A stretch of 64,000 nucleotides of DNA from [Flexibacter] sp. ATCC 35208. Its GTDB lineage: Bacteria > Bacteroidota > Bacteroidia > Chitinophagales > Chitinophagaceae. Location of the stretch: assembly GCF_001975825.1 (NCBI RefSeq), contig NZ_MTKN01000002.1, positions 62,001 to 126,000 on the forward strand. The letters run 5' to 3'. Of this stretch, positions 1 to 64,000 are shown in pieces (position 1 is the first letter of the stretch; each line of letters opens with the position of its first letter). Under the pieces are notes generated by a model. The model ran no database searches. It was not told the DNA's origin and was given only the letters and a program-made list of their open reading frames with translations. Made by a program: the position numbers and the translations under genes.

Positions 1-112
1 TAGTCAGGAGCAGGAACATGCAATTGCTATATAAGACTATACATATTTTGAGCAGTGAGGCTGACCAAAAAGCAAAATGAAGGTCCTGACAATTGCTTAA
101 ACGATGACAGGG

Positions 113-135
113 CTCCATCAGGTACCCGAATAAAA
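113..135 (+). repeat. 23-nt repeat next to a hairpin, copy 1
   Basis: These 23 bases (CTCCATCA then GGTACCCGAATAAAA) recur at 51793-51815 with a single mismatch. In both places the repeat is followed at once by a strong stem-loop. A match of this length 51 kb away is not expected by chance. It may be a terminator-associated repeat or the remnant end of a mobile element. No transposase is near either copy. Confidence 0.6.
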
Positions 136-168
136 TGAGGCTGACCATTACTTTTTGGTCAGCCTCAT
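135..168. terminator. Perfect 13-bp stem-loop, terminator-like
   Basis: Bases 135-147 pair perfectly with 156-168 around the 8-nt loop TTACTTTT. No clear T-tract follows on either strand, so rho-independent termination is uncertain. It may end a gene left of the window. The right arm touches an alternative ATG at 167 of the next reading frame, which is one reason to prefer the ATG at 182 for that gene. Confidence 0.5.
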
Positions 169-181
169 GTATATTACTTTC

Positions 182-454
182 ATGTCTACTAAACGTCATG
201 ATGAAGATGCCTCCACCTGGACCACCGTTGTCTGGACGACGTTGCTGACTATCATTGGTTTTGGTTTTGCCTTGCTGCGGTATATGCAGTTTTACCACAG
301 CTTCGACGCAGGTAGTTTTACCCGGTTATCCAGGGTAGAACTTTTCATTTACCGGGCTACCGGTCAGTGGGGCCTCATTGCTATTATGCTCCTCATGGGT
401 TTTGTGGGCCTGTTTAACGCGATTATTGCTTTTCGTGAAGTAAGACGCAGGTAA
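182..454 (+). CDS. Small two-helix membrane protein, unknown function
   Basis: I do not recognise a family. The 90-residue product starts with a charged N-terminus (MSTKRHDEDAS), then a hydrophobic helix near residues 16-34 (TVVWTTLLTIIGFGFALL), a polar middle, and a second helix near residues 65-82 (GLIAIMLLMGFVGLFNAI). It ends with a basic tail (REVRRR), so both ends are probably cytoplasmic. Upstream in-frame starts exist at 155 (TTG) and 167 (ATG), but both lie in or against the 135-168 stem-loop, so ATG 182 was chosen. Its 3' end overlaps by 32 bp the end of the convergent PmoA-like gene. The composition looks like a real membrane protein, but homology is untested. Confidence 0.55.
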   Translation: MSTKRHDEDASTWTTVVWTTLLTIIGFGFALLRYMQFYHSFDAGSFTRLSRVELFIYRATGQWGLIAIMLLMGFVGLFNAIIAFREVRRR

Positions 455-1655
455 CCTGTGGAGGATGGGCAAATGCCTGCCAGGCCGCTTCTGATTCTGC
501 TACTGATAAATCATTGTTGAATACCACTATGCGATAACGCTGCCTGTACTCCCTGCCATATTCCAATCGCCACTGCTTCATTTTCGTCGGACTGTAATTC
601 AACATCAGTTCCCCATGTTGTGCTTTATCATCCCATATACGCAAAGGTTGCGGTGCGTCAAAATTGTCAGGTGCACAGAGGATTAACATGCCAGAAAGAC
701 CTTTGGCAGTATTGCCTGTTATTTTTACCCAGCGGGCGCGGGTGCTGTCTGTATTATTGCGGGTGGTACCGGCATCGGTGATCAAAGTGGTGTTCCCTGC
801 TTTCCAGTCGGCAGTGGCCCTTAAACCAAATCCGCCACCGTAGCGGTATTGCAGCAGGGTAATGCCATCTGTTACAGCGCAATTCAGTGTTGAGGTGTAA
901 TCCCATATATAACGGCTGGTATCCTTACCACTGGAATAGACTTTTACATCCAGCAATTCATCTATGGCTGGCTCCTCCCCTGCTACATGGCGTTGCAGTG
1001 CTTTGAACCCTCCCCATACGTTGCCCATGGTTTTGCTTACAAAACTTACAAATTCTACCCGGCCTTCTTTCTTTTGCAGGTTCCAGAAGTCAACTTCTTT
1101 TCCTTTGAAGGAAGTATGTGTCCAGGGGTTCCAGATGCCATAGTGATGATAATGATCCTTGGGCTGTATATTGGTCAGTATCTGGCCATTGGGGGCATAT
1201 AAAGGGTGGATAAACCCACTGCGCTGATAAATACTATCTACCCCGGGAGGTGCTTTCATCACGGATGCATGATATTGTAAACGCACCTTGTCCAGGTCTG
1301 TGAGTGTCAACACCCCTGTGCTATCAACAACAGACCAGATAGTATTTGGAATTAGTTTTGATTGGTGCGGCTTCTCTTCCAGCTCAAATACACGTGTTTC
1401 TCCGGGTTGGGTATTACCCCTCAGTAATATCCAGATCCTGCCGGGTTCGACCTGGAATGGGGTTTGAATGCGTTCTTTCCCTTTGATCTCTACCAGCTGC
1501 ATCTGTTCTCCATCCACCAAATTATCGAAAGCTGTACTAACGGGTAAATTCGCACAGGAATACCCTCCTGCTTTTACAGTAAACCGGGCTACCTGCTGTG
1601 CCTGCAAATGGATAGTGCAACACAGCAACAACAAAATAAGGGTACTATTTTTCAT
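423..1655 (-). CDS. Secreted PmoA-like family protein (DUF6807)
   Basis: The 410-residue protein has a Sec signal peptide (residues 1-19, MKNSTLILLLLCC...LQAQ) and a body resembling the PmoA-like/DUF6807 family of Bacteroidota and Planctomycetes. Characteristic is the His/Trp-rich stretch at residues 167-180 (DHYHHYGIWNPWTH), followed by a DFWNLQ segment near 189-194. Despite the PmoA label, members are not shown to be methane monooxygenase subunits. They usually sit among sugar or glycoside catabolism genes and their activity is unknown. Its start is 6 bp after the stop of the dipeptide epimerase gene, so the two are probably co-transcribed. That hints at a role in using cell-wall- or glycan-derived material, which is an inference. 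Confidence 0.75.
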   Translation of the reverse strand: MKNSTLILLLLCCTIHLQAQQVARFTVKAGGYSCANLPVSTAFDNLVDGEQMQLVEIKGKERIQTPFQVEPGRIWILLRGNTQPGETRVFELEEKPHQSKLIPNTIWSVVDSTGVLTLTDLDKVRLQYHASVMKAPPGVDSIYQRSGFIHPLYAPNGQILTNIQPKDHYHHYGIWNPWTHTSFKGKEVDFWNLQKKEGRVEFVSFVSKTMGNVWGGFKALQRHVAGEEPAIDELLDVKVYSSGKDTSRYIWDYTSTLNCAVTDGITLLQYRYGGGFGLRATADWKAGNTTLITDAGTTRNNTDSTRARWVKITGNTAKGLSGMLILCAPDNFDAPQPLRIWDDKAQHGELMLNYSPTKMKQWRLEYGREYRQRYRIVVFNNDLSVAESEAAWQAFAHPPQVTCVLLHEKQ

Positions 1656-1661
1656 AACCGA

Positions 1662-2672
1662 CTATTTCAGGATTGCACCTGTACCCGGCCTGTCGGCATA
1701 GTAGATCTTCCCGTCTATGATCTTCACACCATCCGCCACATCTTCTGCCAGTAACAACGGACCATCCATATCTACATAATCCAGGTAAGGCAACAGGTGG
1801 GCCACTGCCGATGTGCCGACTGTACTCTCATTCATACTACCGGTCATCACTTTCAGGCCCAGTTCCCGTGCTTCGGCAATCATCCTGCGGGCAGGCGTGA
1901 TTCCCCCACACTTGGTGAGCTTGATATTGATGCCATGGAACAACCCTTTGCAGGCAGCTACATCTGACTCAGTGATACAACTCTCATCGGCGATCAATGG
2001 CAGTGCAGATTTCGCAAATACTTCTTTCATACCTTCCCTGTTTTCAGCAGGCATAGGTTGTTCGATGAACTCTACGCCCAGTTCTGCAAAAGCAGCGGCA
2101 TTGCGCAGGGTTTCTTCCACGCCCCAGGCACAGTTCGCATCGACTCTGAAGGTGGCATTTGTATGCTTGCGTAATTCTTTTATGATAGCAATATCATCTT
2201 TTGTACCCAACTTGATCTTGTAGATGGGCCAGGGAAATTCTTCCAGCTTTTTCACCATGTTCTCTACGGTATCGATGCCGATGGTATAATCCGTCATCGG
2301 GTTATGAGCGATATCCAGTCCCCACACTTCATACAGTTTCTTCCCTTGTATTTTCGCATACAGGTCATGAGCTGCCAGGTCCAATGCACAGAGTGCAAAG
2401 AGGTTATCTTTCAGCAGAGGGTACATGGTTTCCCAGAATGCTTCAGGTGTTGTAAGCTGATAGTTTTCGATGAGGGCACGGTGGGCATTGATATCTTCCA
2501 TGAGCCGGGGTACGGTCATGTGATAATAAGCATTATCAGCAGTTTCTCCCAGGCCACTAAATCCATCCTGTTCCAGGGCTACGACCAGTAATGGCTGTAC
2601 ATCTTTGGACTTACGTGAGATCGTAAATGTATATCTAAACTTTAATTCGAATGGATGTAGTGTCAATTGCAT
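1662..2672 (-). CDS. Dipeptide epimerase (L-Ala-D/L-Glu epimerase type), enolase superfamily
   Basis: This 336-residue cytoplasmic enzyme belongs to the muconate-lactonizing subgroup of the enolase superfamily. Visible catalytic elements are the KxK motif in YKIKLG (K152, K154), metal ligands D178 (RVDAN), E204 (FIEQP) and D229 (IADES), and the opposite-face base K251 (NIKLTKCGG). Spacing matches L-Ala-D/L-Glu epimerases, which epimerise dipeptides from murein recycling so that the product can be cleaved to L-amino acids. Exact dipeptide specificity cannot be read from sequence. It leads a likely two-gene unit with the PmoA-like gene 6 bp downstream. A copy of the post-terminator motif of dnaK lies 32-67 bp upstream of its start. 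Confidence 0.85.
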   Translation of the reverse strand: MQLTLHPFELKFRYTFTISRKSKDVQPLLVVALEQDGFSGLGETADNAYYHMTVPRLMEDINAHRALIENYQLTTPEAFWETMYPLLKDNLFALCALDLAAHDLYAKIQGKKLYEVWGLDIAHNPMTDYTIGIDTVENMVKKLEEFPWPIYKIKLGTKDDIAIIKELRKHTNATFRVDANCAWGVEETLRNAAAFAELGVEFIEQPMPAENREGMKEVFAKSALPLIADESCITESDVAACKGLFHGINIKLTKCGGITPARRMIAEARELGLKVMTGSMNESTVGTSAVAHLLPYLDYVDMDGPLLLAEDVADGVKIIDGKIYYADRPGTGAILK

Positions 2673-2703
2673 AGGATATAAATATAATAAAACATTCAGG
2701 AAA

Positions 2704-2739
2704 GCGAATATTCACCCACGGGAATGATACCCATTTTCA
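2704..2739 (-). repeat. Post-terminator motif, dnaK copy
   Basis: Read on the minus strand, directly after the dnaK terminator, this is TGAAAATGGGTATCATTCCC followed by GTGGGTGAATATTCGC. The same motif follows the terminators of argS (7642-7684) and lepB (9528-9569, with a diverged tandem copy at 9477-9514). Orientation relative to the upstream gene is the same each time. Confidence 0.6.
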
Positions 2740-2742
2740 AAA

Positions 2743-2776
2743 AAAAGGGCAGTATCTGGTGATACTGCCCTTTTCA
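2743..2776 (-). terminator. Intrinsic terminator of dnaK
   Basis: The stem AAGGGCAGTATC / GATACTGCCCTT has the 4-nt loop TGGT. In the dnaK direction it is followed by a run of T residues. It lies about 20 bp after the dnaK stop codon. Confidence 0.85.
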
Positions 2777-2795
2777 AACTATTTACACTAAAAGC

Positions 2796-4697
2796 TTATT
2801 TCACTTCTTCGAATTCTGCATCGGTTACACCTTCATTGCCAGCTGTGCTGCCATGAGGTTGTTCCTGACCGCCCTGTGGTTGTGCACCACCTTCCTGTGT
2901 AGCTTTGTACATTTCTTCAGAAGCTGCGGTCCATGCGTTGTTCAGTTCAGCTACAGCTGCATCTACAGCTGCTACTTCCTGTGTTTTGTGCGCTTCTTTC
3001 AGCTTGCCCAGGGCAGCTTCAATCGGTGCTTTTTTATCTGCGGAGATCTTGTCACCATATTCCTTCAGTTGTTTTTCTGTCTGGAATATCAGGCTATCTG
3101 CCTGGTTCAGTTTCTCGATCTTTTCACGTGCTTCTTTATCGGTAGATTCGTTCGCTTTTGCTTCAGCTTTCATCTTTTCGATCTCTTCCTTGCTCAAGCC
3201 GCTACCTGCTTCGATACGGATGTTCTGGCTCTTACCAGTTCCTTTATCTTTTGCAGTTACGTGCAGGATACCGTTCGCATCGATATCGAAGATCACTTCG
3301 ATCTGAGGAACGCCACGTGGTGCCGGAGGAATATCGTTCAGGATGAAACGGCCCAGTGTACGGTTCTGAGCAGCCATTGGACGCTCACCCTGCAGTACAT
3401 GGATCTCAACGCTAGGCTGGTTGTCAGCTGCGGTAGAGAAGGTTTCAGATTTCTTACTGGGAATAGTTGTGTTAGACTCGATGAGACGGGTCATTACACC
3501 ACCCATAGTTTCGATACCGAGAGACAGTGGGGTTACGTCCAGCAGCAGTACATCTTTTACTTCACCGGTCAGTACACCACCCTGGATCGCAGCACCAATC
3601 GCTACTACTTCATCAGGGTTTACACCTCTGTTTGGTTTTTTACCAAAGAATTTCTCTACTACTTCCTGAATTTTAGGAATACGGGTAGAACCACCTACCA
3701 GGATCACTTCATCAATTTCGGAAGCACCCATGTTCGCATCTTTCAGTGCTTTACGGCAAGGCTCCAGTGTTCTTTCCACCAGGCTGTCGCTCAGCTGTTC
3801 GAATTTAGCGCGGGTCAGTTTTCTCACCATGTGCTTAGGTACGCCGTCTACAGCGGTGATATAAGGCAGGTTGATTTCAGTTTCCTGAGAAGAAGACAGT
3901 TCGATCTTTGCTTTCTCTGCTGCTTCTTTCAGACGCTGCCATGCCATTGGATCTTTGTGCAGGTCAACCGCTTCGTCCTTTTTGAACTCTTCAGCCAGCC
4001 AGTCCATGATCACTTTATCGAAGTCATCACCACCTAAGTGAGTATCACCATTGGTAGATTTTACTTCAAATACGCCATCGCCCAGTTCCAGTACGGATAC
4101 GTCGAAGGTACCACCACCTAAGTCAAATACTGCGATCTTGCTATCCTGGTGTTTCTTGTCCATACCATAAGCCAGTGCAGCTGCGGTAGGTTCGTTGATG
4201 ATACGGCGTACATTCAGACCAGCGATTTCACCAGCCTCTTTTGTAGCCTGACGCTGAGCGTCGTTGAAGTAAGCAGGAACAGTGATAACTGCTTCGTTTA
4301 CTTCCTGACCCAGGTAGTCTTCTGCTGTTTTCTTCATTTTCTGAAGGATCATTGCAGAGATCTCCTGTGGTGTATATAATCTACCGTCGATGTCAATACG
4401 GGTCGTATTGTTTTCACCTCTGGCTACTTTATAGCTCCAGTGAGGAATTTCATTAGACACCTCGTCAAAATGGCGCCCCATAAAACGCTTCACTGACATA
4501 ATGGTGTTAATTGGGTTTGTGATAGCCTGACGTTTTGCTGGGTCACCCACTTTTCTCTCCCCGTTCTTCAAAAACGCTACCACGGAAGGGGTCGTCCTGC
4601 GCCCTTCATCATTTGCAATTACTACCGGCTCGTTACCTTCCATTACGGCAACGCAAGAGTTGGTAGTTCCTAAGTCGATACCTATTATCTTTCCCAT
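2796..4697 (-). CDS. dnaK: Molecular chaperone DnaK (Hsp70)
   Basis: DnaK is the ATP-dependent Hsp70 chaperone that binds exposed hydrophobic segments of unfolded proteins in the cytoplasm, with DnaJ and GrpE as partners. The 633-residue protein is of normal length and very well conserved. It has the phosphate-1 loop near the N-terminus (GIDLGTTNS, residues 6-14), the phosphate-2 motif [12 protein letters not shown], the substrate-binding domain with [19 protein letters not shown], and a lid ending in an acidic tail (DAEFEEVK). It stands alone: no grpE or dnaJ is adjacent. The 185-bp upstream region holds no CIRCE element (TTAGCACTC/GAGTGCTAA) that I can see, and no convincing TAnnTTTG promoter was found. 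A strong terminator and the shared post-terminator motif follow it. Confidence 0.98.
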
Positions 4698-4882
4698 AGT
4701 TTATATAATTCTCGATTGTAGTTGTAGATAGATTTGTCTTCTTCGGGCTATAAGTCAATCTTTATGCCAACGGGATATGACATGTAATTATGTCAGTCGA
4801 GGTTGTCAGTATCGTAGAGGTGCCTACCCATAACGGTTCGGCATAGTATTTGACCCGATTGCCAAAATTTTGACCTTATATT

Positions 4883-5467
4883 ATGAAAAAATCTATTCTT
4901 GCTGTACTGCTGGTAGCTTGCGCTGTAGCAGGTGCCAAAGCACAAACCCTCACTTTCGGCGTTAAAGGCGGTTTAAATGTAGCCAAACTGACAAACGTTG
5001 ATAATTCACATACAAGAGCTTCTATTTACGCAGGTGGTTTTGCCAATTTTGCGCTGAATGACATGTTTGCCGTGCAGCCAGAACTGCTGTATTCCGGTCA
5101 GGGGTTCTATTACAGGGATGCTTTAAATAATAAATACACGACCAAACTGGGTTACATTAATATCCCCGTGATGTTTCAGGTTCATCTGGTAGAAGAGTTC
5201 TTCCTCGAAGCGGGCCCCCAGGTAGGTTTGCTGGCATCTTCCAAAGTAAAGGCTGGTAAAGTGACCGTTGATACCAAAGATGACATGACAACAGCTGATT
5301 TTGGATTAGGCTTTGGCCTGGGCTACCAGTTCCCTATCGGTGTAGGTGTTACTGCACGCTATATGTTTGGGCTGACGGATGCATATAAAAATGCCACAGA
5401 AACACATAAAAACAGTGTTGCGAGCATTGGTTTGTCTTATACTTTCAATAAGAAGTTTAAGTTATAA
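4883..5467 (+). CDS. Outer-membrane beta-barrel protein (OmpX-like porin family)
   Basis: The 194-residue protein starts with a clear Sec signal peptide (MKKSILAVLLVACAVAGAKA, cleavage before QTLTFG near residue 20-21). The rest is a run of alternating amphipathic strands typical of the small outer-membrane barrels common in Bacteroidota: TFGVKGGLNVAKL, FAVQPELLYSGQGF, LGYINIPVMFQVHL, FFLEAGPQVGLL, and the final GLSYTFNKKFKL. Such proteins are embedded in the outer membrane and generally have no known transport or enzymatic role. The gene is monocistronic, divergent from dnaK, and followed by its own terminator at 5488-5526. Function beyond barrel formation is unknown. Confidence 0.85.
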   Translation: MKKSILAVLLVACAVAGAKAQTLTFGVKGGLNVAKLTNVDNSHTRASIYAGGFANFALNDMFAVQPELLYSGQGFYYRDALNNKYTTKLGYINIPVMFQVHLVEEFFLEAGPQVGLLASSKVKAGKVTVDTKDDMTTADFGLGFGLGYQFPIGVGVTARYMFGLTDAYKNATETHKNSVASIGLSYTFNKKFKL

Positions 5468-5487
5468 TAGTTAATATACACTGCTTT

Positions 5488-5526
5488 AAAAACGCTTTTA
5501 CCTGCGGGTAGAAGCGTTTTTTTTTA
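5488..5526 (+). terminator. Intrinsic terminator of the OmpX-like gene
   Basis: The stem AAAACGCTTTTACC / GGGTAGAAGCGTTTT, with a TGC loop, is followed by a long T-run. It begins about 20 bp after the stop codon. Confidence 0.85.
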
Positions 5527-5648
5527 AGAGGAGGCCCTGCGGCAGCAAGGAAAAGGTCGATTTTTTTCTTTCCTGATGAGACGCACTTACTGAGAGGGGA
5601 AATCTGGAACCGATCCGTTACCTTTGCCGTTCGCAACAATGTTTCAGC

Positions 5649-7577
5649 ATGAGTGTAGTATTAAATATAAGAACGGCTGCGGCCAAGGCCATCAAGGCCA
5701 TTTTTGATCAGGAAGTTCCTGCTCAGGGTATTGCCATCAATTCTACCAAACCTGAGTTTGAAGGTGAATACACCATCCTTGTTTTCCCTTTTACCAAATT
5801 CAGCCGACTGAAACCAGAAGAAACCGCTGATAAACTGGGTGCTTACCTGGTAGCTAACTTCCCTGACCTCATTGCTGGCTATAATGTCATCAAAGGGTTC
5901 CTGAACCTTTCCATTGCTGAAAAGTACTGGGTACAGGACCTGCAACAACGCTTTAATACCAGAAATATTGGCAGAAAACCAGCCAATGGTAAGAAGGTAA
6001 TGGTGGAATACTCTTCTCCTAACACCAACAAACCACTGCACCTGGGTCACCTGCGTAATAACTTCCTTGGCTATGCAGTATCCGAAATTCTGAAAGCCAA
6101 TGGTTATGAAGTCATCAAAGCAAACCTCGTCAATGACAGGGGTATTCATATCTGTAAATCCATGCTGGCATGGCAGATCTTTGCCCATGGCGATACCCCG
6201 CAAAGTACCGGTATCAAAGGTGATCACCTGGTAGGCGACTACTATGTGAAGTTCGAAAGTATCCTGAAAGAACAGACCGAGCCGATCATGATCAGAGCAC
6301 TGGAAAATGATTTCAGAGACTTTAGTGGTGAAGACCTGGACAAAGTACAGAAGCTGGTCACTGCCGCTCAGAAGCCTGAAGTAAAGGCTGATGCAGAAAA
6401 AATCAAAAAGATCAACGACGATATCAAGGAACTGGCAAGGAAACAAACAGAGATCATGCAGCAGGCAAAGATCATGCTGCAACAGTGGGAAGCTGGTAAC
6501 CCTGAAGTACGTGCCCTGTGGAGTACTATGAATGGCTGGGTGTACGAAGGTTTTGATAAAACTTACAAACGACTGGGCATCAACTTCGACAAGATGTATT
6601 ATGAGAGCAATACCTACCTGCTTGGTAAAGACCTCGTAGAAGATGGTCTGAAAAAAGGTGTGCTGTTCAAAAAAGAAGATAACTCTGTATGGATTGATCT
6701 CACTGCGGATGGGCTGGATGAAAAACTCCTGCTGCGTGGCGATGGTACCTCTGTATATATCACGCAGGACCTGGGTACTGCCCGCCTCAAGTACGAAGAC
6801 TTCCACATGGATCGTAGTGTGTACGTGGTGGCAGATGAACAGAACTATCATTTCAAAGTACTACAGCTGATCCTGCAAAAAATGCAGGAACCAGGTGCGG
6901 ATGGCATCTTCCACCTGTCTTATGGCATGGTTGAACTGCCACATGGCCGTATGAAGAGCCGTGAAGGTACCGTGGTAGATGCTGATGACCTGATCGATGA
7001 AATGATTACGACTGCAAAGGAAAATACCAAAATAGAGAAACTGAAAGACCTGAGTGATGACCAACTGGATGGTCTGTATGAAATGATTGGTTTGGGTGGT
7101 CTGAAGTTCTTCCTGCTGCGTGTGGATCCTAAAAAGAAAATGGTATTCGATCCAAGAGAATCTATCAGTCTTCAGGGCTTCACCAGTGCATATGTGCAAT
7201 ATGGCCATGCACGTATCAAATCAATTCTCCGTGATGTAAATCCTGATGTCACTAAGCTGGAAGGCTACTGTCATAAGGGCAGCTTGTTGCCATTGGAGAA
7301 GGAGCTGATCCTGCTGAATGAGCAATATGAGAATGTGCTGGAAGAAGCAGCGAATGAAATGAGTCCGTCTGTCATTGCAAATTATGTGTATAATCTGACG
7401 CAGACTTTTAATAGTTTCTATACTGCTGAGAATGAAGAAGGAGGATACACTTATCCTGTTAGGAATGCAGAAACGCCTGAAAAGCAGAAGCTGCGTACAC
7501 AAATCATTATGCTGACTGCCAATACAATCAAGTCCGCGATGAAACTGTTGGGTATTGATGTACCTGAGAAAATGTAA
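5649..7577 (+). CDS. argS: Arginyl-tRNA synthetase
   Basis: This class I aminoacyl-tRNA synthetase charges tRNA-Arg with arginine in the cytoplasm. The 642-residue protein has the N-terminal additional domain typical of ArgS (about residues 1-100) and the HIGH-type signature HLGH at 131-134 inside SPNTNKPLHLGHLRNN. The KMSKS-equivalent is MKSREGT at 435-441, and the C-terminal DALR anticodon-binding domain covers roughly 510-642, ending LLGIDVPEKM. Length is slightly above the usual 550-600, in part through an insertion rich in K and E near residues 215-285. A possible -7 box (TACCTTTG, 5619-5626) lies just before the start but lacks a good -33 partner. Its terminator and a copy of the post-terminator motif follow. 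Confidence 0.97.
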   Translation: MSVVLNIRTAAAKAIKAIFDQEVPAQGIAINSTKPEFEGEYTILVFPFTKFSRLKPEETADKLGAYLVANFPDLIAGYNVIKGFLNLSIAEKYWVQDLQQRFNTRNIGRKPANGKKVMVEYSSPNTNKPLHLGHLRNNFLGYAVSEILKANGYEVIKANLVNDRGIHICKSMLAWQIFAHGDTPQSTGIKGDHLVGDYYVKFESILKEQTEPIMIRALENDFRDFSGEDLDKVQKLVTAAQKPEVKADAEKIKKINDDIKELARKQTEIMQQAKIMLQQWEAGNPEVRALWSTMNGWVYEGFDKTYKRLGINFDKMYYESNTYLLGKDLVEDGLKKGVLFKKEDNSVWIDLTADGLDEKLLLRGDGTSVYITQDLGTARLKYEDFHMDRSVYVVADEQNYHFKVLQLILQKMQEPGADGIFHLSYGMVELPHGRMKSREGTVVDADDLIDEMITTAKENTKIEKLKDLSDDQLDGLYEMIGLGGLKFFLLRVDPKKKMVFDPRESISLQGFTSAYVQYGHARIKSILRDVNPDVTKLEGYCHKGSLLPLEKELILLNEQYENVLEEAANEMSPSVIANYVYNLTQTFNSFYTAENEEGGYTYPVRNAETPEKQKLRTQIIMLTANTIKSAMKLLGIDVPEKM

Positions 7578-7608
7578 ATATTTCTAAAAAAAGCTTTTAA
7601 ATATTTCT

Positions 7609-7640
7609 AAAAAAGGCATCCGGATCGGATGCCTTTTTTT
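7609..7640 (+). terminator. Intrinsic terminator of argS
   Basis: The perfect 12-bp stem AAAAGGCATCCG / CGGATGCCTTTT (7611-7622 and 7626-7637) has a 3-nt loop and a T-run. Just before it, ATATTTCTAAAAAA occurs twice. Confidence 0.9.
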
Positions 7641-7641
7641 C

Positions 7642-7684
7642 TGAAAATGGTTTTCATTCCCCATTGGTGAATTCCCTCTTTCAT
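7642..7684 (+). repeat. Post-terminator motif, argS copy
   Basis: TGAAAATGGTTTTCATTCCC continuing with CATTGGTGAATTCCCTCTTTC starts one base after the argS terminator's T-run. It is nearly identical, about 39 of 43 positions, to the lepB copy at 9528-9569 in reverse complement. It matches the dnaK copy more loosely. Confidence 0.65.
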
Positions 7685-7712
7685 GAATGCTTTTATTATA
7701 AGCTTGCAGTGA

Positions 7713-8327
7713 TTATAAGCTAGTAGTCGCCTGGTCACACAACTCCTCTCCTTTCTTTGTATCACCGTGACCGATATATGATTTTCCCAGCATAAACCTT
7801 GCAAAGGCATTTTCTGGTTGAATGTTTAATAATTGCTGCCAGTAAGTGATCGCCTGCTGATAATCCCCATTTACATAACTATTCTGCGCAATCGCCTGAA
7901 TAGCTGCTGTATCCTTTGGACGTAGGTCCAGACAGCGATGCAGGTGGCGAATACCTTTAATATATTGTTTGGATTGCAGACAGGCAGTACCTATGTGAAG
8001 ATAATAATCTGCATCGCGTTTGTACCCATTGTCTGCTGCTGCTTCAAATGCCGATACGGCTTCGGCAAACTGCCGGTTATTAAAATAGATCACACCTAAA
8101 GCATAGTAGAAAAGTGGTTCCTTCGGTTCCTTTTCTATGGCTGCTTTGATGGTATGCAGGTAAGAGCTGTCGCCACCTGGACCTTCACTATGATAATATG
8201 TGATAGCTGGACATAAAGGTGGAAATTCCGTTTTGCATGGAATCAGAGAATAACGCGTGCGGCTGTAAGTAGTGTGCACAGTGAGCAATGCCAGCACAAG
8301 CATACATAGGATACGGATATACAACAT
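7713..8327 (-). CDS. Exported tetratricopeptide-repeat protein
   Basis: The 204-residue protein has an N-terminal signal peptide (MLYIRILCMLVLALLTVHTTYS) and then about four TPR units from residue 52 to the end. Recognisable are FYYALGVIYFNNRQFAEAV, YYLHIGTACLQSKQYIKGI, AIAQNSYVNGDYQQAI and ARFMLGKSYIGHGDTKKGE. TPRs make protein-protein interaction surfaces, so this is probably a periplasmic scaffold or assembly factor. The partner is unknown. A short Cys-containing stretch (SLIPCKTEFPPLCPA) lies between the signal and the repeats. It is convergent with argS and starts 37 bp after the end of cdd, with which it may be co-transcribed. Confidence 0.75.
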   Translation of the reverse strand: MLYIRILCMLVLALLTVHTTYSRTRYSLIPCKTEFPPLCPAITYYHSEGPGGDSSYLHTIKAAIEKEPKEPLFYYALGVIYFNNRQFAEAVSAFEAAADNGYKRDADYYLHIGTACLQSKQYIKGIRHLHRCLDLRPKDTAAIQAIAQNSYVNGDYQQAITYWQQLLNIQPENAFARFMLGKSYIGHGDTKKGEELCDQATTSL

Positions 8328-8363
8328 AGGTTCGAGTAGTCCGTAAAGATAATCAAATTCTCT

Positions 8364-8852
8364 CTACTCCATATCTTCAGCAGTGAATCCGAATGGCAGC
8401 AGGTGTTGGGCTGTCTGCAGGATGTACACTTTTCCGCTCTGTCCACTCATGATGATACGGATAGGTTTATGTTGCCTGTTTTCGTATTCAGAAATGGTCT
8501 GGCGGCAGATGCCACAGGGAGAAATGGGGGCGTCATTCTTACCACCGTTCTTGTTGTTATAACTAACAGCGATGGTATCGATGCCTACGCCGGGATATAA
8601 GGAAGACGCAGTTGACAAGGCCGTTCTTTCTGCACAGATGCCTACAGGGTAACTCGCGTTTTCCTGGTTGGTACCGGGTACGGTTGCTCCATTTTCTAAT
8701 TGAATGATGGCGCCTACGTAAAAATTAGAGTACGGTGCATAGGCGTTTTCCGTGACTTTGCGGGCTTCGTTGAGCAGTTTTTCATCTGCCTGAGAGAGCT
8801 CGCTACTATCATTGTAAGAGGTGTATTCGAATGTAAATTTTTGATTGTCCAT
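8364..8852 (-). CDS. cdd: Cytidine deaminase
   Basis: The enzyme deaminates cytidine and deoxycytidine to uridine and deoxyuridine in pyrimidine salvage, using a catalytic zinc. The 162-residue protein has the first zinc/catalytic motif CAERTALS, where the Cys binds zinc and the Glu is the proton shuttle. The second motif is PCGICRQ, contributing the two further Cys ligands. The preceding substrate loop (NFYVGAII, TNQENASYPVGI) also matches the family. Its length is a little longer than the ~130 of homotetrameric forms, mainly through an N-terminal extension of about 20 residues. It sits upstream of the TPR gene and downstream of a secreted NTF2-like gene, all on the minus strand. Confidence 0.93.
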   Translation of the reverse strand: MDNQKFTFEYTSYNDSSELSQADEKLLNEARKVTENAYAPYSNFYVGAIIQLENGATVPGTNQENASYPVGICAERTALSTASSLYPGVGIDTIAVSYNNKNGGKNDAPISPCGICRQTISEYENRQHKPIRIIMSGQSGKVYILQTAQHLLPFGFTAEDME

Positions 8853-8894
8853 ACCTGAAATTACGAAAAAAATGGATGAAAGGCCTGTAGCCAG

Positions 8895-9380
8895 CTACTT
8901 TGCACGATGATCATAGCTCAATGCTTCGGTCGCTTTCCACTTTCCATCGACCAATAGCCAGACGATTGTGAATCTCGCCACACCTGTCTGGTAACGGGGC
9001 TTTCCTTTCTCTGTGATATAAAATGCATGGTCACCATTTTCAATAGCACCATAGAGTACGCCATCTTTTGCCAATGGAAAGACCTGTAGTGTACCGGGAA
9101 CTAAAAACCTTTCTAACTTATTCTCCTGTTTGCAAATACCGGTTTGCATGCTTTCGATAAAGGCTGCTTTGCCAAAGGTGATACCCCCTTTATCATGATA
9201 AAAACGGAAATCATCTGCGAAGATGTCATTGTAGGGTTCGAGGTTACAAGTGTTGAAACCGATATCGAAGATCAGGCTGTCACCAGTTTTGATGGCTTTA
9301 TAAAGGGTGCTGGTATCGGCTACCTGGGCGAACAGATGACTACTGATCAAACAAAAACTACAAAGGAAGAAGGCTTTCAT
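8895..9380 (-). CDS. Secreted NTF2-like (SnoaL/DUF4440 type) protein
   Basis: The 161-residue protein has a signal peptide (MKAFFLCSFCLISSHLFAQ, residues 1-19) and then a single NTF2-like cone fold of about 125 residues. It has a typical early helix (TLYKAIKTGDSLIFDIGF), the segment DIFADDFRFYHDKGGITFGK seen in DUF4440-type proteins, and late strands around RFTIVWLLVDGKWKATEAL. Exported NTF2-like proteins of this kind rarely have an assigned enzymatic activity, and none can be deduced here. A small 7-bp inverted repeat (GTGTTAT/ATAACAC) lies just upstream of the start. The gene precedes cdd by 42 bp and may share a transcript. Confidence 0.7.
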   Translation of the reverse strand: MKAFFLCSFCLISSHLFAQVADTSTLYKAIKTGDSLIFDIGFNTCNLEPYNDIFADDFRFYHDKGGITFGKAAFIESMQTGICKQENKLERFLVPGTLQVFPLAKDGVLYGAIENGDHAFYITEKGKPRYQTGVARFTIVWLLVDGKWKATEALSYDHRAK

Positions 9381-9476
9381 GTGTTATTGATTTTATAACA
9401 CAAAGAACGGGAAGTGGGATAGGGAGACGAAAAAGAACTGACGAATTGAAGGAATACACTGACAAAAAACTCTTTT

Positions 9477-9514
9477 GAAGAAGTAATTCACCAACGGGAA
9501 TAAAACCTATTCCC
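9477..9514 (-). repeat. Post-terminator motif, diverged second copy after lepB
   Basis: Read on the minus strand this is GGGAATAGGTTTTATTCCCG then TTGGTGAATTACTTC. It is a diverged tandem of the copy at 9528-9569 and has the same orientation. Confidence 0.5.
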
Positions 9515-9527
9515 AACAAAACATTCT

Positions 9528-9569
9528 TGAAAAAGGGAATTTACCAATGGGGAATGAAAACCATTTTCA
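9528..9569 (-). repeat. Post-terminator motif, lepB copy
   Basis: Read on the minus strand, two bases after the lepB terminator stem: TGAAAATGGTTTTCATTCCC then CATTGGTAAATTCCCTTTTTCA. It is nearly identical to the argS copy. Confidence 0.65.
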
Positions 9570-9571
9570 AC

Positions 9572-9606
9572 ACAAAAGCCATTGCCTGCGGCAATGGCTT
9601 TTGTAT
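9572..9606 (-). terminator. Intrinsic terminator of lepB
   Basis: A long stem pairs ACAAAAGCCATTGCC with GGCAATGGCTTTTGT around the 3-nt loop TGC. T residues are built into the distal arm. It lies about 20 bp beyond the lepB stop codon. Confidence 0.85.
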
Positions 9607-9622
9607 AAGAATTTTAATTGGA

Positions 9623-10804
9623 CTACTTAATTGTTCTGAACAGACGGCTCCAGCGAATACTGCCTTTACCATAGCTCATCCAGATCAACCACGCTTTACC
9701 TACCACATGATCTTCCGGCACAAAACCCCAGTAGCGGGAATCCAATGAGTTATCGCGGTTATCCCCCATCATCCAGTAATAGTTCATTTTGAATGTATAG
9801 GAGGTAGCAGGTTGGTCATTGATAAAGATCTGACCGTTCCTGTTTTCCAGCTTATTGCCTTCGTACACGCTGATAATGCGATCATAGAAAGCAATAGTAG
9901 TGGCATCGATCTTTACGGTTGCATCTTTCTTAGGAATGTACAGCGGGCCGAAATTATGTTCTGTCCAGTGGTAGTGTGCAGTATCATGTGGGAACACTGC
10001 CACTTCTTCAGGATTTGGATTTACAAATGGTACGAGGTTCGTTACCACCGGCCAGGACTTCAGGGTCGCTGCTGCTGCTGATGTCAGGTTGTACCTGTAC
10101 TTAACAGAATCGTAAGGACCATCCGTACCTGCGTCGATATCCATTTCATCCAGACGGGAAGGGTTCAGGGCATCACCTGTAGTGGTTACCCAGTAACGGC
10201 GCTCACTTTCTGATGGAATAGGCGCCTGCTGCCCGTTGATGTATACAACACCTTCTTTTATAGTGAGGGTATCGCCTGCAACAGCCATACATCTCTTAAT
10301 ATAGTTTTCTCTTTTATCCACAGGGCGGGAAATCACGTGATTCTGCTCCCACACTGTTTCGCGGCCATAAGCACGCACCATCTGGTAGTAGCTCTGGTCC
10401 TGGTTTTCCAGGGCCACTGTATCACCTTCAGGGAAGTTGAACACCACTACATCATAGCGTTTTACATCAGAGAATCCAGGTAAACGTCTGTATTTCCAGT
10501 GTACTGCTTCAGAATAGGCTTTGGAATACTTTGTAAACGGCAGGGTGTGATGGGTAAATGGTACTGCCAGTGGCGTCATTGGGATACGTGGGCCGTAACT
10601 GATCTTGCTTACGAACAGGAAGTCGTTCACAAGCAAAGTTTTTTCCATAGACGGGGTAGGAATTGTATATGCCTCAAAAATAAAAGTGCGGATCAGGGTA
10701 GCAGCGATGATAGCGAATATGGCTGCATCAAACCACTCTCTTATTGCAGATTTTTTCTTCTTTGGCTGACCCTCGTTATTCTTCTTCCAAAAAGCCAGGT
10801 TCAT
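9623..10804 (-). CDS. lepB: Signal peptidase I
   Basis: This membrane-bound serine protease removes Sec and Tat signal peptides from exported proteins at the periplasmic face. The 393-residue protein has a cytoplasmic N-terminus rich in Lys (KKNNEGQPKKKK), one transmembrane helix at about residues 26-44, and the catalytic Ser at 52 in TPSMEKTLL. The catalytic Lys is at 170 in YIKRCMAVAGD, and the conserved GDNRDNS is at 347-353. A long insertion of about 150 residues between these last two boxes is the usual Bacteroidota form and explains the length. A -7 box matching TAnnTTTG (10834-10841) lies 30 bp upstream of the start. Terminator and repeat motif follow downstream. Confidence 0.96.
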   Translation of the reverse strand: MNLAFWKKNNEGQPKKKKSAIREWFDAAIFAIIAATLIRTFIFEAYTIPTPSMEKTLLVNDFLFVSKISYGPRIPMTPLAVPFTHHTLPFTKYSKAYSEAVHWKYRRLPGFSDVKRYDVVVFNFPEGDTVALENQDQSYYQMVRAYGRETVWEQNHVISRPVDKRENYIKRCMAVAGDTLTIKEGVVYINGQQAPIPSESERRYWVTTTGDALNPSRLDEMDIDAGTDGPYDSVKYRYNLTSAAAATLKSWPVVTNLVPFVNPNPEEVAVFPHDTAHYHWTEHNFGPLYIPKKDATVKIDATTIAFYDRIISVYEGNKLENRNGQIFINDQPATSYTFKMNYYWMMGDNRDNSLDSRYWGFVPEDHVVGKAWLIWMSYGKGSIRWSRLFRTIK

Positions 10805-10833
10805 TCAGATGGTGTTTAAGATAGTTAATTTTA

Positions 10834-10841
10834 CAAATATA
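10834..10841 (-). promoter_or_regulatory. Probable -7 box of the lepB promoter
   Basis: TATATTTG on the minus strand fits the Bacteroidota -7 consensus TAnnTTTG and is 30 bp from the lepB ATG. The nearest TTG upstream gives a spacer of 15 instead of about 19-21, so only the -7 element is convincing. Confidence 0.45.
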
Positions 10842-10906
10842 ATATTCTGTTGTTTGCAAGCTACTGAATAACAGATAAAAGTTTTCTTAAAATATTTTAA
10901 TACTGT

Positions 10907-11569
10907 TTAGTTCAGCTCGTTTTTTAGTATGTCGGTAATTTCCTTTGCCCGGTTATATACCATAAAGTGACCGCCATCGGGGATCACGTAATCCGCTTTG
11001 ACAGTACTGATCGGTAAAGTTAGGTCTTTACCGCCATGGATGTGCACCAGAGAGGAAGGTATCACTTCATTTTCCCAACCGATGAGGATCTTTATGGCCC
11101 AACGGAGGTACACAAAGTCCGTATTTCTCGCATAATCCAGGAGTAATTCCTTCTCTGCCGGTGATTCTGCATTCAAAAAGAAGGGGATCATCAGGTCCCG
11201 GTGCTTTCCAAAAAGGATGGCATCCGGCAAAGCAAGTAACGTAAGCAGGCGGGTACGACGTACCAGGTTGAAATAGGCAGGGCGCTCTGCGGTGGTCTTG
11301 ATACTGCTGATCAGGATTACTTTGCGCACAGGGCGCTGGCGGGCTATTTCGACTGATAGCATACCTCCCAGGGATACACCCACCAGGGTAATATCTTCAT
11401 CGGCAGGAATATGTGCTGTCATGCGGGAAGCGTAGCCGGCAAGGGTTTCGTCCGGCAGTGGGGTGAGCCAGGGAATGAAATGGACGATATACTGATCCGG
11501 AAAAGTAATGTTCTGAAACACCCGTTCATCGGAGCCCATACCACTTAACAAGTATAGGTGTTTGGCCAT
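10907..11569 (-). CDS. Alpha/beta hydrolase
   Basis: The 220-residue protein is a small cytoplasmic alpha/beta-hydrolase with a complete catalytic triad. The nucleophile is S66 in the elbow GVSLGG, the acid is probably D182 in HGGKD, and the base is H201 in DGGHFMV. An early LLSGMGSDERVF segment would supply the oxyanion hole. Substrate is not predictable; relatives act as esterases or thioesterases. I start at the ATG at 11569. The frame extends to a TTG at 11581, but that adds only LIT residues and is a weaker start codon. The gene ends about 100 bp before the lepB start and is followed by no obvious terminator. A terminator hairpin lies just upstream of it, after the response-regulator gene. 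Confidence 0.8.
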   Translation of the reverse strand: MAKHLYLLSGMGSDERVFQNITFPDQYIVHFIPWLTPLPDETLAGYASRMTAHIPADEDITLVGVSLGGMLSVEIARQRPVRKVILISSIKTTAERPAYFNLVRRTRLLTLLALPDAILFGKHRDLMIPFFLNAESPAEKELLLDYARNTDFVYLRWAIKILIGWENEVIPSSLVHIHGGKDLTLPISTVKADYVIPDGGHFMVYNRAKEITDILKNELN

Positions 11570-11586
11570 GGTGATTAACAAATTGG

Positions 11587-11622
11587 AAAAAACGCTTCTG
11601 CTGTTCAGCAGAAGCGTTTTTT
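11587..11622 (-). terminator. Terminator after the sigma-54 response regulator gene
   Basis: The stem AAAAAACGCTTCTGCTG / CAGCAGAAGCGTTTTTT has a minimal loop and T/A-runs on both sides. It starts 4 bp after the response-regulator stop codon and isolates the hydrolase gene. Confidence 0.88.
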
Positions 11623-11626
11623 AATA

Positions 11627-12811
11627 TTATGCATTCACTTTCTTCTTTTCTCTGTTAGGCACTACATAGTCCACTACATCTTCAGAAGTGATGGTCTTGC
11701 CGGAAAGAATGACCAATCTCGCTACCACGTTGCCCAGTTCACGGATATTACCGGACCAGTTGTGGTTTTGGAGCGCTTTCATGGCATCCTTCTCAATACC
11801 TTTCTTTGCCATACCATATTCCTGACAGGCACTTTCCAGGAAGTGTTCTACCAGGGCAGGGATGTCGTCACGACGATCGTTCAGAGAAGGTACGTGAATC
11901 AGGATCACGGAGAGACGGTGATATAGGTCCAGACGGAAGTTCTTGTCTTCCACTTCTTTCAGCAGGTCTTTGTTGGTAGCGGCTACCACACGAACATCTA
12001 CGCTGATCTCCTTATCGCCACCTACGCGGGTGATCTTACCTTCCTGCAAGGCACGGAGTACCTTGGCCTGTGCGCTGAGGCTCATATCGCCAATTTCGTC
12101 AAGGAAGAGGGTACCACCGCTGGCCTGTTCGAATTTACCGATACGTTGCTTTACGGCAGAGGTGAAGGAACCTTTTTCATGACCAAAGAGCTCACTTTCT
12201 ATCAGTTCGCTTGGAATAGCAGCGCAGTTTACTTCTATGATAGGGCCGGAAGCACGGTGGCTACGCTCATGGAGCCAGCGGGCTACCAGTTCCTTACCTA
12301 CCCCGTTTTCACCGGTTACCAGTACACGGGCATCAGTAGGCGCCACCTTTTCGATGGTTTCCCTGATCTTCAGGATAGGAGCTGACTGGCCGATCATTTC
12401 CTGGGTTCTGTTCACTTTGCGGCGGAGTACTTTGGTTTCTGCCACCAGGGTACTTTTGTCCATCGCGTTGCGCAGGGTGACTAACAACCTGTTCAGATCC
12501 GGAGGTTTGGAGATATAATCATAGGCTCCTTTTTTCACGGCATCCACCGCTGTATCGATATTGCCATGGCCTGACACCATCACAATGGGAACATCCGGAT
12601 TTGCTTCTTTTGCTTTTTCCAGAAATTCCAGCCCATCCATTTTAGGCATTTTAATATCGCAAAGGACCGCATCATACTGCTTTTCTTTGAACATCTTAAA
12701 GCCTTCGGCGCCGTCAGCAGCTTCGTCTACCTTGTAACCTTCGTAGCTTAAGATCTCCGACAGTGTTTTGCGGATACTTTTTTCGTCATCTATTATCAGA
12801 ATGTTGGCCAT
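11627..12811 (-). CDS. Sigma-54-dependent response regulator (NtrC type) without HTH domain
   Basis: The 394-residue protein has a receiver domain at about 1-120 with phospho-acceptor D52 (LCDIKMP) and K102. A sigma-54-interacting AAA+ domain at about 140-370 has Walker A GENGVGKE (167-174), the sigma-54 contact loop GSFTSA (214-219, in place of canonical GAFTGA), and Walker B FLDEIGD (236-242). The chain stops soon after the domain end (NWSGNIRELGN...KKKVNA), leaving no room for the usual Fis-type helix-turn-helix. It would therefore activate sigma-54 polymerase from solution or through a partner. No histidine kinase is adjacent. ATG 12811 is chosen because the receiver begins there (MANILIIDDE) and a good promoter (12836-12868) lies just upstream; the longer frame to 12886 would cross that promoter. 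Confidence 0.93.
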   Translation of the reverse strand: MANILIIDDEKSIRKTLSEILSYEGYKVDEAADGAEGFKMFKEKQYDAVLCDIKMPKMDGLEFLEKAKEANPDVPIVMVSGHGNIDTAVDAVKKGAYDYISKPPDLNRLLVTLRNAMDKSTLVAETKVLRRKVNRTQEMIGQSAPILKIRETIEKVAPTDARVLVTGENGVGKELVARWLHERSHRASGPIIEVNCAAIPSELIESELFGHEKGSFTSAVKQRIGKFEQASGGTLFLDEIGDMSLSAQAKVLRALQEGKITRVGGDKEISVDVRVVAATNKDLLKEVEDKNFRLDLYHRLSVILIHVPSLNDRRDDIPALVEHFLESACQEYGMAKKGIEKDAMKALQNHNWSGNIRELGNVVARLVILSGKTITSEDVVDYVVPNREKKKVNA

Positions 12812-12835
12812 ATCTTGGTTTTGGTGAACAACAGG

Positions 12836-12868
12836 CAAAAATAATATAAAAAAGGATTGGGTAGCAAA
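12836..12868 (-). promoter_or_regulatory. Promoter of the sigma-54 response regulator gene
   Basis: On the minus strand, -33 TTTG (12865-12868), a 21-bp spacer and -7 TATTTTTG (12836-12843) fit the Bacteroidota consensus. The -7 box is 25 bp from the start codon, and the promoter supports ATG 12811 as the start. Confidence 0.6.
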
Positions 12869-12971
12869 TCGGGTTTCATCGATCAATTTGATATTTATCT
12901 ACTACTTTTATGGACTTTTACGTAATTTCAGGTATAGGAAGATTCACTATAGGCCTGTAATTCACTTGCAT

Positions 12972-13781
12972 ATGCAACAACTTTTAGAAGAATTAAGGAG
13001 AAGGCATCAGCAAGCTGCTGCAACCGCCTATCCCTCGACTAGCGCTGTAAACGAGTTTGCGAATAATTTTATCAACTGGTTATTTCCCGAATATCAGGGG
13101 AAAGTAATGCCAGATGTGGTGTTGTTAGAAGAATACGCGCATATGTTGCAATCCTCATTGCAACACCTTTTACAACCCATGCAACCACAATTGCCTGCGG
13201 ATGCTGCTAAGTTGAGCCAGCAATTTATGGCGCAGGCGCCAGATATTTATGATTCATTGAATAAAGATGCAGAAGCATTGTTGCAGGGTGACCCTGCCGC
13301 TACCTGCCTTTATGAGGTAATCAGGGCATATCCCGGGTTTTATGCGATAGCATTTTACCGCATAGCCCATGCTTTACAAAAACTGCACGTCCCCCTCCTG
13401 CCCCGTATGATCACGGAACAGGCACATAGCCGTACTGGTATCGACATTCACCCTGCTGCGGTCATCGCTCCTTACTTCTGCATGGACCATGGCACTGGCA
13501 TCGTGATTGGTGAAACCACCGAAATTGGTGCGCATGTAAAACTGTATCAAGGCGTTACATTGGGCGCCCTGAGTGTGGACAAGGATATGGCGAGGAGCAA
13601 AAGACACCCGACGATCGAAGATCATGTTGTAATTTATGCCGGCGCCACCATTTTGGGTGGAGATACCGTGGTAGGTCACCACAGCATTATCGGTGGTAAT
13701 GTATGGCTGATCAAGAGCACGGACCCTTTCAGCAGGATCTATTATAGGGCGGACGGAAGTATGAACACAGTGAACGTGTGA
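12972..13781 (+). CDS. cysE: Serine O-acetyltransferase
   Basis: The enzyme acetylates L-serine with acetyl-CoA to give O-acetylserine, the first committed step of cysteine synthesis. The 269-residue protein has an alpha-helical N-terminal half and a C-terminal left-handed beta-helix built from hexapeptide repeats (TGIDIHPAAVIAPYFCMDHGTGIV and onward). The catalytic region includes D172/H173 in CMDHGTG and the ETTEIGAHVKLYQGVTLGAL segment. The start at 12972 (MQQLLEELRRR) was preferred over an upstream in-frame ATG at 12888, which adds a Tyr/Phe-rich stretch that is not part of the family. It is divergent from the response regulator and lies 16 bp before cysM, clearly one operon. Confidence 0.92.
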   Translation: MQQLLEELRRRHQQAAATAYPSTSAVNEFANNFINWLFPEYQGKVMPDVVLLEEYAHMLQSSLQHLLQPMQPQLPADAAKLSQQFMAQAPDIYDSLNKDAEALLQGDPAATCLYEVIRAYPGFYAIAFYRIAHALQKLHVPLLPRMITEQAHSRTGIDIHPAAVIAPYFCMDHGTGIVIGETTEIGAHVKLYQGVTLGALSVDKDMARSKRHPTIEDHVVIYAGATILGGDTVVGHHSIIGGNVWLIKSTDPFSRIYYRADGSMNTVNV

Positions 13782-13797
13782 TAAAATTATATAACTG

Positions 13798-14685
13798 ATG
13801 CAAGGAAAAGGAATATTGGATTTGGTAGGCAATACGCCTTTGGTAACGCTGAAGAACATTAGCGCCAATCCGAATGTGACCATTCTGGCCAAGCTGGAAG
13901 GCAACAATCCGGGAGGTAGTGTGAAAGACAGGGCGGCCTATGGCATGATCAAAGGCGCACTGGACAGAGGGGAACTGAAGCCCGGTATTAAACTGATAGA
14001 AGCGACCAGCGGCAATACAGGTATTGCACTGGCTATGATCGCCAGCCTGTTTGGCGTAGAGATAGAACTGGTAATGCCGGAAGATGCTACCCGCGAAAGA
14101 GTATTGACCATGGAAGCCTTTGGGGCCAAAGTGATCCTCACGCCCAAGGAGCAATCTATGGAAGGGTCTATTGATTATGCCAATGCCCAGGTGGCCAAAG
14201 GCGGTTATCATATGCTGAACCAGTTCGGCAACCCTGACAACTATAACATGCACTATAAAACCACAGGACCTGAGATATGGAGAGATACCGAAGGTACGGT
14301 GACACATTTTGTAAGTGCCATGGGTACTACGGGTACCATTATGGGAGTGTCCAAATACCTGAAGGAGGTGAGTGAAGCGGTGCAGATCGTAGGTTGTCAG
14401 CCAACGGATGGGTCTAAGATACCTGGTATCCGGAAATGGCCGGAGGCTTACCTGCCAAAGATCTTTGATCGGCAGCGGGTAGACAGGATCATGGATATAG
14501 CGGAGGACGAGGCAAGAGCCATGACAAGGAGATTGGCGAAGGAAGAAGGGGTATTTTGTGGTATGAGTAGTGGTGGTGCGGTGTCTGCGGCGGAGCGGTT
14601 ATCGAAGGAGCTGGATAAAGGCGTGATTGTATGTATTATTTGTGACAGGGGAGATCGGTATTTGTCTTCAGATTTATTTGGTTGA
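13798..14685 (+). CDS. cysM: Cysteine synthase B (O-acetylserine sulfhydrylase)
   Basis: This PLP enzyme replaces the acetyl group of O-acetylserine with sulfide or thiosulfate to form cysteine. The 295-residue protein has the PLP lysine K43 in GGSVKDRAAYGM, the phosphate/substrate loop TSGNTG at 70-75, and the AMGTTGTIMGVS glycine loop. CysM type (B), not CysK, is favoured by the short length and by PGGSVKDRAAYGMI, but the A/B distinction is not absolute. It is the second gene of a cysE-cysM operon and its product uses the CysE product directly. A terminator follows about 70 bp downstream. Confidence 0.92.
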   Translation: MQGKGILDLVGNTPLVTLKNISANPNVTILAKLEGNNPGGSVKDRAAYGMIKGALDRGELKPGIKLIEATSGNTGIALAMIASLFGVEIELVMPEDATRERVLTMEAFGAKVILTPKEQSMEGSIDYANAQVAKGGYHMLNQFGNPDNYNMHYKTTGPEIWRDTEGTVTHFVSAMGTTGTIMGVSKYLKEVSEAVQIVGCQPTDGSKIPGIRKWPEAYLPKIFDRQRVDRIMDIAEDEARAMTRRLAKEEGVFCGMSSGGAVSAAERLSKELDKGVIVCIICDRGDRYLSSDLFG

Positions 14686-14754
14686 GAAATTTTTAGAAAT
14701 TAAATTGATTTCGCTGGATGAAATTAATCTGACTTATTTTATTTGGTTTAAAAT

Positions 14755-14786
14755 AAAAAAGCCGCCTCAATTGAGACGGCTTTTTC
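14755..14786. terminator. Bidirectional terminator between cysM and pdhB
   Basis: The stem AAAAAAGCCGCCTC / GAGACGGCTTTTT has A/T runs on both sides, serving the convergent cysM (+) and pdhB (-) genes. Confidence 0.85.
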
Positions 14787-14803
14787 TATTTCCCTGAAAT
14801 AAA

Positions 14804-15787
14804 TTACTTCTTCATGTACATTACTTCCTTCACCAGTTTCACTGTTCTTTCGATATCCGGCAGGTACAGTTTCACCAGGTTTGGTGCGTAGTGCATAGGT
14901 GCATCCACTGCTGTGATACGACGGATAGGCGCATCCAGGTAGTCAAAGCCTTCTTTCTGGATCCTGTAGGAGATCTCAGAAGAAATGCTGGCGAATGGCC
15001 ACTGTTCTTCAACGATCACCAGGCGGTTGGTCTTTTTAACAGACTCCAGGATGGTGAACCAGTCCAGCGGACGGATGGTACGGAGGTCGATCACTTCAGC
15101 TTCGATACCTTCTTTAGCCAGTTCTTCAGCTGCACCCAGTGCAACTTTCATCATTTTATTGAAAGAAACGATGGTAACGTCTCTACCAGCGCGTTTGATA
15201 TCAGCTTTCCCGATAGGGATGATGTATTCTTCTTCAGGCACTTCACCCATATCACCGTACATCTGCTCACTTTCCATGAACACAACCGGGTCGTTGTCGC
15301 GGATAGCCGCTTTCAGCAGACCTTTAGCATCGTATGGGTTGGAAACAGATATCACCTTTAAACCTGGGATATTTGCATAGTAACTTTCAAAAGCAGTGGA
15401 GTGCTGAGCACCCAGCTGACCAGCGGAACCGTTAGGGCCACGGAATACGATCGGGCAACCTACCTGTCCACCACTCATAGCGAGCATTTTAGAAGCAGTA
15501 TTCAGGATCTGGTCCAGGGCCAGTACGGCGAAGTTCCAGGTCATGAATTCCAGAACAGGACGAAGTCCGTTCTGAGCAGCACCTACACCGATTGCTGTGA
15601 AACCCAGCTCGGCGATAGGGGTATCAATCACTCTTTTTTCCCCAAATTCATCCAGCATTCCCTGGCTAACTTTGTAGGCTCCGTTATATTCGGCTACTTC
15701 CTCTCCCATCAGGAAAACCCGCTCGTCACGGCGCATTTCTTCCTGTAAGGCTTCTCGTAAGGCTTGTCTGAAAGCTATCTGACGCAT
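14804..15787 (-). CDS. pdhB: Pyruvate dehydrogenase E1 component, beta subunit
   Basis: PdhB pairs with PdhA to form the thiamine-diphosphate-dependent E1 part of the pyruvate dehydrogenase complex, which feeds acetyl-CoA into the TCA cycle. The 327-residue protein starts [14 protein letters not shown] and has the typical segments [48 protein letters not shown] and [13 protein letters not shown] longer in-frame start at 15847 is rejected because it lies across the promoter (15845-15876). A related 2-oxoacid dehydrogenase (branched-chain) is possible from sequence alone, but the lone beta gene of this form is usually PdhB in Bacteroidota. No alpha subunit is nearby. The 5' leader carries a hairpin (15817-15840). 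Confidence 0.9.
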
Positions 15788-15816
15788 GCTGTTACTCTTA
15801 AAGTTTGAAAGATAAA

Positions 15817-15840
15817 TGCCTTTGGCTTTTCCCAAAGGCA
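15817..15840 (-). promoter_or_regulatory. Hairpin in the pdhB 5' leader
   Basis: The perfect 9-bp stem TGCCTTTGG / CCAAAGGCA with a 6-nt loop lies between the predicted pdhB transcription start and its ATG. It has no T-run. It might affect mRNA stability or attenuation; no function is shown. Confidence 0.4.
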
Positions 15841-15844
15841 GGGG

Positions 15845-15876
15845 CAAAATTATTGTTTAATGGTGAAAAAAGCAAA
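15845..15876 (-). promoter_or_regulatory. Promoter of pdhB
   Basis: On the minus strand, -33 TTTG (15873-15876), a 20-bp spacer and -7 TAATTTTG (15845-15852) match the Bacteroidota promoter consensus. Transcription would start near 15838-15840. Confidence 0.65.
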
Positions 15877-15878
15877 GA

Positions 15879-15923
15879 TTAATTACCTCCTCCCCGACGT
15901 ACCGTCGGGGAGGAGGTAATTAA
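15879..15923. repeat. 45-nt perfect palindrome upstream of the pdhB promoter
   Basis: Two perfect 21-nt arms (15879-15899 and 15903-15923) flank the 3-nt centre TAC. The arms contain ACCTCCTCC on one side and GGAGGAGGT on the other. It lies 2 bp upstream of the -33 box of pdhB and 49 bp before the divergent membrane-protein gene. There is no T-run, so it is not a standard terminator. An operator, a recombination or REP-like site, or a structured RNA are all possible. Confidence 0.75.
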
Positions 15924-15971
15924 CTAAATAATATAAATTATATATATATTAGTGCCGAATTATCCTTACCT

Positions 15972-16610
15972 ATGTTTACCATTACCGTCCTGGCTATCTG
16001 CTTCCTCGCAGCCATTTCCTGCAAAATTAAGAAGGTGAAAGCCCCTGTGATCACCCAACTGATGTGGTATTTCCATCTCACCATGCTATTTTTTGCTGTC
16101 CTGTCCGTGATCTTACTGATTAGCGGGTACGGTTTTAAAGGTACCTATACGGAACGGATATTTTTCACTCTTTATGCAGGTTCGGCCATTATATTATATG
16201 GTCTGACCCAACCTGAGGTATCCGGAAAGCGGGTATACCTGGCGGCATTTTATGGTTTTCCCTTTGTCATGGCAGTCGGGTTACTCCTGCCGCCGCTGCG
16301 TACACTGGCGGTAATTGCCGGTTTGGGGTTATTGTCTGACTCCCGGATGGAAAGGTACCAGATCGATGAAGATTTTGCCCTGCAAACCAAGTCAATAGAC
16401 ATTATAGACCGGCACCCGACATTTAGCCTCGTGCAGGATAAGTTCTTTTTATTTGAAAAGATCACCAGCGATGTGATTATGCCTGAGAAGAATGTGCTGG
16501 CGGTAAAGATGGAAAAAAGAGGACAGGATAGCGTGTGGTTGCACCTGAATATGGTGGAAGATGCAGGGAAGCTGGCGAAACTGGATACGACTTTAAGTTT
16601 ATATAGATAA
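15972..16610 (+). CDS. Membrane protein of unknown function
   Basis: I do not recognise a family. The 212-residue protein has about four hydrophobic segments: residues 1-15 (MFTITVLAICFLAAI), 29-51 (LMWYFHLTMLFFAVLSVILLIS), 60-76 (RIFFTLYAGSAIILYGL) and 86-118 (YLAAFYGFPFVMAVGLLL, LRTLAVIAGLGLL). A soluble C-terminal domain of about 90 residues follows (DSRMERYQIDEDF to SLYR). The soluble part has an alternating strand/helix pattern but no motif I can name. It is divergent from pdhB across the 45-nt palindrome and ends in a hairpin shared with the convergent thiolase gene. Confidence 0.6.
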   Translation: MFTITVLAICFLAAISCKIKKVKAPVITQLMWYFHLTMLFFAVLSVILLISGYGFKGTYTERIFFTLYAGSAIILYGLTQPEVSGKRVYLAAFYGFPFVMAVGLLLPPLRTLAVIAGLGLLSDSRMERYQIDEDFALQTKSIDIIDRHPTFSLVQDKFFLFEKITSDVIMPEKNVLAVKMEKRGQDSVWLHLNMVEDAGKLAKLDTTLSLYR

Positions 16611-16642
16611 AAGGATCTGCCATGAGGCAGATCCTTCTTTTT
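16611..16642. terminator. Bidirectional terminator before the thiolase stop
   Basis: The perfect 11-bp stem AAGGATCTGCC / GGCAGATCCTT with the loop ATGA is followed by CTTTTTTT on the plus strand. It fills the gap between two convergent stop codons. Confidence 0.85.
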
Positions 16643-17815
16643 TTATACTCTTTCGATGATGATAGCACTCGCTCCTCCTCCCCCATTACAAATCCCGGCT
16701 ACACCATACTTCGCATTATTCTGATGCAAAATGGAATTCAGGGTTACCACGATCCTCGCTCCACTACACCCGACCGGGTGCCCTAAAGCCACCGCTCCAC
16801 CCCATACATTTACTTTGTTCATATCCAGGCCCAGATCCCGCTGGTTCGCAATCGGCACACAGGAAAATGCTTCATTAATCTCAGCAAAATCCATCTGGTC
16901 AATTGTCATACCTGCTTTCTTCAGTGCATTATTCACCGCCTTTACCGGGGTAGTGGTGAACCATTCCGGTGCCTGCGAGGCATCTGCAAAACTGATAATC
17001 TTTGCCAATGGCTTCAGACCAAGTTCTTGCAGCTTCTCTCCGCTTACCAATACGACGGCGGCAGCTCCATCATTAATATTGGAAGCATTTGCAGCTGTAA
17101 TGGTACCGTCTTTCTGGAATGTGGGTTTTAGTGTTGGGATCTTTTCGAAGTTAACCTTTTTATAATCTTCATCTTCGGCGACTGTAACGACTGTTTTTCC
17201 GGGGATTTCTACTGGTACGATCTCGTCTTTAAAATATCCTTTCTCAAATGCTGCTGCTGCCAGTTTGTAACTACGCGAGGCATATTCGTCCTGTTCCTCC
17301 CGCGATATCCTGTATTCAGTAGCACAGATCTCGGCGGCATTGCCCATGTGAAAATCTTTGTAAGGATCCCACAGCCCATCGCGGATGATGCCATCCGACA
17401 AGGTGCCATGGCCTAACTTATACCCGTTCCTCCCCTTATCCAGGTAGTAAGGTACTGCACTCATATTCTCCATTCCACCAGCTACCACCACATCATTATC
17501 ACCCAGCATAATACTCTGGGCGCCCAGCATGATGGATTTCATGCCGGAAGCACATACCTTATTTACCGTAGTACAAGGTACTGTATTTGGTAAACCGGCA
17601 TAAATACTTGCCTGATTGGCAGGTGCCTGTCCCAGGTTGGCACTGAGTACATTGCCCATAAATAATTCATTGACAGCACTTGCTGCCACACCGGCTTTTT
17701 CCAAAGCGGCTTTGATTACAATTGCTCCCATCCGGGTAGCTGGCAGGGTCGACAAGGCGCCATTAAACGAGCCTATGGGGGTACGCACAGCGGCGACTAT
17801 AAATACGTCTTTCAT
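16643..17815 (-). CDS. Acetyl-CoA C-acyltransferase (thiolase II type)
   Basis: The 390-residue enzyme is a thiolase condensing two acetyl-CoA to acetoacetyl-CoA, or cleaving 3-ketoacyl-CoA in beta-oxidation. The acyl-accepting C88 is in NKVCASG, the histidine base H346 is in GHPVGCSG, and the second catalytic Cys C376 is in GICNGGGGAS. All three are intact and the length is typical of homotetrameric biosynthetic-type thiolases, which suggests acetyl-CoA acetyltransferase. The degradative role cannot be excluded. It is a single gene with its own near-ideal promoter (17854-17885). That promoter lies within the remains of a degraded outer-membrane protein gene. Confidence 0.93.
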   Translation of the reverse strand: MKDVFIVAAVRTPIGSFNGALSTLPATRMGAIVIKAALEKAGVAASAVNELFMGNVLSANLGQAPANQASIYAGLPNTVPCTTVNKVCASGMKSIMLGAQSIMLGDNDVVVAGGMENMSAVPYYLDKGRNGYKLGHGTLSDGIIRDGLWDPYKDFHMGNAAEICATEYRISREEQDEYASRSYKLAAAAFEKGYFKDEIVPVEIPGKTVVTVAEDEDYKKVNFEKIPTLKPTFQKDGTITAANASNINDGAAAVVLVSGEKLQELGLKPLAKIISFADASQAPEWFTTTPVKAVNNALKKAGMTIDQMDFAEINEAFSCVPIANQRDLGLDMNKVNVWGGAVALGHPVGCSGARIVVTLNSILHQNNAKYGVAGICNGGGGASAIIIERV

Positions 17816-17853
17816 TCCGTGAATTCTTTAAGATTGATTTGGTGACTATCAAT

Positions 17854-17885
17854 CAAATATAACGGAATCAGAAACGGTATCCAAA
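17854..17885 (-). promoter_or_regulatory. Promoter of the thiolase gene
   Basis: On the minus strand, -33 TTTG (17882-17885), a 20-bp spacer and -7 TATATTTG (17854-17861) form a full Bacteroidota consensus promoter. The -7 box lies 39 bp from the thiolase ATG. The -33 and spacer fall in the last codons of the adjoining pseudogene. Confidence 0.65.
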
Positions 17886-17993
17886 CTTCAGGCAGATTGG
17901 GATGTATGCATATTGCTTAGGTTCCAGAAAATCGAATTTATCAAAGAAACCAAAATCTGTTGCACTGTGGTTCCAGTTGTTCCTGTTGAGCCA
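17868..17993 (-). pseudogene. Remnant of a duplicated outer-membrane beta-barrel gene (C-terminus only)
   Basis: The minus strand reads 41 codons ending KFGYRF and a stop. It is similar to the C-terminus of the neighbouring barrel gene at 18038-18679, which ends VRFGYRF. Both also share an N-[ND]-W-x-H stretch followed by an acidic/glycine-rich loop. The frame is closed by a stop at 17994-17996 and there is no start or signal peptide. I take it as the tail of a former tandem paralogue. The thiolase promoter overlaps it. Confidence 0.55.
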
Positions 17994-18037
17994 TTACCCG
18001 CAGTGCAAGCAAAAGGGATGTACAAGTTCTATTCATA

Positions 18038-18679
18038 TTAAAAACGATATCCGAATCTTACTTTAAATGGAATGTCTGGTAATGCGCCACCGCCGTCATC
18101 GACATGAAACCAGTCATTGCCTTCTTTATAAGCTGTTTCCGGCGGCGGTCCCTGTGTGTAGTGTTTCCACTTCCATTTCAGGCCTACGCCAACAGATGCT
18201 TCGAAGAAAAACTTTTCATTCTTGCCACCAAAGTTTGACTGAAATCCAAAGCGACCTCCCAGTGCAAACACCTGTTTCTGCTGTTCGTATTTTACCAGTT
18301 CTTCATACACCTGGCTACCATCTTCAATATGGGGTACGATATAATTCTCGTAATTATTTACCTGCTTATATAATGCCTGTGCAGCAAAGAACCACTTATA
18401 ATGTTGATGCCTGCCAGGGAAAAAAAACTTTACATCCGGCGTGATGCGAAAGCCATAATTTTCTCTGTCGTATTTATTCATGTTGTATAAAATCCACTGC
18501 CCTTCCAGCGCTGCACTGATATTATTTTTGATACGGTATTCAAAACCCAGGGCAGGTCCACCATCGGGTTCTGTAAAGGAGACTACATTGACGAATACGC
18601 GTAACCCCGTTAATTTTTGTTGTGCTTTCACTGTTGTCATACAGCATAGCAGCAATATGAGAAAGTAAATTTGTTTCAT
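18038..18679 (-). CDS. Outer-membrane beta-barrel protein
   Basis: The 213-residue protein has a signal peptide (MKQIYFLILLLCCMTTVKAQ) and a barrel-like pattern of amphipathic strands: LRVFVNVVSF, ALGFEYRIKNNISAALEGQWIL, FRITPDVKFFF, KWFFAAQALYKQV, QVFALGGRFGFQSNFG and FFFEASVGVGLKWKW. It ends in the aromatic terminus VRFGYRF expected for a BAM substrate. It resembles the DUF3575-type small barrels, but I am not certain of the family. It starts 7 bp after the second LVIVD-type gene, so it is the third member of an envelope operon. A decayed paralogue lies just downstream. Confidence 0.75.
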   Translation of the reverse strand: MKQIYFLILLLCCMTTVKAQQKLTGLRVFVNVVSFTEPDGGPALGFEYRIKNNISAALEGQWILYNMNKYDRENYGFRITPDVKFFFPGRHQHYKWFFAAQALYKQVNNYENYIVPHIEDGSQVYEELVKYEQQKQVFALGGRFGFQSNFGGKNEKFFFEASVGVGLKWKWKHYTQGPPPETAYKEGNDWFHVDDGGGALPDIPFKVRFGYRF

Positions 18680-18686
18680 AGATACA

Positions 18687-19430
18687 TCAGTTTGAAAGCT
18701 GTGAAATCAATTTCGGGCTTTGAGGATTGGAGATGTCATAACAATCCAGTGAGGTCTTACTCCTGCCATACAGCTTTGTACCGCCGATCTGCAGGGAATA
18801 ATACACCTTATCAGGAAAGGTGGTTTTCACCAGGTTGGTGGCCAGATCTATTACGCCCAAACCTTGGCTCTCCATGGAGGCATATACCGTATTTTCAGTC
18901 ACAGCAAATGCATTTACATTCTGAGCGGCCAATGCCGTGGGGGTACTAGTGGTATTGTTGCCAGTAAGGGTGTACATCCTTACATGGTCATCCGGATTAT
19001 CGCCGGTACAGGAGTAGCCTGGTTTATCTACAACGAATGCTTTATCGCCATATAAGGTCACCTTATTGCAGGTGCTCCATTGCCAGTAAAAGCCGGATGA
19101 ATTGAACCCTCCGGAAGAGACATCATACACCACTGTACCATAATAATTATCACGGCATACGACGAGGTTATTATTGTACAGGTACATGGTGTCTGCCGTC
19201 ATGCTCAGGTTCTCACGACCTGTTTCCACAGGTGTGGCAGGCTGAGAAAGGTCATAATTCACAACAGCATCATTGTCTGCAATGTACAGGTGATTGCCAT
19301 TAACGACAATACCTGCCTGGGCTACCGATTTGGAGGATGCGATGTAACTCAGGTTGGCGGGTGCAGGATCTACGGCCATCAAAACGGGTACTATCAGTAT
19401 GAATATATAGAGTATGTAAATTTTCTTCAT
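18687..19430 (-). CDS. Exported LVIVD-repeat (beta-propeller-like) protein
   Basis: The 247-residue protein starts with a signal peptide (MKKIYILYIFILIVPVLMA). It then has repeated units of the LVIVD type that build a propeller-like surface: AGIVVNGNHLYIADNDAVVN, TADTMYLYNNNLVVCRDNY, VTLYGDKAFVVDKPGY, AFAVTENTVYASMESQGLGV and YSLQIGGTKLYGRS, ending CYDISNPQSPKLISQL. Such proteins are cell-surface or periplasmic with no enzyme activity known. ATG 19430 overlaps the stop of the upstream lipoprotein gene (TAATG), which points to translational coupling. An in-frame ATG at 19442 is possible but would prepend only MSSI. Confidence 0.75.
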   Translation of the reverse strand: MKKIYILYIFILIVPVLMAVDPAPANLSYIASSKSVAQAGIVVNGNHLYIADNDAVVNYDLSQPATPVETGRENLSMTADTMYLYNNNLVVCRDNYYGTVVYDVSSGGFNSSGFYWQWSTCNKVTLYGDKAFVVDKPGYSCTGDNPDDHVRMYTLTGNNTTSTPTALAAQNVNAFAVTENTVYASMESQGLGVIDLATNLVKTTFPDKVYYSLQIGGTKLYGRSKTSLDCYDISNPQSPKLISQLSN

Positions 19431-19966
19431 TATCGACGACATTTTGCGGAGGTTCCTGTAAGATCTTCACTCAGTTTCCAGGACACGATCGTGCCTTTGG
19501 TAGAATCGGCGCAAATAAATAATACGCCTGTAAAGGGTGGATAATCGTTCAGGTGCCAGGCTTTGGAAATGCGGTTTGTTTCCTGCAGATTATTAAAGCT
19601 ATTCAGGCGAATGGTGACAAGGTCATCGTAGTTACTGACGTACAGGTAATCACCTTTGATAGCGGCTGCGCGGAAGCCGGGGATGCTGATGAAAGCCAGT
19701 TTTTTAGGATGGACGGGGTCCTGGTAGGAAATAACATGTAAGCCTGCGTCTTTTTCTTCTTCCAGTACATAGTCGCCGGAAGTATAGAGGTTTCCACCAT
19801 TGATAGTGGACTGAGGTGATAGAAAGCGAACAAGCTTTGCGTTAGGGTCTGCATTATAAACGGGCTCGTAGGGGGTTTTACTGGTGTCCCACTCATTGTC
19901 CGAGCCACAGGCATTTAAGAGCAACAGTACCCCGAACAGCGTACAGAATAACAGTCGGGTAGGCAT
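19430..19966 (-). CDS. LVIVD-like lipoprotein
   Basis: The 178-residue protein carries a lipoprotein signal (MPTRLLFCTLFGVLLLLNAC, lipobox LLNAC, acylated Cys at residue 20) and is probably outer-membrane anchored. The mature part has propeller-like units similar to its neighbour: SGDYVLEEEKDAGLHVISYQ, DPVHPKKLAFISIPGFRAAA and IKGDYLYVSNYDDLVTIRLN. It is short for this class. Together with the coupled next gene it would make the size of a single LVIVD lipoprotein of other Bacteroidota. The pair could thus be a split gene or a duplicated one; the second gene's own signal peptide favours two separate proteins. Confidence 0.7.
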   Translation of the reverse strand: MPTRLLFCTLFGVLLLLNACGSDNEWDTSKTPYEPVYNADPNAKLVRFLSPQSTINGGNLYTSGDYVLEEEKDAGLHVISYQDPVHPKKLAFISIPGFRAAAIKGDYLYVSNYDDLVTIRLNSFNNLQETNRISKAWHLNDYPPFTGVLFICADSTKGTIVSWKLSEDLTGTSAKCRR

Positions 19967-20046
19967 AAAGATTTTTTAAATAAAGCGGATCATTGGGGGT
20001 AGATGTTACTATTTATTTAAGATATTAACATGTCTTTAACTGAATT

Positions 20047-20066
20047 GGCTTGCGGCAGCAAGGAAG
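20047..20066. repeat. Short GC-rich intergenic repeat
   Basis: GGCTTGCGGCAGCAAGGAAG resembles 5533-5552 (GGCCCTGCGGCAGCAAGGAA, right after the OmpX-like terminator). A looser relative is at 29251-29271, after the dnaG terminator. All lie in intergenic DNA close to terminators. Orientation relative to genes is not constant. Confidence 0.35.
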
Positions 20067-20125
20067 ATCGCAATTATTCCGGCTGGCGCCAGTGGAAAAG
20101 AGGCTTTGCCGTCATCCTTTCATTC

Positions 20126-20163
20126 AAAAAAAATGCTCCTGCCTTTCGGCAGAAGCACTCTTT
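20126..20163 (-). terminator. Terminator of locus A (after susD)
   Basis: On the minus strand TGCTTCTGCC / GGCAGGAGCA, closed by the loop GAAA, is followed by eight T residues. It lies 25 bp after the SusD stop. Confidence 0.82.
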
Positions 20164-20187
20164 AGTTTGGCGGGAGATTTGACTAAA

Positions 20188-21762
20188 TCACCATCCTGTG
20201 TTGTTCGGCAATGCTGCCGTATTCACAGAAATTTCGGACTGTGGTACCGGCCAGAGATAATCGCGGGGATTGGTAAATTTCCTTGTTTCAATCACCACAT
20301 TGCTACCATAATCAGAACGGGTAGCATCATAATTATTCAGGATACCATGCGCGACTCCCGGCATCACTGTCTCAGCTATTTTCCAGCGACGGATGTCGAA
20401 AATGCGGTTGTCTTCCATTGGGAACTCCACATGTCTTTCACGACGTACCACTTCTCTCAGTGCTGCCTGTGTAGGAGCAGTCGTTGCCGTTACTGCAGGC
20501 ATACCTACACCCGGACGTTGTCTTACCAGATTGATCGCATCATATACAGACTGGTCGATCTGGTTCAGTTCGATCTTTGACTCTGCATAGGTGAGCAGTA
20601 CTTCTGCATAGCGTATCAGCACCATGTCATTGTAAGAGTTACTATCCCAGTTACCATCAATATCGGTAGGTACATATTTCTTATAATAATAACCAGTGAA
20701 TGAAGCATTGTTTTTACCTAATGCATCCAGGCCATTCTTATTTGTTACATCAATCACCACACCATTCAGGGTATCACCCGGTGTTACCACTACTTTTCTC
20801 AAACGTGGGTCACGATTTTTGAAAGGGTTCGCTGCATCATACAGCGGTGACTGATCGATCGGCAAACCGTCTGTACATTCATACGCATCTACCAGTGACT
20901 GCAATGGAACTACCTGTGACCATCCACCCATTGAAGGACCACCTACCCAGGTAGCCATTGCACTTGGATGTGTTGTCTTTACATAACCAGCAGTTAAAAT
21001 GAGTTCCAAACTGTTCTTGTTTGAACCATTAAACAGACTGTTGTAGTTCGCATCGATCTGGTAATACCCCAGGTCCATCACTGCCTTTGCAGCAGTAGCC
21101 GCATTGGTATAATCACCTTCATACAGCAGTGTACGTGCTTTCAGTGCTAACGCTGCACCACGGGTAATTCTACCCTGATCAGCAGTACCGTAGGATATAG
21201 GCAGATCTGGTGCAATGGCATCCACTTCGTCTACAATCCACTTGGCAACAGTAGCGCGTGGTGTACGTGCAATAGAAAATTCAGCTGTAGTAGGCGTATG
21301 ATCTCTGAACACCACATCACCATACAATCCTATCAGCTGCTGATAAGCATATGCACGGATAAAACGGGTTTCACCTTTCAGACGTGCTTTCAGGTCAGCA
21401 TCCATAGTCACCCTGTCTATATTATCCATCACATCATTGCAGGTGGCAATCATATGATATAGATTACTCCAAAAATTTGCGAAGGTACCTGTACTGATAG
21501 AAGCACTTCCGTTACCTACCAGCCTCACATCACTTGGCCAGTCGCTCCAGCTGTAGCTATCATCTGTAGCACAGGAAATGAAGATACGGTTATCCACATC
21601 ACCGAGACGGGTATAACAATTGTTCACAGCATTGGTGGCATCTGTAGCAGTAGCCCAGTAAGTTGCCTGGCTGGTACTGGATTGTGGCTGATCGTCCAGT
21701 TGTTTATTACAACCGGCAAATGCGATTCCACCCAGCATGATTAATATCGATAATTTCTTCAT
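20188..21762 (-). CDS. SusD/RagB-family outer-membrane lipoprotein (locus A)
   Basis: SusD-like proteins are surface lipoproteins that cap the SusC channel and capture the nutrient. The 524-residue product has a lipoprotein signal (MKKLSILIMLGGIAFAGC, Cys at 18) and the family's hallmark start (NKQLDDQPQSSTSQATYWAT), TPR-like helical core (RFIRAYAYQQLIGLYGDVVF) and late motif DMVLIRYAEVLLTYAESKIE. The C-terminal block RRERHVEFPMEDNRIFDIRRW and ending YLWPVPQSEI are also typical. It follows SusC by 12 bp. No glycoside hydrolase or protease gene is present in the same run, so the substrate of locus A is unknown. Confidence 0.95.
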   Translation of the reverse strand: MKKLSILIMLGGIAFAGCNKQLDDQPQSSTSQATYWATATDATNAVNNCYTRLGDVDNRIFISCATDDSYSWSDWPSDVRLVGNGSASISTGTFANFWSNLYHMIATCNDVMDNIDRVTMDADLKARLKGETRFIRAYAYQQLIGLYGDVVFRDHTPTTAEFSIARTPRATVAKWIVDEVDAIAPDLPISYGTADQGRITRGAALALKARTLLYEGDYTNAATAAKAVMDLGYYQIDANYNSLFNGSNKNSLELILTAGYVKTTHPSAMATWVGGPSMGGWSQVVPLQSLVDAYECTDGLPIDQSPLYDAANPFKNRDPRLRKVVVTPGDTLNGVVIDVTNKNGLDALGKNNASFTGYYYKKYVPTDIDGNWDSNSYNDMVLIRYAEVLLTYAESKIELNQIDQSVYDAINLVRQRPGVGMPAVTATTAPTQAALREVVRRERHVEFPMEDNRIFDIRRWKIAETVMPGVAHGILNNYDATRSDYGSNVVIETRKFTNPRDYLWPVPQSEISVNTAALPNNTGW

Positions 21763-21774
21763 GGCTTACTAAAT

Positions 21775-24700
21775 TTAGAATGACACATTTAATCCGAAAG
21801 TGAAGGTCTTTACCTGTGGGTAATACCTGCTATCGTTTGGAGACTCCGGATCTATATCATTAGGCAGTGAAGAGAAGGTAAGCAGGTTAGCACCACTTAC
21901 ATACACACGGCATCTGTCAAATCCTGATTTACCCAAAATATTGGATGGCAGAGAATAACCCAGCTGTACTGTTTTCAGACGCAGATACGCACCACTCTTT
22001 ACCCAGTAGGAAGAAGCCTGGTAGTTCTGTGTAGTCGTGAGCAGTCTTGGGAAAGCAGCACCTGTATTGGTAGAAGTCCAGCTATCCAGGTGTTCTTCTC
22101 TAAAGTTACCATCATTGCTGATAGGCGCTTTTTCTATGGGCATGGTCATGATATCTACTTTACCTACACCCTGGAAGAATGCAGAGAAATCGAAGTGCTT
22201 GTAAGATGCACCCAGGTTGAAACCGTATGTAAAGCGAGGCATGGTGTTACCGAGATACACCATATCACCACCTTTTCTATCCAGCGACTGAGTGATGGTA
22301 CCATCACCATTGATGTCTTTGTAGATCAGGTCACCAGGGCCTGTTGTACCAACGGTTTGTTTGGCATGACCAGCTACCTGTTCTGCTGTCTGGAAGATAC
22401 CTTCTGATTTATAACCATACAGCGCATTGATTGGCTGACCGGTTACAGTGCCTGTGTAAATGTAGTTGGTGTTTGCACTGATCTGGTCAGAACCTTTTAC
22501 ATCCAGGATCTTGTTGTGTACATCAGAGATGTTGAAACCAACGTTGTATTTAAATCCTTTTTCACCGATTGAGTTATGGTAGTTCATACCCAGTTCCCAA
22601 CCAATGTTCTGTACTTTGGCTGCATTCATAGCAGAAGGGCTCAGACCTACAGAAGATGGGATAGGCAGTGTCATGAGAATGTTATCAGTCGTTTTGTTAT
22701 ACCAGTCGAAAGTAACATCCAGTTTTTTCAGGATCGTCGCATCCAGACCGATATCTGTCATGGTGCTGGTTTCCCAGGTCAGACCACTGTTTGGATAGAT
22801 ACTGATACCCGCAGTTGGGTTCAGCACACCACCGAAAGGATAGCTACCATAGCTATAAGTAGTCTGGTAAGGATAGTTGTAAGAAGTAGGATCATCACTT
22901 ACAACCACCTTATCATTACCTAACTTACCCCATGAACCACGTAATTTCAGGTCATTCAGCCAGCTTATATCCTGCATAAATGATTCCTGTGACACTCTCC
23001 AACCCAGTGAGAAGGAAGGGAATGTACCCCACTTCTGACCGTCCGGGAAGCGGGAAGAACCATCACGACGAATGTTTGCTTCGAACAGGTATTTCTCATC
23101 GTAGTTATAGTTCAATCTGCCAAAGAAGGATACCAGGTTATATTCCATGGCATAACCTTCTGTGCTTTGGCCGGATTGTTCACCACCATTGAGCTGGGAG
23201 GTACCAGTTGCGAGATTCTTTCTGAAACCGTTCAGGTAATCGGTGGTTTCATTCAGTTGTGAAGCACCGCCTAACAGTTTGAAATAATGTTTACCGATTT
23301 GTTTGGTGTATTCTGCCAATGCCTGGAAGTTTTTGAACCAGTAGCCCTGTGCTTCCTTGGTCAGGTCGTTCTGGCCTAATTGCAGAATAGTGGAATTAGT
23401 AGGATGATCTGTATAATAGTTCAGCGTTTTGTCGCGGAGGGAGTTGTAATCAGACTGGTAGTTCACGGCTGCGGTACCTGTCAGTTTTAATCCTTTAGCA
23501 AGGTCGTAAACGCCTTTGAAGTTGCCGGAGAAGAGGTTACTCTTGTAGTTGTACAATCCACCTTCCTGCTGTAAGCGGATGGGGTTCTGGCCACCTCTTA
23601 CAATAGCCCAGGTACCATCTTTATACTTGTTCGCCGTAAGTGGGTTGATCACTGCACCCTGGCCAAACTGGTACCATGCGGAACCAGATACGCCCTGTGG
23701 TTCATTTCTGTCATTCATACGTGCAGAGATATCTGCACTGAATGTTAGTCTTTTCGTCACATTGATATCTGTGTTCAGGCGAACGGTAATTCTGTTGAAG
23801 TCCATGTTGGTGATCAGGCCTTTCTGATCGAAATAGTTAGCAGAGAAATGGTATTTCACATTTTCAGAACCCCCTGCTATACCCAGGCTATGCTCCTGTT
23901 GAAACCCGCTACCGGTCAGGATTTTCTTAAGCCAGTAGTTGTCGGGATAAAGATCGGTATCACGGTTAGGGTCGTCGTAGGCAGAGATCTGCGAATCAGA
24001 ATAAACCGCAGCGCCACCCGTGTTGATGGCGGTCTGATTCACCAGTTTCATAAAATCCTTTGCACCTACATATTTTGCAAGACGGGCAGGATTCTGCCAG
24101 CCAAAATAATTGGAATAGCTCACTTTCGCTTTGCCGGTGGTACCTCTTTTAGTGGTGATGAGGATCACACCATTAGCAGCTCTCACACCATAGATAGCAG
24201 CGGCAGCAGCATCTTTCAGTACAGAATAGGTAGCGATATCATTGGCGTCGACATCATTCATACTCATCTGAATACCATCTACCAGCACCAGCGGATCAGT
24301 GTTGTTCAGTGTACCGACACCACGGATCCTGATCGTACCCTGGTCAACACCAGGCTGACCGGAAGCAGTGGTAACGGTTACGCCCGGAGCAACCCCTTGC
24401 AGTGCTGTAGACACCTGGCCCACAGGTTTGGCACTGATCTCCTTTCCATCGATGGCGGTTACCGCACCTGTGAGGTTTACTTTTTTCTGTGTACCATAAC
24501 CTACTACAACGACTTCGGACATGCTTGTTACATCCGACATCAGTTTTACATTGAAGGTCGTGGTACCATTTACAGGTACTTCCTGTTTTACATAACCGAT
24601 AAAGGAGAATTCCAATACAGCGGTCGCATCAGGAACATTCAGTTTCCATGCACCGGTAGCATCTGTAGTAGTACCAATGGTGGTACCTTTTACCAGTACC

Positions 24701-25188
24701 GTTACACCTGGAATGGGTTGACCTTTATCATCGGTCACCACACCTGTAACGGGTATGGCTCTCAGCGAGGTAGCAGTGATGGTTTCGGGAGTAATGGATG
24801 AAGAAGCGACTGTGTTTAAATCGCCATTGGAAGTAGTTGGCGTAGCAGGTTCATCATCCTGTGCAAAGATGATATAGAAACCTTCTCCGAGTTTTTTATA
24901 ACGCAGTTTGTTAGGAACGGTAATAGTTTTCAGCTCATCTTCGAGGGAAGCTGTGCTTTCTTCTACGTTCGACAACTGCAATTTGGCCAGCTTGCTTTTG
25001 TACATGAAGTGTACATTGTACTTGAGCTCCAGCTTGTCAAGAACTGTTTTCAGCGATTTAGTCTGCGTTCTTTCGAAAGGAGCAGTGCCGGATTTCCCCA
25101 GCATAGCCAGGTCCTGGGCACTGGCAGGCATGTTATTTAAACATACCATGCCCATAGCCGCCATAAAGGCACTAACGAACTTGTTCAT
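21775..25188 (-). CDS. SusC-type TonB-dependent transporter with STN domain (locus A)
   Basis: The 1137-residue outer-membrane transporter imports an oligomeric nutrient with SusD using TonB energy. Order: signal peptide (1-25, ending PASAQ); STN signalling domain about 45-110 (SLKTVLDKLELKYNVHFMYK); carboxypeptidase-regulatory-like domain about 147-235 (VTGVVTDDKGQPIPGVTVLV); TonB box-like and plug (EVVVVGYGTQKKVNLTGAVT...IRIRGVGTLNNTDPLVLVDG); and a barrel ending FTFGLNVSF. The STN domain suits trans-envelope signalling to the FecR protein encoded directly upstream. The frame extends to 25326, but a signal peptide begins at ATG 25188; ATG 25224 is a less likely alternative. Confidence 0.93.
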   Translation of the reverse strand: MNKFVSAFMAAMGMVCLNNMPASAQDLAMLGKSGTAPFERTQTKSLKTVLDKLELKYNVHFMYKSKLAKLQLSNVEESTASLEDELKTITVPNKLRYKKLGEGFYIIFAQDDEPATPTTSNGDLNTVASSSITPETITATSLRAIPVTGVVTDDKGQPIPGVTVLVKGTTIGTTTDATGAWKLNVPDATAVLEFSFIGYVKQEVPVNGTTTFNVKLMSDVTSMSEVVVVGYGTQKKVNLTGAVTAIDGKEISAKPVGQVSTALQGVAPGVTVTTASGQPGVDQGTIRIRGVGTLNNTDPLVLVDGIQMSMNDVDANDIATYSVLKDAAAAAIYGVRAANGVILITTKRGTTGKAKVSYSNYFGWQNPARLAKYVGAKDFMKLVNQTAINTGGAAVYSDSQISAYDDPNRDTDLYPDNYWLKKILTGSGFQQEHSLGIAGGSENVKYHFSANYFDQKGLITNMDFNRITVRLNTDINVTKRLTFSADISARMNDRNEPQGVSGSAWYQFGQGAVINPLTANKYKDGTWAIVRGGQNPIRLQQEGGLYNYKSNLFSGNFKGVYDLAKGLKLTGTAAVNYQSDYNSLRDKTLNYYTDHPTNSTILQLGQNDLTKEAQGYWFKNFQALAEYTKQIGKHYFKLLGGASQLNETTDYLNGFRKNLATGTSQLNGGEQSGQSTEGYAMEYNLVSFFGRLNYNYDEKYLFEANIRRDGSSRFPDGQKWGTFPSFSLGWRVSQESFMQDISWLNDLKLRGSWGKLGNDKVVVSDDPTSYNYPYQTTYSYGSYPFGGVLNPTAGISIYPNSGLTWETSTMTDIGLDATILKKLDVTFDWYNKTTDNILMTLPIPSSVGLSPSAMNAAKVQNIGWELGMNYHNSIGEKGFKYNVGFNISDVHNKILDVKGSDQISANTNYIYTGTVTGQPINALYGYKSEGIFQTAEQVAGHAKQTVGTTGPGDLIYKDINGDGTITQSLDRKGGDMVYLGNTMPRFTYGFNLGASYKHFDFSAFFQGVGKVDIMTMPIEKAPISNDGNFREEHLDSWTSTNTGAAFPRLLTTTQNYQASSYWVKSGAYLRLKTVQLGYSLPSNILGKSGFDRCRVYVSGANLLTFSSLPNDIDPESPNDSRYYPQVKTFTFGLNVSF

Positions 25189-25349
25189 GTGAGTGTGGTT
25201 TGTGTTACTGTACTTAAAAGTCATAGGAAGTCCTGCTCCGCTATTGAGCGAATGAGCTACGACCTTTAAGCATGAATGAAATAAAAGCGCTGTTACTGTT
25301 GCATGCTGTTGTACACCAGCATACATCTCTTACGCATTGGTTGTTTTTC

Positions 25350-26312
25350 TTACTTTTTTTCTATTATTACTCTGTTGTTTTCCTTTTTGATCTTTACATG
25401 AAATAGTTCAGATAAACCTTCCAGCAACATATCCATTTGCTGACCGGGTACAGTGCCGGTGAACTGCTGATGTAACAAAGAGGAGTCCCTTATCTCTACA
25501 GTTACGCCATAGGTATCTTCCAGTTGCTGTGCCAGCTGGGCGAAGGTGGCATTTTCAAAATGAAGATTGCGCTTAGTCCAGGAAGTATAGGTCAGTGTAT
25601 CTGTTTGCTTCCTTTGTACAATCTTCTGTTGCTGTTTGAATTCTACCAGGTCACCTGGCTGCATAACGATTGCTTTTTCTGGTTCTTTACTGCTATGCAG
25701 GCGGACTTTGCCTGAACTAAGCACTACCTGCATACGACCATGTCTGTCGATGAGATTAAAGGTGGTACCTAATACTTCTACCTGCATCCGGCTGGCAGTA
25801 TTGACCAAAAAAGGCCGTGGAACGGGAGATTTCTGAACGGAGAACCAGGCTTCTCCTTCTATCCAGACTTCCCTGTTTTTCGATTGATCCCAATTATCAT
25901 AATAGCGTAATGTACTATTGGCATTCAGGGTGATCACTGATTGATCTGGTAATACGACGGTACGTAGTTCTCCATAAGCTGTATGAATTACTTTAAGCTG
26001 TTGATGTTGATAAAAGGATACTCCAGCATAGGTCATCACTATCAACCCTGCGGTGACAGCAGCTACTTTTAGCATAGTGTAGATGCGGCGGCGTGGCTTG
26101 TAGGCGATGGTATTCATCACCGTTTCGTACAGTGCCGGCGATGCGGTGACATCACTTCCTTTTCCTTCTTCCAGGTCCTGCATGATCGATTCTTCCAGGT
26201 ACTTTTTACCTTCATCCGTAGAGAACCAATCCAGAACAATTTTATATTCTTCTGGTGTACATTGATCCTGTCTGAACTTTTGTAAAAGATGCTGGTCGAT
26301 AAGCGGCTTCAT
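25350..26312 (-). CDS. FecR-family anti-sigma factor (locus A)
   Basis: FecR proteins span the inner membrane, hold or help an ECF sigma factor, and read the state of a SusC/FecA transporter through their periplasmic part. The 320-residue protein has a cytoplasmic N-terminus (about 1-75), one transmembrane helix near 80-100 (LKVAAVTAGLIVMTYAGVSF), and a FecR domain (AYGELRTVVLPDQSVITLNA...EVWIEGEAWFSV...VEVLGTTFNLI). A C-terminal DUF4974 segment follows (FENATFAQLAQQLEDTYGVT). Gene order sigma-FecR-SusC-SusD on one strand, with an STN domain in SusC, supports a signalling cascade for locus A. Confidence 0.93.
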   Translation of the reverse strand: MKPLIDQHLLQKFRQDQCTPEEYKIVLDWFSTDEGKKYLEESIMQDLEEGKGSDVTASPALYETVMNTIAYKPRRRIYTMLKVAAVTAGLIVMTYAGVSFYQHQQLKVIHTAYGELRTVVLPDQSVITLNANSTLRYYDNWDQSKNREVWIEGEAWFSVQKSPVPRPFLVNTASRMQVEVLGTTFNLIDRHGRMQVVLSSGKVRLHSSKEPEKAIVMQPGDLVEFKQQQKIVQRKQTDTLTYTSWTKRNLHFENATFAQLAQQLEDTYGVTVEIRDSSLLHQQFTGTVPGQQMDMLLEGLSELFHVKIKKENNRVIIEKK

Positions 26313-26346
26313 ATATATAGTACTACACCTGAAGTTTAAGAAAGTA

Positions 26347-26940
26347 TTATGTCCAGGAAAAAAAAAGTTTGTAAACGATTACAGAGAGGAGAAAAAGAAG
26401 TTTTAAAACTGACTTCAGTGCCTTGCTGGCCTGTGAATACTGGAACTTTACTGTATTGATACTCAGTCCTAAGCGCTGGGCGACTTCTTCGTTGGTGAGT
26501 CCCTGTTCGGATCTCATTTTAAAGATATGCTTCTTTTGGGCAGACAGGCTGTTAATGGCAGTATCTACCGCTTTTTTATAATCGTTGAATATGACGGCAG
26601 ATTCGGTTTCCTGGTGAATTTCGCCTGCGTTGTAGGTGATCTCATAGTTTTTGACAAGCATACGCTTGTTGTTCCTGATGAGGTTCAGAATATAGAATTT
26701 GAGGGTTTTGAACAGGTAGTTGCGTACCCCCTGCAACGGATCGAGTGCGTCTCTGTGAGTCCACAGTCTGACGAACGTTTCGTGCACAGCATCTTCAGCA
26801 GCAGCTGCGCTTTTCAGGTATTTGAATGCTACACTGTACAGTAACTGGTGATAAGTAGCATACAAGTCCTCAAATGCGGAGTGGTCGCCGTTCTTCAGAC
26901 GCGTGGCCAGAATTTGATCGTTGTTGATTTTTGATTCCAT
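26347..26940 (-). CDS. ECF RNA polymerase sigma factor (locus A)
   Basis: This 197-residue sigma-70 family ECF factor has region 2 (DLYATYHQLLYSVAFKYL, AEDAVHETFVRLW) and region 4 with a helix-turn-helix (GLTNEEVAQRLGLSINTVKF). The C-terminus ends in a hydrophobic stretch (LKLLFLLSVIVYKLFFSW), as in the sigma factors of loci B and C. It might contact the membrane or FecR. It starts 34 bp upstream of the FecR gene. A consensus promoter lies about 220 bp upstream, giving a long leader. Confidence 0.93.
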   Translation of the reverse strand: MESKINNDQILATRLKNGDHSAFEDLYATYHQLLYSVAFKYLKSAAAAEDAVHETFVRLWTHRDALDPLQGVRNYLFKTLKFYILNLIRNNKRMLVKNYEITYNAGEIHQETESAVIFNDYKKAVDTAINSLSAQKKHIFKMRSEQGLTNEEVAQRLGLSINTVKFQYSQASKALKSVLKLLFLLSVIVYKLFFSWT

Positions 26941-27157
26941 TCCGAGATAGATAAAATTAGGCTGGTTATGGAACTTTATTAAATGTAAAATTACCCATTA
27001 CAGGTATTTTTTTATCAGATAGAGGGGTTTGGGGTTGATTATAAAGGCATTAATCCATTTTTGGGTGGAGAATTTCCTTTAATTTTAATGCAAAGCATGA
27101 CAAACAATAATAAAATTCTTCTCATTTATATATAGAGATTATTAACGGTATATGAGT

Positions 27158-27190
27158 CAAATATACAATATAGTATCGCACCCGGCCAAA
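27158..27190 (-). promoter_or_regulatory. Candidate promoter of the locus A sigma factor
   Basis: On the minus strand, -33 TTTG (27187-27190), a 21-bp spacer and -7 TATATTTG (27158-27165) fit the consensus. It is divergent from dnaG and only 18 bp from the dnaG start codon. The leader to the sigma start would be about 210 nt with no evident ORF. Confidence 0.5.
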
Positions 27191-27207
27191 AATGCCTAAT
27201 TTGCGGT

Positions 27208-29187
27208 GTGATATCGCAAGCAACCATACAACAGATTCTCGCCCGCATTGACATTGTAGAGATCGTCGGCAATTTCGTGAAGTTGAAAAAGAGAGGTGCC
27301 AACTACCTTGGCCTCTGTCCTTTTCACAATGAAAAAAGCCCGTCTTTTACCGTCACACCCAGCAAGGAAATCTACAAATGCTTTGGTTGCGGCGTCAGCG
27401 GAAATGCCATCAAATTCCTCATGGAGCATGAAAAATACTCTTATGTGGAAGCCCTCCGATGGCTGGCTCAACGCTACGACGTTACCGTAGAAGAGACGGA
27501 AGTCAGCGCAGAAGTCAAGCAACAGCAGCAACTGGCTGACAGTCTGTTTATTATTAACAACTTCGCCAGAGAATACTTTTCTAATACACTTTTTAATACC
27601 GACGAAGGTCAGAATGTAGGTCTCAGCTACTTTGAGGAAAGAGGTTTCACGCAGGAAACCATCCGCAAATTCCAGCTTGGATACAGCCTCAATGTATGGG
27701 ATGCTTTTACCAAGGCCGCCATAGCCAAAGGTTATAACCTGGAATACCTGCAAAAAACAGGTCTGGTCACCGTCAGGAATGAACAACCCGGCGATAACTA
27801 CCGTGGCAGGGTGATCTTCCCCATCCATAACCAGAGTGGTAAAGTATTAGGTTTTGGTGCGCGTATCCTCGTAAAGAACGACCGTGCCCCTAAATACGTC
27901 AACTCCCCGGAGAATGAGATCTATGTCAAAAACCGGGTGTTGTATGGTACTTACTTTGCCCGACATTCTATCGACAAACTGAATGAATGTTTGCTGGTGG
28001 AAGGTTATACCGACGTCATTTCCCTGCATCAGGCAGGGATTGAAAACGTGGTGGCTTCCAGTGGTACCTCCCTCACACAACACCAGCTGCGCCTTATTAA
28101 GAAATATACTAACAACCTCACTATCCTTTTCGATGGTGACAATGCCGGTGTAAAAGCGGCATTGCGTGGTTTGGATATGGCGATTGAGGAAGGGTTGAAT
28201 GTGAAACTGGTATTGATACCTGATAAGGAAGATCCGGATAGTTATGTACAGAAAATAGGCGCAGACGCCTTCCGGCAATTTATTGCAGACAATAAGCAGG
28301 ACTTCATCCTGTTTAAACTGCAAATTTCCATGCAGGATGCAGGTACTGATACGACCAAGAAATCCCAGCTGGTAAATGAAATTGCGGAGACCATCGCCAA
28401 GATCGATAAGACCGAAGACTTTACAAAACAACAGGATTATATCCGCCAGTGTAGCCAGGTACTGAAGATTGATGAACAAGGTCTGATCAACCTGGTGAAT
28501 AAATTCATCAGAGAAAAATTCCAGAAAAAGGAACAGCAATTTGCCAGAGACCAGGAGAAAAATACCCCTCCATCCGACGATGATCTCTCGCCGGAAGCTA
28601 TTGCTGCCATGGAAGCCATGGAGAATGGTGGTGTGGTGTCGGATAACTTCTTTAACCCTGATGAAAGACAGGAAAGAGAACTGGTGAAAATACTGCTCCG
28701 TTTTGGAGATAAGCCATTTAGTGAAGAAGATAAGAATAGTGTTGCAGACTATATTTTCCACCTGCCTTATGATTTTGAATCACTGGCAGATAATGAGATT
28801 GTAAAACGCATTCTGAGAGAGTATAAACAGATGTATGATGAGGATAACCTGCCGGATAAGAAATGGTTCCTGTATCATGCCGATCACGATGTAACGGCTA
28901 TGGTAGTACAGATCATGGAAGATAAAGAGGCAGAGCTGAGTCCGAAATGGAAAGAAGAATTTGAGATTGAAACTGTGTATGGAGATAATGCTTACCTCAA
29001 GGATACGATCTCTACTACGAATTATCTTATGCTACGAAAGATACGGAAGATGATCATGGAGAACCAGCAGGAGCTGGAGCGGGCTACGGATTTTGAGGCG
29101 CAGATCAATTGTATGAAAATGCATCAACACCTGAAGCAGTTAGAGAATGAGTTGACGAATGGATTGGGGACGGTGATATTCAGGTAA
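27208..29187 (+). CDS. dnaG: DNA primase
   Basis: DnaG makes RNA primers for DNA replication with the DnaB helicase. The 659-residue protein has the N-terminal CHC2 zinc finger (C37, H40, C58, C61), the RNA-polymerase domain with TOPRIM motifs LLVEGYTD (E265) and LFDGDNAG (D309, D311), and a C-terminal helicase-interacting domain. Start is GTG 27208: no in-frame ATG lies between it and the upstream stop, and the zinc-finger N-terminus (ISQATIQQILARIDIVEIVG) begins there as in homologues. The gene is divergent from locus A and its start codon is very close to that locus's predicted promoter. A terminator follows at 29213-29250. Confidence 0.97.
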   Translation: MISQATIQQILARIDIVEIVGNFVKLKKRGANYLGLCPFHNEKSPSFTVTPSKEIYKCFGCGVSGNAIKFLMEHEKYSYVEALRWLAQRYDVTVEETEVSAEVKQQQQLADSLFIINNFAREYFSNTLFNTDEGQNVGLSYFEERGFTQETIRKFQLGYSLNVWDAFTKAAIAKGYNLEYLQKTGLVTVRNEQPGDNYRGRVIFPIHNQSGKVLGFGARILVKNDRAPKYVNSPENEIYVKNRVLYGTYFARHSIDKLNECLLVEGYTDVISLHQAGIENVVASSGTSLTQHQLRLIKKYTNNLTILFDGDNAGVKAALRGLDMAIEEGLNVKLVLIPDKEDPDSYVQKIGADAFRQFIADNKQDFILFKLQISMQDAGTDTTKKSQLVNEIAETIAKIDKTEDFTKQQDYIRQCSQVLKIDEQGLINLVNKFIREKFQKKEQQFARDQEKNTPPSDDDLSPEAIAAMEAMENGGVVSDNFFNPDERQERELVKILLRFGDKPFSEEDKNSVADYIFHLPYDFESLADNEIVKRILREYKQMYDEDNLPDKKWFLYHADHDVTAMVVQIMEDKEAELSPKWKEEFEIETVYGDNAYLKDTISTTNYLMLRKIRKMIMENQQELERATDFEAQINCMKMHQHLKQLENELTNGLGTVIFR

Positions 29188-29212
29188 TTTAAAAAGTGAC
29201 ATTCTGATAATC

Positions 29213-29250
29213 AAAAGAGCGCTTATACCTTCGGTACAAGCGCTCTTTTT
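29213..29250. terminator. Terminator between dnaG and folA
   Basis: The stem AAAAGAGCGCTT / AAGCGCTCTTTT has an internal TACC/GGTA extension and T-runs. It serves the convergent dnaG (+) and folA (-) genes. Confidence 0.87.
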
Positions 29251-29282
29251 GGAATTGGCCTGCGGCCAGCCAAAAGTTAGTT

Positions 29283-29774
29283 CTATTTTTCGCGTTCCCA
29301 CACCTGGAAGGTCAGCGCATGTGCATGTCTCTCATCCTTCTCATGCCTTTCATTCTTCACCAGTTTCCACCCTGTCGGATCAAATGCAGGGAAATAAGTA
29401 TCCCCATCTACCTCCGCATGCACCCTTGTCAGGTACAATCTATCTACAATTGGCAAAGCCATTTTGAAGATCTCCCCTCCTCCTGTTATGAAAATCTCTT
29501 CTGTACCAAAGGTCTTCGCCTTTTCAATACCCGCTTCCAGTGAAGGCACCACAATCAAACCAGGGCTGTTATAATCCTGCTGACGGGTGATCATGATATT
29601 CGGTCTGCCTGGCAATACCCTTCCTAATTCTTCAAATGATTTACGCCCCATGACAATTGGTTTTCCCATTGTCGTGTCTTTGAAATATTTCATATCCACA
29701 GGCAGGTGCCATGGCAAATGATTATGAATACCGATTACATTATTTTCTGAAGCAGCAACGATAATAGAGAGCAT
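29283..29774 (-). CDS. folA: Dihydrofolate reductase
   Basis: FolA reduces dihydrofolate to tetrahydrofolate with NADPH and regenerates the cofactor oxidised by thymidylate synthase. The 163-residue protein is of standard size. It has IVAASENNVIGIHNHLPWHLP at the N-terminus, the catalytic acid D27 in LPVDMKYF, the NADPH-binding GRKSFEELGRVLPGRPNIMI block, and the FITGGGEIFK loop. It starts 29 bp after the stop of thyA on the same strand, a functional pair for dTMP synthesis. Confidence 0.95.
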   Translation of the reverse strand: MLSIIVAASENNVIGIHNHLPWHLPVDMKYFKDTTMGKPIVMGRKSFEELGRVLPGRPNIMITRQQDYNSPGLIVVPSLEAGIEKAKTFGTEEIFITGGGEIFKMALPIVDRLYLTRVHAEVDGDTYFPAFDPTGWKLVKNERHEKDERHAHALTFQVWEREK

Positions 29775-29803
29775 GTAGATAATTTAATGGGAGGAATAAT
29801 GAC

Positions 29804-30598
29804 TTATACTGCTACCGGCGCTTTGATATGAGGATGGAACTGGTAGTTTTCCAGCTCGAAATCTTCAAACTCAAAGGAGAAGATATCCTTTTTGTCAGGA
29901 TTGATCTTCATTTGTGGCAGTGGATAAGGAGTACGGCTCAGCTGCAGCTTTGCCTGTTCTATATGATTGCTGTACAGGTGTACGTCGCCAAAAGTATGTA
30001 CAAAATCACCTGGTTCCAGGTCACATACCTGTGCGATCATCATGGTGAGGAGCGCATAGGAAGCGATGTTGAAAGGAACACCCAGGAACACATCTGCACT
30101 ACGCTGGTAGAGCTGGCAGCTGAGGCGGCCATCTGCTACATAAAACTGGAACAGGCAGTGGCAAGGGCTGAGTGCCATCTCTGGCAGGTCTGCCGGATTC
30201 CATGCTGTTACAATAATACGACGGGAGTCAGGGTTCTTTTTGATGGTGTTGATCGCGTCGCTGATCTGGTCGATGACTTTACCATCTTTTGTTTCCCAGC
30301 TACGCCATTGTTTACCATAAACAGGTCCGAGGTCACCGTTTTCATTGGCCCATTCATCCCAGATCCTTACGCCATTGTCTTTCAGGTATTTAATATTGGT
30401 ATCGCCCTTTAAGAACCAGAGCAGTTCGTAGATAATGGATTTCAGGTGCAGCTTTTTGGTGGTAACCAACGGAAAGCCTTCCTGGAGATTAAAACGTAAC
30501 TGAGCTCCAAAGCAGCTGACGGTTCCTGTACCAGTACGGTCGGTTTTTACGGAACCGTGGTCCAGGATATGTTGGAGTAAGTTGAGGTATTGTTCCAT
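29804..30598 (-). CDS. thyA: Thymidylate synthase
   Basis: ThyA methylates dUMP to dTMP using methylene-tetrahydrofolate, producing dihydrofolate for FolA. The start at 30598 ([15 protein letters not shown]) gives exactly 264 residues, the family's classical length, with the nucleophile at C146 in [12 protein letters not shown]. Also visible are the phosphate-binding R21 (DRTGTGT), [11 protein letters not shown] and the [11 protein letters not shown] terminus. The reading frame extends upstream to 30814, but that part is unlike the family. A TATTTTTG box lies 5 bp before the ATG, which would make the message nearly leaderless; the -33 partner is missing, so this is weak. Confidence 0.96.
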
Positions 30599-30742
30599 TC
30601 GGCAAAAATAAGAAAAAAAGAATCGCTTCCCGTGGAGGTAGCTCCAATCGTTTTTCGATACAAAATGCCTTACGGCCAGACGATTAAGTAATACCATAGC
30701 TTCGATACAGCTATAGTATAGCTTCGTTATTAAAAGAGCATC

Positions 30743-30785
30743 AAAAGGGCACCTCAATATCCCAGGGATAATGAGGTGCCCTTTT
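30743..30785. terminator. Strong stem-loop between thyA and a frameshifted gene
   Basis: The perfect 14-bp stem AAAAGGGCACCTCA / TGAGGTGCCCTTTT has a 15-nt loop. It would end the minus-strand lipoprotein/proline dehydrogenase transcript before thyA. The surrounding 30,690-30,860 DNA is rich in short direct repeats (ATAGCTTCG twice, ACTTATAGC-like units, TACCGAAG twice) and codes for nothing recognisable. Confidence 0.65.
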
Positions 30786-30893
30786 GGTGCCCTTATAGTG
30801 TACTTATAGCACACTTATAGCACTATAGGTGTACCGAAGATATACCGAAGGCAAAATAGGGGTGATTACATAATTTGGGCGTTTATTGGGGAT

Positions 30894-31120
30894 CTATTTA
30901 TTATATGTTCTGTTATACTTCCAGCTACATTGTTCTGTGCATAACCCGTTTACCACGACAACGCTATCAAATACAGCTATATCTACAATGGCGGTATCAG
31001 TTTTCCCTTTTGTATAGTATTTCATCATCGCCAGGGTGTCTGCCGGTTGTTTTTCCTGCATGAGAGGGCTAGTGCTGTTACAGTCAGTAACAACAACATG
31101 GTCGTCATTATAGGTTTCAT
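30894..31120 (-). pseudogene. Frameshifted small lipoprotein gene
   Basis: The minus strand from ATG 31120 encodes a perfect lipoprotein signal (MKPIMTTMLLLLTVTALALS-C), then runs into an early stop. The next frame continues with a soluble sequence (EKQPADTLAMMKYYTKGKTD...YNRTYNK) to a stop at 30894. One extra A in the A5 run (T5 at 31050-31054 on the plus strand) joins the two into a 75-residue lipoprotein (SC-RKKQPADTL). The 227-nt length fits a single-base loss. It is either a real pseudogene, slippage-based phase variation, or a base error. No family is recognised. It follows the proline dehydrogenase gene. Confidence 0.65.
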
Positions 31121-31156
31121 AAATGGGATTTCTACAGAAACGACCCATTTATGAAA
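31115..31156. repeat. Inverted repeat enclosing the lipoprotein start codon
   Basis: Perfect 13-nt arms (TTTCATAAATGGG at 31115-31127, CCCATTTATGAAA at 31144-31156) enclose a smaller TTTCT/AGAAA palindrome. The ATG of the frameshifted gene is inside the stem. The structure begins 4 bp past the proline dehydrogenase stop. No T-run is present. Confidence 0.6.
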
Positions 31157-31159
31157 ATG

Positions 31160-32338
31160 TTACAATCCCCTTCTCTTCATTTCCTTGCGCAGTAACCCCA
31201 ACTCGCGGCCCATTTGTCCGGAGATGGAAGTATTTTCCTGTGCACGGCGAATGAGATAGGGCATCACATCCTTTACAGGACCATAAGGCAGGTACTTAGA
31301 CACCCGATAACCGGCATGTGCCAGGTTGAAGGTAATGTTGTCGCTCATTCCGTACAATTGGGAAAAGCTGACATGTGGGTGTTGGTGAGGTAGATCTTGT
31401 TGTTCCAGCAGCCGGGCTCCCAGCATACTGCTATCTTCATTGTGTGTGCCAATGAAAACGGCGAGTTTATCCAGGTGTTGCATGCAGAAGTCTACCGCGG
31501 CGTTGTAATCCATATCGGTAGCTGCTTTGTTCGGTTGTATGGGTGAAGGATATCCCATATCCTGCGCACGTTTGCGCTCTTTTTCCATATAGGCGCCTCT
31601 TACCAGTTTTGCACCAAACAGGTACCCCTGTTGTTGTGCCTTGTGGAAGGAGGCTTTTAAAAACTCCAGGCGATCGTGACGATACAGCTGGAAAGTATTG
31701 TAAATGATTACTTTTTCTTTGTTGAACTGTGCCATCAGCATATCGGCCATGTCATCTACCGGTTGCTGTATCCAGCTTTCTTCCGCATCAATGAGTAGTC
31801 CTTTGTTGTATTTAGCAGCAGTCGCAGCAATAGTCTGGATTCGTTTTGTCACCCTGTCAAACTCGGCTTTTTCCTCGTTGGAGAGCGTTTCGCCGGCATG
31901 CATTTTTTCCAGCAAAGAGATACGGGCAAAGCCGGTTACCTTGATGGCGATGAATGGAATGCTGGATTTGTCGCCGGCATATTCGATAGCCCGGATAAAT
32001 TCCGGTACCGCATGGTCATAGTTCTCTTCCCCTTCCATGGCTTCTACGCCATAGTCAAGTGCCACGCCTACGTGGTATTTATCCAGAGATTCAGCAGTAC
32101 GGGCAGCTTCTTCCAGGTTTTCACCTCCGCAGAACTGATCGAAGATGGTGGTTTTGATGATTCCCTTTACGGGTAAATGCATCTTAAAGGCTAATGGCGT
32201 AAGGGCTGCTCCCAGCTTTACCAGCCAGGGTTTGCCTATGTTACTAAACAGAAAGTCAGCTTTTTTCAATGCTCTATCCGTTCTGGATTCAAAGGCGATG
32301 GCGGTATTCTCGAATGACAAAGGTTGCTGCTTTTCCAT
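31160..32338 (-). CDS. Proline dehydrogenase
   Basis: This FAD-dependent enzyme oxidises proline to pyrroline-5-carboxylate and passes electrons to the quinone pool. The 392-residue protein is the monofunctional form, without the P5C dehydrogenase or DNA-binding parts of PutA. It has the typical barrel motif LVRGAYMEKERKRAQ and the C-terminal signature RRAQENTSISGQMGRE. Start at 32338 (MEKQQPLSFENTAIAFESRTD) was chosen over an upstream in-frame start at 32374 because a consensus promoter (32345-32374) overlaps the longer version. No P5C dehydrogenase gene is nearby. Confidence 0.92.
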   Translation of the reverse strand: MEKQQPLSFENTAIAFESRTDRALKKADFLFSNIGKPWLVKLGAALTPLAFKMHLPVKGIIKTTIFDQFCGGENLEEAARTAESLDKYHVGVALDYGVEAMEGEENYDHAVPEFIRAIEYAGDKSSIPFIAIKVTGFARISLLEKMHAGETLSNEEKAEFDRVTKRIQTIAATAAKYNKGLLIDAEESWIQQPVDDMADMLMAQFNKEKVIIYNTFQLYRHDRLEFLKASFHKAQQQGYLFGAKLVRGAYMEKERKRAQDMGYPSPIQPNKAATDMDYNAAVDFCMQHLDKLAVFIGTHNEDSSMLGARLLEQQDLPHQHPHVSFSQLYGMSDNITFNLAHAGYRVSKYLPYGPVKDVMPYLIRRAQENTSISGQMGRELGLLRKEMKRRGL

Positions 32339-32344
32339 GGGGCG

Positions 32345-32374
32345 CAAAGTTAAGGTGCCGCCCAACATCCACAA
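32345..32374 (-). promoter_or_regulatory. Promoter of the proline dehydrogenase gene
   Basis: On the minus strand, TTG (32372-32374), a 19-bp spacer and -7 TAACTTTG (32345-32352) match the consensus. The box ends 7 bp from the ATG, so the transcript would be almost leaderless. Confidence 0.5.
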
Positions 32375-32539
32375 CGGTAGGGGTCCCCTGCTTTTGGTCA
32401 GGTTTAGATAATATCAAAACAAGTGAAGTTTTAATTAAATAAATTGATAATAAAGGATCATTTTTTATTTGATCCCAATGGGGATACGGCCTATAATTTT
32501 TTCTTTATTTTTATACCTTCATCAAAATCAATATTCCCA

Positions 32540-33319
32540 GTGCCTTTAAATTCAAAGTCCAGCAAGTGGCTGTATATCATTATCGTTCTTATCTTATGTG
32601 GGGCCGCCATCGGTATGTGGTATTTCAAACAGGGAAAGAAGCCTGCCCTGGCATCGTTCAGGGAGGCGCAGGTCAATTATACCGCTCATGAGGGGATCAT
32701 GGGTACCCGTACCACCCTTACATTGCCAGATAGCACTGAGATATTGCTGAATGGGAATTCGACCCTGCTGGTACCTGACAACTATGCACAAACACATGTT
32801 TTATTACTGGATGGAGAAGCCTGGATCAGCACTAAACATGCTATTAAGCTGGTTACCAATATTCTCACTATCACCAATACCGCTCCTGTCAGTTTCAGAA
32901 TTCGCTGCTTTGAGGCACAACAGGGTGCAACCGCCTACCTGGGTAGCGGTACAATACAGGTAGCCAAATCCTACCATTCAACTACTGATAACCAGGCAGA
33001 AACGTTAGGTATAGGCAATATGGTGCTGGCGAATAAAGAAATAGACCTGATGGAAAAAGAGACTTACCAGCCTGCAGAACTGGATCATTGGTTAAAAGGT
33101 GAGTTGGCCTTTTCCAAAGTACCGTTTATGAATGCAATGCATACACTGGAAGAATGGTATGGTACGGAAATTTATGTAGATGGTGATGTGTCGGGACTGC
33201 CTGTTGTAGATGGAAGTTTCCCTAATCAATCACTGGAAAAGGTATTACAGTCAATGCAAAAATCAATGTCTTTTTCCTATCATTTCAAAGGAGACAGGGT
33301 GAAATTGAAGGTAAAGTAA
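32540..33319 (+). CDS. Orphan FecR-like membrane protein, lacking the cytoplasmic anti-sigma part
   Basis: From GTG 32540 the product is 259 residues: a short cytoplasmic end, one transmembrane helix near residues 10-30 (LYIIIVLILCGAAIGMWYF), and a periplasmic FecR-like region (GTRTTLTLPDSTEILLNGNS, VLLLDGEAWIS). A C-terminal DUF4974-like segment follows (LAFSKVPFMNAMHTLEEWYG). The ~75-residue N-terminal sigma-binding part seen in other FecRs here is missing, and no sigma factor is adjacent. An in-frame ATG at 32444 would add 32 residues (rich in F, I) that do not resemble an anti-sigma domain. Start is uncertain. It precedes the MgtC-type gene by 27 bp, probably one transcript. Confidence 0.7.
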   Translation: MPLNSKSSKWLYIIIVLILCGAAIGMWYFKQGKKPALASFREAQVNYTAHEGIMGTRTTLTLPDSTEILLNGNSTLLVPDNYAQTHVLLLDGEAWISTKHAIKLVTNILTITNTAPVSFRIRCFEAQQGATAYLGSGTIQVAKSYHSTTDNQAETLGIGNMVLANKEIDLMEKETYQPAELDHWLKGELAFSKVPFMNAMHTLEEWYGTEIYVDGDVSGLPVVDGSFPNQSLEKVLQSMQKSMSFSYHFKGDRVKLKVK

Positions 33320-33346
33320 TTATTCATTAAAAACTGTTTTTAACCC

Positions 33347-34624
33347 ATGGATGAATTCATGCACTTGGATGCGGCGCCCATCGCTTTGAAAATGGCAGTT
33401 TCCACTGGCATAGGCATGCTGGTGGGCATGGAAAGAAAATGGTCTCAAAAAGAGGCGGGTATCCGTACATTCTCTATAGTAGCCTTACTGGGTATGCTAA
33501 GTGCCGTGATCAGCGAGCAGTTTATCATTATCTCCATGATTGGTGTATTTCTGCTGGTCATTGCTATTAATGCACGGAGTCTGCTGGCGGAAAGACAGGT
33601 AGAAATCACGACTTCTGCCGCCCTTATCGTCAATTGTGTATTAGGGATCCTCGTGGGATTAGGCCATATATTCACACCTGTGGCCGGTGCGATTGTAATG
33701 ACGATGCTGCTGGCCTGGAAATCAGAACTGAATAAATTTGCCGGAGGATTGCTGCCATCAGAAATCAGAAGCGCCATTTTGCTGGGATTGATCGGCTTTG
33801 TCATTTATCCTATCCTGCCTGATAAATATATTGATCGCTGGGAACTTTTTAATCCCAGTGATGCCTGGATCAGCATCATTGCCATTGCGGGTATTGGCTT
33901 TGTGAACTATGTATTTCTGCGGATCTTCAGTACGGGTGGATTGTACCTGGGTGCTGTATTCGGAGGATTGGTGAACAGTAGCGCCACCGTGGCTGAAATG
34001 AGCTCGCGGGTGCAAACATCAGGTCTTACGTCGAAAATGACGACACTCTGCATGCTGACCACCATTGCCATGTTTGCCCGTAACCTGGTGATTGCCACCT
34101 TATTTTCACCGGCTTCTTTATCGTCTACCCTGATTCCATTGCTGGCCATGTCCATTGTGGCCGCTCTTTTTATATGGAGAGATAAAATCCATGAAACCAA
34201 AATTACGGAGGATACCGGTACGCTAAAACTCGCCTCCCCTATTTCATTGCCTAAGGTATTATGGTTCGGCTTATTGTTCATCCTGATCCAGGTAGGCGGC
34301 ACCTTGCTGACAAGGGTATTTGGCTCTTATGGTTTACTGGCTACCGGTGTATTTGGGGGATTGGTAAGTAGCGCCAGTACGACGGCCGCAGCTGCTACCA
34401 TGGCCATGCACAACAGAATCAGTCCGGCGCTGGCAGGGAACGTAGCGATACTATCCTCACTGGCAAGTGCAGTGGTGAATCTGCCACTTGTCTGGAAAAA
34501 TATTCAGGATAAAGGAGTAGTGAGAAAGCTTACGATTGAGTTGATGGTTGTGCTGGGTGTAGGTATTATATTAGTGATACTGGACAGGATTTTCCAGCTC
34601 TCAGAAATGCTTTTGAAATTATAG
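33347..34624 (+). CDS. MgtC/DUF4010-family membrane protein
   Basis: The 425-residue integral membrane protein has an N-terminal MgtC-like domain (about 10-140; ALKMAVSTGIGMLVGMERKW, GIRTFSIVALLGMLSAVIS). A C-terminal DUF4010 region follows with many helices (about 150-425; GLYLGAVFGGLVNSSATVAEM, LLATGVFGGLVSSASTTAAA). The two similar GGLVxSxxT motifs look like an internal repeat. MgtC itself modulates growth in low Mg2+ and ATP synthase; the role of the DUF4010 fusion is not known. About 12 transmembrane helices are likely. Its stop is 1 bp from the stop of the convergent downstream gene, with no terminator between them. Confidence 0.88.
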   Translation: MDEFMHLDAAPIALKMAVSTGIGMLVGMERKWSQKEAGIRTFSIVALLGMLSAVISEQFIIISMIGVFLLVIAINARSLLAERQVEITTSAALIVNCVLGILVGLGHIFTPVAGAIVMTMLLAWKSELNKFAGGLLPSEIRSAILLGLIGFVIYPILPDKYIDRWELFNPSDAWISIIAIAGIGFVNYVFLRIFSTGGLYLGAVFGGLVNSSATVAEMSSRVQTSGLTSKMTTLCMLTTIAMFARNLVIATLFSPASLSSTLIPLLAMSIVAALFIWRDKIHETKITEDTGTLKLASPISLPKVLWFGLLFILIQVGGTLLTRVFGSYGLLATGVFGGLVSSASTTAAAATMAMHNRISPALAGNVAILSSLASAVVNLPLVWKNIQDKGVVRKLTIELMVVLGVGIILVILDRIFQLSEMLLKL

Positions 34625-34625
34625 G

Positions 34626-35123
34626 TTAGTTTTCCTGCATCCAATCCTGCTGGAAGATATCAGCGAGATCATTTACCAGCGAAGGTGCGAAATCAACCAC
34701 CACCGTGATTTTATTGCTCACACGGTCCTGGGTATCATAAGCCGCATATTGTAGGGTAAATCCTTTCCCCTGTAGTTTTTCAGGTATGCCGATGATGATC
34801 GCCTCTTCTCCGTAATTACCTATTTTGTACAGGATCCGGGTCCCTACTACCTGTACAAAGTACCCCGCCAGGAAGCGATCCTGTGGATTAGGATAGATGT
34901 ATACATACTGGTTATCCACCACACTGTGGATACCGGTCAATAGTACAGGAGCCTCCCGACTAGCCGAAGAAACTGGAAATCCTCCTCTGGAACAGGTACC
35001 ATAACCCACATCCAACAACTCATTTTCGTCTACGTTCTCAAAAAAGGATATCAGCTTATCAATATAAAAGGCAAGGATCATTAATATACTTGCCAGTGCG
35101 CCGAACATAATTAATTTATCCAT
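34626..35123 (-). CDS. Hypothetical membrane-anchored protein
   Basis: No family is recognised. The 165-residue protein has an N-terminal hydrophobic anchor (residues 4-20, LIMFGALASILMILAFY) and then a soluble region with beta-rich character (DNQYVYIYPNPQDRFLAGYF, VQVVGTRILYKIGNYGEEAI, GFTLQYAAYDTQDRV). The anchor is not followed by a signal-peptidase-like site, so an inner-membrane anchor with a periplasmic domain is more likely than secretion. A possible -7 box TAAGTTTG is at 35141-35148 without a good -33. It is tail-to-tail with the MgtC-type gene. Confidence 0.55.
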   Translation of the reverse strand: MDKLIMFGALASILMILAFYIDKLISFFENVDENELLDVGYGTCSRGGFPVSSASREAPVLLTGIHSVVDNQYVYIYPNPQDRFLAGYFVQVVGTRILYKIGNYGEEAIIIGIPEKLQGKGFTLQYAAYDTQDRVSNKITVVVDFAPSLVNDLADIFQQDWMQEN

Positions 35124-35277
35124 TGAGGAAGGTTGTACTACAAACTTAATGTTGCTGACAATGTTTTTGGGGACGAACTACTAAATGGCGGACGAAAGAA
35201 GTATTTAAAAACTGACTACTAAGATATTATAAAATTATCAAGTTAAAAGATGCTTGATAAATGGTAACATAAGAGAG

Positions 35278-35299
35278 GAGGAACTTAGCTAAGTTCCTC
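35278..35299. repeat. 22-nt perfect palindrome over the isomerase stop codon
   Basis: GAGGAACTTAG / CTAAGTTCCTC is perfectly self-complementary and includes the TTA (stop) of the minus-strand gene. Without a strong T-run, it may be a weak terminator or mRNA 3'-end stabiliser. Confidence 0.5.
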
Positions 35300-36322
35300 T
35301 CCCACTTTCTTAAGGAGTGCTAATGTTTTTCTCACCCCTTCATCTTCGGACAATTGGTTGCCCTCGTATTCTATACCGATATGACCTGTATAACCGGCCT
35401 CTTTCACGATCTTCAGCATTTTATGATAGTCTGTTTCTACACAGTTACCATTTGCATCGAAATCATAGGTTTTGGCACTGGCGCCCTTCGCAAAGGGCAT
35501 GAGCTCTGTGACCCCTTCGTAGCGGTCATATTCTTCCAGGCATTTTGTTTTTGCCCATGCTTCAGGCGTATTGGCTTCGGGTTTTGTTCTGTTCAGGCAG
35601 AAGTTGCCAAAATCAGGGAGGGTGCCGCAGTTAGGGCGGTTGATTGTTTTCATAACACCAGACAGCCATTTACCATTAGATGAGATGCCGCCATGGTTTT
35701 CTACAATTACGTTGATATTATGGGTACTTGCGAATTCCGATAATTTAGAGAGGGATTCTATCACTGCTTTGGCTACATCCTCCGGCTTACCTTCGCCGGC
35801 AGCGTTGACGCGGATGGCGTGACACCCCAGGTATTCTGCGGCTTCCACCCATTTATAATGATTCTCCACCGCCTGGTGCCTCTTCTTTGCATCCTGATCG
35901 CCCATTTCTCCTTCGCCATCACACATGATCAATACACTCCTTACACCATTGTCACTACAGCGTTTTTTCAGATCAGCCAGGTAGCCTTTATCTTTTGCTT
36001 TGTCCTTAAAGAACTGGTTTACATATTCTACTGCCTCAATGCCGAAATCTTTTTTGGCTTTCACCGGGAAGTCAAGGTGGCTCATCTGGTTCGCAAATAA
36101 TGCCTTGTGGAAGGACCATTCTGCCAGGGAAATTTTGAAGAACAAAGACCTGGCTGTACCCAGCGCTTCCGCTTTGGTGGCGGCTGTGGAATCCTTTGTA
36201 TCTGATTCTTTTGTTGATTGCCCATTATTACAGGCGGCCAGAATAGTTGGAACCATGCCGGCGCCCATTGTGTACAATGCCAGTTGACGAAGGAAATCCC
36301 GACGATGAGAGTGAGAGTTCAT
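35285..36322 (-). CDS. Tat-exported lipoprotein of the sugar-phosphate isomerase/epimerase TIM-barrel family
   Basis: The 345-residue protein has a twin-arginine signal (SHRRDFLRQLALYTMGAGM) ending in a lipobox (LAAC), then a xylose-isomerase-like TIM barrel (about 60-340). Typical motifs are FKISLAEWSFHKALF near the start, IRVNAAGEGKPEDVAKAVIE, VENHGG with the metal-binding Glu, and GHIGIEYEGNQ with the terminal metal Glu. The family includes hydroxypyruvate and keto-sugar isomerases; its substrate is unknown. It lies 272 bp downstream of the BASS transporter, separated by a terminator-like hairpin (36563-36587). Export signals in this and the locus B enzymes suggest a common envelope theme. 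Confidence 0.85.
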   Translation of the reverse strand: MNSHSHRRDFLRQLALYTMGAGMVPTILAACNNGQSTKESDTKDSTAATKAEALGTARSLFFKISLAEWSFHKALFANQMSHLDFPVKAKKDFGIEAVEYVNQFFKDKAKDKGYLADLKKRCSDNGVRSVLIMCDGEGEMGDQDAKKRHQAVENHYKWVEAAEYLGCHAIRVNAAGEGKPEDVAKAVIESLSKLSEFASTHNINVIVENHGGISSNGKWLSGVMKTINRPNCGTLPDFGNFCLNRTKPEANTPEAWAKTKCLEEYDRYEGVTELMPFAKGASAKTYDFDANGNCVETDYHKMLKIVKEAGYTGHIGIEYEGNQLSEDEGVRKTLALLKKVGEELS

Positions 36323-36562
36323 ATACGTGGTTTTGATTGATGAAAGTGGATTCCGGGCCCGTTTTTGAGACCTGCTTATTCACTAACAATTTATCAAATT
36401 AACAGGACAAAAGAAAGATGACCAAAGATTATTTGTAAAAATTTCGCCGAAAGGCATACTTTTTTCGCTTTAAGTTATTATCTTTTGCCTCTCATTCCCG
36501 TTTGTCTTTATTATAGATTCCACCACGTGACACCGAAAGGTGGCTTATATGATAAAACTAGC

Positions 36563-36587
36563 GCCGTACTACTTACGGTAGTACGGC
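36563..36587 (-). terminator. Terminator-like hairpin at the end of locus B
   Basis: The perfect 10-bp stem GCCGTACTAC / GTAGTACGGC has a 5-nt loop and lies 7 bp after the transporter stop. On the minus strand it is followed by GCTAGTTTTATC, a weak T-run. Between it and the isomerase start (36323-36560) I see no gene and no clear promoter. Confidence 0.55.
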
Positions 36588-36594
36588 CTCCACG

Positions 36595-37590
36595 TTATTC
36601 TTCAGGGGGATGCCTATGCCACCAGCTGGCCAGCAAAGACCCCGTTACATTCATCAACGGGCCGAACACGGCCGGCGCCAACCCTACCGTCGCTATCTTA
36701 CCCATACTTTTCGCTATCGCAGATGCCAGCCCTCCATTTTGCATTCCTACTTCTATTGCTATGGTACGGCAATCCTGCTCCTTCATCCGGATCAGCTTAC
36801 ACAACCAGTATCCCAGTCCATAACCTGATAAATTGTGTATCAGGGAACTGAGAATCAATAATAAACCTACATCCAGCAAGCTATCCCGCCCATGGGCAGT
36901 AATGATCACAATGATAAATCCAATGGCAGCCATGGAGATCTTAGGCATCACATTGTCCAGCCATTTCGCCCTGCCACTCAAAAAATGATTGAAGACCAGA
37001 CCCGCTGCCACCGGCAGGATCACCATTTTAAAAATGTCCCACATCATATGAGTGACACTGATATCGATATAACTGCCTGCCAGCCAGCGCATGAGCAATG
37101 GTGTCACGAAAGGTGCCAGCATCGTGGAAATAGCCGTGAGCGTTACTGACAATGCGAGGTTCGCTTTTGCCAGATAAGAGATAACGTTCGACGCCATGCC
37201 ACAAGGCACGGTGCCTATCAATACCACGCCGGCAGCGATCTCCGGGGGAAACTTAAAGAGATGCGCCAGCCCCCAGCCAATAAAAGGCATGATCGTGAAA
37301 TGACAAAGTACACCTGTCAGCACACCCATAGGCATTTTGATCACACCATAAAAATCACGGAGACTCATGGCTGTTCCCATGCCGAACATGATGATCTGTA
37401 ATAAAGGTGTGATTAGTTTTGCAAGGTCGTAATCCCCAATCCGGGTAAAATATTGCGGATAGTATAGCGAAGTTGTCACAGCGGCAAAGATCATTAACGT
37501 ATACACGTAGCCGCGGGTCTGTGGTTTTCTGGAAAATAATATTGCTAAAAGTACCCAAAAACCAATAATATAAGGGCCGAGATGATTCAT
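36595..37590 (-). CDS. Bile acid:sodium symporter (BASS) family transporter
   Basis: The 331-residue inner-membrane protein has about nine or ten transmembrane helices and the family's landmarks: ITPLLQIIMFGMGTAMSLRD, VLIGTVPCGMASNVISYLAK, and the late IEVGMQNGGLASAIAK helix break that forms the Na+ sites. BASS proteins import organic anions with Na+; bacterial and plant members carry pyruvate, ketopantoate and other 2-oxoacids as well as bile acids. It is the last gene of the locus B run, 16 bp after the RraA-like gene. I infer that it takes the pathway's keto-acid product into the cytoplasm. Confidence 0.88.
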   Translation of the reverse strand: MNHLGPYIIGFWVLLAILFSRKPQTRGYVYTLMIFAAVTTSLYYPQYFTRIGDYDLAKLITPLLQIIMFGMGTAMSLRDFYGVIKMPMGVLTGVLCHFTIMPFIGWGLAHLFKFPPEIAAGVVLIGTVPCGMASNVISYLAKANLALSVTLTAISTMLAPFVTPLLMRWLAGSYIDISVTHMMWDIFKMVILPVAAGLVFNHFLSGRAKWLDNVMPKISMAAIGFIIVIITAHGRDSLLDVGLLLILSSLIHNLSGYGLGYWLCKLIRMKEQDCRTIAIEVGMQNGGLASAIAKSMGKIATVGLAPAVFGPLMNVTGSLLASWWHRHPPEE

Positions 37591-37606
37591 AAGTGGATAT
37601 TTATTT

Positions 37607-38521
37607 TTACCAGGTTCGTTTTTCTAACATTTTGTCCAGCTCCTGTCTGGTCATAGGTGCCTTACCCGCCTGCTTATGCTGCCATTCCAGAAAAGCCAGT
37701 CTGATAGCGTCTGTCCAGTTGTTGTCCAGTTCTCCGGGCGTATATTTTCCAGTCTTCAGCATCTCAAAACTAAATGCATCTTTAACCTGTATAAAGGCAG
37801 CGATACCAATTACTTTTTCTGCGAGATGAGCGGGCACGAAAATAACGCCTTCTTTGGAGGTTAATACTAAGTCACCCGGCAGTACGACTGCCTTTCCTAT
37901 ACGAATGGGTACATTCATACCAGACAACATTACGTTTTTCAAGAAGGATGGATCCCAGTCTCTCACCAGCGCATTAAAACCCGGAATGTCTTCCAGCCCT
38001 TCCAGATCACGCGCCGATGCATTGAAGACTACACCATTGCCGGAGCGGGCATAGATGGCATTCCCTAATGTAGAACCGATCAGTGTACCATCTGCAATTT
38101 TACCAAATCCATCAGCCACATATACATCACCTTTCGTCAATTGCTGTATGGGCCATGAATTACTATTGCCTTTCCAGCCTTTTTGTTGTCCGCGTTCTTT
38201 CAGATGTGCTTCTATATCCGGTCTGGCTGGAATAAACATGGCTGTCAGTGCTCTACCTGCAATCACGCTATCCGGATGGATCATTTTAAATCCACCTTCA
38301 AACTGGCAATGGTATCCTTCTCCTTCCAATATTGTCCATACATCATCCAGCCCTACTTCTTTTGCCTGTGCAATCACAGCATCAGGAATACGGGGACGGC
38401 CGTCCGGAAAGCGTTCTCCTTTCCAGTCGGCCGTTAAAAATATCAGTTCCTCTTTGGATATTGTCTGCGCTGCTACACGATTCATCAGCAGACAGAGTGG
38501 AATCAAAAAAAACAGTTTCAT
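37607..38521 (-). CDS. Exported RraA-family protein
   Basis: The 304-residue protein has a Sec signal peptide (MKLFFLIPLCLLMNRVAAQ) and an RraA fold at about residues 60-260. It shows the active-site signature GNAIYARSGNGVVFNASARD, with the R-D pair that binds the carboxylate and metal, and VLPGDLVLTSKEGVIFVP. Despite the name of the family's founder (RNase E inhibitor), these are often metal-dependent aldolases of 4-hydroxy-4-methyl-2-oxoglutarate type or oxaloacetate decarboxylases. An exported version would act in the periplasm. It follows the amidohydrolase by 3 bp and precedes the transporter by 16 bp. Confidence 0.87.
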   Translation of the reverse strand: MKLFFLIPLCLLMNRVAAQTISKEELIFLTADWKGERFPDGRPRIPDAVIAQAKEVGLDDVWTILEGEGYHCQFEGGFKMIHPDSVIAGRALTAMFIPARPDIEAHLKERGQQKGWKGNSNSWPIQQLTKGDVYVADGFGKIADGTLIGSTLGNAIYARSGNGVVFNASARDLEGLEDIPGFNALVRDWDPSFLKNVMLSGMNVPIRIGKAVVLPGDLVLTSKEGVIFVPAHLAEKVIGIAAFIQVKDAFSFEMLKTGKYTPGELDNNWTDAIRLAFLEWQHKQAGKAPMTRQELDKMLEKRTW

Positions 38522-38524
38522 ATT

Positions 38525-39760
38525 TTAATTTTCGGTTTGTACTGAGATACTATCCGCCAGGCCATTCAGGTCATACACGACCTTACCCGCACGAATGGTG
38601 ACTTCGCAGGCGATCCTTTCTTTCCCTTCCAGTTTTACACCCATAGGATCTGCATAGCCAAACTGCCCTTTCTCTAATCTTAAAATAGCAATGTCTGCCA
38701 CGGTATTTTCTGAAAGTGCACCCAGTTCTTCGTGACGAATGGCTTTTGCAGCATCATCCGTCGTTGCTTTGATCAGCGCATTAAAACTCATACCCATTGC
38801 CATGGTTTTCGACATCACATTCAGCAGGTCTTTCATGGCAGCATTCATACTGCCTGTGTGAATATCCGTGCTGATCGTATTGGGTAGGAAACCTGCTTTC
38901 ATAGCAGGCATCGCGATCTTGTAGGAAAAGCTGGTGCCACCATGTCCCACATCGAAGAGGATACCTTTTTTACGTGCTGCCCAGATGTAATCAGGCACTT
39001 TTCCATTTTCATCTACGATAGGCATACGTCCTTTTACATTGGCATATACATGGGTAAAGATATCGCCGGGGCGCAGGTGCTTTTCAAACAATTCATTGAG
39101 TGGCAAAGGCGGATTACTACCCCCAAAGTCAATCATTACCGGTGTTCCCGTCATCTCTCCTGCCTGTACCGCTCTATCCACGGGTGTCCATTCCGCACCT
39201 TCAAAGTGTGCCACCTTGATCCCTACTAAGTATTTCTTATACTGGCGAATGGTCAGTGCCGTCATCTTTGCATCCATATCATTCGTATCCTGTTCATAAG
39301 GACCACCCCGCATACCACCACCTACAATATTAAGAAAGGCCAATACCCTCGTTTGCGAATGACGGATGGTCTGATCCAAAAACGTTTCAAAGCTGCGCCA
39401 TCCGGAGCTACCGGCATCTACTACTGTCGTTACACCACAACGGAATGTAAAACCATCTGGTGCTACGGCACTGTAACTGTTATTTAAATACCTGTTAGGC
39501 GTGGTGCCAATGAAATTATGTGTATGAATATCAATAAGGCCCGGCGTCACGTACAATCCTTTTGCATCAATGACGGTGGCGGCTTTCGTAGCATCGATGT
39601 GTGGTGCTACCCTGGCAATGGTATCTTCTCTGAGTGCAATATCCATGACTGCATCAATATGATTGCGCGGGTCAATGACGTGCCCGTTTTTTATGAGGAG
39701 GCTGTATTGTTGTGCATGCAAAGCACTCCCAGCCAGCATGAGAAATATTAAAAACCTCAT
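38525..39760 (-). CDS. Exported amidohydrolase (deacetylase type)
   Basis: The 411-residue protein has a Sec signal (MRFLIFLMLAGSALHAQ) and an amidohydrolase-superfamily barrel. It has DIHTHNF (HxH metal ligands), a likely carboxylated bridging Lys in LVGIKVAHF, metal-ligand histidines in FTHVYANVKG and DVGHGGTSF, and the catalytic Asp in STDIHTG. It fits the subgroup of Atu3266 and EF_0837, which includes deacetylases of N-acetyl-D-amino acids or related acyl compounds and whose genes typically pair with DgaE-like PLP enzymes. Start 39760 is taken because the signal peptide begins there; the frame extends to 39853. A hairpin at 39801-39824 separates it from the PLP gene. Confidence 0.88.
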   Translation of the reverse strand: MRFLIFLMLAGSALHAQQYSLLIKNGHVIDPRNHIDAVMDIALREDTIARVAPHIDATKAATVIDAKGLYVTPGLIDIHTHNFIGTTPNRYLNNSYSAVAPDGFTFRCGVTTVVDAGSSGWRSFETFLDQTIRHSQTRVLAFLNIVGGGMRGGPYEQDTNDMDAKMTALTIRQYKKYLVGIKVAHFEGAEWTPVDRAVQAGEMTGTPVMIDFGGSNPPLPLNELFEKHLRPGDIFTHVYANVKGRMPIVDENGKVPDYIWAARKKGILFDVGHGGTSFSYKIAMPAMKAGFLPNTISTDIHTGSMNAAMKDLLNVMSKTMAMGMSFNALIKATTDDAAKAIRHEELGALSENTVADIAILRLEKGQFGYADPMGVKLEGKERIACEVTIRAGKVVYDLNGLADSISVQTEN

Positions 39761-39800
39761 TTCTGTTACTTTAATGTTAAGACCTGTGGGGTAAAAATTA

Positions 39801-39824
39801 ACAGGGAGCCTCAAGGCTCCCTGT
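39801..39824 (-). terminator. Intra-operon hairpin upstream of the amidohydrolase gene
   Basis: The perfect 10-bp stem ACAGGGAGCC / GGCTCCCTGT has a 4-nt loop. On the minus strand it is followed by TAATTTTTA. It resembles a leaky terminator between the PLP-enzyme and amidohydrolase genes. Confidence 0.55.
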
Positions 39825-39849
39825 GGGTGACTAAACACACTCCAATTTA

Positions 39850-41088
39850 TCAACCATGCGTTTCCGACAAAGCTTTCTCTGTGAGCGCTTTTTTCAGCGC
39901 TGCGGCTACTATTTTTTCCTGTCCGGGTACCAGCATCCAGGTAGTAATGGCTACGGCATGCTGGGTTTCCCCATCAGCTATTTCTATGGATGGAGAACCG
40001 CTTCTTAGTTTCTCTTTTAATTCTGCTGCGGTAGCAGGAATCTTTTTGGCATCCCAGCTTACATGCAGGGTAGGCACGTGATTGGCGATAGCCGGTACTT
40101 TCACGGTAGTAGTTACACCACCTACAGAAGTTGCTGCATCGCCAATCAACTTAATCTGTGCTTCCCACATTTTCCATTCTTTGTCATGATCGGTAGCCAG
40201 ATAAGTTTCCAGCGCTATCAGCATACCGAGTATTTCTTCTTTGTTTACTTTCAGACCACGGCCAATGGTATTCCCTCTTGGAGGAGCACTGAGGCGCGCT
40301 GCCTGAATGTATTTCTTTCTGCCCAGCAGCAAACCGGCACTTTGTGGGCCACGAATACCTTTACCACCTGAGAAACAAACCAGGTCATACCCCATGTTTG
40401 TATACTTCCACAGGTTTTCCACAGGAGGCACGTCTGCCGCACAATCTATCATGGTAGGGATGTTGTGCGCCTGTGCTATTTTCAGGAACTCTTCTACCTG
40501 TACCGGTCCATCAAAGTTGTTCGCATTCAGGAAATACATCAGCGCAGTCTTGTCGGTGATAGCGCTGATCAGTTCTTCTTTGGTATCTACATAAACGATC
40601 TTCAACCCTGTATTTTTCAAGGCATGTGCATAAGCGATATCATGCTTGCGCTGGATGATCACTTCTGTCTTCATACCAGTGCCTTCCAGGTGTGGCAGCT
40701 GTGCTACTTTCTTTTCATCCATGCCAGTGAGCACACCCGCAGCTCCCAGGGTCATGGCAGATGCACAACCAGAAGTGACGGTAGCATATTCACATTTCAG
40801 CAGCTCTGCAATGCGGGCACCTACTTTATCCTGTAGCTCATCGAGCAATACGAAATCTTTCGAAGCATAGTTGATGGCATTCATCACTTCAGGACGCATG
40901 AGCGATCCTGTCATAGCGGTATACGTGCCGGCCGCATTGATAAAAGTGCGGATACCTAAATCTTTGAAATAATCTTTTGCGACAGCAGGTGCTGCGGCGT
41001 CAGTTAATGGCAATATATTAGCACTGCCTGCGAAAGCCCCGAATACAGGGATCACAGACATGTTTTTCAATAAGTCTCTGCGGTTCAT
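39850..41088 (-). CDS. Tat-exported SelA/DgaE-like PLP-dependent enzyme
   Basis: The 412-residue protein begins with a twin-arginine signal (MNRRDLLKNMSVIPVFGAFA), unusual for a PLP enzyme but sensible since Tat carries folded, cofactor-loaded proteins. The fold-type-I domain shows FINAAGTYTAMTGSLMRPEV (typical of the SelA/DgaE group), TSGCASAMTLGAAGVLTGMD (phosphate cup), the cofactor Asp in TMIDCAADVPP, and the Schiff-base Lys in SGGKGIRGPQ. DgaE acts as an ammonia lyase on D-glucosaminate-6-phosphate; other members are transaminase-like. Here I infer deamination of an amino acid freed by the amidohydrolase. The start at 41088 is set by the Tat signal. Confidence 0.87.
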   Translation of the reverse strand: MNRRDLLKNMSVIPVFGAFAGSANILPLTDAAAPAVAKDYFKDLGIRTFINAAGTYTAMTGSLMRPEVMNAINYASKDFVLLDELQDKVGARIAELLKCEYATVTSGCASAMTLGAAGVLTGMDEKKVAQLPHLEGTGMKTEVIIQRKHDIAYAHALKNTGLKIVYVDTKEELISAITDKTALMYFLNANNFDGPVQVEEFLKIAQAHNIPTMIDCAADVPPVENLWKYTNMGYDLVCFSGGKGIRGPQSAGLLLGRKKYIQAARLSAPPRGNTIGRGLKVNKEEILGMLIALETYLATDHDKEWKMWEAQIKLIGDAATSVGGVTTTVKVPAIANHVPTLHVSWDAKKIPATAAELKEKLRSGSPSIEIADGETQHAVAITTWMLVPGQEKIVAAALKKALTEKALSETHG

Positions 41089-41120
41089 GAGTAGTAAAAT
41101 AAAAACGTGAGGAAGAAAGG

Positions 41121-41144
41121 GGGATCGCTTCAATAAGCGATCCC
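41121..41144 (-). terminator. Intra-operon hairpin between the RidA and PLP-enzyme genes
   Basis: The perfect 10-bp stem GGGATCGCTT / AAGCGATCCC has the loop CAAT. On the minus strand it is followed by CCTTTCTTCC, a poor T-run. It may attenuate or stabilise mRNA rather than end it. Confidence 0.45.
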
Positions 41145-41165
41145 GTAGAGAAGGGGGAACTATTT

Positions 41166-41627
41166 TTATAGAGATGCAATGCAGTCCATTTCTACAAGAG
41201 AGTCTCCCGGCACTCCTCCATATACAGCTACGGTAGTGCGTACCGGAGGGTTAGCGCCAAAACGGCCTCTATACACCTCATTCATGGCCTTGTAATCGTT
41301 CAGGTCATGTAGGAATACGCTTACCTTCAATACCTTGTCCATCGAAGAACCTGCCTTTTTCAACTGTGCTTCCATTTCTTTCAGCACATGATCTGTATGT
41401 GCCTTGATGTCTCCATCAAAGTGGGCGCCGATACCTGCAACGTATACGGTGTTGCCATGCACTTTGAAGCTGGAAAATAAAGGCACTTCCTGGTCATAAA
41501 CTACATTTCCATTTTCTGTTGTGGCAGGCAGTGTCGCCCCGGCAGCCTTTGCTACGGCACTGATGCCGGTCATGCCAGCTGCGGCGGCAAACATTTTTTT
41601 CAATACGGATCTTCTTTGGTTTTGCAT
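41166..41627 (-). CDS. Exported RidA-family protein
   Basis: RidA hydrolyses reactive enamines and imines (for example 2-aminoacrylate) that PLP lyases release, giving the 2-oxoacid and ammonia. The 153-residue protein has a Tat-like signal (NQRRSVLKKMFAAAAGMTG) and then a complete RidA domain of about 115 residues, with the carboxylate-binding Arg in PPVRTTVAVYGG and the Glu in SLVEMDCIASL. RidA is normally cytoplasmic, so export is notable. It fits a periplasmic PLP lyase encoded 77 bp downstream. It follows SusD by 20 bp. Confidence 0.9.
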   Translation of the reverse strand: MQNQRRSVLKKMFAAAAGMTGISAVAKAAGATLPATTENGNVVYDQEVPLFSSFKVHGNTVYVAGIGAHFDGDIKAHTDHVLKEMEAQLKKAGSSMDKVLKVSVFLHDLNDYKAMNEVYRGRFGANPPVRTTVAVYGGVPGDSLVEMDCIASL

Positions 41628-41647
41628 GATTTCAAAAGTTGAGAGGA

Positions 41648-43168
41648 TTATTCTTTATCCCACCATATGCGGGTTGTCATCAGGTTTGCGCCTTGTCTGT
41701 CTATCGCTTCCTGCAGGCTTGCTGCGTTCACGCTTTCTTCTGAAGGTGGATACAGGAGACGGCGGGGAATGGTACCACCAGTAATATTGCCGGAGATATT
41801 CACTGGCGTGAGTGCAGGATATCCCAAACGGCGCCAGTTGGCATGAATCTCCTGTTCATCGAGGAACATGGATACATAGTATTCATTGCCGATCATTTCC
41901 AGCTGTTGAGCTGTGGTACCAGTAAGAGTATGTGCTGCCTGGTAAGCTGTGATTTTACTTTCAGCAATCACCCCTGCAGTGCCAAATTCTGCCCAGTTGC
42001 GCATAGAAGCACCAATGGCGGCAGAGAAAGTAGTCGCTGCATCACCGGAATACCAGCCTCTTACAGCCGCTTCTGCCAGGTAAAGATTTACTTCTGCAGC
42101 ACTCATCACAATGATAGGTGCAGTATATTGTAAGATTGTTGAAGGATTTGGTTCTGAATAATACACGAAGCTATCTGGTTTCAGCAGCAAGCCATTGGGC
42201 ATACCGAATTGCAATGCGGTGCTGGTATCTGCCTTTCCATCCTTCCATACGATGGCGATTACATTCAGGCGCGGATCATTATTATCTTTCAGCAAATTGA
42301 TAAATGTCCGGGCCAGTTTACCACCTTCTGTATTGCTCGTACCATCTGCCACCGCGTAGTCGTTGGAAAGCAGGGCTGCCGCTCTTGGATTCCTGTTCAG
42401 CGATGTACCATCTGTGTATTTCATGGTAGCAATATCTGCATCATCCGTAATAACACCACCTGCAATTGCCTTCTGTACCCAGGTCTGTGCAGATGTTGCA
42501 TCGATTTTTGACATGCGCATACCCAAGCGCAGCATCAGGGAGTAAGCAAATTTTTTCCACTTGGTTACATCTCCTTCATAGATATAATCACCTGCACCAA
42601 AAGTTGTTTTGGAGGCATCGAGCGCCTGAGCAGCTTCATCCAGTTCATTCAGCATATCGGCATAGATGTCCTTTTGTGCATCGTAACTAGGTGTAAAGTT
42701 GTTAGTCGTATATCCCTGTGCAGCTTCAGAATAAGGAATGTCGCCATAGAGATCTGTTATGCGGTGCATAATGAATACGCGCCAGATGCGAGAGATGGAC
42801 AATTCATTGACTTCTGATGAGTCCAGTGCATTGATAACGGTCGCTATTTCATTTACAGCTCCGGGAAATCCAGTCGTAAAGTAATCGTAGGGATAGGTAC
42901 CTTGTTGAAAATAATATTTGTCTCCTATACCCGGTACGTCTTTGTATGTAGCAAATTGCTGCATAGATCCACCGCATGCCAGTGCATCTGTGGCAAACCA
43001 GCTGTTGTTCAGCGCGTCCAGCAGAGCTTTGCTGAACATATATTCCGGTACTGCGCTGCTAGAGGCATCCGGATTCACATTCATTTCTTCAAAGCCTTTG
43101 TCACATGACTGAATCAGTAATGTAGCTGCTATTGCTGTATATATAAGAAAGTTAAATCGCATTTTCAT
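41648..43168 (-). CDS. SusD/RagB-family lipoprotein (locus B)
   Basis: The 506-residue surface lipoprotein has the signal MKMRFNFLIYTAIAATLLIQ then lipobox SC, and belongs to the SusD-like group with CDKGFEEMNVNPDASSSAVP at the mature N-terminus. Other marks are SRIWRVFIMHRITDLYGDIP, APIIVMSAAEVNLYLAEAAV, and the late IHANWRRLGYPALTPVN block. This SusD-like_2 type is frequent at loci for peptides or other non-classic substrates. The start at 43168 is chosen for the signal peptide; the frame extends to 43192. It is adjacent to SusC and upstream of RidA. Confidence 0.93.
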   Translation of the reverse strand: MKMRFNFLIYTAIAATLLIQSCDKGFEEMNVNPDASSSAVPEYMFSKALLDALNNSWFATDALACGGSMQQFATYKDVPGIGDKYYFQQGTYPYDYFTTGFPGAVNEIATVINALDSSEVNELSISRIWRVFIMHRITDLYGDIPYSEAAQGYTTNNFTPSYDAQKDIYADMLNELDEAAQALDASKTTFGAGDYIYEGDVTKWKKFAYSLMLRLGMRMSKIDATSAQTWVQKAIAGGVITDDADIATMKYTDGTSLNRNPRAAALLSNDYAVADGTSNTEGGKLARTFINLLKDNNDPRLNVIAIVWKDGKADTSTALQFGMPNGLLLKPDSFVYYSEPNPSTILQYTAPIIVMSAAEVNLYLAEAAVRGWYSGDAATTFSAAIGASMRNWAEFGTAGVIAESKITAYQAAHTLTGTTAQQLEMIGNEYYVSMFLDEQEIHANWRRLGYPALTPVNISGNITGGTIPRRLLYPPSEESVNAASLQEAIDRQGANLMTTRIWWDKE

Positions 43169-43192
43169 AATTCGAGTGTGTAACATGAACAA

Positions 43193-46100
43193 TTAGAATT
43201 TAGCCATCAGGTTCAGACCAAAACTTCTGGTGCGTGGTATACCAAACGCTTCAAAGCCCTGGGCATTACTGTTCGTGTAGCTGGATTCCGGATCAAAGTT
43301 GTCCGTATTCTTGTACAGGATGAGCAGGTTACGTGCTACGAAAGACAGGGAAGCGCTCTGTACGATCTTCAGCTTTTGCACAGGTATCTGGTAGCTCAGT
43401 ACTACCTGGCGCAGTTTTACGAAGCTACCGTCGTATATGAACTGATCTGTATAATTCTTGGTATTGTCGTAGTAAAGACGCAGATTAGATACCGGGATGG
43501 TGTTGGTATAAGCATTGCCATTCTGATCAACGCCACTCAGTTCCAATCCGTTTTCACGGCCTTTCAATGTCTTTTTGTGCAGACCAAAACGGGTAGCGTA
43601 TACATTCATTACAGAGAATACCTTGTTGCCGAATTTACCGTCTACCAGTACATCCAGTGACAGGCGTTTATAATTGAAGGTATTGCTGAAACCCATCGTC
43701 AACGGAGGTACACCATTACCTAAATTTTTCAACGCACTCTTTTGCTCGTAGCCGGTAGCGCTATTGTAAATAGTTTCACCTTTCTCATTTTTCGCTGCGG
43801 AATACCCTTTGATCACACCATAGGGGCTACCTACGGAATTGTGTATAAATGCCCAGCTACCCACGCTGGTAGCCATCTGCAAGGTAGTGAGACCTGCTGC
43901 CAGTTGTTCTACTTTGCTCTGGTTATAAGCCACATTGTAGCTCACATTCCAGGTGAAGTTTTTAGATTTTACAGGTGTACCGGTTAACAGTACTTCAATA
44001 CCCTTGTTGGATAATTTACCCACATTCAGCAGTGCATTATTATAGCCGGAAGTGGTAGAGATGGCCGTAGTTACGATGTCGTTCGTCGTATGCTTGTTGT
44101 AGTAAGTGATATCAAAACCTATACGGTTATTCAGGAGCTGTGCTTCAACACCTACTTCGTAAGTAGTAGACGTGAGTGGTTTCAGGTTCGAATTGGTGAC
44201 CAGGTTTGCACCGTTTGACTGTGTGATTGTTTGTACAGGTTGGCCTTCATGTCCACCCTGTACCATACTATAACTCTGGTTCAGGATGTATGGATCAGGC
44301 GTTGCACCACCCACCTGCGCCCATGAGGCGCGTACTTTAGCAAAGCTGATAGCTTTAGGCAGCTGTACCGCATCAGAAAGAATGAAGCTGCTACCTACAG
44401 CAGGATAAAAGATGTGATTATTCTGAGGACTTAATGTAGAAAACCAGTCTTCACGGCCGCTGAAGTTCAGGAACAGGACAGATTTATAATCCAGGTCTAC
44501 CGCACCGAAAATAGAGTTAGTCGCTACATTATTTCTTGTGGGCGTAGTTGTGACTGTACTCAGGTTGGTATAGCTGTAGAAGAATGGAATAATGAACTGT
44601 GTACCTGTAATAGCTGTTTGATTTGATTTGTATCTGCGTGAATTTCCACCTGCAAGTACGTTCAGCCCGATTGTACCGGCGAGTTTGGTATTGTAGTTCG
44701 CCGTCAGCATAGAGTTGGTTTCTGATACTGCATTTCTTATGCCGCTGTATTCACCTGCAGCACCTGTAGTATATACTGTACCGGTTGGAATGATACCTAC
44801 ATAGTCATAGTTAAAGAAATCGCGGCTGATATTTCCTTTTACATACAGGTTCTTGAGGATGTCGTATTTCACACTTGCCTGACCAATGAAACGGTTTTTG
44901 GTATCATTGTTTTTGAAGCGGTTCACTACGAAATAAGGGTTGGAAGCGTACGCAGTTTCATTCCATTGTATTTCACGACCATTTGCATCATAACCGGGAT
45001 CCAGGGAGCGGATGTCCACAGTATTCGCGATCATATACACGCCCCAGTTGGGGTTGCCGGTAGCATCCCCGGAACTGGAGCGGTTTGTGGCATTCTCAAC
45101 ATTATATTGCGCTATTGCTTCGATGCTGATCTTTTTACCCAGGACAGCGTTCAGGTTCAGGTTCGCAATTTTCTTGTCGAACTTTGAATTGGGAACGATG
45201 CTTTTGCTGTTGGTATTGGAGAGCGAGAAGCGGAAGTTCAGTGCTTCATTACCACCGTTAAAAGCCACGGTGTTTGTATAGGTAGAACCTGTACGGTAGA
45301 AATTCTTGATATTGTTCTTTTGTGGAGAGTATGGATGTTCTTTACCATCGAATGCGATATAATTCTGACCATCCATCTTAGCCCCCCAGCTGCGACGGCC
45401 CCAGGTTACTGCCTGTGACTGTGAAGAAGGTTTTACACCACCATCACCCTGGCCATATTCATATTGCCAGTCAGTAAATACAACAGGTGTTTCTGCGGTG
45501 AAGGTAGAATTGTAATCTACCCCAACCCCCTTTCGGGCACGTCCTTTTTTGGTAGTGATGAGAATTACACCATTTGCTGCGCGGGAGCCATAGAGTGCAG
45601 CAGCAGTACCACCCTTCAATACGCTAATAGTTTCGATATCATCAGGGTTGATACCACCAATACCATCACCACGGTCTACGTTCTGACCACCACCACCGGT
45701 AGTAGGGCTTCCGCCTGGTGTAGTGTTATCGATTGGCATACCGTTTACAACATAGAGTGGTTGGTTATCCCCATTCAATGAGGTGTTACCACGAATGATC
45801 ACACGGCTGGAACCGCCGGGGCCACTGGCCAGGCTAGTAGCGTTCACACCTGCAATTTTACCGGTAAGTGCATTGGCAACGTTCACCTCGCGGGCCTGTG
45901 TGAAGTCACTACCCTTTACTTCGGTCACTGCATATGCCAGTGCTTTTTTATCTTTTTTGATACCCAATGCAGTCACTACTACTTCGGAGAGTGCTTTGTT
46001 GGATTCAGCGAGTGTTACACTTACCAGGTCAGCAGCGCTGTTGACAGTGATCTCCTGTTTATCAAAACCAATGGATGACACTACCAATACTACAGGAAGT

Positions 46101-46639
46101 GTAGCATCTTTTAAATTAAGTTCGAAATCTCCTTTATCGTTGGCAACAGTTACGAGAGCGGAATTACCTTTTACAGAGATGGTAGCACCTGGTACCGGCG
46201 CACCATCGGGGCCGGTAATTTTCCCTTTCAGTTTATCAGCAAAAAGTGCGTTGTAGTTGAGAATAGTCGTATTTACGTCCCTTGTATAAATAGAATACTG
46301 TGTTTTGTTGACACGGCTATAGGCAAGCGCGAAATCAGACAGTAACAGTTTTAAGGCAGCTTCTGCCTCCATTGTTTCTGCTTTGTCTACGACATCAGCG
46401 GGCACCATTTTACCATCCAGCAGTCCTTCTCTGTATGCGAAACGGATATTTTGCAGCTTTTTCAGCCTTATCAGTGCATCCTTCAGTGACATTGTTCCTG
46501 CCTTGTGGTATGGGATATTGTCTGTCTGCCTCATGGAAGCATACATCGCGGGCGTCTGTGCGCTGACAGGTGCAGCAATACCTGGTAGCAGGGCACAGGA
46601 AAGCAGCCCCAAAATTAGATTTTGGTTTAAAATGTTCAT
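43193..46639 (-). CDS. SusC-type TonB-dependent transporter with STN domain (locus B)
   Basis: The 1148-residue transporter has a signal peptide (1-28, ending PVSAQ), an STN domain about 50-120 (SLKDALIRLKKLQNIRFAYR), and a carboxypeptidase-regulatory domain about 138-225 (LKGKITGPDGAPVPGATISV). The plug holds VVVTALGIKKDKKALAYAVT and VIIRGNTSLNGDNQPLYVV, and the barrel ends SFGLNLMAKF. Its STN domain and the FecR/sigma genes directly upstream predict substrate-dependent induction of the whole locus. It is paired with SusD whose gene starts within about 25 bp. Confidence 0.94.
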   Translation of the reverse strand: MNILNQNLILGLLSCALLPGIAAPVSAQTPAMYASMRQTDNIPYHKAGTMSLKDALIRLKKLQNIRFAYREGLLDGKMVPADVVDKAETMEAEAALKLLLSDFALAYSRVNKTQYSIYTRDVNTTILNYNALFADKLKGKITGPDGAPVPGATISVKGNSALVTVANDKGDFELNLKDATLPVVLVVSSIGFDKQEITVNSAADLVSVTLAESNKALSEVVVTALGIKKDKKALAYAVTEVKGSDFTQAREVNVANALTGKIAGVNATSLASGPGGSSRVIIRGNTSLNGDNQPLYVVNGMPIDNTTPGGSPTTGGGGQNVDRGDGIGGINPDDIETISVLKGGTAAALYGSRAANGVILITTKKGRARKGVGVDYNSTFTAETPVVFTDWQYEYGQGDGGVKPSSQSQAVTWGRRSWGAKMDGQNYIAFDGKEHPYSPQKNNIKNFYRTGSTYTNTVAFNGGNEALNFRFSLSNTNSKSIVPNSKFDKKIANLNLNAVLGKKISIEAIAQYNVENATNRSSSGDATGNPNWGVYMIANTVDIRSLDPGYDANGREIQWNETAYASNPYFVVNRFKNNDTKNRFIGQASVKYDILKNLYVKGNISRDFFNYDYVGIIPTGTVYTTGAAGEYSGIRNAVSETNSMLTANYNTKLAGTIGLNVLAGGNSRRYKSNQTAITGTQFIIPFFYSYTNLSTVTTTPTRNNVATNSIFGAVDLDYKSVLFLNFSGREDWFSTLSPQNNHIFYPAVGSSFILSDAVQLPKAISFAKVRASWAQVGGATPDPYILNQSYSMVQGGHEGQPVQTITQSNGANLVTNSNLKPLTSTTYEVGVEAQLLNNRIGFDITYYNKHTTNDIVTTAISTTSGYNNALLNVGKLSNKGIEVLLTGTPVKSKNFTWNVSYNVAYNQSKVEQLAAGLTTLQMATSVGSWAFIHNSVGSPYGVIKGYSAAKNEKGETIYNSATGYEQKSALKNLGNGVPPLTMGFSNTFNYKRLSLDVLVDGKFGNKVFSVMNVYATRFGLHKKTLKGRENGLELSGVDQNGNAYTNTIPVSNLRLYYDNTKNYTDQFIYDGSFVKLRQVVLSYQIPVQKLKIVQSASLSFVARNLLILYKNTDNFDPESSYTNSNAQGFEAFGIPRTRSFGLNLMAKF

Positions 46640-46691
46640 TAGTTTTTTTTTACGTGTACTGTTTATACGCGCTTCCTCCGCGTACTCCCTT

Positions 46692-47723
46692 TTACTTTCC
46701 TGATGTGATGACCAGTTCCTTTTTGGATGGCTGATCGATTGTTACGTTTAGCGTAGTGGTAATTACGGTTAAGAGTTCTTCAACATTCGTTACGTTAATA
46801 TCTCCTTCAATCTTTAACTTCCTGAGTGAGGCATCAGCTACTTTCACGGTATAGCCATAGTTATCCTGCAGTGTTTCTATGATCTCACCTAAAGTGGCGT
46901 CTGTAAACGTAAGCTGTATCTCGGTCCAGCGCTTTATCTTCTCGGGCTTATCTAACTTTCTTGTTACTAGTAATTTATTGTCTGCGTATTCCACATAGTC
47001 TCCAGGCAACATGACGAGCGAGCGATCCTTATTATAATCTACTTTGATCTTACCTGTGATCAATCCAACTTTGGTTTTACCATGACGGCTTCTGACATTG
47101 AACGATGTACCCAGTACTTCTATACTAATGCCATTGCTATGTACTATAAATTGCTGGCCGGGGCCTGTCCTGTTGATATGTTTTACATCAAAATAGGCTT
47201 CCCCATCAATCCATACTTCTCTTGGTTTAGTGTCACTCCATTCTTCATTGAATGATATAGCAGAAGATGCATTGAGTGTTACGGTACTATGGTCTGGCAA
47301 TGTCACTGTTCTCATTTCTCCATAACCAGTTGCTATCTGCTCCATATGCGTCCGGAAGTAATGGTTCACCATCATATACCCCCCGGCAGTCACTACCAGG
47401 GCTACTGCTGCTGCACGCACCCAGTTGTTTAACCAACGCAGGCGGGCAGGGCGGGCACCCTGACGTTCTATAGTCGCAGTGATCCTTTCGAGTACACGGG
47501 CTTTGCTATCTTTATTGTCCCAGAACTCCTGTGACCGGTAGGAACGAATCACATTTACAGCAAACTCAAAGTTGGCTGCTGCTGCAGGATATTGTACAGG
47601 GAATTCGCTCCAGAATTGTGCTGCTACAGGGTCTTGTTCTTTGCCTGAAACCCATTTGATAAAAGCATCATCGTCCAAAAAATCCTGTAGTGAATACGCT
47701 AAATATTTATCATTGTTCATCAC
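46692..47723 (-). CDS. FecR-family anti-sigma factor (locus B)
   Basis: The 343-residue protein has a cytoplasmic N-terminus of about 100 residues (NDKYLAYSLQDFLDDDAFIK), one transmembrane helix near 108-124 (AAAVALVVTAGGYMMV), and the FecR domain (GYGEMRTVTLPDHSTVTLNA, VWIDGEAYFDV, IEVLGTSFNV). A C-terminal DUF4974 part (TFTDATLGEIIETLQDNYGY) follows. It is close to the start of the STN-SusC gene and downstream of the sigma gene, the usual signalling order. Confidence 0.93.
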   Translation of the reverse strand: MMNNDKYLAYSLQDFLDDDAFIKWVSGKEQDPVAAQFWSEFPVQYPAAAANFEFAVNVIRSYRSQEFWDNKDSKARVLERITATIERQGARPARLRWLNNWVRAAAVALVVTAGGYMMVNHYFRTHMEQIATGYGEMRTVTLPDHSTVTLNASSAISFNEEWSDTKPREVWIDGEAYFDVKHINRTGPGQQFIVHSNGISIEVLGTSFNVRSRHGKTKVGLITGKIKVDYNKDRSLVMLPGDYVEYADNKLLVTRKLDKPEKIKRWTEIQLTFTDATLGEIIETLQDNYGYTVKVADASLRKLKIEGDINVTNVEELLTVITTTLNVTIDQPSKKELVITSGK

Positions 47724-47765
47724 GCTATCCCCTGTTTATTGGTATTATACATGACATATTGAAAA

Positions 47766-48380
47766 TTATCCCTCCAAAACCGGATTTTTTTTTGAAATAT
47801 TTTTCAGCAGGAAGAAAAGGCCGCATAAAAGCAGCCAGGTTTGTTTGTTGGAGGCCTTTTGCAGGTTATCGAGGGCTTTATATAATAATTTATAGGTAGA
47901 ACTCATATTGATGTCCATGATCGTGGAGATTTCTTCGTAGGACATGCCTTCATAAAATCGCAGGAAGATGATCTCCTGTTGTCTGGCAGGGAGGGTATTA
48001 ACCAGGTCTATCACCTGCTTACGCAGTTCCTGCTCCTCCTGCCGGAAAGATGCATCAGGAATAAAGTTGACAGTAAAGCCAGTCCCTTCCCCATCCAGTT
48101 CCACGAATTTAGAAAGGGACTGGATCTTACGGAATAAGGTAGAACGGAATGCTTTGTACAGGTAATTTTTTACAGATACAGGTTGACCCAGTCGCTGGCG
48201 GGTAGTCCATATTCTCACAAAGAGATCGTGCACTACATCGTGGATGAGGTCTTCATCCCGCGTAAACTTACGGCCATAGTTGTTCAATAGTTCGTAAAAC
48301 TCTCCATAAAGAGCGGTGAAGGCATCCCAGTCCCCCTGTTTAAACGCATTCCACCATAACACATGACTCTCCGATTGCAT
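47766..48380 (-). CDS. ECF RNA polymerase sigma factor (locus B)
   Basis: The 204-residue ECF sigma factor has region 2 (EFYELLNNYGRKFTRDEDLI, HDVVHDLFVRIW) and region 4 (LPARQQEIIFLRFYEGMSYE, EISTIMDINMSSTYKLLYKA). The C-terminal tail is hydrophobic (QTWLLLCGLFFLLKNIS), as in loci A and C. It heads locus B and should direct transcription of SusCD and the downstream enzymes under control of FecR. No consensus promoter was found right upstream, so the sigma gene may itself depend on another sigma factor. Confidence 0.93.
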   Translation of the reverse strand: MQSESHVLWWNAFKQGDWDAFTALYGEFYELLNNYGRKFTRDEDLIHDVVHDLFVRIWTTRQRLGQPVSVKNYLYKAFRSTLFRKIQSLSKFVELDGEGTGFTVNFIPDASFRQEEQELRKQVIDLVNTLPARQQEIIFLRFYEGMSYEEISTIMDINMSSTYKLLYKALDNLQKASNKQTWLLLCGLFFLLKNISKKNPVLEG

Positions 48381-48423
48381 AGACAGTTGATTTTGGAAGA
48401 CGCCTAATAATACAAAAAACTGG

Positions 48424-49488
48424 TCAAATCTTCACGATAATATTTCGCTTGTACATGATCCAAACGGGTATGAGCATGAGTAGTACCAATGTGATAGCTG
48501 CTGCCAGTGAGGCATTGAGCGGCGATAAGAATGGCATGAACAGGGAGGATGGTATACTGTGTATTCTTGGTACCAGTCCGGACAGTACATATGCCGTAAT
48601 GGCGTTCCGGCCAAATGCTACAAATGGCGGTGTAATGCTTTTATATCCCTGTACATCTATGAGCCAATAGCAAAGCGCCAATCCCATACTAGCCAGCCCT
48701 GCTGTAAATAATACGAATGAACTGGTCCACAATTGTTTGTTGATCGGGAAAAAGCCATCCCATACCAGCCCTGCCAATACTGACAGGAAACCTGCTGTAA
48801 ATAACCAGGCGACCTTATCTGCTTCAGGCTTATCTTTTCTTCTGACCCAATCACCCACCATAATCCCCAATAAACCAGTACCAATCGCAGGTAATGTGCT
48901 TAAGAGTCCTTCTGGGTCCCAGGTGCGGGATTGCTTCCAGAGATGATCAGGGGTGAGGATCAATCTGTCCAGCCAGGCACCTAAGTTAGTTTCCGGTTCC
49001 AGATTGGGATACCCCACACCCGGTACAGGCACAAGGGTCATAAGCAGGTAATAGCCTACCAACAGCCCGCCACAGACCCAGATCCTGGTTTTGCTGCTGG
49101 TTTTCAGATATAATAATGATATGATGAGGTAAACTACCGCAATCCTGGCCAATACACCCGGTATACGGACGTGTGCGAAGTCGAACTTAGGGATCAATCC
49201 AAAAGCCAGTCCAATGCCAAATATGATGGCCGCACGGCGAAATATGTGGAGGATGAGTGATTTATGTAGGGTAGGGTCTTCTCTCCTGCTGCTCAGGGCA
49301 AACGATACTGCTACGCCCACCATAAAGAGGAAGAACGGGAATACCAGGTCTGTAGGCGTGCAGCCATTCCATTTTGAGTGCTCCAGAGGGGCGTAGATGT
49401 GGGCCCAGTCACCGGGATTGTTTACGAGGATCATTCCGGCTACGGTAACGCCGCGAAAAAAGTCTAGGGAAAGTAAGCGCTGTTTCAT
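48424..49488 (-). CDS. HGSNAT/DUF5009-type membrane acyltransferase
   Basis: The 354-residue multi-spanning inner-membrane protein resembles the heparan-alpha-glucosaminide N-acetyltransferase/NagX group. Typical are the N-terminal RLLSLDFFRGVTVAGMILVN, the catalytic-region PLEHSKWNGCTPTDLVFPFF segment with its conserved His, and about ten transmembrane helices. These proteins transfer acetyl groups across the membrane to amino sugars or similar acceptors, but bacterial members are largely uncharacterised. The acceptor cannot be inferred. It is between a small secreted gene (upstream, with a terminator) and the locus B sigma gene, and may be independent. Confidence 0.85.
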   Translation of the reverse strand: MKQRLLSLDFFRGVTVAGMILVNNPGDWAHIYAPLEHSKWNGCTPTDLVFPFFLFMVGVAVSFALSSRREDPTLHKSLILHIFRRAAIIFGIGLAFGLIPKFDFAHVRIPGVLARIAVVYLIISLLYLKTSSKTRIWVCGGLLVGYYLLMTLVPVPGVGYPNLEPETNLGAWLDRLILTPDHLWKQSRTWDPEGLLSTLPAIGTGLLGIMVGDWVRRKDKPEADKVAWLFTAGFLSVLAGLVWDGFFPINKQLWTSSFVLFTAGLASMGLALCYWLIDVQGYKSITPPFVAFGRNAITAYVLSGLVPRIHSIPSSLFMPFLSPLNASLAAAITLVLLMLIPVWIMYKRNIIVKI

Positions 49489-49508
49489 TGAATGAAAAAT
49501 ATAAAAAA

Positions 49509-49536
49509 AAAGGGAATCATTATAATGATTCCCTTT
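49509..49536 (-). terminator. Terminator of the 49542-49979 gene
   Basis: The perfect 12-bp stem AAAGGGAATCAT / ATGATTCCCTTT has the loop TATA. On the minus strand it is followed by a T-run. Confidence 0.85.
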
Positions 49537-49541
49537 CTCAT

Positions 49542-49979
49542 TTATTCTTTCTGTGCTATTTGCATTTTGACGAGGGTCGCCCTGTCATAAAACACCAGCT
49601 TAGTTATTTTCAATGATTTTTCGTCTTCAAATTGAATATCCACCTGGTAATAATCCGGGAATTTATCCTTCGGCGCGTAATACCGGCACCTGAAAAACAC
49701 CGTACTATCTGTCTTCATGGCCGTTACAGCAGGTATGGTCATTTCTGCCACATCCCGGATACTTTCTGCCGCACCTTTCATGTTCGACTTTAGGAGATTG
49801 TCGTATTTTACTTTGGTCTGGTCCAGTAATTTTGCCGCTTTATCGGGTTTTCCATCCTGGACATACTCCATAAAGTTTATAGCAACTTCCCGCTGGTCTA
49901 AATTCCCTATGTTCTGGGCTAAAGCGGGTTGCAATGCCAACAGGCATAGCACCATAACGAGTAAATAGTTGTTTTGCAT
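49542..49979 (-). CDS. Small secreted protein of unknown function (DUF4878-like)
   Basis: The 145-residue protein has a signal peptide (MQNNYLLVMVLCLLALQPALAQ). The mature ~120-residue domain starts with helices (REVAINFMEYVQDGKPDKAA) and continues in a beta-rich half (TVFFRCRYYAPKDKF, YYQVDIQFEDEKSLKITKLV). That pattern is like the NTF2-type DUF4878/DUF3887 secreted proteins. Function is unknown. It is a single gene with its own terminator. Confidence 0.65.
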   Translation of the reverse strand: MQNNYLLVMVLCLLALQPALAQNIGNLDQREVAINFMEYVQDGKPDKAAKLLDQTKVKYDNLLKSNMKGAAESIRDVAEMTIPAVTAMKTDSTVFFRCRYYAPKDKFPDYYQVDIQFEDEKSLKITKLVFYDRATLVKMQIAQKE

Positions 49980-50243
49980 ACGAAGGGGGAATAAAATGAT
50001 GGTTGAATTTGAATACGACTCTCTGGATTAGACAGCCCTTGCTCTGACAGGTTTAAATTTATCCGCACTTTTGTTATCCCTAATTTAACGAATTAACCCC
50101 ATAAAATGAACGAGCGGGAAATACGAGCAACTCAGACAAAGGACCATGGCGATGCTACCAGAAGAAAAATTATATAAATAGGGGTATTTGTTCTATTCAG
50201 TTGTCTACCTTTAGACGCAAATGACCATTGGGTAATAGAATTT

Positions 50244-50816
50244 GTGAAAGAAAAATTATCAGATAGCCATACAATTGAGCAATACTTCTTCGAGTATTTC
50301 GAGGATCTGCATCGGTATGCCTATACCTTGCTGAAGGATAATGAGGAAGCGAGAGACGTGGTACAACAGGTATTCATGCACCTATGGGAGAAAAAGGAAA
50401 CGTTATCTATTAAGCAGTCAGCACGGGCTTACCTCTATACCGCTACGCACAATCACTGCCTGAACAGGATTAAAAGCCTTCAAACCCGGCAGCGGCATTA
50501 TAAAAGCTTTGCCACCGGGCAGGAACATGCTACCTGGAACAATGAAGAGCAGGTATCCGTCCGGGCCCTTAAAAAAGAAGTTTTGTCAGCTATGGAATCA
50601 TTGCCGGATAAGTGCAGGGAAGTATTCTATAAAAGCAGATTTGAGGAGAAAACTTACCCAGAGATCGCGAAAGAGCTTGATATCTCCGTTAAAACAGTTG
50701 AAGCTCACATGGGTAAGGCCCTCTATACTTTACGTACAAAATTATCAGACAAAACGTATTTCTGGCTATTGATCTCGTTTCGTTTATTGACTGAAATTCA
50801 AAAATTCTTCCACTGA
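50244..50816 (+). CDS. ECF RNA polymerase sigma factor (locus C)
   Basis: The 190-residue ECF sigma factor has region 2 (QYFFEYFEDLHRYAYTLLKD, EARDVVQQVFMHLWEKKETL) and region 4 (LPDKCREVFYKSRFEEKTYP, EIAKELDISVKTVEAHMGKA). It ends with a hydrophobic tail (TYFWLLISFRLLTEIQKFF) like those of loci A and B. Start is GTG 50244, the only start codon placed before region 2. It is 2 bp upstream of its FecR gene. Unlike loci A and B, the nearby SusC/SusD genes are on the opposite strand. Confidence 0.9.
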   Translation: MKEKLSDSHTIEQYFFEYFEDLHRYAYTLLKDNEEARDVVQQVFMHLWEKKETLSIKQSARAYLYTATHNHCLNRIKSLQTRQRHYKSFATGQEHATWNNEEQVSVRALKKEVLSAMESLPDKCREVFYKSRFEEKTYPEIAKELDISVKTVEAHMGKALYTLRTKLSDKTYFWLLISFRLLTEIQKFFH

Positions 50817-50818
50817 TT

Positions 50819-51697
50819 ATGGCAAATATTCAAATCACCGACGAGCTCCTGTCCAGGTACTTCGCTGGGGAAGCCCTCCCTGAGGAAGCAATGGCGATTG
50901 ACGATTGGAAGAGGAGCCTTTCGGACAACGCCAGCCTTTTCCAGGCCAGCTGGGATGCGTGGCACATAACCGGTGAACATCCCTACTCACTTCCAGATTT
51001 ACAGAAGGTATGGCAGCAAACGAAGCCCCGCACCAAAATACGTGTACTTCCATGGGTGGCAGTAGCCGCAACTTTGCTGACTGCGGTTTCATTGCTATGG
51101 TTACAACTACGTAAACCTGCTACCATGGAGATCGCTGCTACCCAACAAACAGTAACGCAAACACTACCGGATGGCTCTGTGGCAAAGGTAGCTCCAGGTG
51201 GCAATATCCACTATATCAACCGTACTATTCAATTGAAAGGGAGTGGTGAATTTGATGTGAAGTATGACCCCTCACATCCATTTATAGTGAAAGCAGGTCC
51301 TGTGCAGGTGACGGTATTGGGCACCACCTTTCATGTAGCAGAAAGTGATTCACTGATCATGGTAAAGGTAAGTTCAGGCAAAGTAAAAATGCAAAAGGAC
51401 AATAAAGCTGTAGTGGTTACGGACGGTCAGATGGCATATTACAAGGCCGGGGCTTTAGTGCTTGAAAACTATCATTTTACTTTCGACAACAACACACTGG
51501 GCAGTATTACCGAAAGGCTGTCTATGGCATATAATAAAAAAATTGTGCTGCAAAATCCTGCCATGGCAGCGTTAAGACTATCCAGCATATTTGAAGACAA
51601 AACCCTTGACTATATGCTGGAAGTGATCACCTCTACGCTAAATCTAAAATACACTTATCGTAACGCTGATGAAATCCTTATTGAAGAAGAACAGTAA
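50819..51697 (+). CDS. FecR-family anti-sigma factor (locus C)
   Basis: The 292-residue protein has a cytoplasmic part of about 75 residues, a transmembrane helix near 80-96 (VLPWVAVAATLLTAVSLLWL), and the FecR domain (QTVTQTLPDGSVAKVAPGGN, GSGEFDVKYD, VTVLGTTFHVAES). A DUF4974 end follows (TFDNNTLGSITERLSMAYNK). It starts 2 bp after the sigma gene stop. A large two-tier terminator lies about 100 bp downstream, where transcripts from both strands would meet. Because the adjacent SusC has no STN domain, its input may be a transporter elsewhere. Confidence 0.9.
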   Translation: MANIQITDELLSRYFAGEALPEEAMAIDDWKRSLSDNASLFQASWDAWHITGEHPYSLPDLQKVWQQTKPRTKIRVLPWVAVAATLLTAVSLLWLQLRKPATMEIAATQQTVTQTLPDGSVAKVAPGGNIHYINRTIQLKGSGEFDVKYDPSHPFIVKAGPVQVTVLGTTFHVAESDSLIMVKVSSGKVKMQKDNKAVVVTDGQMAYYKAGALVLENYHFTFDNNTLGSITERLSMAYNKKIVLQNPAMAALRLSSIFEDKTLDYMLEVITSTLNLKYTYRNADEILIEEEQ

Positions 51698-51792
51698 AAT
51701 AGCAGCTTGTTCTGTTAGCATGGTATAAAGGTAAAAAGGGGATGTATAATAAGTAACAGGAAGTCCATGAGAATGGCATGTACGAAAATTCT

Positions 51793-51815
51793 CTCCATCT
51801 GGTACCCGAATAAAA
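51793..51815 (+). repeat. 23-nt repeat next to a hairpin, copy 2
   Basis: CTCCATCT then GGTACCCGAATAAAA is one mismatch from 113-135. Here its last 15 bases form the outer arm of the large stem-loop at 51801-51861. Confidence 0.6.
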
Positions 51816-51861
51816 GGGGGCTGTCTCGAAGTTTTGAGACGGGCCTTTTTATTCGGGTTCC
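51801..51861. terminator. Large two-tier bidirectional terminator
   Basis: The outer stem pairs 51801-51815 (GGTACCCGAATAAAA) with 51847-51861, one mismatch. An inner stem (GTCTCGAA / TTTGAGAC) sits inside. A T-run is carried in the distal arm. It lies between the convergent FecR (+) and SusD (-) genes of locus C. Confidence 0.8.
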
Positions 51862-51885
51862 TGATATAGTCAGGTAGGATTATTC

Positions 51886-53352
51886 TTAATAGCCTGTGTT
51901 TTGCTCATACAATCCTCCACTCGCAGAAATCTCCGCCGATGGTACAGGATAAAGCACATAAGCCGGCACTACTGTTTCTACATTCGTCACCGCATCAGCC
52001 GCAATCCATGCATTCATCGTAGTCACCGCCATACCTTCACGCACCAGGTCATTCCATCTCAGGCCTTCACCTAAGAATTCTTTTCTGCGCTCTTCCATCA
52101 ATTGCTCAATTGTTACATTTGACAAGTCACTCAGCCCCGCTCTTTCTCTTACCTTATTCACAATTGCATCTACATCTGCCTGTGAGCCGGAAGCACCATG
52201 TAAGATACATTCCGCCTTCATCATCAACACATCTGTATAACGCAATACGATAAAGTTAATAGGCCAGTCTGTACCACTGGTTCCCTTGTAAGCCGTATTG
52301 ATATACTTCCTGATAAACGGACCTGCTGAATAGGTCGTTGCGATATTGAAGGTTTTGCGTGTATCAGTATCGCCATAAGAAGTTTTGAGATTGCTGGTCA
52401 CTGCAAAGTTGCTGGCCCCATATCCATTCCCGTAAGTATTGGACAACCCTAAACTGGTCCAGTAAGCAACCGGTACGAGGTAACTTGGGAAACCCGCGCC
52501 ATTGGAGCTACTCATAAACTGTACATCAAAGATCACTTCTGCATTATTCTCGTTGGTATAAGAGAAGATATCGGAGTAGCTACTCAAAAATGAATAAGCA
52601 CCACTATTGATGATTTCATTGAACAATGCCAGCGCCTTATCATATTCACCACTGTTTAAACCAGGTCCGTTGATACCATAGTCAGGACCTGAACGGGTGA
52701 GATATACCTGTCCCAGTAAACCTTTGGCAGCATAGGAGGTCGCTCTGCCCACATTTGAACTGGTATAGCTGGTAGGTAGATGCGCCCCTGCATAAGTCAG
52801 GTCAGCGATAATGGTATCGTATACCTGTGATACATCTGTTCTGGGTACAGTAGCCGCTTCTGAAGAAGTCATGGCTGTGGTGATCAAAGGTACTTTGCCA
52901 AATAACTTCACCAGTTCGAAGTAGTAGAATGCTCTCAGGTAATGGCACTCAGCAATCAGTCGTGCACGCAGCGTCGTATCTGTTACTACACTGCCTTTTG
53001 TTTCGAATGCAGCCAGTGTACTGTTTGCATTGTAGATGGCATTGTAATTATTCTGCCAAGCATTCGTGATGAATGTAACCGCTGTAATATCAGGTGACAT
53101 ATCATTGATTCCCTGCCAGTCACGGTTACCATCAGAGATAGCGTTTATATTATCACTACGCATCTCACCCAGCCACAGGGCCATAGATGGATAGTTCTTT
53201 AACCCTGAATACACACCATTCACTGCCTGCACAAAATCGTTCTGTGTTGAATAAAAATTAGTCGTTGTTGTACTGGATACCGGTGTCTGATCCAGCTGCT
53301 TAGAGCAGGAAGCGAATAGCAGACCCAATAGAAACATATATCCTGATCTCAT
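51886..53352 (-). CDS. SusD/RagB-family lipoprotein (locus C)
   Basis: The 488-residue surface lipoprotein has the signal MRSGYMFLLGLLFASC (Cys 16) and the classical SusD start (SKQLDQTPVSSTTTTNFYST), core (LIAECHYLRAFYYFELVKLF) and C-terminal block (ERRKEFLGEGLRWNDLVREG), ending YVLYPVPSAEI. ATG 53352 is preferred; the frame extends to 53382, overlapping the SusC end. It is paired with the SusC gene immediately upstream. With the GH29 gene it forms a small, probably fucose-glycan-related uptake set. Confidence 0.94.
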   Translation of the reverse strand: MRSGYMFLLGLLFASCSKQLDQTPVSSTTTTNFYSTQNDFVQAVNGVYSGLKNYPSMALWLGEMRSDNINAISDGNRDWQGINDMSPDITAVTFITNAWQNNYNAIYNANSTLAAFETKGSVVTDTTLRARLIAECHYLRAFYYFELVKLFGKVPLITTAMTSSEAATVPRTDVSQVYDTIIADLTYAGAHLPTSYTSSNVGRATSYAAKGLLGQVYLTRSGPDYGINGPGLNSGEYDKALALFNEIINSGAYSFLSSYSDIFSYTNENNAEVIFDVQFMSSSNGAGFPSYLVPVAYWTSLGLSNTYGNGYGASNFAVTSNLKTSYGDTDTRKTFNIATTYSAGPFIRKYINTAYKGTSGTDWPINFIVLRYTDVLMMKAECILHGASGSQADVDAIVNKVRERAGLSDLSNVTIEQLMEERRKEFLGEGLRWNDLVREGMAVTTMNAWIAADAVTNVETVVPAYVLYPVPSAEISASGGLYEQNTGY

Positions 53353-53368
53353 TGTTTTACTTTTTAAA

Positions 53369-56300
53369 TTAGAAGGTGACATTCAAACCAATAACCGCAG
53401 ATTTGCTCAAAGGCACTGCGCCATAATCTCCTGGCAGTGAATAGCTGGTATTACCACTGGTATTGGTATTCTGTGCTTCAGGGTTTGCACCACCTTTGTA
53501 TTTATCATGGCCAAACCAGTTCTGTAAAGAAGCGGTGATACGCGCACTGCTGATGGCACTTGTTCTGAGAATGTGTTTCAGGTTATATCCTAAAGTGATG
53601 TTCTGAATACGCCAGAAGTCAGTGCTGTAGATCCAGTCTGATGTTACGTTAGGTACGGTATAAGTAGATGCTGCTTTACCACGTGGTGCGCTGAAGTTTT
53701 GGTTATCATCTGTATACCGGTCTCTCCATACACCCAAAGTATTCGCTGTTGTACTACCTGAAAAATCGATTGCCCTACCCAGGTAAGAAAGGATTGAACC
53801 ACCATGCTGACCATAGATCGTTACACCCAGATCAAAATCTTTGTACTTGAATGTATTGGTGAGTCCCCAAGTATATTTAGGATTTGGCTGGCCATATACC
53901 ACCCTGTCAGCAGAAGTGATAGCACCATCGCCATTCGCATCATAATACTTCGCATCTCCTACTCTCTCTTTGGATACCCTTGCTACACTTGAATTATCGA
54001 TATCCGCCTGTGTGAGCAGACCATTTACTTTCGTTACATAATAGCTGAACAGTGGTAAACCTTTTTTCAACAGGTATGGTGCATTACTACCACTGTAAGC
54101 AGAAGATATTTCAATTGGTTCACCATCAGCACCCAGTTCCAATACTTTGTTCTGGTTGAATGCGATGTTTGCATTGGTAGACCATTCAAAGTTTTTCAGC
54201 CGAACGTTCACACTGTTCATACCAATTTCAAGACCCTGGTTTTGCACGGCGCCAATGTTCTGCAGACTGGTTGTAAAGCCACTCGCACCTACTACAGGAA
54301 GGTTCAGCAGCAGATCCGTATTTTTCTTTCTGTATACATCCACGATCACATTCAAACGGCTGCGCAGGAAACTACCATCAATACCTGCGTTCCAGGTAGA
54401 AGAAGTTTCCCATTTCAGGTTAGGATTTGCCAGACCTGATACGACCTGTCCGGTAGCGGCTGTAGCGCTGTTACCGCCAAAGCTGTAAGTGGCACTGGTG
54501 AGCGTTGGAATAGAACCATAATCACCAATGTTGTTATTACCAGATTTACCCCAGCTTACACGCACTTTCAGGTCATTGATAAAGCTCACGCTTTTCAGGA
54601 AAGGCTCTTCAGACAAACGCCATCCGATGCTGGCAGAAGGGAATGTACCCCAACGGCTATCAGCACCAAAACGGGAAGAAGCATCTTTTCTCAAACTGGC
54701 TGTCACCAGGTATTTACCTGCGTAGTCATATTGTACCCTGCCAAACCATGAGTACAGCACGTTGTTGGTTTCGGTAGTAGAGCCGGTAGTCGTCACACCT
54801 GAACTATTGGGAATGGCATTGTTCAGTGTTTGTATAATATCGTTGGCAAAGCCACCTGCTGTGGCAATGGTAAAGGTTTCGTAGTGTACCTTATTGTATG
54901 ATTCACCCAATACTGCAGAGATATTGTGTTTACCTGCGATGGTTTTGGAATAAGTCAGGGTATTTTCATTGATGAAGTTCTGTTTAAGGTAACCACCGTA
55001 GGAACCAGAAGCATTCTTACCCGGATTGGTTACCAGTTCTGTGGCAGCACCTACCACTACATCATCAGGAATATATCTTTTGGTAGTAAGATTCATCTGG
55101 TCCAGGTTGATGGTAGACTTCAGTACCAAACCGGGGATGATTTCATACTGGCCATACATAGATCCCAGCAGACGGGTTGTCTTTACAAGACTGGTCACTT
55201 CTTTCAGGTAAGCATATGGGCTGATCAGTTTTGCACTTGCCCAGGTGTAGGTAGAAAGGCCACTGGCGCCCGTCATATTACCAGCAGTAGATTCTACAAC
55301 CGGTACCATTTGCAGGGCTTTCATTACCTGATTGTCCTTACCTTCTGCATCAGGTGCATGGTTTTCTGAATAGCTTGGCGCGAGGTTCAGCCCTACTTTT
55401 ACATGCTTGCCTACGTTTGCTTCCACATTCGCTCTGGCACCGTAATTCTTGAAAGAAGAATTGATCACGGTACCATCCTGATCCAGGTAATTACCGGAGA
55501 TAAAGTAATGCACATTGTCAGTACCACCACTGGCAGATACTTCGTAATTGCCAAAAGGCGCCGTTCTGAATATCTCATCCTGCCAGTCAATATATGTCAA
55601 ACCGGGATGACCAGGTTCTGCCCAACGATCATCTGTCATATACGAAGTGTTCACGACACCACTTGCCAGACCTAAGATAGAAGCACGTTCTGCATTTGTC
55701 TGTGTCGCACTTCTGCCGGAGCCGGATGCTACCCAGTTGGTATTCGCTACTTCTGTCGCCATCTTCACCCACTCATCAGCACTCAGTACATCTGTCTTAC
55801 GATTTATTTTACTTAAACCGGTTGTTGCATTGAAAGCGATCTTTGCTTTACCTGACTGCCCTCTTTTAGTGGTGATGATCACAACACCATTGGCTGCGCG
55901 GGAACCATAAATAGCACCGGCAGCAGCGTCTTTCAACACCTGTATACTTTCAATATCATTTGGATTCAGGTTATTGAGCGGACTGGCGGTAAAACCACCG
56001 GAGCCATTATTGCTTACTACATCCAGCGGGAACCCATCTACTACATAGAGTGGTTCAGTACCGGCAGTTACAGATCCGCTACCACGTACCGTGATGCTCA
56101 GACCCTGACCGGGCATACCAGTCTGTTGTTTTACCTGTACACCGGGCATTTGTCCGATCAGTGCCTGTTCTGCTCTACCCAAGGGTTTTTCGATCAGGTT
56201 GCCCACTGGCATGGTCGTCACTGCACCTAAGATGTTTCCTTTTTGCTGGGTACCATAACCTACTACCACTACTTCGCTCAATGCACTTTCTGAAGAAGCA

Positions 56301-56611
56301 AGTTTTACGGTAAGATGTTTCTGACCACCTACAGGTACTTCCTGTTTGCCATAGCCTACATAGGAGAATACCAGTACTGCATACTGGTCAGGTACATTGA
56401 TAGAGAAAGTACCGTCCGTACCGGTAGAAACCCCTGTGCCGGTGCCTTTGAGCTGCACGCTTACACCTGGTAGTGGTTGTCCTTTTTCATCTGTCACTTT
56501 ACCTGTAATAGGGATCGTTGCTGCAAAGGATAGTAAGCAGCTAAGCAGGATTAATACACAGCACATGAATGGCAATAGCAGAGCCATTCCGCGCCTTCCT
56601 TGTTTTTCCAT
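53369..56611 (-). CDS. SusC-type TonB-dependent transporter without STN domain (locus C)
   Basis: The 1080-residue transporter has an N-terminal hydrophobic signal (about 1-31, LLLPFMCCVLILLSCLLSFA) and passes at once into the carboxypeptidase-regulatory-like domain (ITGKVTDEKGQPLPGVSVQL). The plug follows (EVVVVGYGTQQKGNILGAVT, LYVVDGFPLDVV) and then the barrel ending AVIGLNVTF. There is no room for the ~70-residue STN domain present in the SusCs of loci A and B, so direct signalling to a FecR is not expected. It has its own promoter (-7 box 56761-56768) and an unusual leader with three similar small hairpins. Confidence 0.95.
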   Translation of the reverse strand: MEKQGRRGMALLLPFMCCVLILLSCLLSFAATIPITGKVTDEKGQPLPGVSVQLKGTGTGVSTGTDGTFSINVPDQYAVLVFSYVGYGKQEVPVGGQKHLTVKLASSESALSEVVVVGYGTQQKGNILGAVTTMPVGNLIEKPLGRAEQALIGQMPGVQVKQQTGMPGQGLSITVRGSGSVTAGTEPLYVVDGFPLDVVSNNGSGGFTASPLNNLNPNDIESIQVLKDAAAGAIYGSRAANGVVIITTKRGQSGKAKIAFNATTGLSKINRKTDVLSADEWVKMATEVANTNWVASGSGRSATQTNAERASILGLASGVVNTSYMTDDRWAEPGHPGLTYIDWQDEIFRTAPFGNYEVSASGGTDNVHYFISGNYLDQDGTVINSSFKNYGARANVEANVGKHVKVGLNLAPSYSENHAPDAEGKDNQVMKALQMVPVVESTAGNMTGASGLSTYTWASAKLISPYAYLKEVTSLVKTTRLLGSMYGQYEIIPGLVLKSTINLDQMNLTTKRYIPDDVVVGAATELVTNPGKNASGSYGGYLKQNFINENTLTYSKTIAGKHNISAVLGESYNKVHYETFTIATAGGFANDIIQTLNNAIPNSSGVTTTGSTTETNNVLYSWFGRVQYDYAGKYLVTASLRKDASSRFGADSRWGTFPSASIGWRLSEEPFLKSVSFINDLKVRVSWGKSGNNNIGDYGSIPTLTSATYSFGGNSATAATGQVVSGLANPNLKWETSSTWNAGIDGSFLRSRLNVIVDVYRKKNTDLLLNLPVVGASGFTTSLQNIGAVQNQGLEIGMNSVNVRLKNFEWSTNANIAFNQNKVLELGADGEPIEISSAYSGSNAPYLLKKGLPLFSYYVTKVNGLLTQADIDNSSVARVSKERVGDAKYYDANGDGAITSADRVVYGQPNPKYTWGLTNTFKYKDFDLGVTIYGQHGGSILSYLGRAIDFSGSTTANTLGVWRDRYTDDNQNFSAPRGKAASTYTVPNVTSDWIYSTDFWRIQNITLGYNLKHILRTSAISSARITASLQNWFGHDKYKGGANPEAQNTNTSGNTSYSLPGDYGAVPLSKSAVIGLNVTF

Positions 56612-56649
56612 TCTCGAAGTCGGTTTAATTAAGTAAAAAGCATGGTGAC

Positions 56650-56752
56650 TGCTATAGTTGGCGATAGCAGCAGTTAAATTGTAAGAATAAAAGGGAGTAC
56701 TACTATTGGTGGTAGCAGCGGGTACATAGTACTACAGTTGGTGGCAGTAGCG
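56650..56752 (-). repeat. Three related small hairpins in the leader of the locus C SusC gene
   Basis: Units at 56650-56673, 56697-56721 and 56729-56752 share a core of the form TTGGYGRYAGYAGC. On the minus strand each has short complementary ends (GCTAT/ATAGC, CTAC/GTAG, CTAC/GTAG) that covary. They lie between the predicted promoter and the ATG at 56611, thus in the 5' untranslated RNA. Function unknown. Confidence 0.5.
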
Positions 56753-56760
56753 AATCGGGG

Positions 56761-56789
56761 CAAATATACAAAGTCTACTAAATTAGTAG
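56761..56789 (-). promoter_or_regulatory. Promoter -7 box and overlapping palindrome, locus C SusC gene
   Basis: -7 box TATATTTG on the minus strand (56761-56768). Just upstream is a palindrome CTACTA-AAT-TAGTAG (56775-56789) placed between the -7 and the expected -33 position. No -33 TTTG is present, which may mean activator dependence or a false match. Confidence 0.45.
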
Positions 56790-56834
56790 GTAATTATTTT
56801 TATGTTTTTTTTAACGGGAGGTGGAGATAATCGA

Positions 56835-56892
56835 AATCCTCCAAATTAAAAAGCTTTTCCCTTCGGCAAAAGCTTTTTAGTTTGGAGGATTT
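56835..56892 (-). terminator. Two-tier terminator after the fucosidase gene
   Basis: The inner stem AAAAAGCTTTT / AAAAGCTTTTT is inside an outer stem AAATCCTCCAAA / TTTGGAGGATTT (56835-56846 and 56881-56892). It separates the fucosidase from SusC transcription. The remaining bases of the 56612-56914 gap hold the promoter and repeats listed. Confidence 0.82.
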
Positions 56893-56914
56893 TTATTTTA
56901 AAAGAAAGAATTAT

Positions 56915-58306
56915 TTATTTCCTTTCATCATACACACCCAATTCTGCTATTGCAGGGGGCGCGCTACTTTCTTCAATTTTTATTCTGACTTTTCCACCTC
57001 TTACAGCATCAAATCTGTGTATTCTCACACGACCCTGTTGCACACCTGCTGGTAAGGGTTTCCATACACCACCATCGTTATATTCCAACTGGTACTTCTT
57101 AATATGGTCGCCATCTTCTACAATCGTCACCATATTAAAATCCTTCTCTCTGTCAAAATCCACTTCATACCAGGGTTGTTTCACCTCAGCATTTGACTGC
57201 CAGCTGGTACGGAAGTTATCATCATTTGCAAAGTCCATGATATTCATATCATCACTCCAGCTGGAATTACTGTACTGGAACTTCGCAAAGTTTTGTGCAG
57301 TAATGGGTGCTGCACCTTTTGGCAAAGCAGGTAACGGACCTGCCGGTTTCCACATCTTTCCCATCTGTGTCAATGCAGCAACTGCATTATCATCAATCAA
57401 CCCTTCACGGTTAGGCGCTACATTCAGGATGAAGTTACACCATGCTTTATTCAATTGAACCAGGTTATCATTGACCAATTTTACAGGATCTTTCACGGGT
57501 GTAGTTGGGAAACTTTTTTTCCAGAACCAGTTCTGATTAATTGGCAAACAGGACAATGCAGGCAGTTGATTACTTTCTTTTGAGATGTGCTGACCGGCAC
57601 CCTGCTCATAAGATTTGATATCTGTGTAGAACAGTGCATCTGTTGGATATTTCGCTGCATTCAGGTCCATGAGCAAACAGTTTGGTTGCAATGTCTTTAC
57701 CAGATGGTAGATGTCATCAAACGGTACATCTTCGTAAGATATACGTGACCACGGTGCATCCCATCCATCTATAATCAGAGCTGTGATCTCTCCGTAATTG
57801 GTGAGTAACTCAGTGAGTTGCGCTTTGATCATTTCAATATCCTGACGCGTAATGCCGTGGGGACGCAATTTATGATGTGTATCTAAAATGGAATAGTACA
57901 ACATCACTTTCAATCCTTTTGCTCTGAATGCGGTTACATATTCCTTTACGACGTCACGCTTCAGCGGACTATTCATAACATTGTAATCCGTTGTCTTTGT
58001 ATCCCATATACAGAAACCACTATGGTGTTTTGTAGTCAGGCAACCATAAGACATATTCGCGGCTTTGGCAGTTGTAGCCCACTGGTTACAATCCAGTTTA
58101 GTCGGATTGAAAGCAGTAGCAGGCGTTTCAGGGTCAGGCCAGTCCTGATCCATGAAAGTAGGAATGTTGAAGTGGATGAACATACCGAACCGCAGATCAA
58201 CAAATTGTTGCTGTAGTGTGGATAACGATTTTGATTGTGCGCTTAAAATGGCTGGTGACAAACACAGTACCCCTGCCAGTAAGCGGGAAAAGAATTGTTG
58301 CTTCAT
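56915..58306 (-). CDS. Alpha-L-fucosidase, GH29 family
   Basis: The 463-residue enzyme would release alpha-L-fucose from glycans. It has a signal peptide (MKQQFFSRLLAGVLCLSPAI, to about 23) and a GH29 TIM barrel with LRFGMFIHFN near 38-47, GCLTTKHHSGFCIWD (His 94-95), and the nucleophile probably D180 in ALIIDGWD. A C-terminal discoidin/CBM32-like beta-sandwich (about 340-463) is suggested by TSWQSNAEVKQPWYEVDFDR and VRIHRFDAVRGGKVRIKIEE. Start at 58306 by signal peptide; the frame extends to 58357. A consensus promoter is at 58421-58451. Periplasmic or surface location is inferred. The second acid/base residue is not obvious. Confidence 0.9.
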   Translation of the reverse strand: MKQQFFSRLLAGVLCLSPAILSAQSKSLSTLQQQFVDLRFGMFIHFNIPTFMDQDWPDPETPATAFNPTKLDCNQWATTAKAANMSYGCLTTKHHSGFCIWDTKTTDYNVMNSPLKRDVVKEYVTAFRAKGLKVMLYYSILDTHHKLRPHGITRQDIEMIKAQLTELLTNYGEITALIIDGWDAPWSRISYEDVPFDDIYHLVKTLQPNCLLMDLNAAKYPTDALFYTDIKSYEQGAGQHISKESNQLPALSCLPINQNWFWKKSFPTTPVKDPVKLVNDNLVQLNKAWCNFILNVAPNREGLIDDNAVAALTQMGKMWKPAGPLPALPKGAAPITAQNFAKFQYSNSSWSDDMNIMDFANDDNFRTSWQSNAEVKQPWYEVDFDREKDFNMVTIVEDGDHIKKYQLEYNDGGVWKPLPAGVQQGRVRIHRFDAVRGGKVRIKIEESSAPPAIAELGVYDERK

Positions 58307-58420
58307 ATGAGACCTATACGTGGTTAAGAAGACCAATATAATATAAGCATTGCGCACTGTACCTACCCTGATAAACTAATACCATGATTGGTGAAATTGC
58401 CATCAATCTCATCATTTTAA

Positions 58421-58451
58421 CAAATTTACAGGTATAGTTCACCCCGCCAAA
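58421..58451 (-). promoter_or_regulatory. Promoter of the fucosidase gene
   Basis: On the minus strand, -33 TTTG (58448-58451), a 19-bp spacer and -7 TAAATTTG (58421-58428) match the consensus. The leader to ATG 58306 would be about 110 nt. Confidence 0.6.
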
Positions 58452-58531
58452 AAGGATTGTGGCAAGGTTTTGGAATATTACCAGTGTGCAGGTACCAAAC
58501 TTGAGAGTCATTTAATTAAAATAAAATTTAT

Positions 58532-59389
58532 ATGAAACTAAGGATCATATTGTTGGCAGTATCGTTGCCTGTATTATTGTTTTCCTGTGTAGGTACAAAG
58601 AAGTACAAGGCTTCGGAGGCCCGCTATGTTTCTCTGAGTGAGAAATATACTGCACTGCAGGGACAATTACAGGATTGCCAGCGTAGTCTTCGTGATTCCA
58701 CTGCTGCTTTTGAACATCGCAGGAATATCACAGACGAACGTACAGAAGGGCTGAAAAAGAACAACAACGAACTGCTTGATCAGCTGAAAAACCTGTCTGT
58801 GATCAGTAATTCACAGGCTGAAAGCATCAAGAAATCATTGGATAATATTGGCGCAAAAGATGCCTACATCCAGGACCTGCAGTCAGCGATTGCTAAGAAG
58901 GACTCCCTCAACATGGCATTGGTTATGAACCTGAAAGGGGCTATCGGCGATCTGAATGACCAGGACATCAACATTAAAGTTGATAAGGGTGTGGTTTACA
59001 TAGACATCTCTGACAAACTGCTGTTTGAAAGTGGTAGCTATGACATCACTGCACGTGCAAAAGAAGTATTGGGTAAAGTGGCCAAAGTGCTGAATAATCA
59101 GCCAAACATCGAGTTCCTCGTAGAAGGTCATACTGATACCAACCCATACAAGAAAGGCGTATTGCTGGACAACTGGGATCTGAGTGTGAAGAGAGCGACT
59201 GCTGTAACCCGTGTTTTACAAAACGATTACGCAATCAATCCAGCACGTATCACTGCTGCCGGACGTAGTGAATATGTTCCAGTAGCTAATAATGATACAC
59301 CGGAAGGACGAGCTGCCAACCGTAGAACAAGGATTGTGATCCTGCCGCAACTGGATCAGTTCTTCAAGTTGTTAGAAAAGAAGCAATAA
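58532..59389 (+). CDS. OmpA-family peptidoglycan-binding lipoprotein
   Basis: The 285-residue protein has a lipoprotein signal (MKLRIILLAVSLPVLLFSC, Cys 19) and a long coiled-coil/helical middle (about 35-135; YTALQGQLQDCQRSLRDSTA). The C-terminal OmpA domain (about 155-275) has LLFESGSYDITARAKEVLGK, FLVEGHTDTNPY, and NRRTRIVILP, the residues that bind diaminopimelate of peptidoglycan. It probably ties the outer membrane to the wall. It is a single gene, divergent from the fucosidase, with a terminator after it. Confidence 0.92.
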   Translation: MKLRIILLAVSLPVLLFSCVGTKKYKASEARYVSLSEKYTALQGQLQDCQRSLRDSTAAFEHRRNITDERTEGLKKNNNELLDQLKNLSVISNSQAESIKKSLDNIGAKDAYIQDLQSAIAKKDSLNMALVMNLKGAIGDLNDQDINIKVDKGVVYIDISDKLLFESGSYDITARAKEVLGKVAKVLNNQPNIEFLVEGHTDTNPYKKGVLLDNWDLSVKRATAVTRVLQNDYAINPARITAAGRSEYVPVANNDTPEGRAANRRTRIVILPQLDQFFKLLEKKQ

Positions 59390-59397
59390 ATTGATGG

Positions 59398-59428
59398 CTG
59401 AGGATCACGAAAGTGGTCCTCAGTTTTT
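59398..59428 (+). terminator. Terminator of the OmpA-family gene
   Basis: The stem CTGAGGATCAC / GTGGTCCTCAG with the loop GAAA is followed by TTTTT. It begins 8 bp past the stop codon. The remaining gap to 59652 is AT-rich; I see no gene in it and no clear promoter. Confidence 0.85.
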
Positions 59429-59652
59429 CTACTCCAATAACATTGATCGCCTGAAATCTAATCGCATTAAAAATCCCTATTACTTGAAAAAGTATCCTTA
59501 TATTACTATACCACTTACATGTAATTTTTCACCCCCCGTTATACATCCTGCAAAAAACACTTTACCTTACACTACGGTGGGCAATAACCATTACCTGTTA
59601 CAAAATGTTTTGCTAAAAAATAGTTTAGCTATTATTAACGTTATAAGATGTA

Positions 59653-61770
59653 ATGTTTATTTTTAGTACAAAAGAATTATCCCTTTGGCGAGTGTTCTGG
59701 TATGTGTTGTTTGTGTACATGCTTTCAGCGTGTATTGCCTGTAACCCCGGTCAACAGGACAATGTTGATCACCCTAAATTTTTCGAAGCTGTCATCCGCC
59801 ATGCCGACAGCTTGGGTACAGATCCGGACAGGGAAAAAGAATTGCGCTACCTGGATTCTGTATACGCACGTTTTCAACATGCGGGTCCGGGCGATTTATA
59901 CCGTAAATACCTGTTCAAAAGAGGCTACTATTACGACAAAGACTACTCAAAAAGCCTGATCTATTGCGACAGTATGCTGTACGTAATGAAAGATCTCAAG
60001 GACAATAAAAAGTATACAAAGTCATATGTCAACGCACTTTTGAATAAAGGGGATGTGCTGGTAGCACAAAAACGGCTGACCGAAGCTTTCGAATACTATT
60101 ACAAGGCAAAACAAATAGGTGAAACCACTCATGACACTGCTTTCCTGGCTGACTATTACAATCAGCTAGGCATGATCTGCTACAGGCAGGAGAAATATTC
60201 AGAAGCTGCTAAGTATTTCAAAACCGCCACACACCTTCGCCTCATTTGTGGTGAGCAGGATTTCCCAGCCTTTTCCTTTATCCAGGAGAATATCGACAAT
60301 ACCGCGCTTTCCTTTGACCGTGCCGGCAACTATGACAGTGCCAGTCTATATTTCCAGAAAGCCCTCAGTTATATCAGTGAAAACGAAGGCAGGTTCAGTA
60401 TTGGCGCCAATGAGAAGCGCTATATCGCGACGGCAAAAGGTATTATATACGGTAACCAGTCTTTCATGTACCTAAAGAAAGGAGACACCGCCAGTGTTGA
60501 ACCCCTGCTTCTTGAAAGCATCTGCATCAACAATCAGCCTGGTTATGCCAATGACGACGCTTACTACACACTGCTTCGCCTCGCGAATCTCTACATCAAT
60601 ACTAACCGGATGCCGGAGGCATATAAGGTGTTGAGTAAGATAAAATCGGCAATGGATACTATCGCACTACCTGACAGAGAACTGCGCCTCAGGTGGCTCA
60701 AAGCGGAAGAAACCTGGTTTGCAAAAACTAATCAACCTGACAAGGCATACGCTTTCCTGAAAGAATATACCTACATCAAAGACTCGCTGGATAACCGTAA
60801 CCGGAAAATTCACGAAGCAGACATCAGCAGAGAGTTTGACAACGTAGCCCGTCAGCAGGAAATTATTTCACTCAAAAATGACGACCGGCTTAAGACCATC
60901 CTGTTAGTCATCACCACACTCTTCCTCGCATCAGTGATTGCCATCGCCTTCCTGATCTGGAAAATGTGGCTTCGATCCAAGCAAAATCTGCAACTAGTGG
61001 GTATTCAGAATGCCAGACTTACCACTGCCCTGCGTAACCTGGAAAGCAGGGATCAGGAAAATGCCGCACTGCTCAAAGTCATTATTCATGACCTGAAAAA
61101 CCCTGTGGGCAATATCGGCGCTATCGCCGGCCTGCTATTGGATGGCGAGGAGTTCGATCCGGCACAGCGCAAAGCCATGTATCAGATGATCGCCCAAGCA
61201 GGCAACCAGGCATTTGAAATCATCAATCAACTACTCGAAAATAAAAACAAAGGACAACTGGCTGATCTGAGATCAGAACTGACAGACCTCCCCGTCGTCC
61301 TGATGGAATGTATCGATCTGCTACAGTTCAAAGCACAGCAGAAAAGACAACGCATCAGGGTAGGCCGCGTGCCCGCAGGCATGGCCTATCTTGACAGGGA
61401 TAAGATCTGGCAGCTCTTCACCAACCTGATCGACAATGCCATCAAGTTCAGTAATGAAAGATCCGTGATCAGTATCAGTGCTACCCGGACAGACAATACC
61501 TTTACCATTATGATCAAGGATAAAGGCATTGGTATTCCGCCGGAATTAAAGGAAAAGATCTTTGAGATGCACACTTCTGCGGGAAGACCGGGTACAGCCG
61601 GTGAACAGTCCTTTGGACTGGGGTTATCCATCTCCAGAAAAATTGCAGAAATGCACAATGGCCGCCTGTGGTTTGAGAGTATACCAGGTAAGGAAACAAC
61701 CTTTTATGTAGAGCTCCCCTGTGAGCCTAGTAAGCAACCTGCTGTCAAAGGTGCGCGTCTGAACGTATAA
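59653..61770 (+). CDS. TPR-containing sensor histidine kinase
   Basis: The 705-residue kinase starts with a hydrophobic export segment with a possible lipobox (FVYMLSACIAC). A periplasmic region of TPR repeats follows (about 60-380; NALLNKGDVLVAQKRLTEAF, ADYYNQLGMICYRQEKYSEA), then one transmembrane helix near 414-436 (TILLVITTLFLASVIAIAFL). The cytoplasmic kinase has the phospho-accepting H479 in VIIHDLKNP, the N box LIDNAIKFSNE, G1 IKDKGIGIP and G2 SFGLGLSISRKI. No response regulator is next to it. It may act on a distant regulator, possibly the sigma-54 type at 11.6 kb, but that is untested. Confidence 0.93.
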   Translation: MFIFSTKELSLWRVFWYVLFVYMLSACIACNPGQQDNVDHPKFFEAVIRHADSLGTDPDREKELRYLDSVYARFQHAGPGDLYRKYLFKRGYYYDKDYSKSLIYCDSMLYVMKDLKDNKKYTKSYVNALLNKGDVLVAQKRLTEAFEYYYKAKQIGETTHDTAFLADYYNQLGMICYRQEKYSEAAKYFKTATHLRLICGEQDFPAFSFIQENIDNTALSFDRAGNYDSASLYFQKALSYISENEGRFSIGANEKRYIATAKGIIYGNQSFMYLKKGDTASVEPLLLESICINNQPGYANDDAYYTLLRLANLYINTNRMPEAYKVLSKIKSAMDTIALPDRELRLRWLKAEETWFAKTNQPDKAYAFLKEYTYIKDSLDNRNRKIHEADISREFDNVARQQEIISLKNDDRLKTILLVITTLFLASVIAIAFLIWKMWLRSKQNLQLVGIQNARLTTALRNLESRDQENAALLKVIIHDLKNPVGNIGAIAGLLLDGEEFDPAQRKAMYQMIAQAGNQAFEIINQLLENKNKGQLADLRSELTDLPVVLMECIDLLQFKAQQKRQRIRVGRVPAGMAYLDRDKIWQLFTNLIDNAIKFSNERSVISISATRTDNTFTIMIKDKGIGIPPELKEKIFEMHTSAGRPGTAGEQSFGLGLSISRKIAEMHNGRLWFESIPGKETTFYVELPCEPSKQPAVKGARLNV

Positions 61771-61776
61771 TGTTGG

Positions 61777-62364
61777 TTATAATACTGCTTCCAGTGCCTC
61801 ACGCTCCATCAGTTTCCGCATGTTGATGATGGCATACCGAACCCTGCCCAGGGCGGTGTTGATCCCCACGTTGACGGTTTGCGCAATCTCTTTAAAACTC
61901 AGATCTGCATAGTATCGCAGTATCAGTGCTTCCCGCTGTGTTTCTGGCAGGCGATCCATTAATGCCTGCACGGCGGTATTGGTTTCTTTGATGATAATGC
62001 ATTGCTCCTGGCTGATGTCTATACGGCTATCGCCACTGGTAATGTCATCATTGTAGATAAGTGCAAAGGCCGGCCGCGCATTCTTCTTCCGGAAATGGCT
62101 GATACAACAGTTGTGGGCGATTCTCACTGCCCAGGCTATAAAACGACTATTGTCCAGATAATGCCCTTCGTTGAGTGCATTAATGATTTTGATAAACACA
62201 TCCTGGAAGATATCTTCCGCCAGGTGCCGGTCCTTTACTAACAGCATGATGGTTGTAAAGATCCTGTTTTTGTGTCTGTACACCAGTACCGAGAAAGCAC
62301 TATCGTCTCCCGATCTGTAGAGTTTTATTAATTCTTCATCTGTCAATTCACTATATCTTTTCAT
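61777..62364 (-). CDS. ECF RNA polymerase sigma factor, unpartnered
   Basis: The 195-residue ECF sigma factor has region 2 (ALIKL-like ELIKLYRSGDDSAFSVLVYR, AEDIFQDVFIKI) and region 4 (RLPETQREALILRYYADLSF, EIAQTVNVGINTALGRVRYA). Its C-terminus (RKLMEREALEAVL) is not hydrophobic, in contrast to the sigma factors of loci A-C. No FecR or other anti-sigma gene is adjacent. It is convergent with the kinase gene, 6 bp between stops. Confidence 0.92.
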   Translation of the reverse strand: MKRYSELTDEELIKLYRSGDDSAFSVLVYRHKNRIFTTIMLLVKDRHLAEDIFQDVFIKIINALNEGHYLDNSRFIAWAVRIAHNCCISHFRKKNARPAFALIYNDDITSGDSRIDISQEQCIIIKETNTAVQALMDRLPETQREALILRYYADLSFKEIAQTVNVGINTALGRVRYAIINMRKLMEREALEAVL

Positions 62365-62453
62365 GGTATGATTATTAGATGTTGAAAAAATTGGCCGCTC
62401 TCGATAAAGCAGCCCTGTTACTTGTGGTTTTGATGGAGATGGTCATTAGTAAA

Positions 62454-62987
62454 CTAGTTCTTCAGATGCAGGTATGCTTTTACCTGTTCGTAATTATTCC
62501 AGTCGATGCCTGCTTTACGCGCAGCAGCTTCGCCACCTGGAATGATCACATATCTGTATTGGAAAGCCTTGTTTCCACTATCGTCGGTATAAGTGCTGAA
62601 ATCAGAATTGCTGTAGATTTCAAAGCCACCTGTAAAGATTGATACGTTGATAATATAGCTGCCATCGAAGTAAGGCAATGGCATTACCACCAGCTGACTG
62701 CTGCTTGTATAGTATTGAGTATATACTTTTACATCACCACTATTCAGTATGTCTGCTGTGATTTTTGGAGCATCTACATCTACAAAGTAAGTGGCATCGT
62801 CAGATGCCAAAGTGAATGTTGCATCCTCCCAGTCAGAGTAAATGATACCAGCATTACCAGCCACACCTGAATCGCCTTTTTCACCCTGTGGACCTGCAGG
62901 ACCCGCATCACCTTTTTTACAAGAAGTCATTCCAAGGGTAAGGGAGAACATACATGCCACGAATAAATAACCGAAAACCTTTTTCAT
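62454..62987 (-). CDS. Collagen-like lipoprotein
   Basis: The 177-residue protein has a lipoprotein signal (MKKVFGYLFVACMFSLTLGM then TSC, acylated Cys 23). A short collagen-type GXY run of eight triplets follows (GDAGPAGPQGEKGDSGVAGN), and then a beta-rich domain (IIYSDWEDATFTLASDDATY, LVVMPLPYFDGSYIINVSIF). It ends with a small helical tail (YEQVKAYLHLKN). Such proteins are common surface lipoproteins of Bacteroidota with unknown function. No terminator is clear after it. A 102-bp gap separates it from the PorP-like gene upstream. Confidence 0.78.
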   Translation of the reverse strand: MKKVFGYLFVACMFSLTLGMTSCKKGDAGPAGPQGEKGDSGVAGNAGIIYSDWEDATFTLASDDATYFVDVDAPKITADILNSGDVKVYTQYYTSSSQLVVMPLPYFDGSYIINVSIFTGGFEIYSNSDFSTYTDDSGNKAFQYRYVIIPGGEAAARKAGIDWNNYEQVKAYLHLKN

Positions 62988-63089
62988 AAATTAAATTTTG
63001 ATTGTTTGTTTTTGATAGAATTGATTTTAATCTTTTTTATCTCCATCTTGTATATTGACGTTCGCTTTGCAAACGTGGGTTATAATGAA

Positions 63090-64000
63090 CTAGAAGTTAC
63101 GCGGGCATAGATCACCATATCTATTGCCTATTAAGAAACCAATCAATATCTCATGCGATCCCTTACTCACGGTATTCAATGATGAGGTGGTATAATCATA
63201 GGAGTACCCTATATTGATTGTCGAATTGATATTCACACCAAACATGGCTGCAAACCCATCAGAAATGCGGTAAGAAGCTCCTAACCACATCCTGTCGCGA
63301 TACTGAAACTTAGTATTCAGATCAAAGCTGACAGGTGCTGCCGTAATCATCCTCACCATCACGGAAGGCAATACACTGATATCCTCATTGATAAATGCAC
63401 GATACCCTCCTGAGAAAAATAAATGCGGTACCAGTTTACCTCTGTACAAAGAATCACCCACTACTTTTCCATTGTCATATGCGATCTGCTGCGGAATGAT
63501 GTTCTGTACCGCTGCACTGATATAATAGCTACTGCTGTAGAGCATCAATCCTGCATTCACTTCGGGCCGCCACTTGTTCAACTGTGTGCTCGCTGCCACC
63601 ACCGGATCTCCCGCCTGCTCAAAATCCAGCTTCGATGCATCCAGCGACATCTGCTGCACTCCCACTGAAATCCCTGCACTCACACTCGTACGTGGTGAAA
63701 TAGGAATATGATGTGCATAAGTACCTGTGATGGAAAACCGGTTCAGCGGACCCGTTTTATCATTCAGGATCGTCATCCCTACACCTGCATGCGCAGGCGG
63801 TGTAGTATACTGTTGCCAGTAAGCTCTGCCCCTTGGATTCTCGCCGGGAGGCGTCAACCCTGTGATACTCGCTTCAGAATAATCACTCTTACGTAATGGT
63901 CCATGCACAGTGAGATAAGAAGTAACCGGGGCACCGTTCAATCCTGCCCACTGATGGCGATGGCTCGCCTTTACATCCCAGTAGTTCTCAATCCCTGCCA
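63090..64000 (-). CDS. PorP/SprF-family type IX secretion membrane protein (5' part outside the window)
   Basis: The frame is open to the right window edge, so the N-terminus with its signal peptide is missing. At least 302 residues are present. The family's opening motif is visible near the edge (SHRHQWAGLNGAPVTSYLTV), then barrel strands typical of PorP/SprF: HAGVGMTILNDKTGPLNRFS, YAHHIPISPRTSVSAGISVG, MWLGASYRISDGFAAMFGVN. The C-terminus is IGFLIGNRYGDLCPRNF. PorP-like proteins anchor or assist gliding motility and type IX secretion; many paralogues exist per genome. A preceding SprB-like adhesin gene might lie beyond the window. Confidence 0.88.
   Translation of the reverse strand, partial: AGIENYWDVKASHRHQWAGLNGAPVTSYLTVHGPLRKSDYSEASITGLTPPGENPRGRAYWQQYTTPPAHAGVGMTILNDKTGPLNRFSITGTYAHHIPISPRTSVSAGISVGVQQMSLDASKLDFEQAGDPVVAASTQLNKWRPEVNAGLMLYSSSYYISAAVQNIIPQQIAYDNGKVVGDSLYRGKLVPHLFFSGGYRAFINEDISVLPSVMVRMITAAPVSFDLNTKFQYRDRMWLGASYRISDGFAAMFGVNINSTINIGYSYDYTTSSLNTVSKGSHEILIGFLIGNRYGDLCPRNF

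Follow-up and report, generated by a model that had tools for sequence, protein, structure and literature searches.

Introduction

RidA proteins and DgaE-type lyases are familiar as enzymes of the cytoplasm. Tat export is not unprecedented for a PLP enzyme: PvdN, which is exported in this way, carries out one biosynthetic step in pyoverdine maturation and has, to our knowledge, no RidA partner. Among the closest described systems is the ong pathway of Pseudoalteromonas prydzensis, in which a deacetylase, a PLP deaminase and a RidA-family protein are each needed for growth on N-acetylglucosaminate (accessible sections of PMC9537276; this oxidative chitin pathway is also treated in PMC12017989, likewise accessible in part). 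According to the same sections of PMC9537276, the deacetylase OngB, a member of the D-aminoacylase group, the deaminase OngC and the kinase KdgK are cytoplasmic and act after import by an SSS carrier. D-glucosaminate catabolism through DgaE/DGL and DgaF shares with the locus described here a related PLP lyase, the chemistry expected of an amino-sugar-acid ammonia-lyase and a subsequent aldolase, putative in our locus, but its substrate is a cytoplasmic 6-phosphate supplied by a PTS (PMC9529869, accessible sections). For 3-keto-glycoside (lactose) oxidation in Caulobacter and Bacteroidota, sugar oxidation and hydrolysis have been proposed to be periplasmic, whereas a PLP enzyme, RidA and deamination are not described in the accessible text of PMC9007349. 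The literature covered, which included few subscription journals, yielded no account of a pathway with exported RidA and PLP enzymes.

Here we analyse a locus of the soil bacterium [Flexibacter] sp. ATCC 35208 that has in common with the ong pathway TonB-dependent uptake, a deacetylase, a PLP deaminase, a RidA-family protein and, as proposed here, an N-acetyl-amino-sugar acid substrate that is not first phosphorylated. It differs in that all of its enzymes carry export signals, in the presence of an RraA-type protein where ong has a kinase, and in its amidohydrolase, which belongs to the NF006689 group and accompanies a DgaE-related lyase. By analogy, the best reading of the locus is as an exported, non-phosphorylative variant of the cytosolic ong pathway, in so far as the latter is set out in the accessible part of PMC9537276.

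Organisation of the locus

The window analysed is the whole stretch of 64,000 nucleotides at positions 62,001 to 126,000 of contig NZ_MTKN01000002.1, and all coordinates below are those of the window. Families were assigned with Pfam and NCBIfam profiles. Together with the ORF table, these bear out the nine-gene order proposed in a preliminary description, with sigma factor, FecR, SusC, SusD, RidA, PLP enzyme, amidohydrolase, RraA and BASS genes following one another on the minus strand with short gaps. The run opens with an ECF sigma factor (47766..48380; Sigma70_r4_2 and Sigma70_r2, with TIGR02937 above cut-off) and, 42 nt on, a FecR-type anti-sigma protein (46692..47723; FecR and FecR_C above cut-off). 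After 52 nt comes a SusC/RagA-type TonB-dependent transporter (43193..46639; TIGR04056 601.9, cut-off 368), and then, with a gap of 0 nt by ORF, a SusD-like lipoprotein (41648..43192; PF12771 276.8 bits, lipobox by eye) whose true start is likely about 25–30 nt inside the ORF. The STN label originally given to the SusC protein was not confirmed, Pfam showing no STN domain even at E up to 10; residues of about 45–125 look STN-like by eye.

The enzymes begin 20 nt beyond SusD with a RidA-family protein (41166..41627; PF01042 74 bits, cut-off 27.3), which is separated by 77 nt from a DgaE/SelA-related PLP lyase (39850..41088). This is followed after 89 nt by an amidohydrolase/deacetylase (38525..39760), after a further 3 nt by an RraA-fold protein, possibly a class II pyruvate aldolase (37607..38521; PF03737 51.5, cut-off 24.5), and after 16 nt by a BASS-family inner-membrane carrier (36595..37590; PF01758 142.5 bits). 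The nearest NCBIfam models of the carrier, PanS (236, cut-off 400) and TIGR00841 (232, cut-off 326), both score below their cut-offs. A terminator-like 10-bp hairpin lies directly 3' of the BASS gene on the same strand (36563..36587), and two hairpins within the nine-gene run may divide the transcript. The idea that the hairpins between genes are conserved was rejected after a comparison of 13 related loci (L049–L061, of which L050 and L056 were not parsed): only L049 has a long hairpin between RidA and the PLP gene, with a different sequence, and 7-bp hairpins are present in L052 and L057.

The unit may extend past 36595..48380, and two further minus-strand genes are possible members of it. 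Upstream of the sigma factor, at a distance of 43 nt, lies a NagX/HGSNAT-family membrane protein, a putative transmembrane glucosamine N-acetyltransferase (48424..49488; PF07786 30.4, above the cut-off of 22; NF046061 209 bits, below the cut-off of 480). In 7 of the 10 Chitinophaga-clade loci L049–L058 a gene of this family immediately precedes the sigma gene. Counting against the family as a pointer to the substrate, the window's genome has four such genes, and the family is missing from two of seven genomes that carry the PLP gene. Downstream lies a xylose-isomerase-like TIM-barrel protein, lipoprotein-like and with a Tat signal (35285..36322; PF01261 87 bits). Its gene recurs in 8 of the 80 related loci described below, all among the 10 of the Chitinophaga clade, and has a Tat signal in 8/8.

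Export signals and their conservation

Export signals on all four enzymes, as first claimed, were confirmed after correction of two start codons. The PLP enzyme starts at 41088 (MNRRDLLKN) rather than at the mechanically assigned TTG at 41133, and the amidohydrolase at about 39760 (MRFLIFLMLAGSALHA) rather than at 39853. By eye, RidA (motif RRSVLKK; MQNQRRSVLKKMFAAAAGMTGISAVAKA) and the PLP enzyme (motif RRDLLKN; MNRRDLLKNMSVIPVFGAFAGSA) then carry twin-arginine signals, and the amidohydrolase and the RraA protein (MKLFFLIPLCLLMNRVAAQ) Sec-type signals. TatC is encoded in the genome.

One scan of 84,980 species genomes for relatives of the PLP enzyme yielded at least 554 related loci, of which we analysed the best 80. 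Signals were scored by a home-made TATFIND-like rule (an RR motif plus a hydrophobic uncharged stretch), which replaced one variant that overlooked RRSSFKK-type signals and another that barred Asp/Glu at +2 and found RR in 53/88 PLP and 64/75 RidA1 ORFs. In these best 80 loci, Tat-type signals are present on 72 of 75 RidA1 and 86 of 88 PLP ORFs, against 24/416 of the remaining ORFs with a length of 250 aa or more. The misses among RidA1 and PLP ORFs comprise, by eye, one KR (L126), one ORF that ends short after RR (L090), one RR with a short hydrophobic stretch (L104) and two clear RR signals (L069 and L080). Sec-type calls were made for 65/70 amidohydrolases and 42/45 RraA proteins in the same best 80; they are weaker in discrimination than the Tat calls, the Sec rule also passing 200/416 other ORFs and 10/16 of the membrane-anchored FecR proteins but no more than 20/29 SusC; it passed 0/13 sigma factors. 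The preliminary description had proposed testing whether related loci keep the signals together, and among the 42 loci with the complete set of four enzymes, 38 have a signal on each of them. RidA immediately precedes the PLP enzyme in 71/80, and the full nine-gene order recurs in 12/80, of these best loci.

That the N-terminal motifs fail to direct export, the enzymes being cytoplasmic or the signals inefficient remnants, we regard as highly improbable. The idea draws on relatives without signals, which the preliminary description had named as the case that would speak against export; they were found solely in distantly related rhizobial loci that adjoin genes for ABC importers. In these plasmid clusters (L130, L133 and L134) the ABC importer, RidA and PLP enzyme are adjacent, and one has the same amidohydrolase family, but signals are absent, the PLP enzyme is about 31% identical and the RidA is PF14588-type by eye. 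It also draws on an even draw of 296 Bacteroidota genomes judged by eye, in which strong matches occurred in six genomes besides the window's own, and RidA1 had RK in 2/9 and RR in 7/9. Yet all 11 complete PLP proteins of this phylum sample have RR, which is also present in Granulicella, from another phylum, and the type and place of the signal are conserved despite differing letters. Moreover, in the best 80 loci two partners, RidA2 (28/29) and SMP-30 (9/11), also look exported under the laxer Sec rule. The sequences thus strongly predict a periplasmic location for the enzymes.

Catalytic residues of the enzymes

The window RidA is a Rid-family protein by the PF01042 cut-off and by its active-site Arg and Glu, kept in 75/75 relatives, and its predicted role is that of an imine/enamine deaminase. 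The PLP enzyme had been called SelA/DgaE-like; its kinship with DgaE stands, with 176.6 bits in a profile comparison with 7lc0, but it falls outside the DgaE models, scoring 192 bits with TIGR01437 (cut-off 385) and 151 with NF047797 (cut-off 600). The cofactor-site Lys (equivalent to Lys 213), Asp and His are present in 80/80 aligned rows (79 relatives and the window). Compared with DGL as reported in the accessible part of PMC9529869, neither the phosphate-site arginines nor the HH pair is kept: no row has Arg at the columns of R301, R332 and R346, which suits an unphosphorylated periplasmic substrate, and the H163 column is empty in all 80, with His at the H162 column in 11/80. Loss of this proton-donor His as the reason for a dedicated RidA is suggestive only, because the rhizobial relatives, which have HH, also adjoin RidA, so that His loss alone does not account for it.

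The amidohydrolase passes the curated cut-off of NF006689 (434.9 against 371), and five of its metal ligands are kept in 69/69 relatives and one in 65/69. The D102 position of the RraA protein, which in HMG/CHA aldolase we take to belong to the metal site, is occupied by Ser in the window and 8/45 relatives, and by Asp in 36/45. Arg123 and Asp124, the criterion residues of that RraA-type aldolase in the accessible text of PMC5065237, are kept in the window and in 45/45 relatives. The deacylation-deamination-aldol route first proposed is supported in part: the RidA, PLP and amidohydrolase residues are conserved, the PLP enzyme lies outside the DgaE models, and the aldolase step is weak at the window locus, with Ser at the metal-site position. 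PMC6336799 makes no mention of an RraA-type aldolase in pentose pathways.

These residues bear on the unlikely alternative that the exported enzymes act on amino sugars but with a different sequence of steps or different functions. In that case the amidohydrolase would open a lactone or lactam, RraA would be no aldolase, and a product such as a 2-keto-3-deoxy sugar acid would enter whole via BASS or TRAP carriers for a cytoplasmic kinase and aldolase to finish. Consistent with this are the Ser at D102 and the absence of RraA from 33 of the best 80 loci, many of them short. A PIG-L gene also adjoins the amidohydrolase in some loci; having two possible deacetylases, such loci suggest that the amidohydrolase may do otherwise, for example open a lactone. 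KdgK/Eda-type genes are found close to the GSDH gene, on the opposite strand, in one genome (G134). Invariant R123/D124 argues against it, as do the SMP-30 or other lactonases that some loci already have. Neither KdgK nor Eda was matched at E 1e-8 in any of the best 80 loci, and a KDG kinase, present in ong, is absent from the window locus by ORF table and Pfam.

Neighbouring genes and candidate substrates

Two substrates had been suggested, an N-acyl-D-amino acid and an amino-sugar acid, of which neighbouring genes favour the second. An exported GSDH-type sugar dehydrogenase is encoded in 38 of the best 80 loci, in 34 of which it has a CxxCH haem motif, and its distance from the PLP gene is at most 6.7 kb in 28/28 long loci that have it; one such protein is GSDH plus cytochrome c by Pfam. 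The best 80 also contain SMP-30 lactonases (12/80), CBM9_2 (15/80), and NagB-like (6/80), PIG-L (4/80) and NagA-like (3/80) genes. The NagA/NagB-like and PIG-L genes occur in few loci and partly on the opposite strand. The GSDH, lactonase, PIG-L, NagA/NagB-like and NagX neighbours point to amino sugars; sulfatase-like genes near 16 of the best 80 loci mean that other substrates fit too.

Against this reading, the window locus has no sugar dehydrogenase or lactonase, and the best GSDH match of its genome lies on another contig, among unrelated genes. We considered that contig (C191) as a second amino-sugar locus and rejected it, its weak PLP match being cysteine desulfurase-like by eye. A search of the genome for an AA10 LPMO was negative, which also counts against it.

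We consider it improbable that the exported chain instead converts plain N-acyl-D-amino acids (N-acyl-D-serine/-threonine, muropeptide-derived) to a simple 2-oxo acid, with the nearby sugar enzymes belonging to other units. Enzymes of the Atu3266 group are active on N-acetyl-D-amino acids, and the solved chains nearest to the amidohydrolase are 8je0, 2ogj and 2ics; a PanS-like BASS carrier fits a 2-oxo acid, and the window's lack of a sugar dehydrogenase agrees. However, GSDH-type genes stand in the same run in 38/80 loci, lactonases, CBM9_2, PIG-L and the NagX family recur, and pyruvate formed straight from serine would leave an RraA-type aldolase without use.

Discussion

We judge it about evenly balanced whether the locus is an inducible uptake system and periplasmic route for a 2-amino-2-deoxy-sugar acid that carries an N-acetyl group; the simplest candidate is N-acetyl-D-glucosaminate or one of its isomers. 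The sequences show the gene set, the signals and their conservation, and the catalytic residues; for substrate, step order, transport direction and aldolase step, we infer the following. Sigma/FecR with SusCD would form an inducible system bringing the compound across the outer membrane, where the Sec-exported amidohydrolase would remove the N-acyl group. The PLP enzyme would fold with its cofactor in the cytoplasm, be exported by Tat and eliminate water to give an enamine/imine, from which hydrolysis by the co-exported RidA would release ammonia and leave a 2-keto-3-deoxy acid. This acid may be split by the RraA-type protein into pyruvate and an aldehyde, and the oxoacid would cross the inner membrane by way of BASS. 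Many relatives would first convert the amino sugar to the sugar acid by means of an exported haem-motif GSDH-type sugar dehydrogenase, joined in some by a lactonase.

A broader reading is tentative and falls short of probable: that Bacteroidota and at least one acidobacterium degrade amino sugars entirely outside the cytoplasm, by a complete Entner-Doudoroff-like route that is non-phosphorylative. It would run from oxidation of C1 by a PQQ-type/cytochrome dehydrogenase through lactone opening and N-deacetylation to deamination by a Tat-exported PLP lyase with its own Tat-exported RidA and aldol cleavage, with acetate and ammonia freed in the periplasm and just a small oxoacid crossing the inner membrane. 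On this reading, reactive enamines/imines would also be cleared in the periplasm.

A conserved pair of Tat-signalled RidA and PLP enzyme would place PLP-derived reactive intermediates, and their quenching, in the periplasm, and a testable function is now proposed for this gene set, the PLP enzyme of which gave at least 554 relatives in one scan of 84,980 species genomes. If the proposed route is true, the carbon and nitrogen of amino sugars would be handled before the inner membrane and without phosphorylation, which would bear on the use of chitin- or peptidoglycan-derived sugars by soil and marine bacteria.

A nine-gene run behind one SusCD system

The preliminary description had placed a complete pathway for an amino compound behind a single SusCD system, and the gene set holds in the stated order: on the minus strand at window positions 36595..48380 lie genes for a sigma factor, FecR, SusC, SusD, RidA, a SelA/DgaE-like PLP enzyme (start at 41088), an amidohydrolase (start near 39760), an RraA-fold protein and a BASS carrier, with intergenic gaps of 0 to 89 nt. 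The STN label given to SusC gained no confirmation from Pfam. Two flanking minus-strand genes may be further members of the unit. One, of the NagX/HGSNAT family (48424-49488), lies 43 nt upstream of the sigma gene, beyond the coordinates first given, and is one of four in the genome; the other (35285-36322, 272 nt downstream of the BASS gene) encodes a TIM-barrel sugar-isomerase-like protein with a Tat lipoprotein-like signal and recurs in 8 of 10 loci of the Chitinophaga clade. A separate FecR-type protein at 32444-33319 has no sigma factor or SusC gene adjoining it among the ORFs listed.

Three perfect 10-bp hairpins occur on the minus strand, in the RidA-PLP gap (41121-41144), in the PLP-amidohydrolase gap (39801-39824) and after the BASS gene (36563-36587). 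They could act as attenuators or represent mobile inverted repeats, and the two within the run may split the transcript, with promoters and terminators judged by consensus alone. The host genome (8.6 Mb) is near Chitinophaga silvisoli, and its PLP enzyme is 96% identical to that of the Chitinophaga-clade locus L049, where a different hairpin occupies the RidA-PLP gap.

Gene order among relatives

Relatives were compared in the best 80 of at least 554 loci holding a PLP homologue, which are not mutually independent and of which 32 are shorter than 20 kb; the scan that found them queried mature-domain peptides, and they were ranked by whole match. The complete nine-gene order recurs in 12 of the 80 (L049-L058, L060 and L061), while RidA immediately precedes the PLP gene in 71. 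At E 1e-5, matches were found in 75 loci for this RidA, 70 for the amidohydrolase, 47 for RraA and 38 for BASS, as well as 38 for a GSDH-type protein (an exported sugar dehydrogenase class), 29 for a second RidA, 27 each for SusC and SusD, and 12 for SMP-30. In one locus (L039, genome G126, 5789-17782) multiple PLP, amidohydrolase and GSDH-type copies adjoin, a pattern that would fit duplication of an exported unit to serve several substrates.

Export signals on all four enzymes

By eye, twin-arginine signals are present on RidA and the PLP enzyme and Sec signals on the amidohydrolase and RraA protein, in agreement with the original reading that each of the four bears an export signal. That homologous loci keep these signals together is also borne out, in 38 of the 42 loci having all four enzymes. 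One home-made TATFIND-like rule, run on every ORF of the 80 loci whose 5' end is complete, assigned Tat signals to 72/75 of the adjacent RidA proteins, 86/88 PLP enzymes and 8/8 TIM-barrel proteins, against a background of 24/416 among other ORFs of 250 aa or longer; RidA and PLP both carry them in 72 of the 75 loci with both. Sec signals were assigned to 65/70 amidohydrolases, 42/45 RraA proteins, 28/29 second RidA proteins, 9/11 SMP-30 proteins and 31/38 GSDH-type proteins (32/38 for Sec or Tat), by a rule that errs in both directions, since it scored 0/13 sigma factors, 10/16 FecR, 20/29 SusC and 200/416 other ORFs.

Of 296 genomes drawn evenly from the phylum, seven had strong matches, one of them the window's own. 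Inspected by eye, the other six have RR in 11/11 complete PLP proteins and also in one broken copy, and RR in seven and RK in two of nine adjacent RidA proteins. The RidA of Sinomicrobium weinanense (L090) appears truncated, its RR motif running straight into the C-terminal half of the domain. The window's genome encodes TatC. Of its five other RidA-family genes, four lack a signal and one, distant from this locus (L004, G000:C122:31311-31616), encodes a lipoprotein-like protein. Tat export would suit a PLP enzyme that is folded and loaded with its cofactor before it leaves the cytoplasm.

Conserved residues and a proposed periplasmic route

All 80 rows (79 relatives and the window) have the PLP lysine together with its partners D189 and H112. 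Arginine is kept in none of these rows at the three phosphate columns, which the available text of PMC9529869 assigns by docking; the H163 column is likewise empty throughout and H162 is His in 11/80. An exported lyase lacking the proton-donor histidine of DGL (D-glucosaminate-6-phosphate lyase) could depend on RidA, but this stays only a hint because HH-bearing rhizobial enzymes also adjoin RidA. The RidA Arg and Glu are retained in 75/75. The amidohydrolase scores above its family cut-off, with five ligands kept in 69/69 and one in 65/69, and its closest solved chains are 8je0, 2ogj, 8wzy and 2ics. In RraA-type aldolase, as far as the accessible part of PMC5065237 goes, Arg-123 is essential and Asp-124/Glu-199 bind metal; R123 and D124 are retained in 45/45 RraA proteins, and D102 is Asp in 36/45 and Ser in 8/45; the window's protein also has Ser there.

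From these genes, signals and residues and their conservation we infer every reaction of a periplasmic route. SusCD would import the substrate, which would be deacetylated in the periplasm; PLP-dependent dehydration/deamination would follow, with RidA clearing the enamine/imine, the RraA protein possibly performing a cleavage step and BASS importing the oxoacid. The nearest known system is the oxidative chitin (ong) pathway of Pseudoalteromonas prydzensis, a cytoplasmic catabolic route in which, according to the portion of PMC9537276 available, growth on N-acetylglucosaminate needs each of OngB, OngC, the RidA-family OngD and KdgK. The window's set would work similarly but in another compartment, with other enzyme families and no kinase; it is a member neither of ong nor of the DgaE equivalog. 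No description of an exported version was found in the literature searched.

Clues to the substrate

The preliminary description had offered an N-acyl-D-amino acid or an amino-sugar acid as substrate; the gene neighbours, taken together, favour the second, a 2-amino-2-deoxy-sugar acid, and make a plain N-acyl-D-amino acid the less favoured idea. A Pfam scan of one GSDH-type protein found a glucose/sorbosone dehydrogenase domain and a C-terminal cytochrome c; CxxCH occurs in 34 of 38 GSDH-type loci, and where it is missing the ORF is short or cut. Among loci of 15 kb or more, 28 have a GSDH-type gene, and in every one of them its distance from PLP is at most 6.7 kb. The seven genomes have one to six GSDH matches each, the best lying near PLP in five; the exceptions are the window's genome and G134. 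In G134 a GSDH-type gene stands apart from the PLP locus, near KdgK-/Eda-type genes on the opposite strand (L142, 3147-9251).

Marine flavobacterial loci have a same-strand run of CBM9_2, GSDH-type, (PIG-L), amidohydrolase, BASS, RraA, RidA, PLP and second RidA genes, ending with a TRAP or esterase-like gene, certain members being absent from some loci. CBM9_2 neighbours 15 of the 80 loci, NagB-like genes 6, PIG-L 4 and NagA-like genes 3. The NagX family, for which periplasmic glucosamine acetylation is proposed in the available text of PMC9007349, supplies the gene next upstream of sigma both in the window and in 7/10 Chitinophaga-clade loci, and is also present in L062, L073 and L079. The Granulicella locus further contains a 7-bladed lactonase and a BBE-domain FAD oxidase on which no signal was seen by eye. 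Against an amino-sugar acid count the absence of an AA10 LPMO from the window's genome and of a dehydrogenase and a lactonase from its locus, the uneven number of NagX-family genes (four in this genome, zero in 2/7) and sulfatase-like genes near 16/80 loci.

A signal-less counterpart

Non-Bacteroidota relatives are known here only from plasmid records and single contigs. On the rhizobial plasmids L130, L133 and L134 a distant PLP relative (~31% identity) adjoins RidA and ABC importer genes, L133 alone being noted with the same amidohydrolase family, and 7/7 proteins of this set were read by eye as signal-less. Granulicella (Acidobacteriota, L129) has RR signals on both PLP and RidA. A tree of 33 rows (one locus in three), flagged with long-branch warnings, separates Bacteroidota and Granulicella proteins from DGL, rhizobial and one haloarchaeal protein with support 100/99. 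Related enzyme sets thus appear to exist in two cellular compartments, and each set has a transporter to suit its own.
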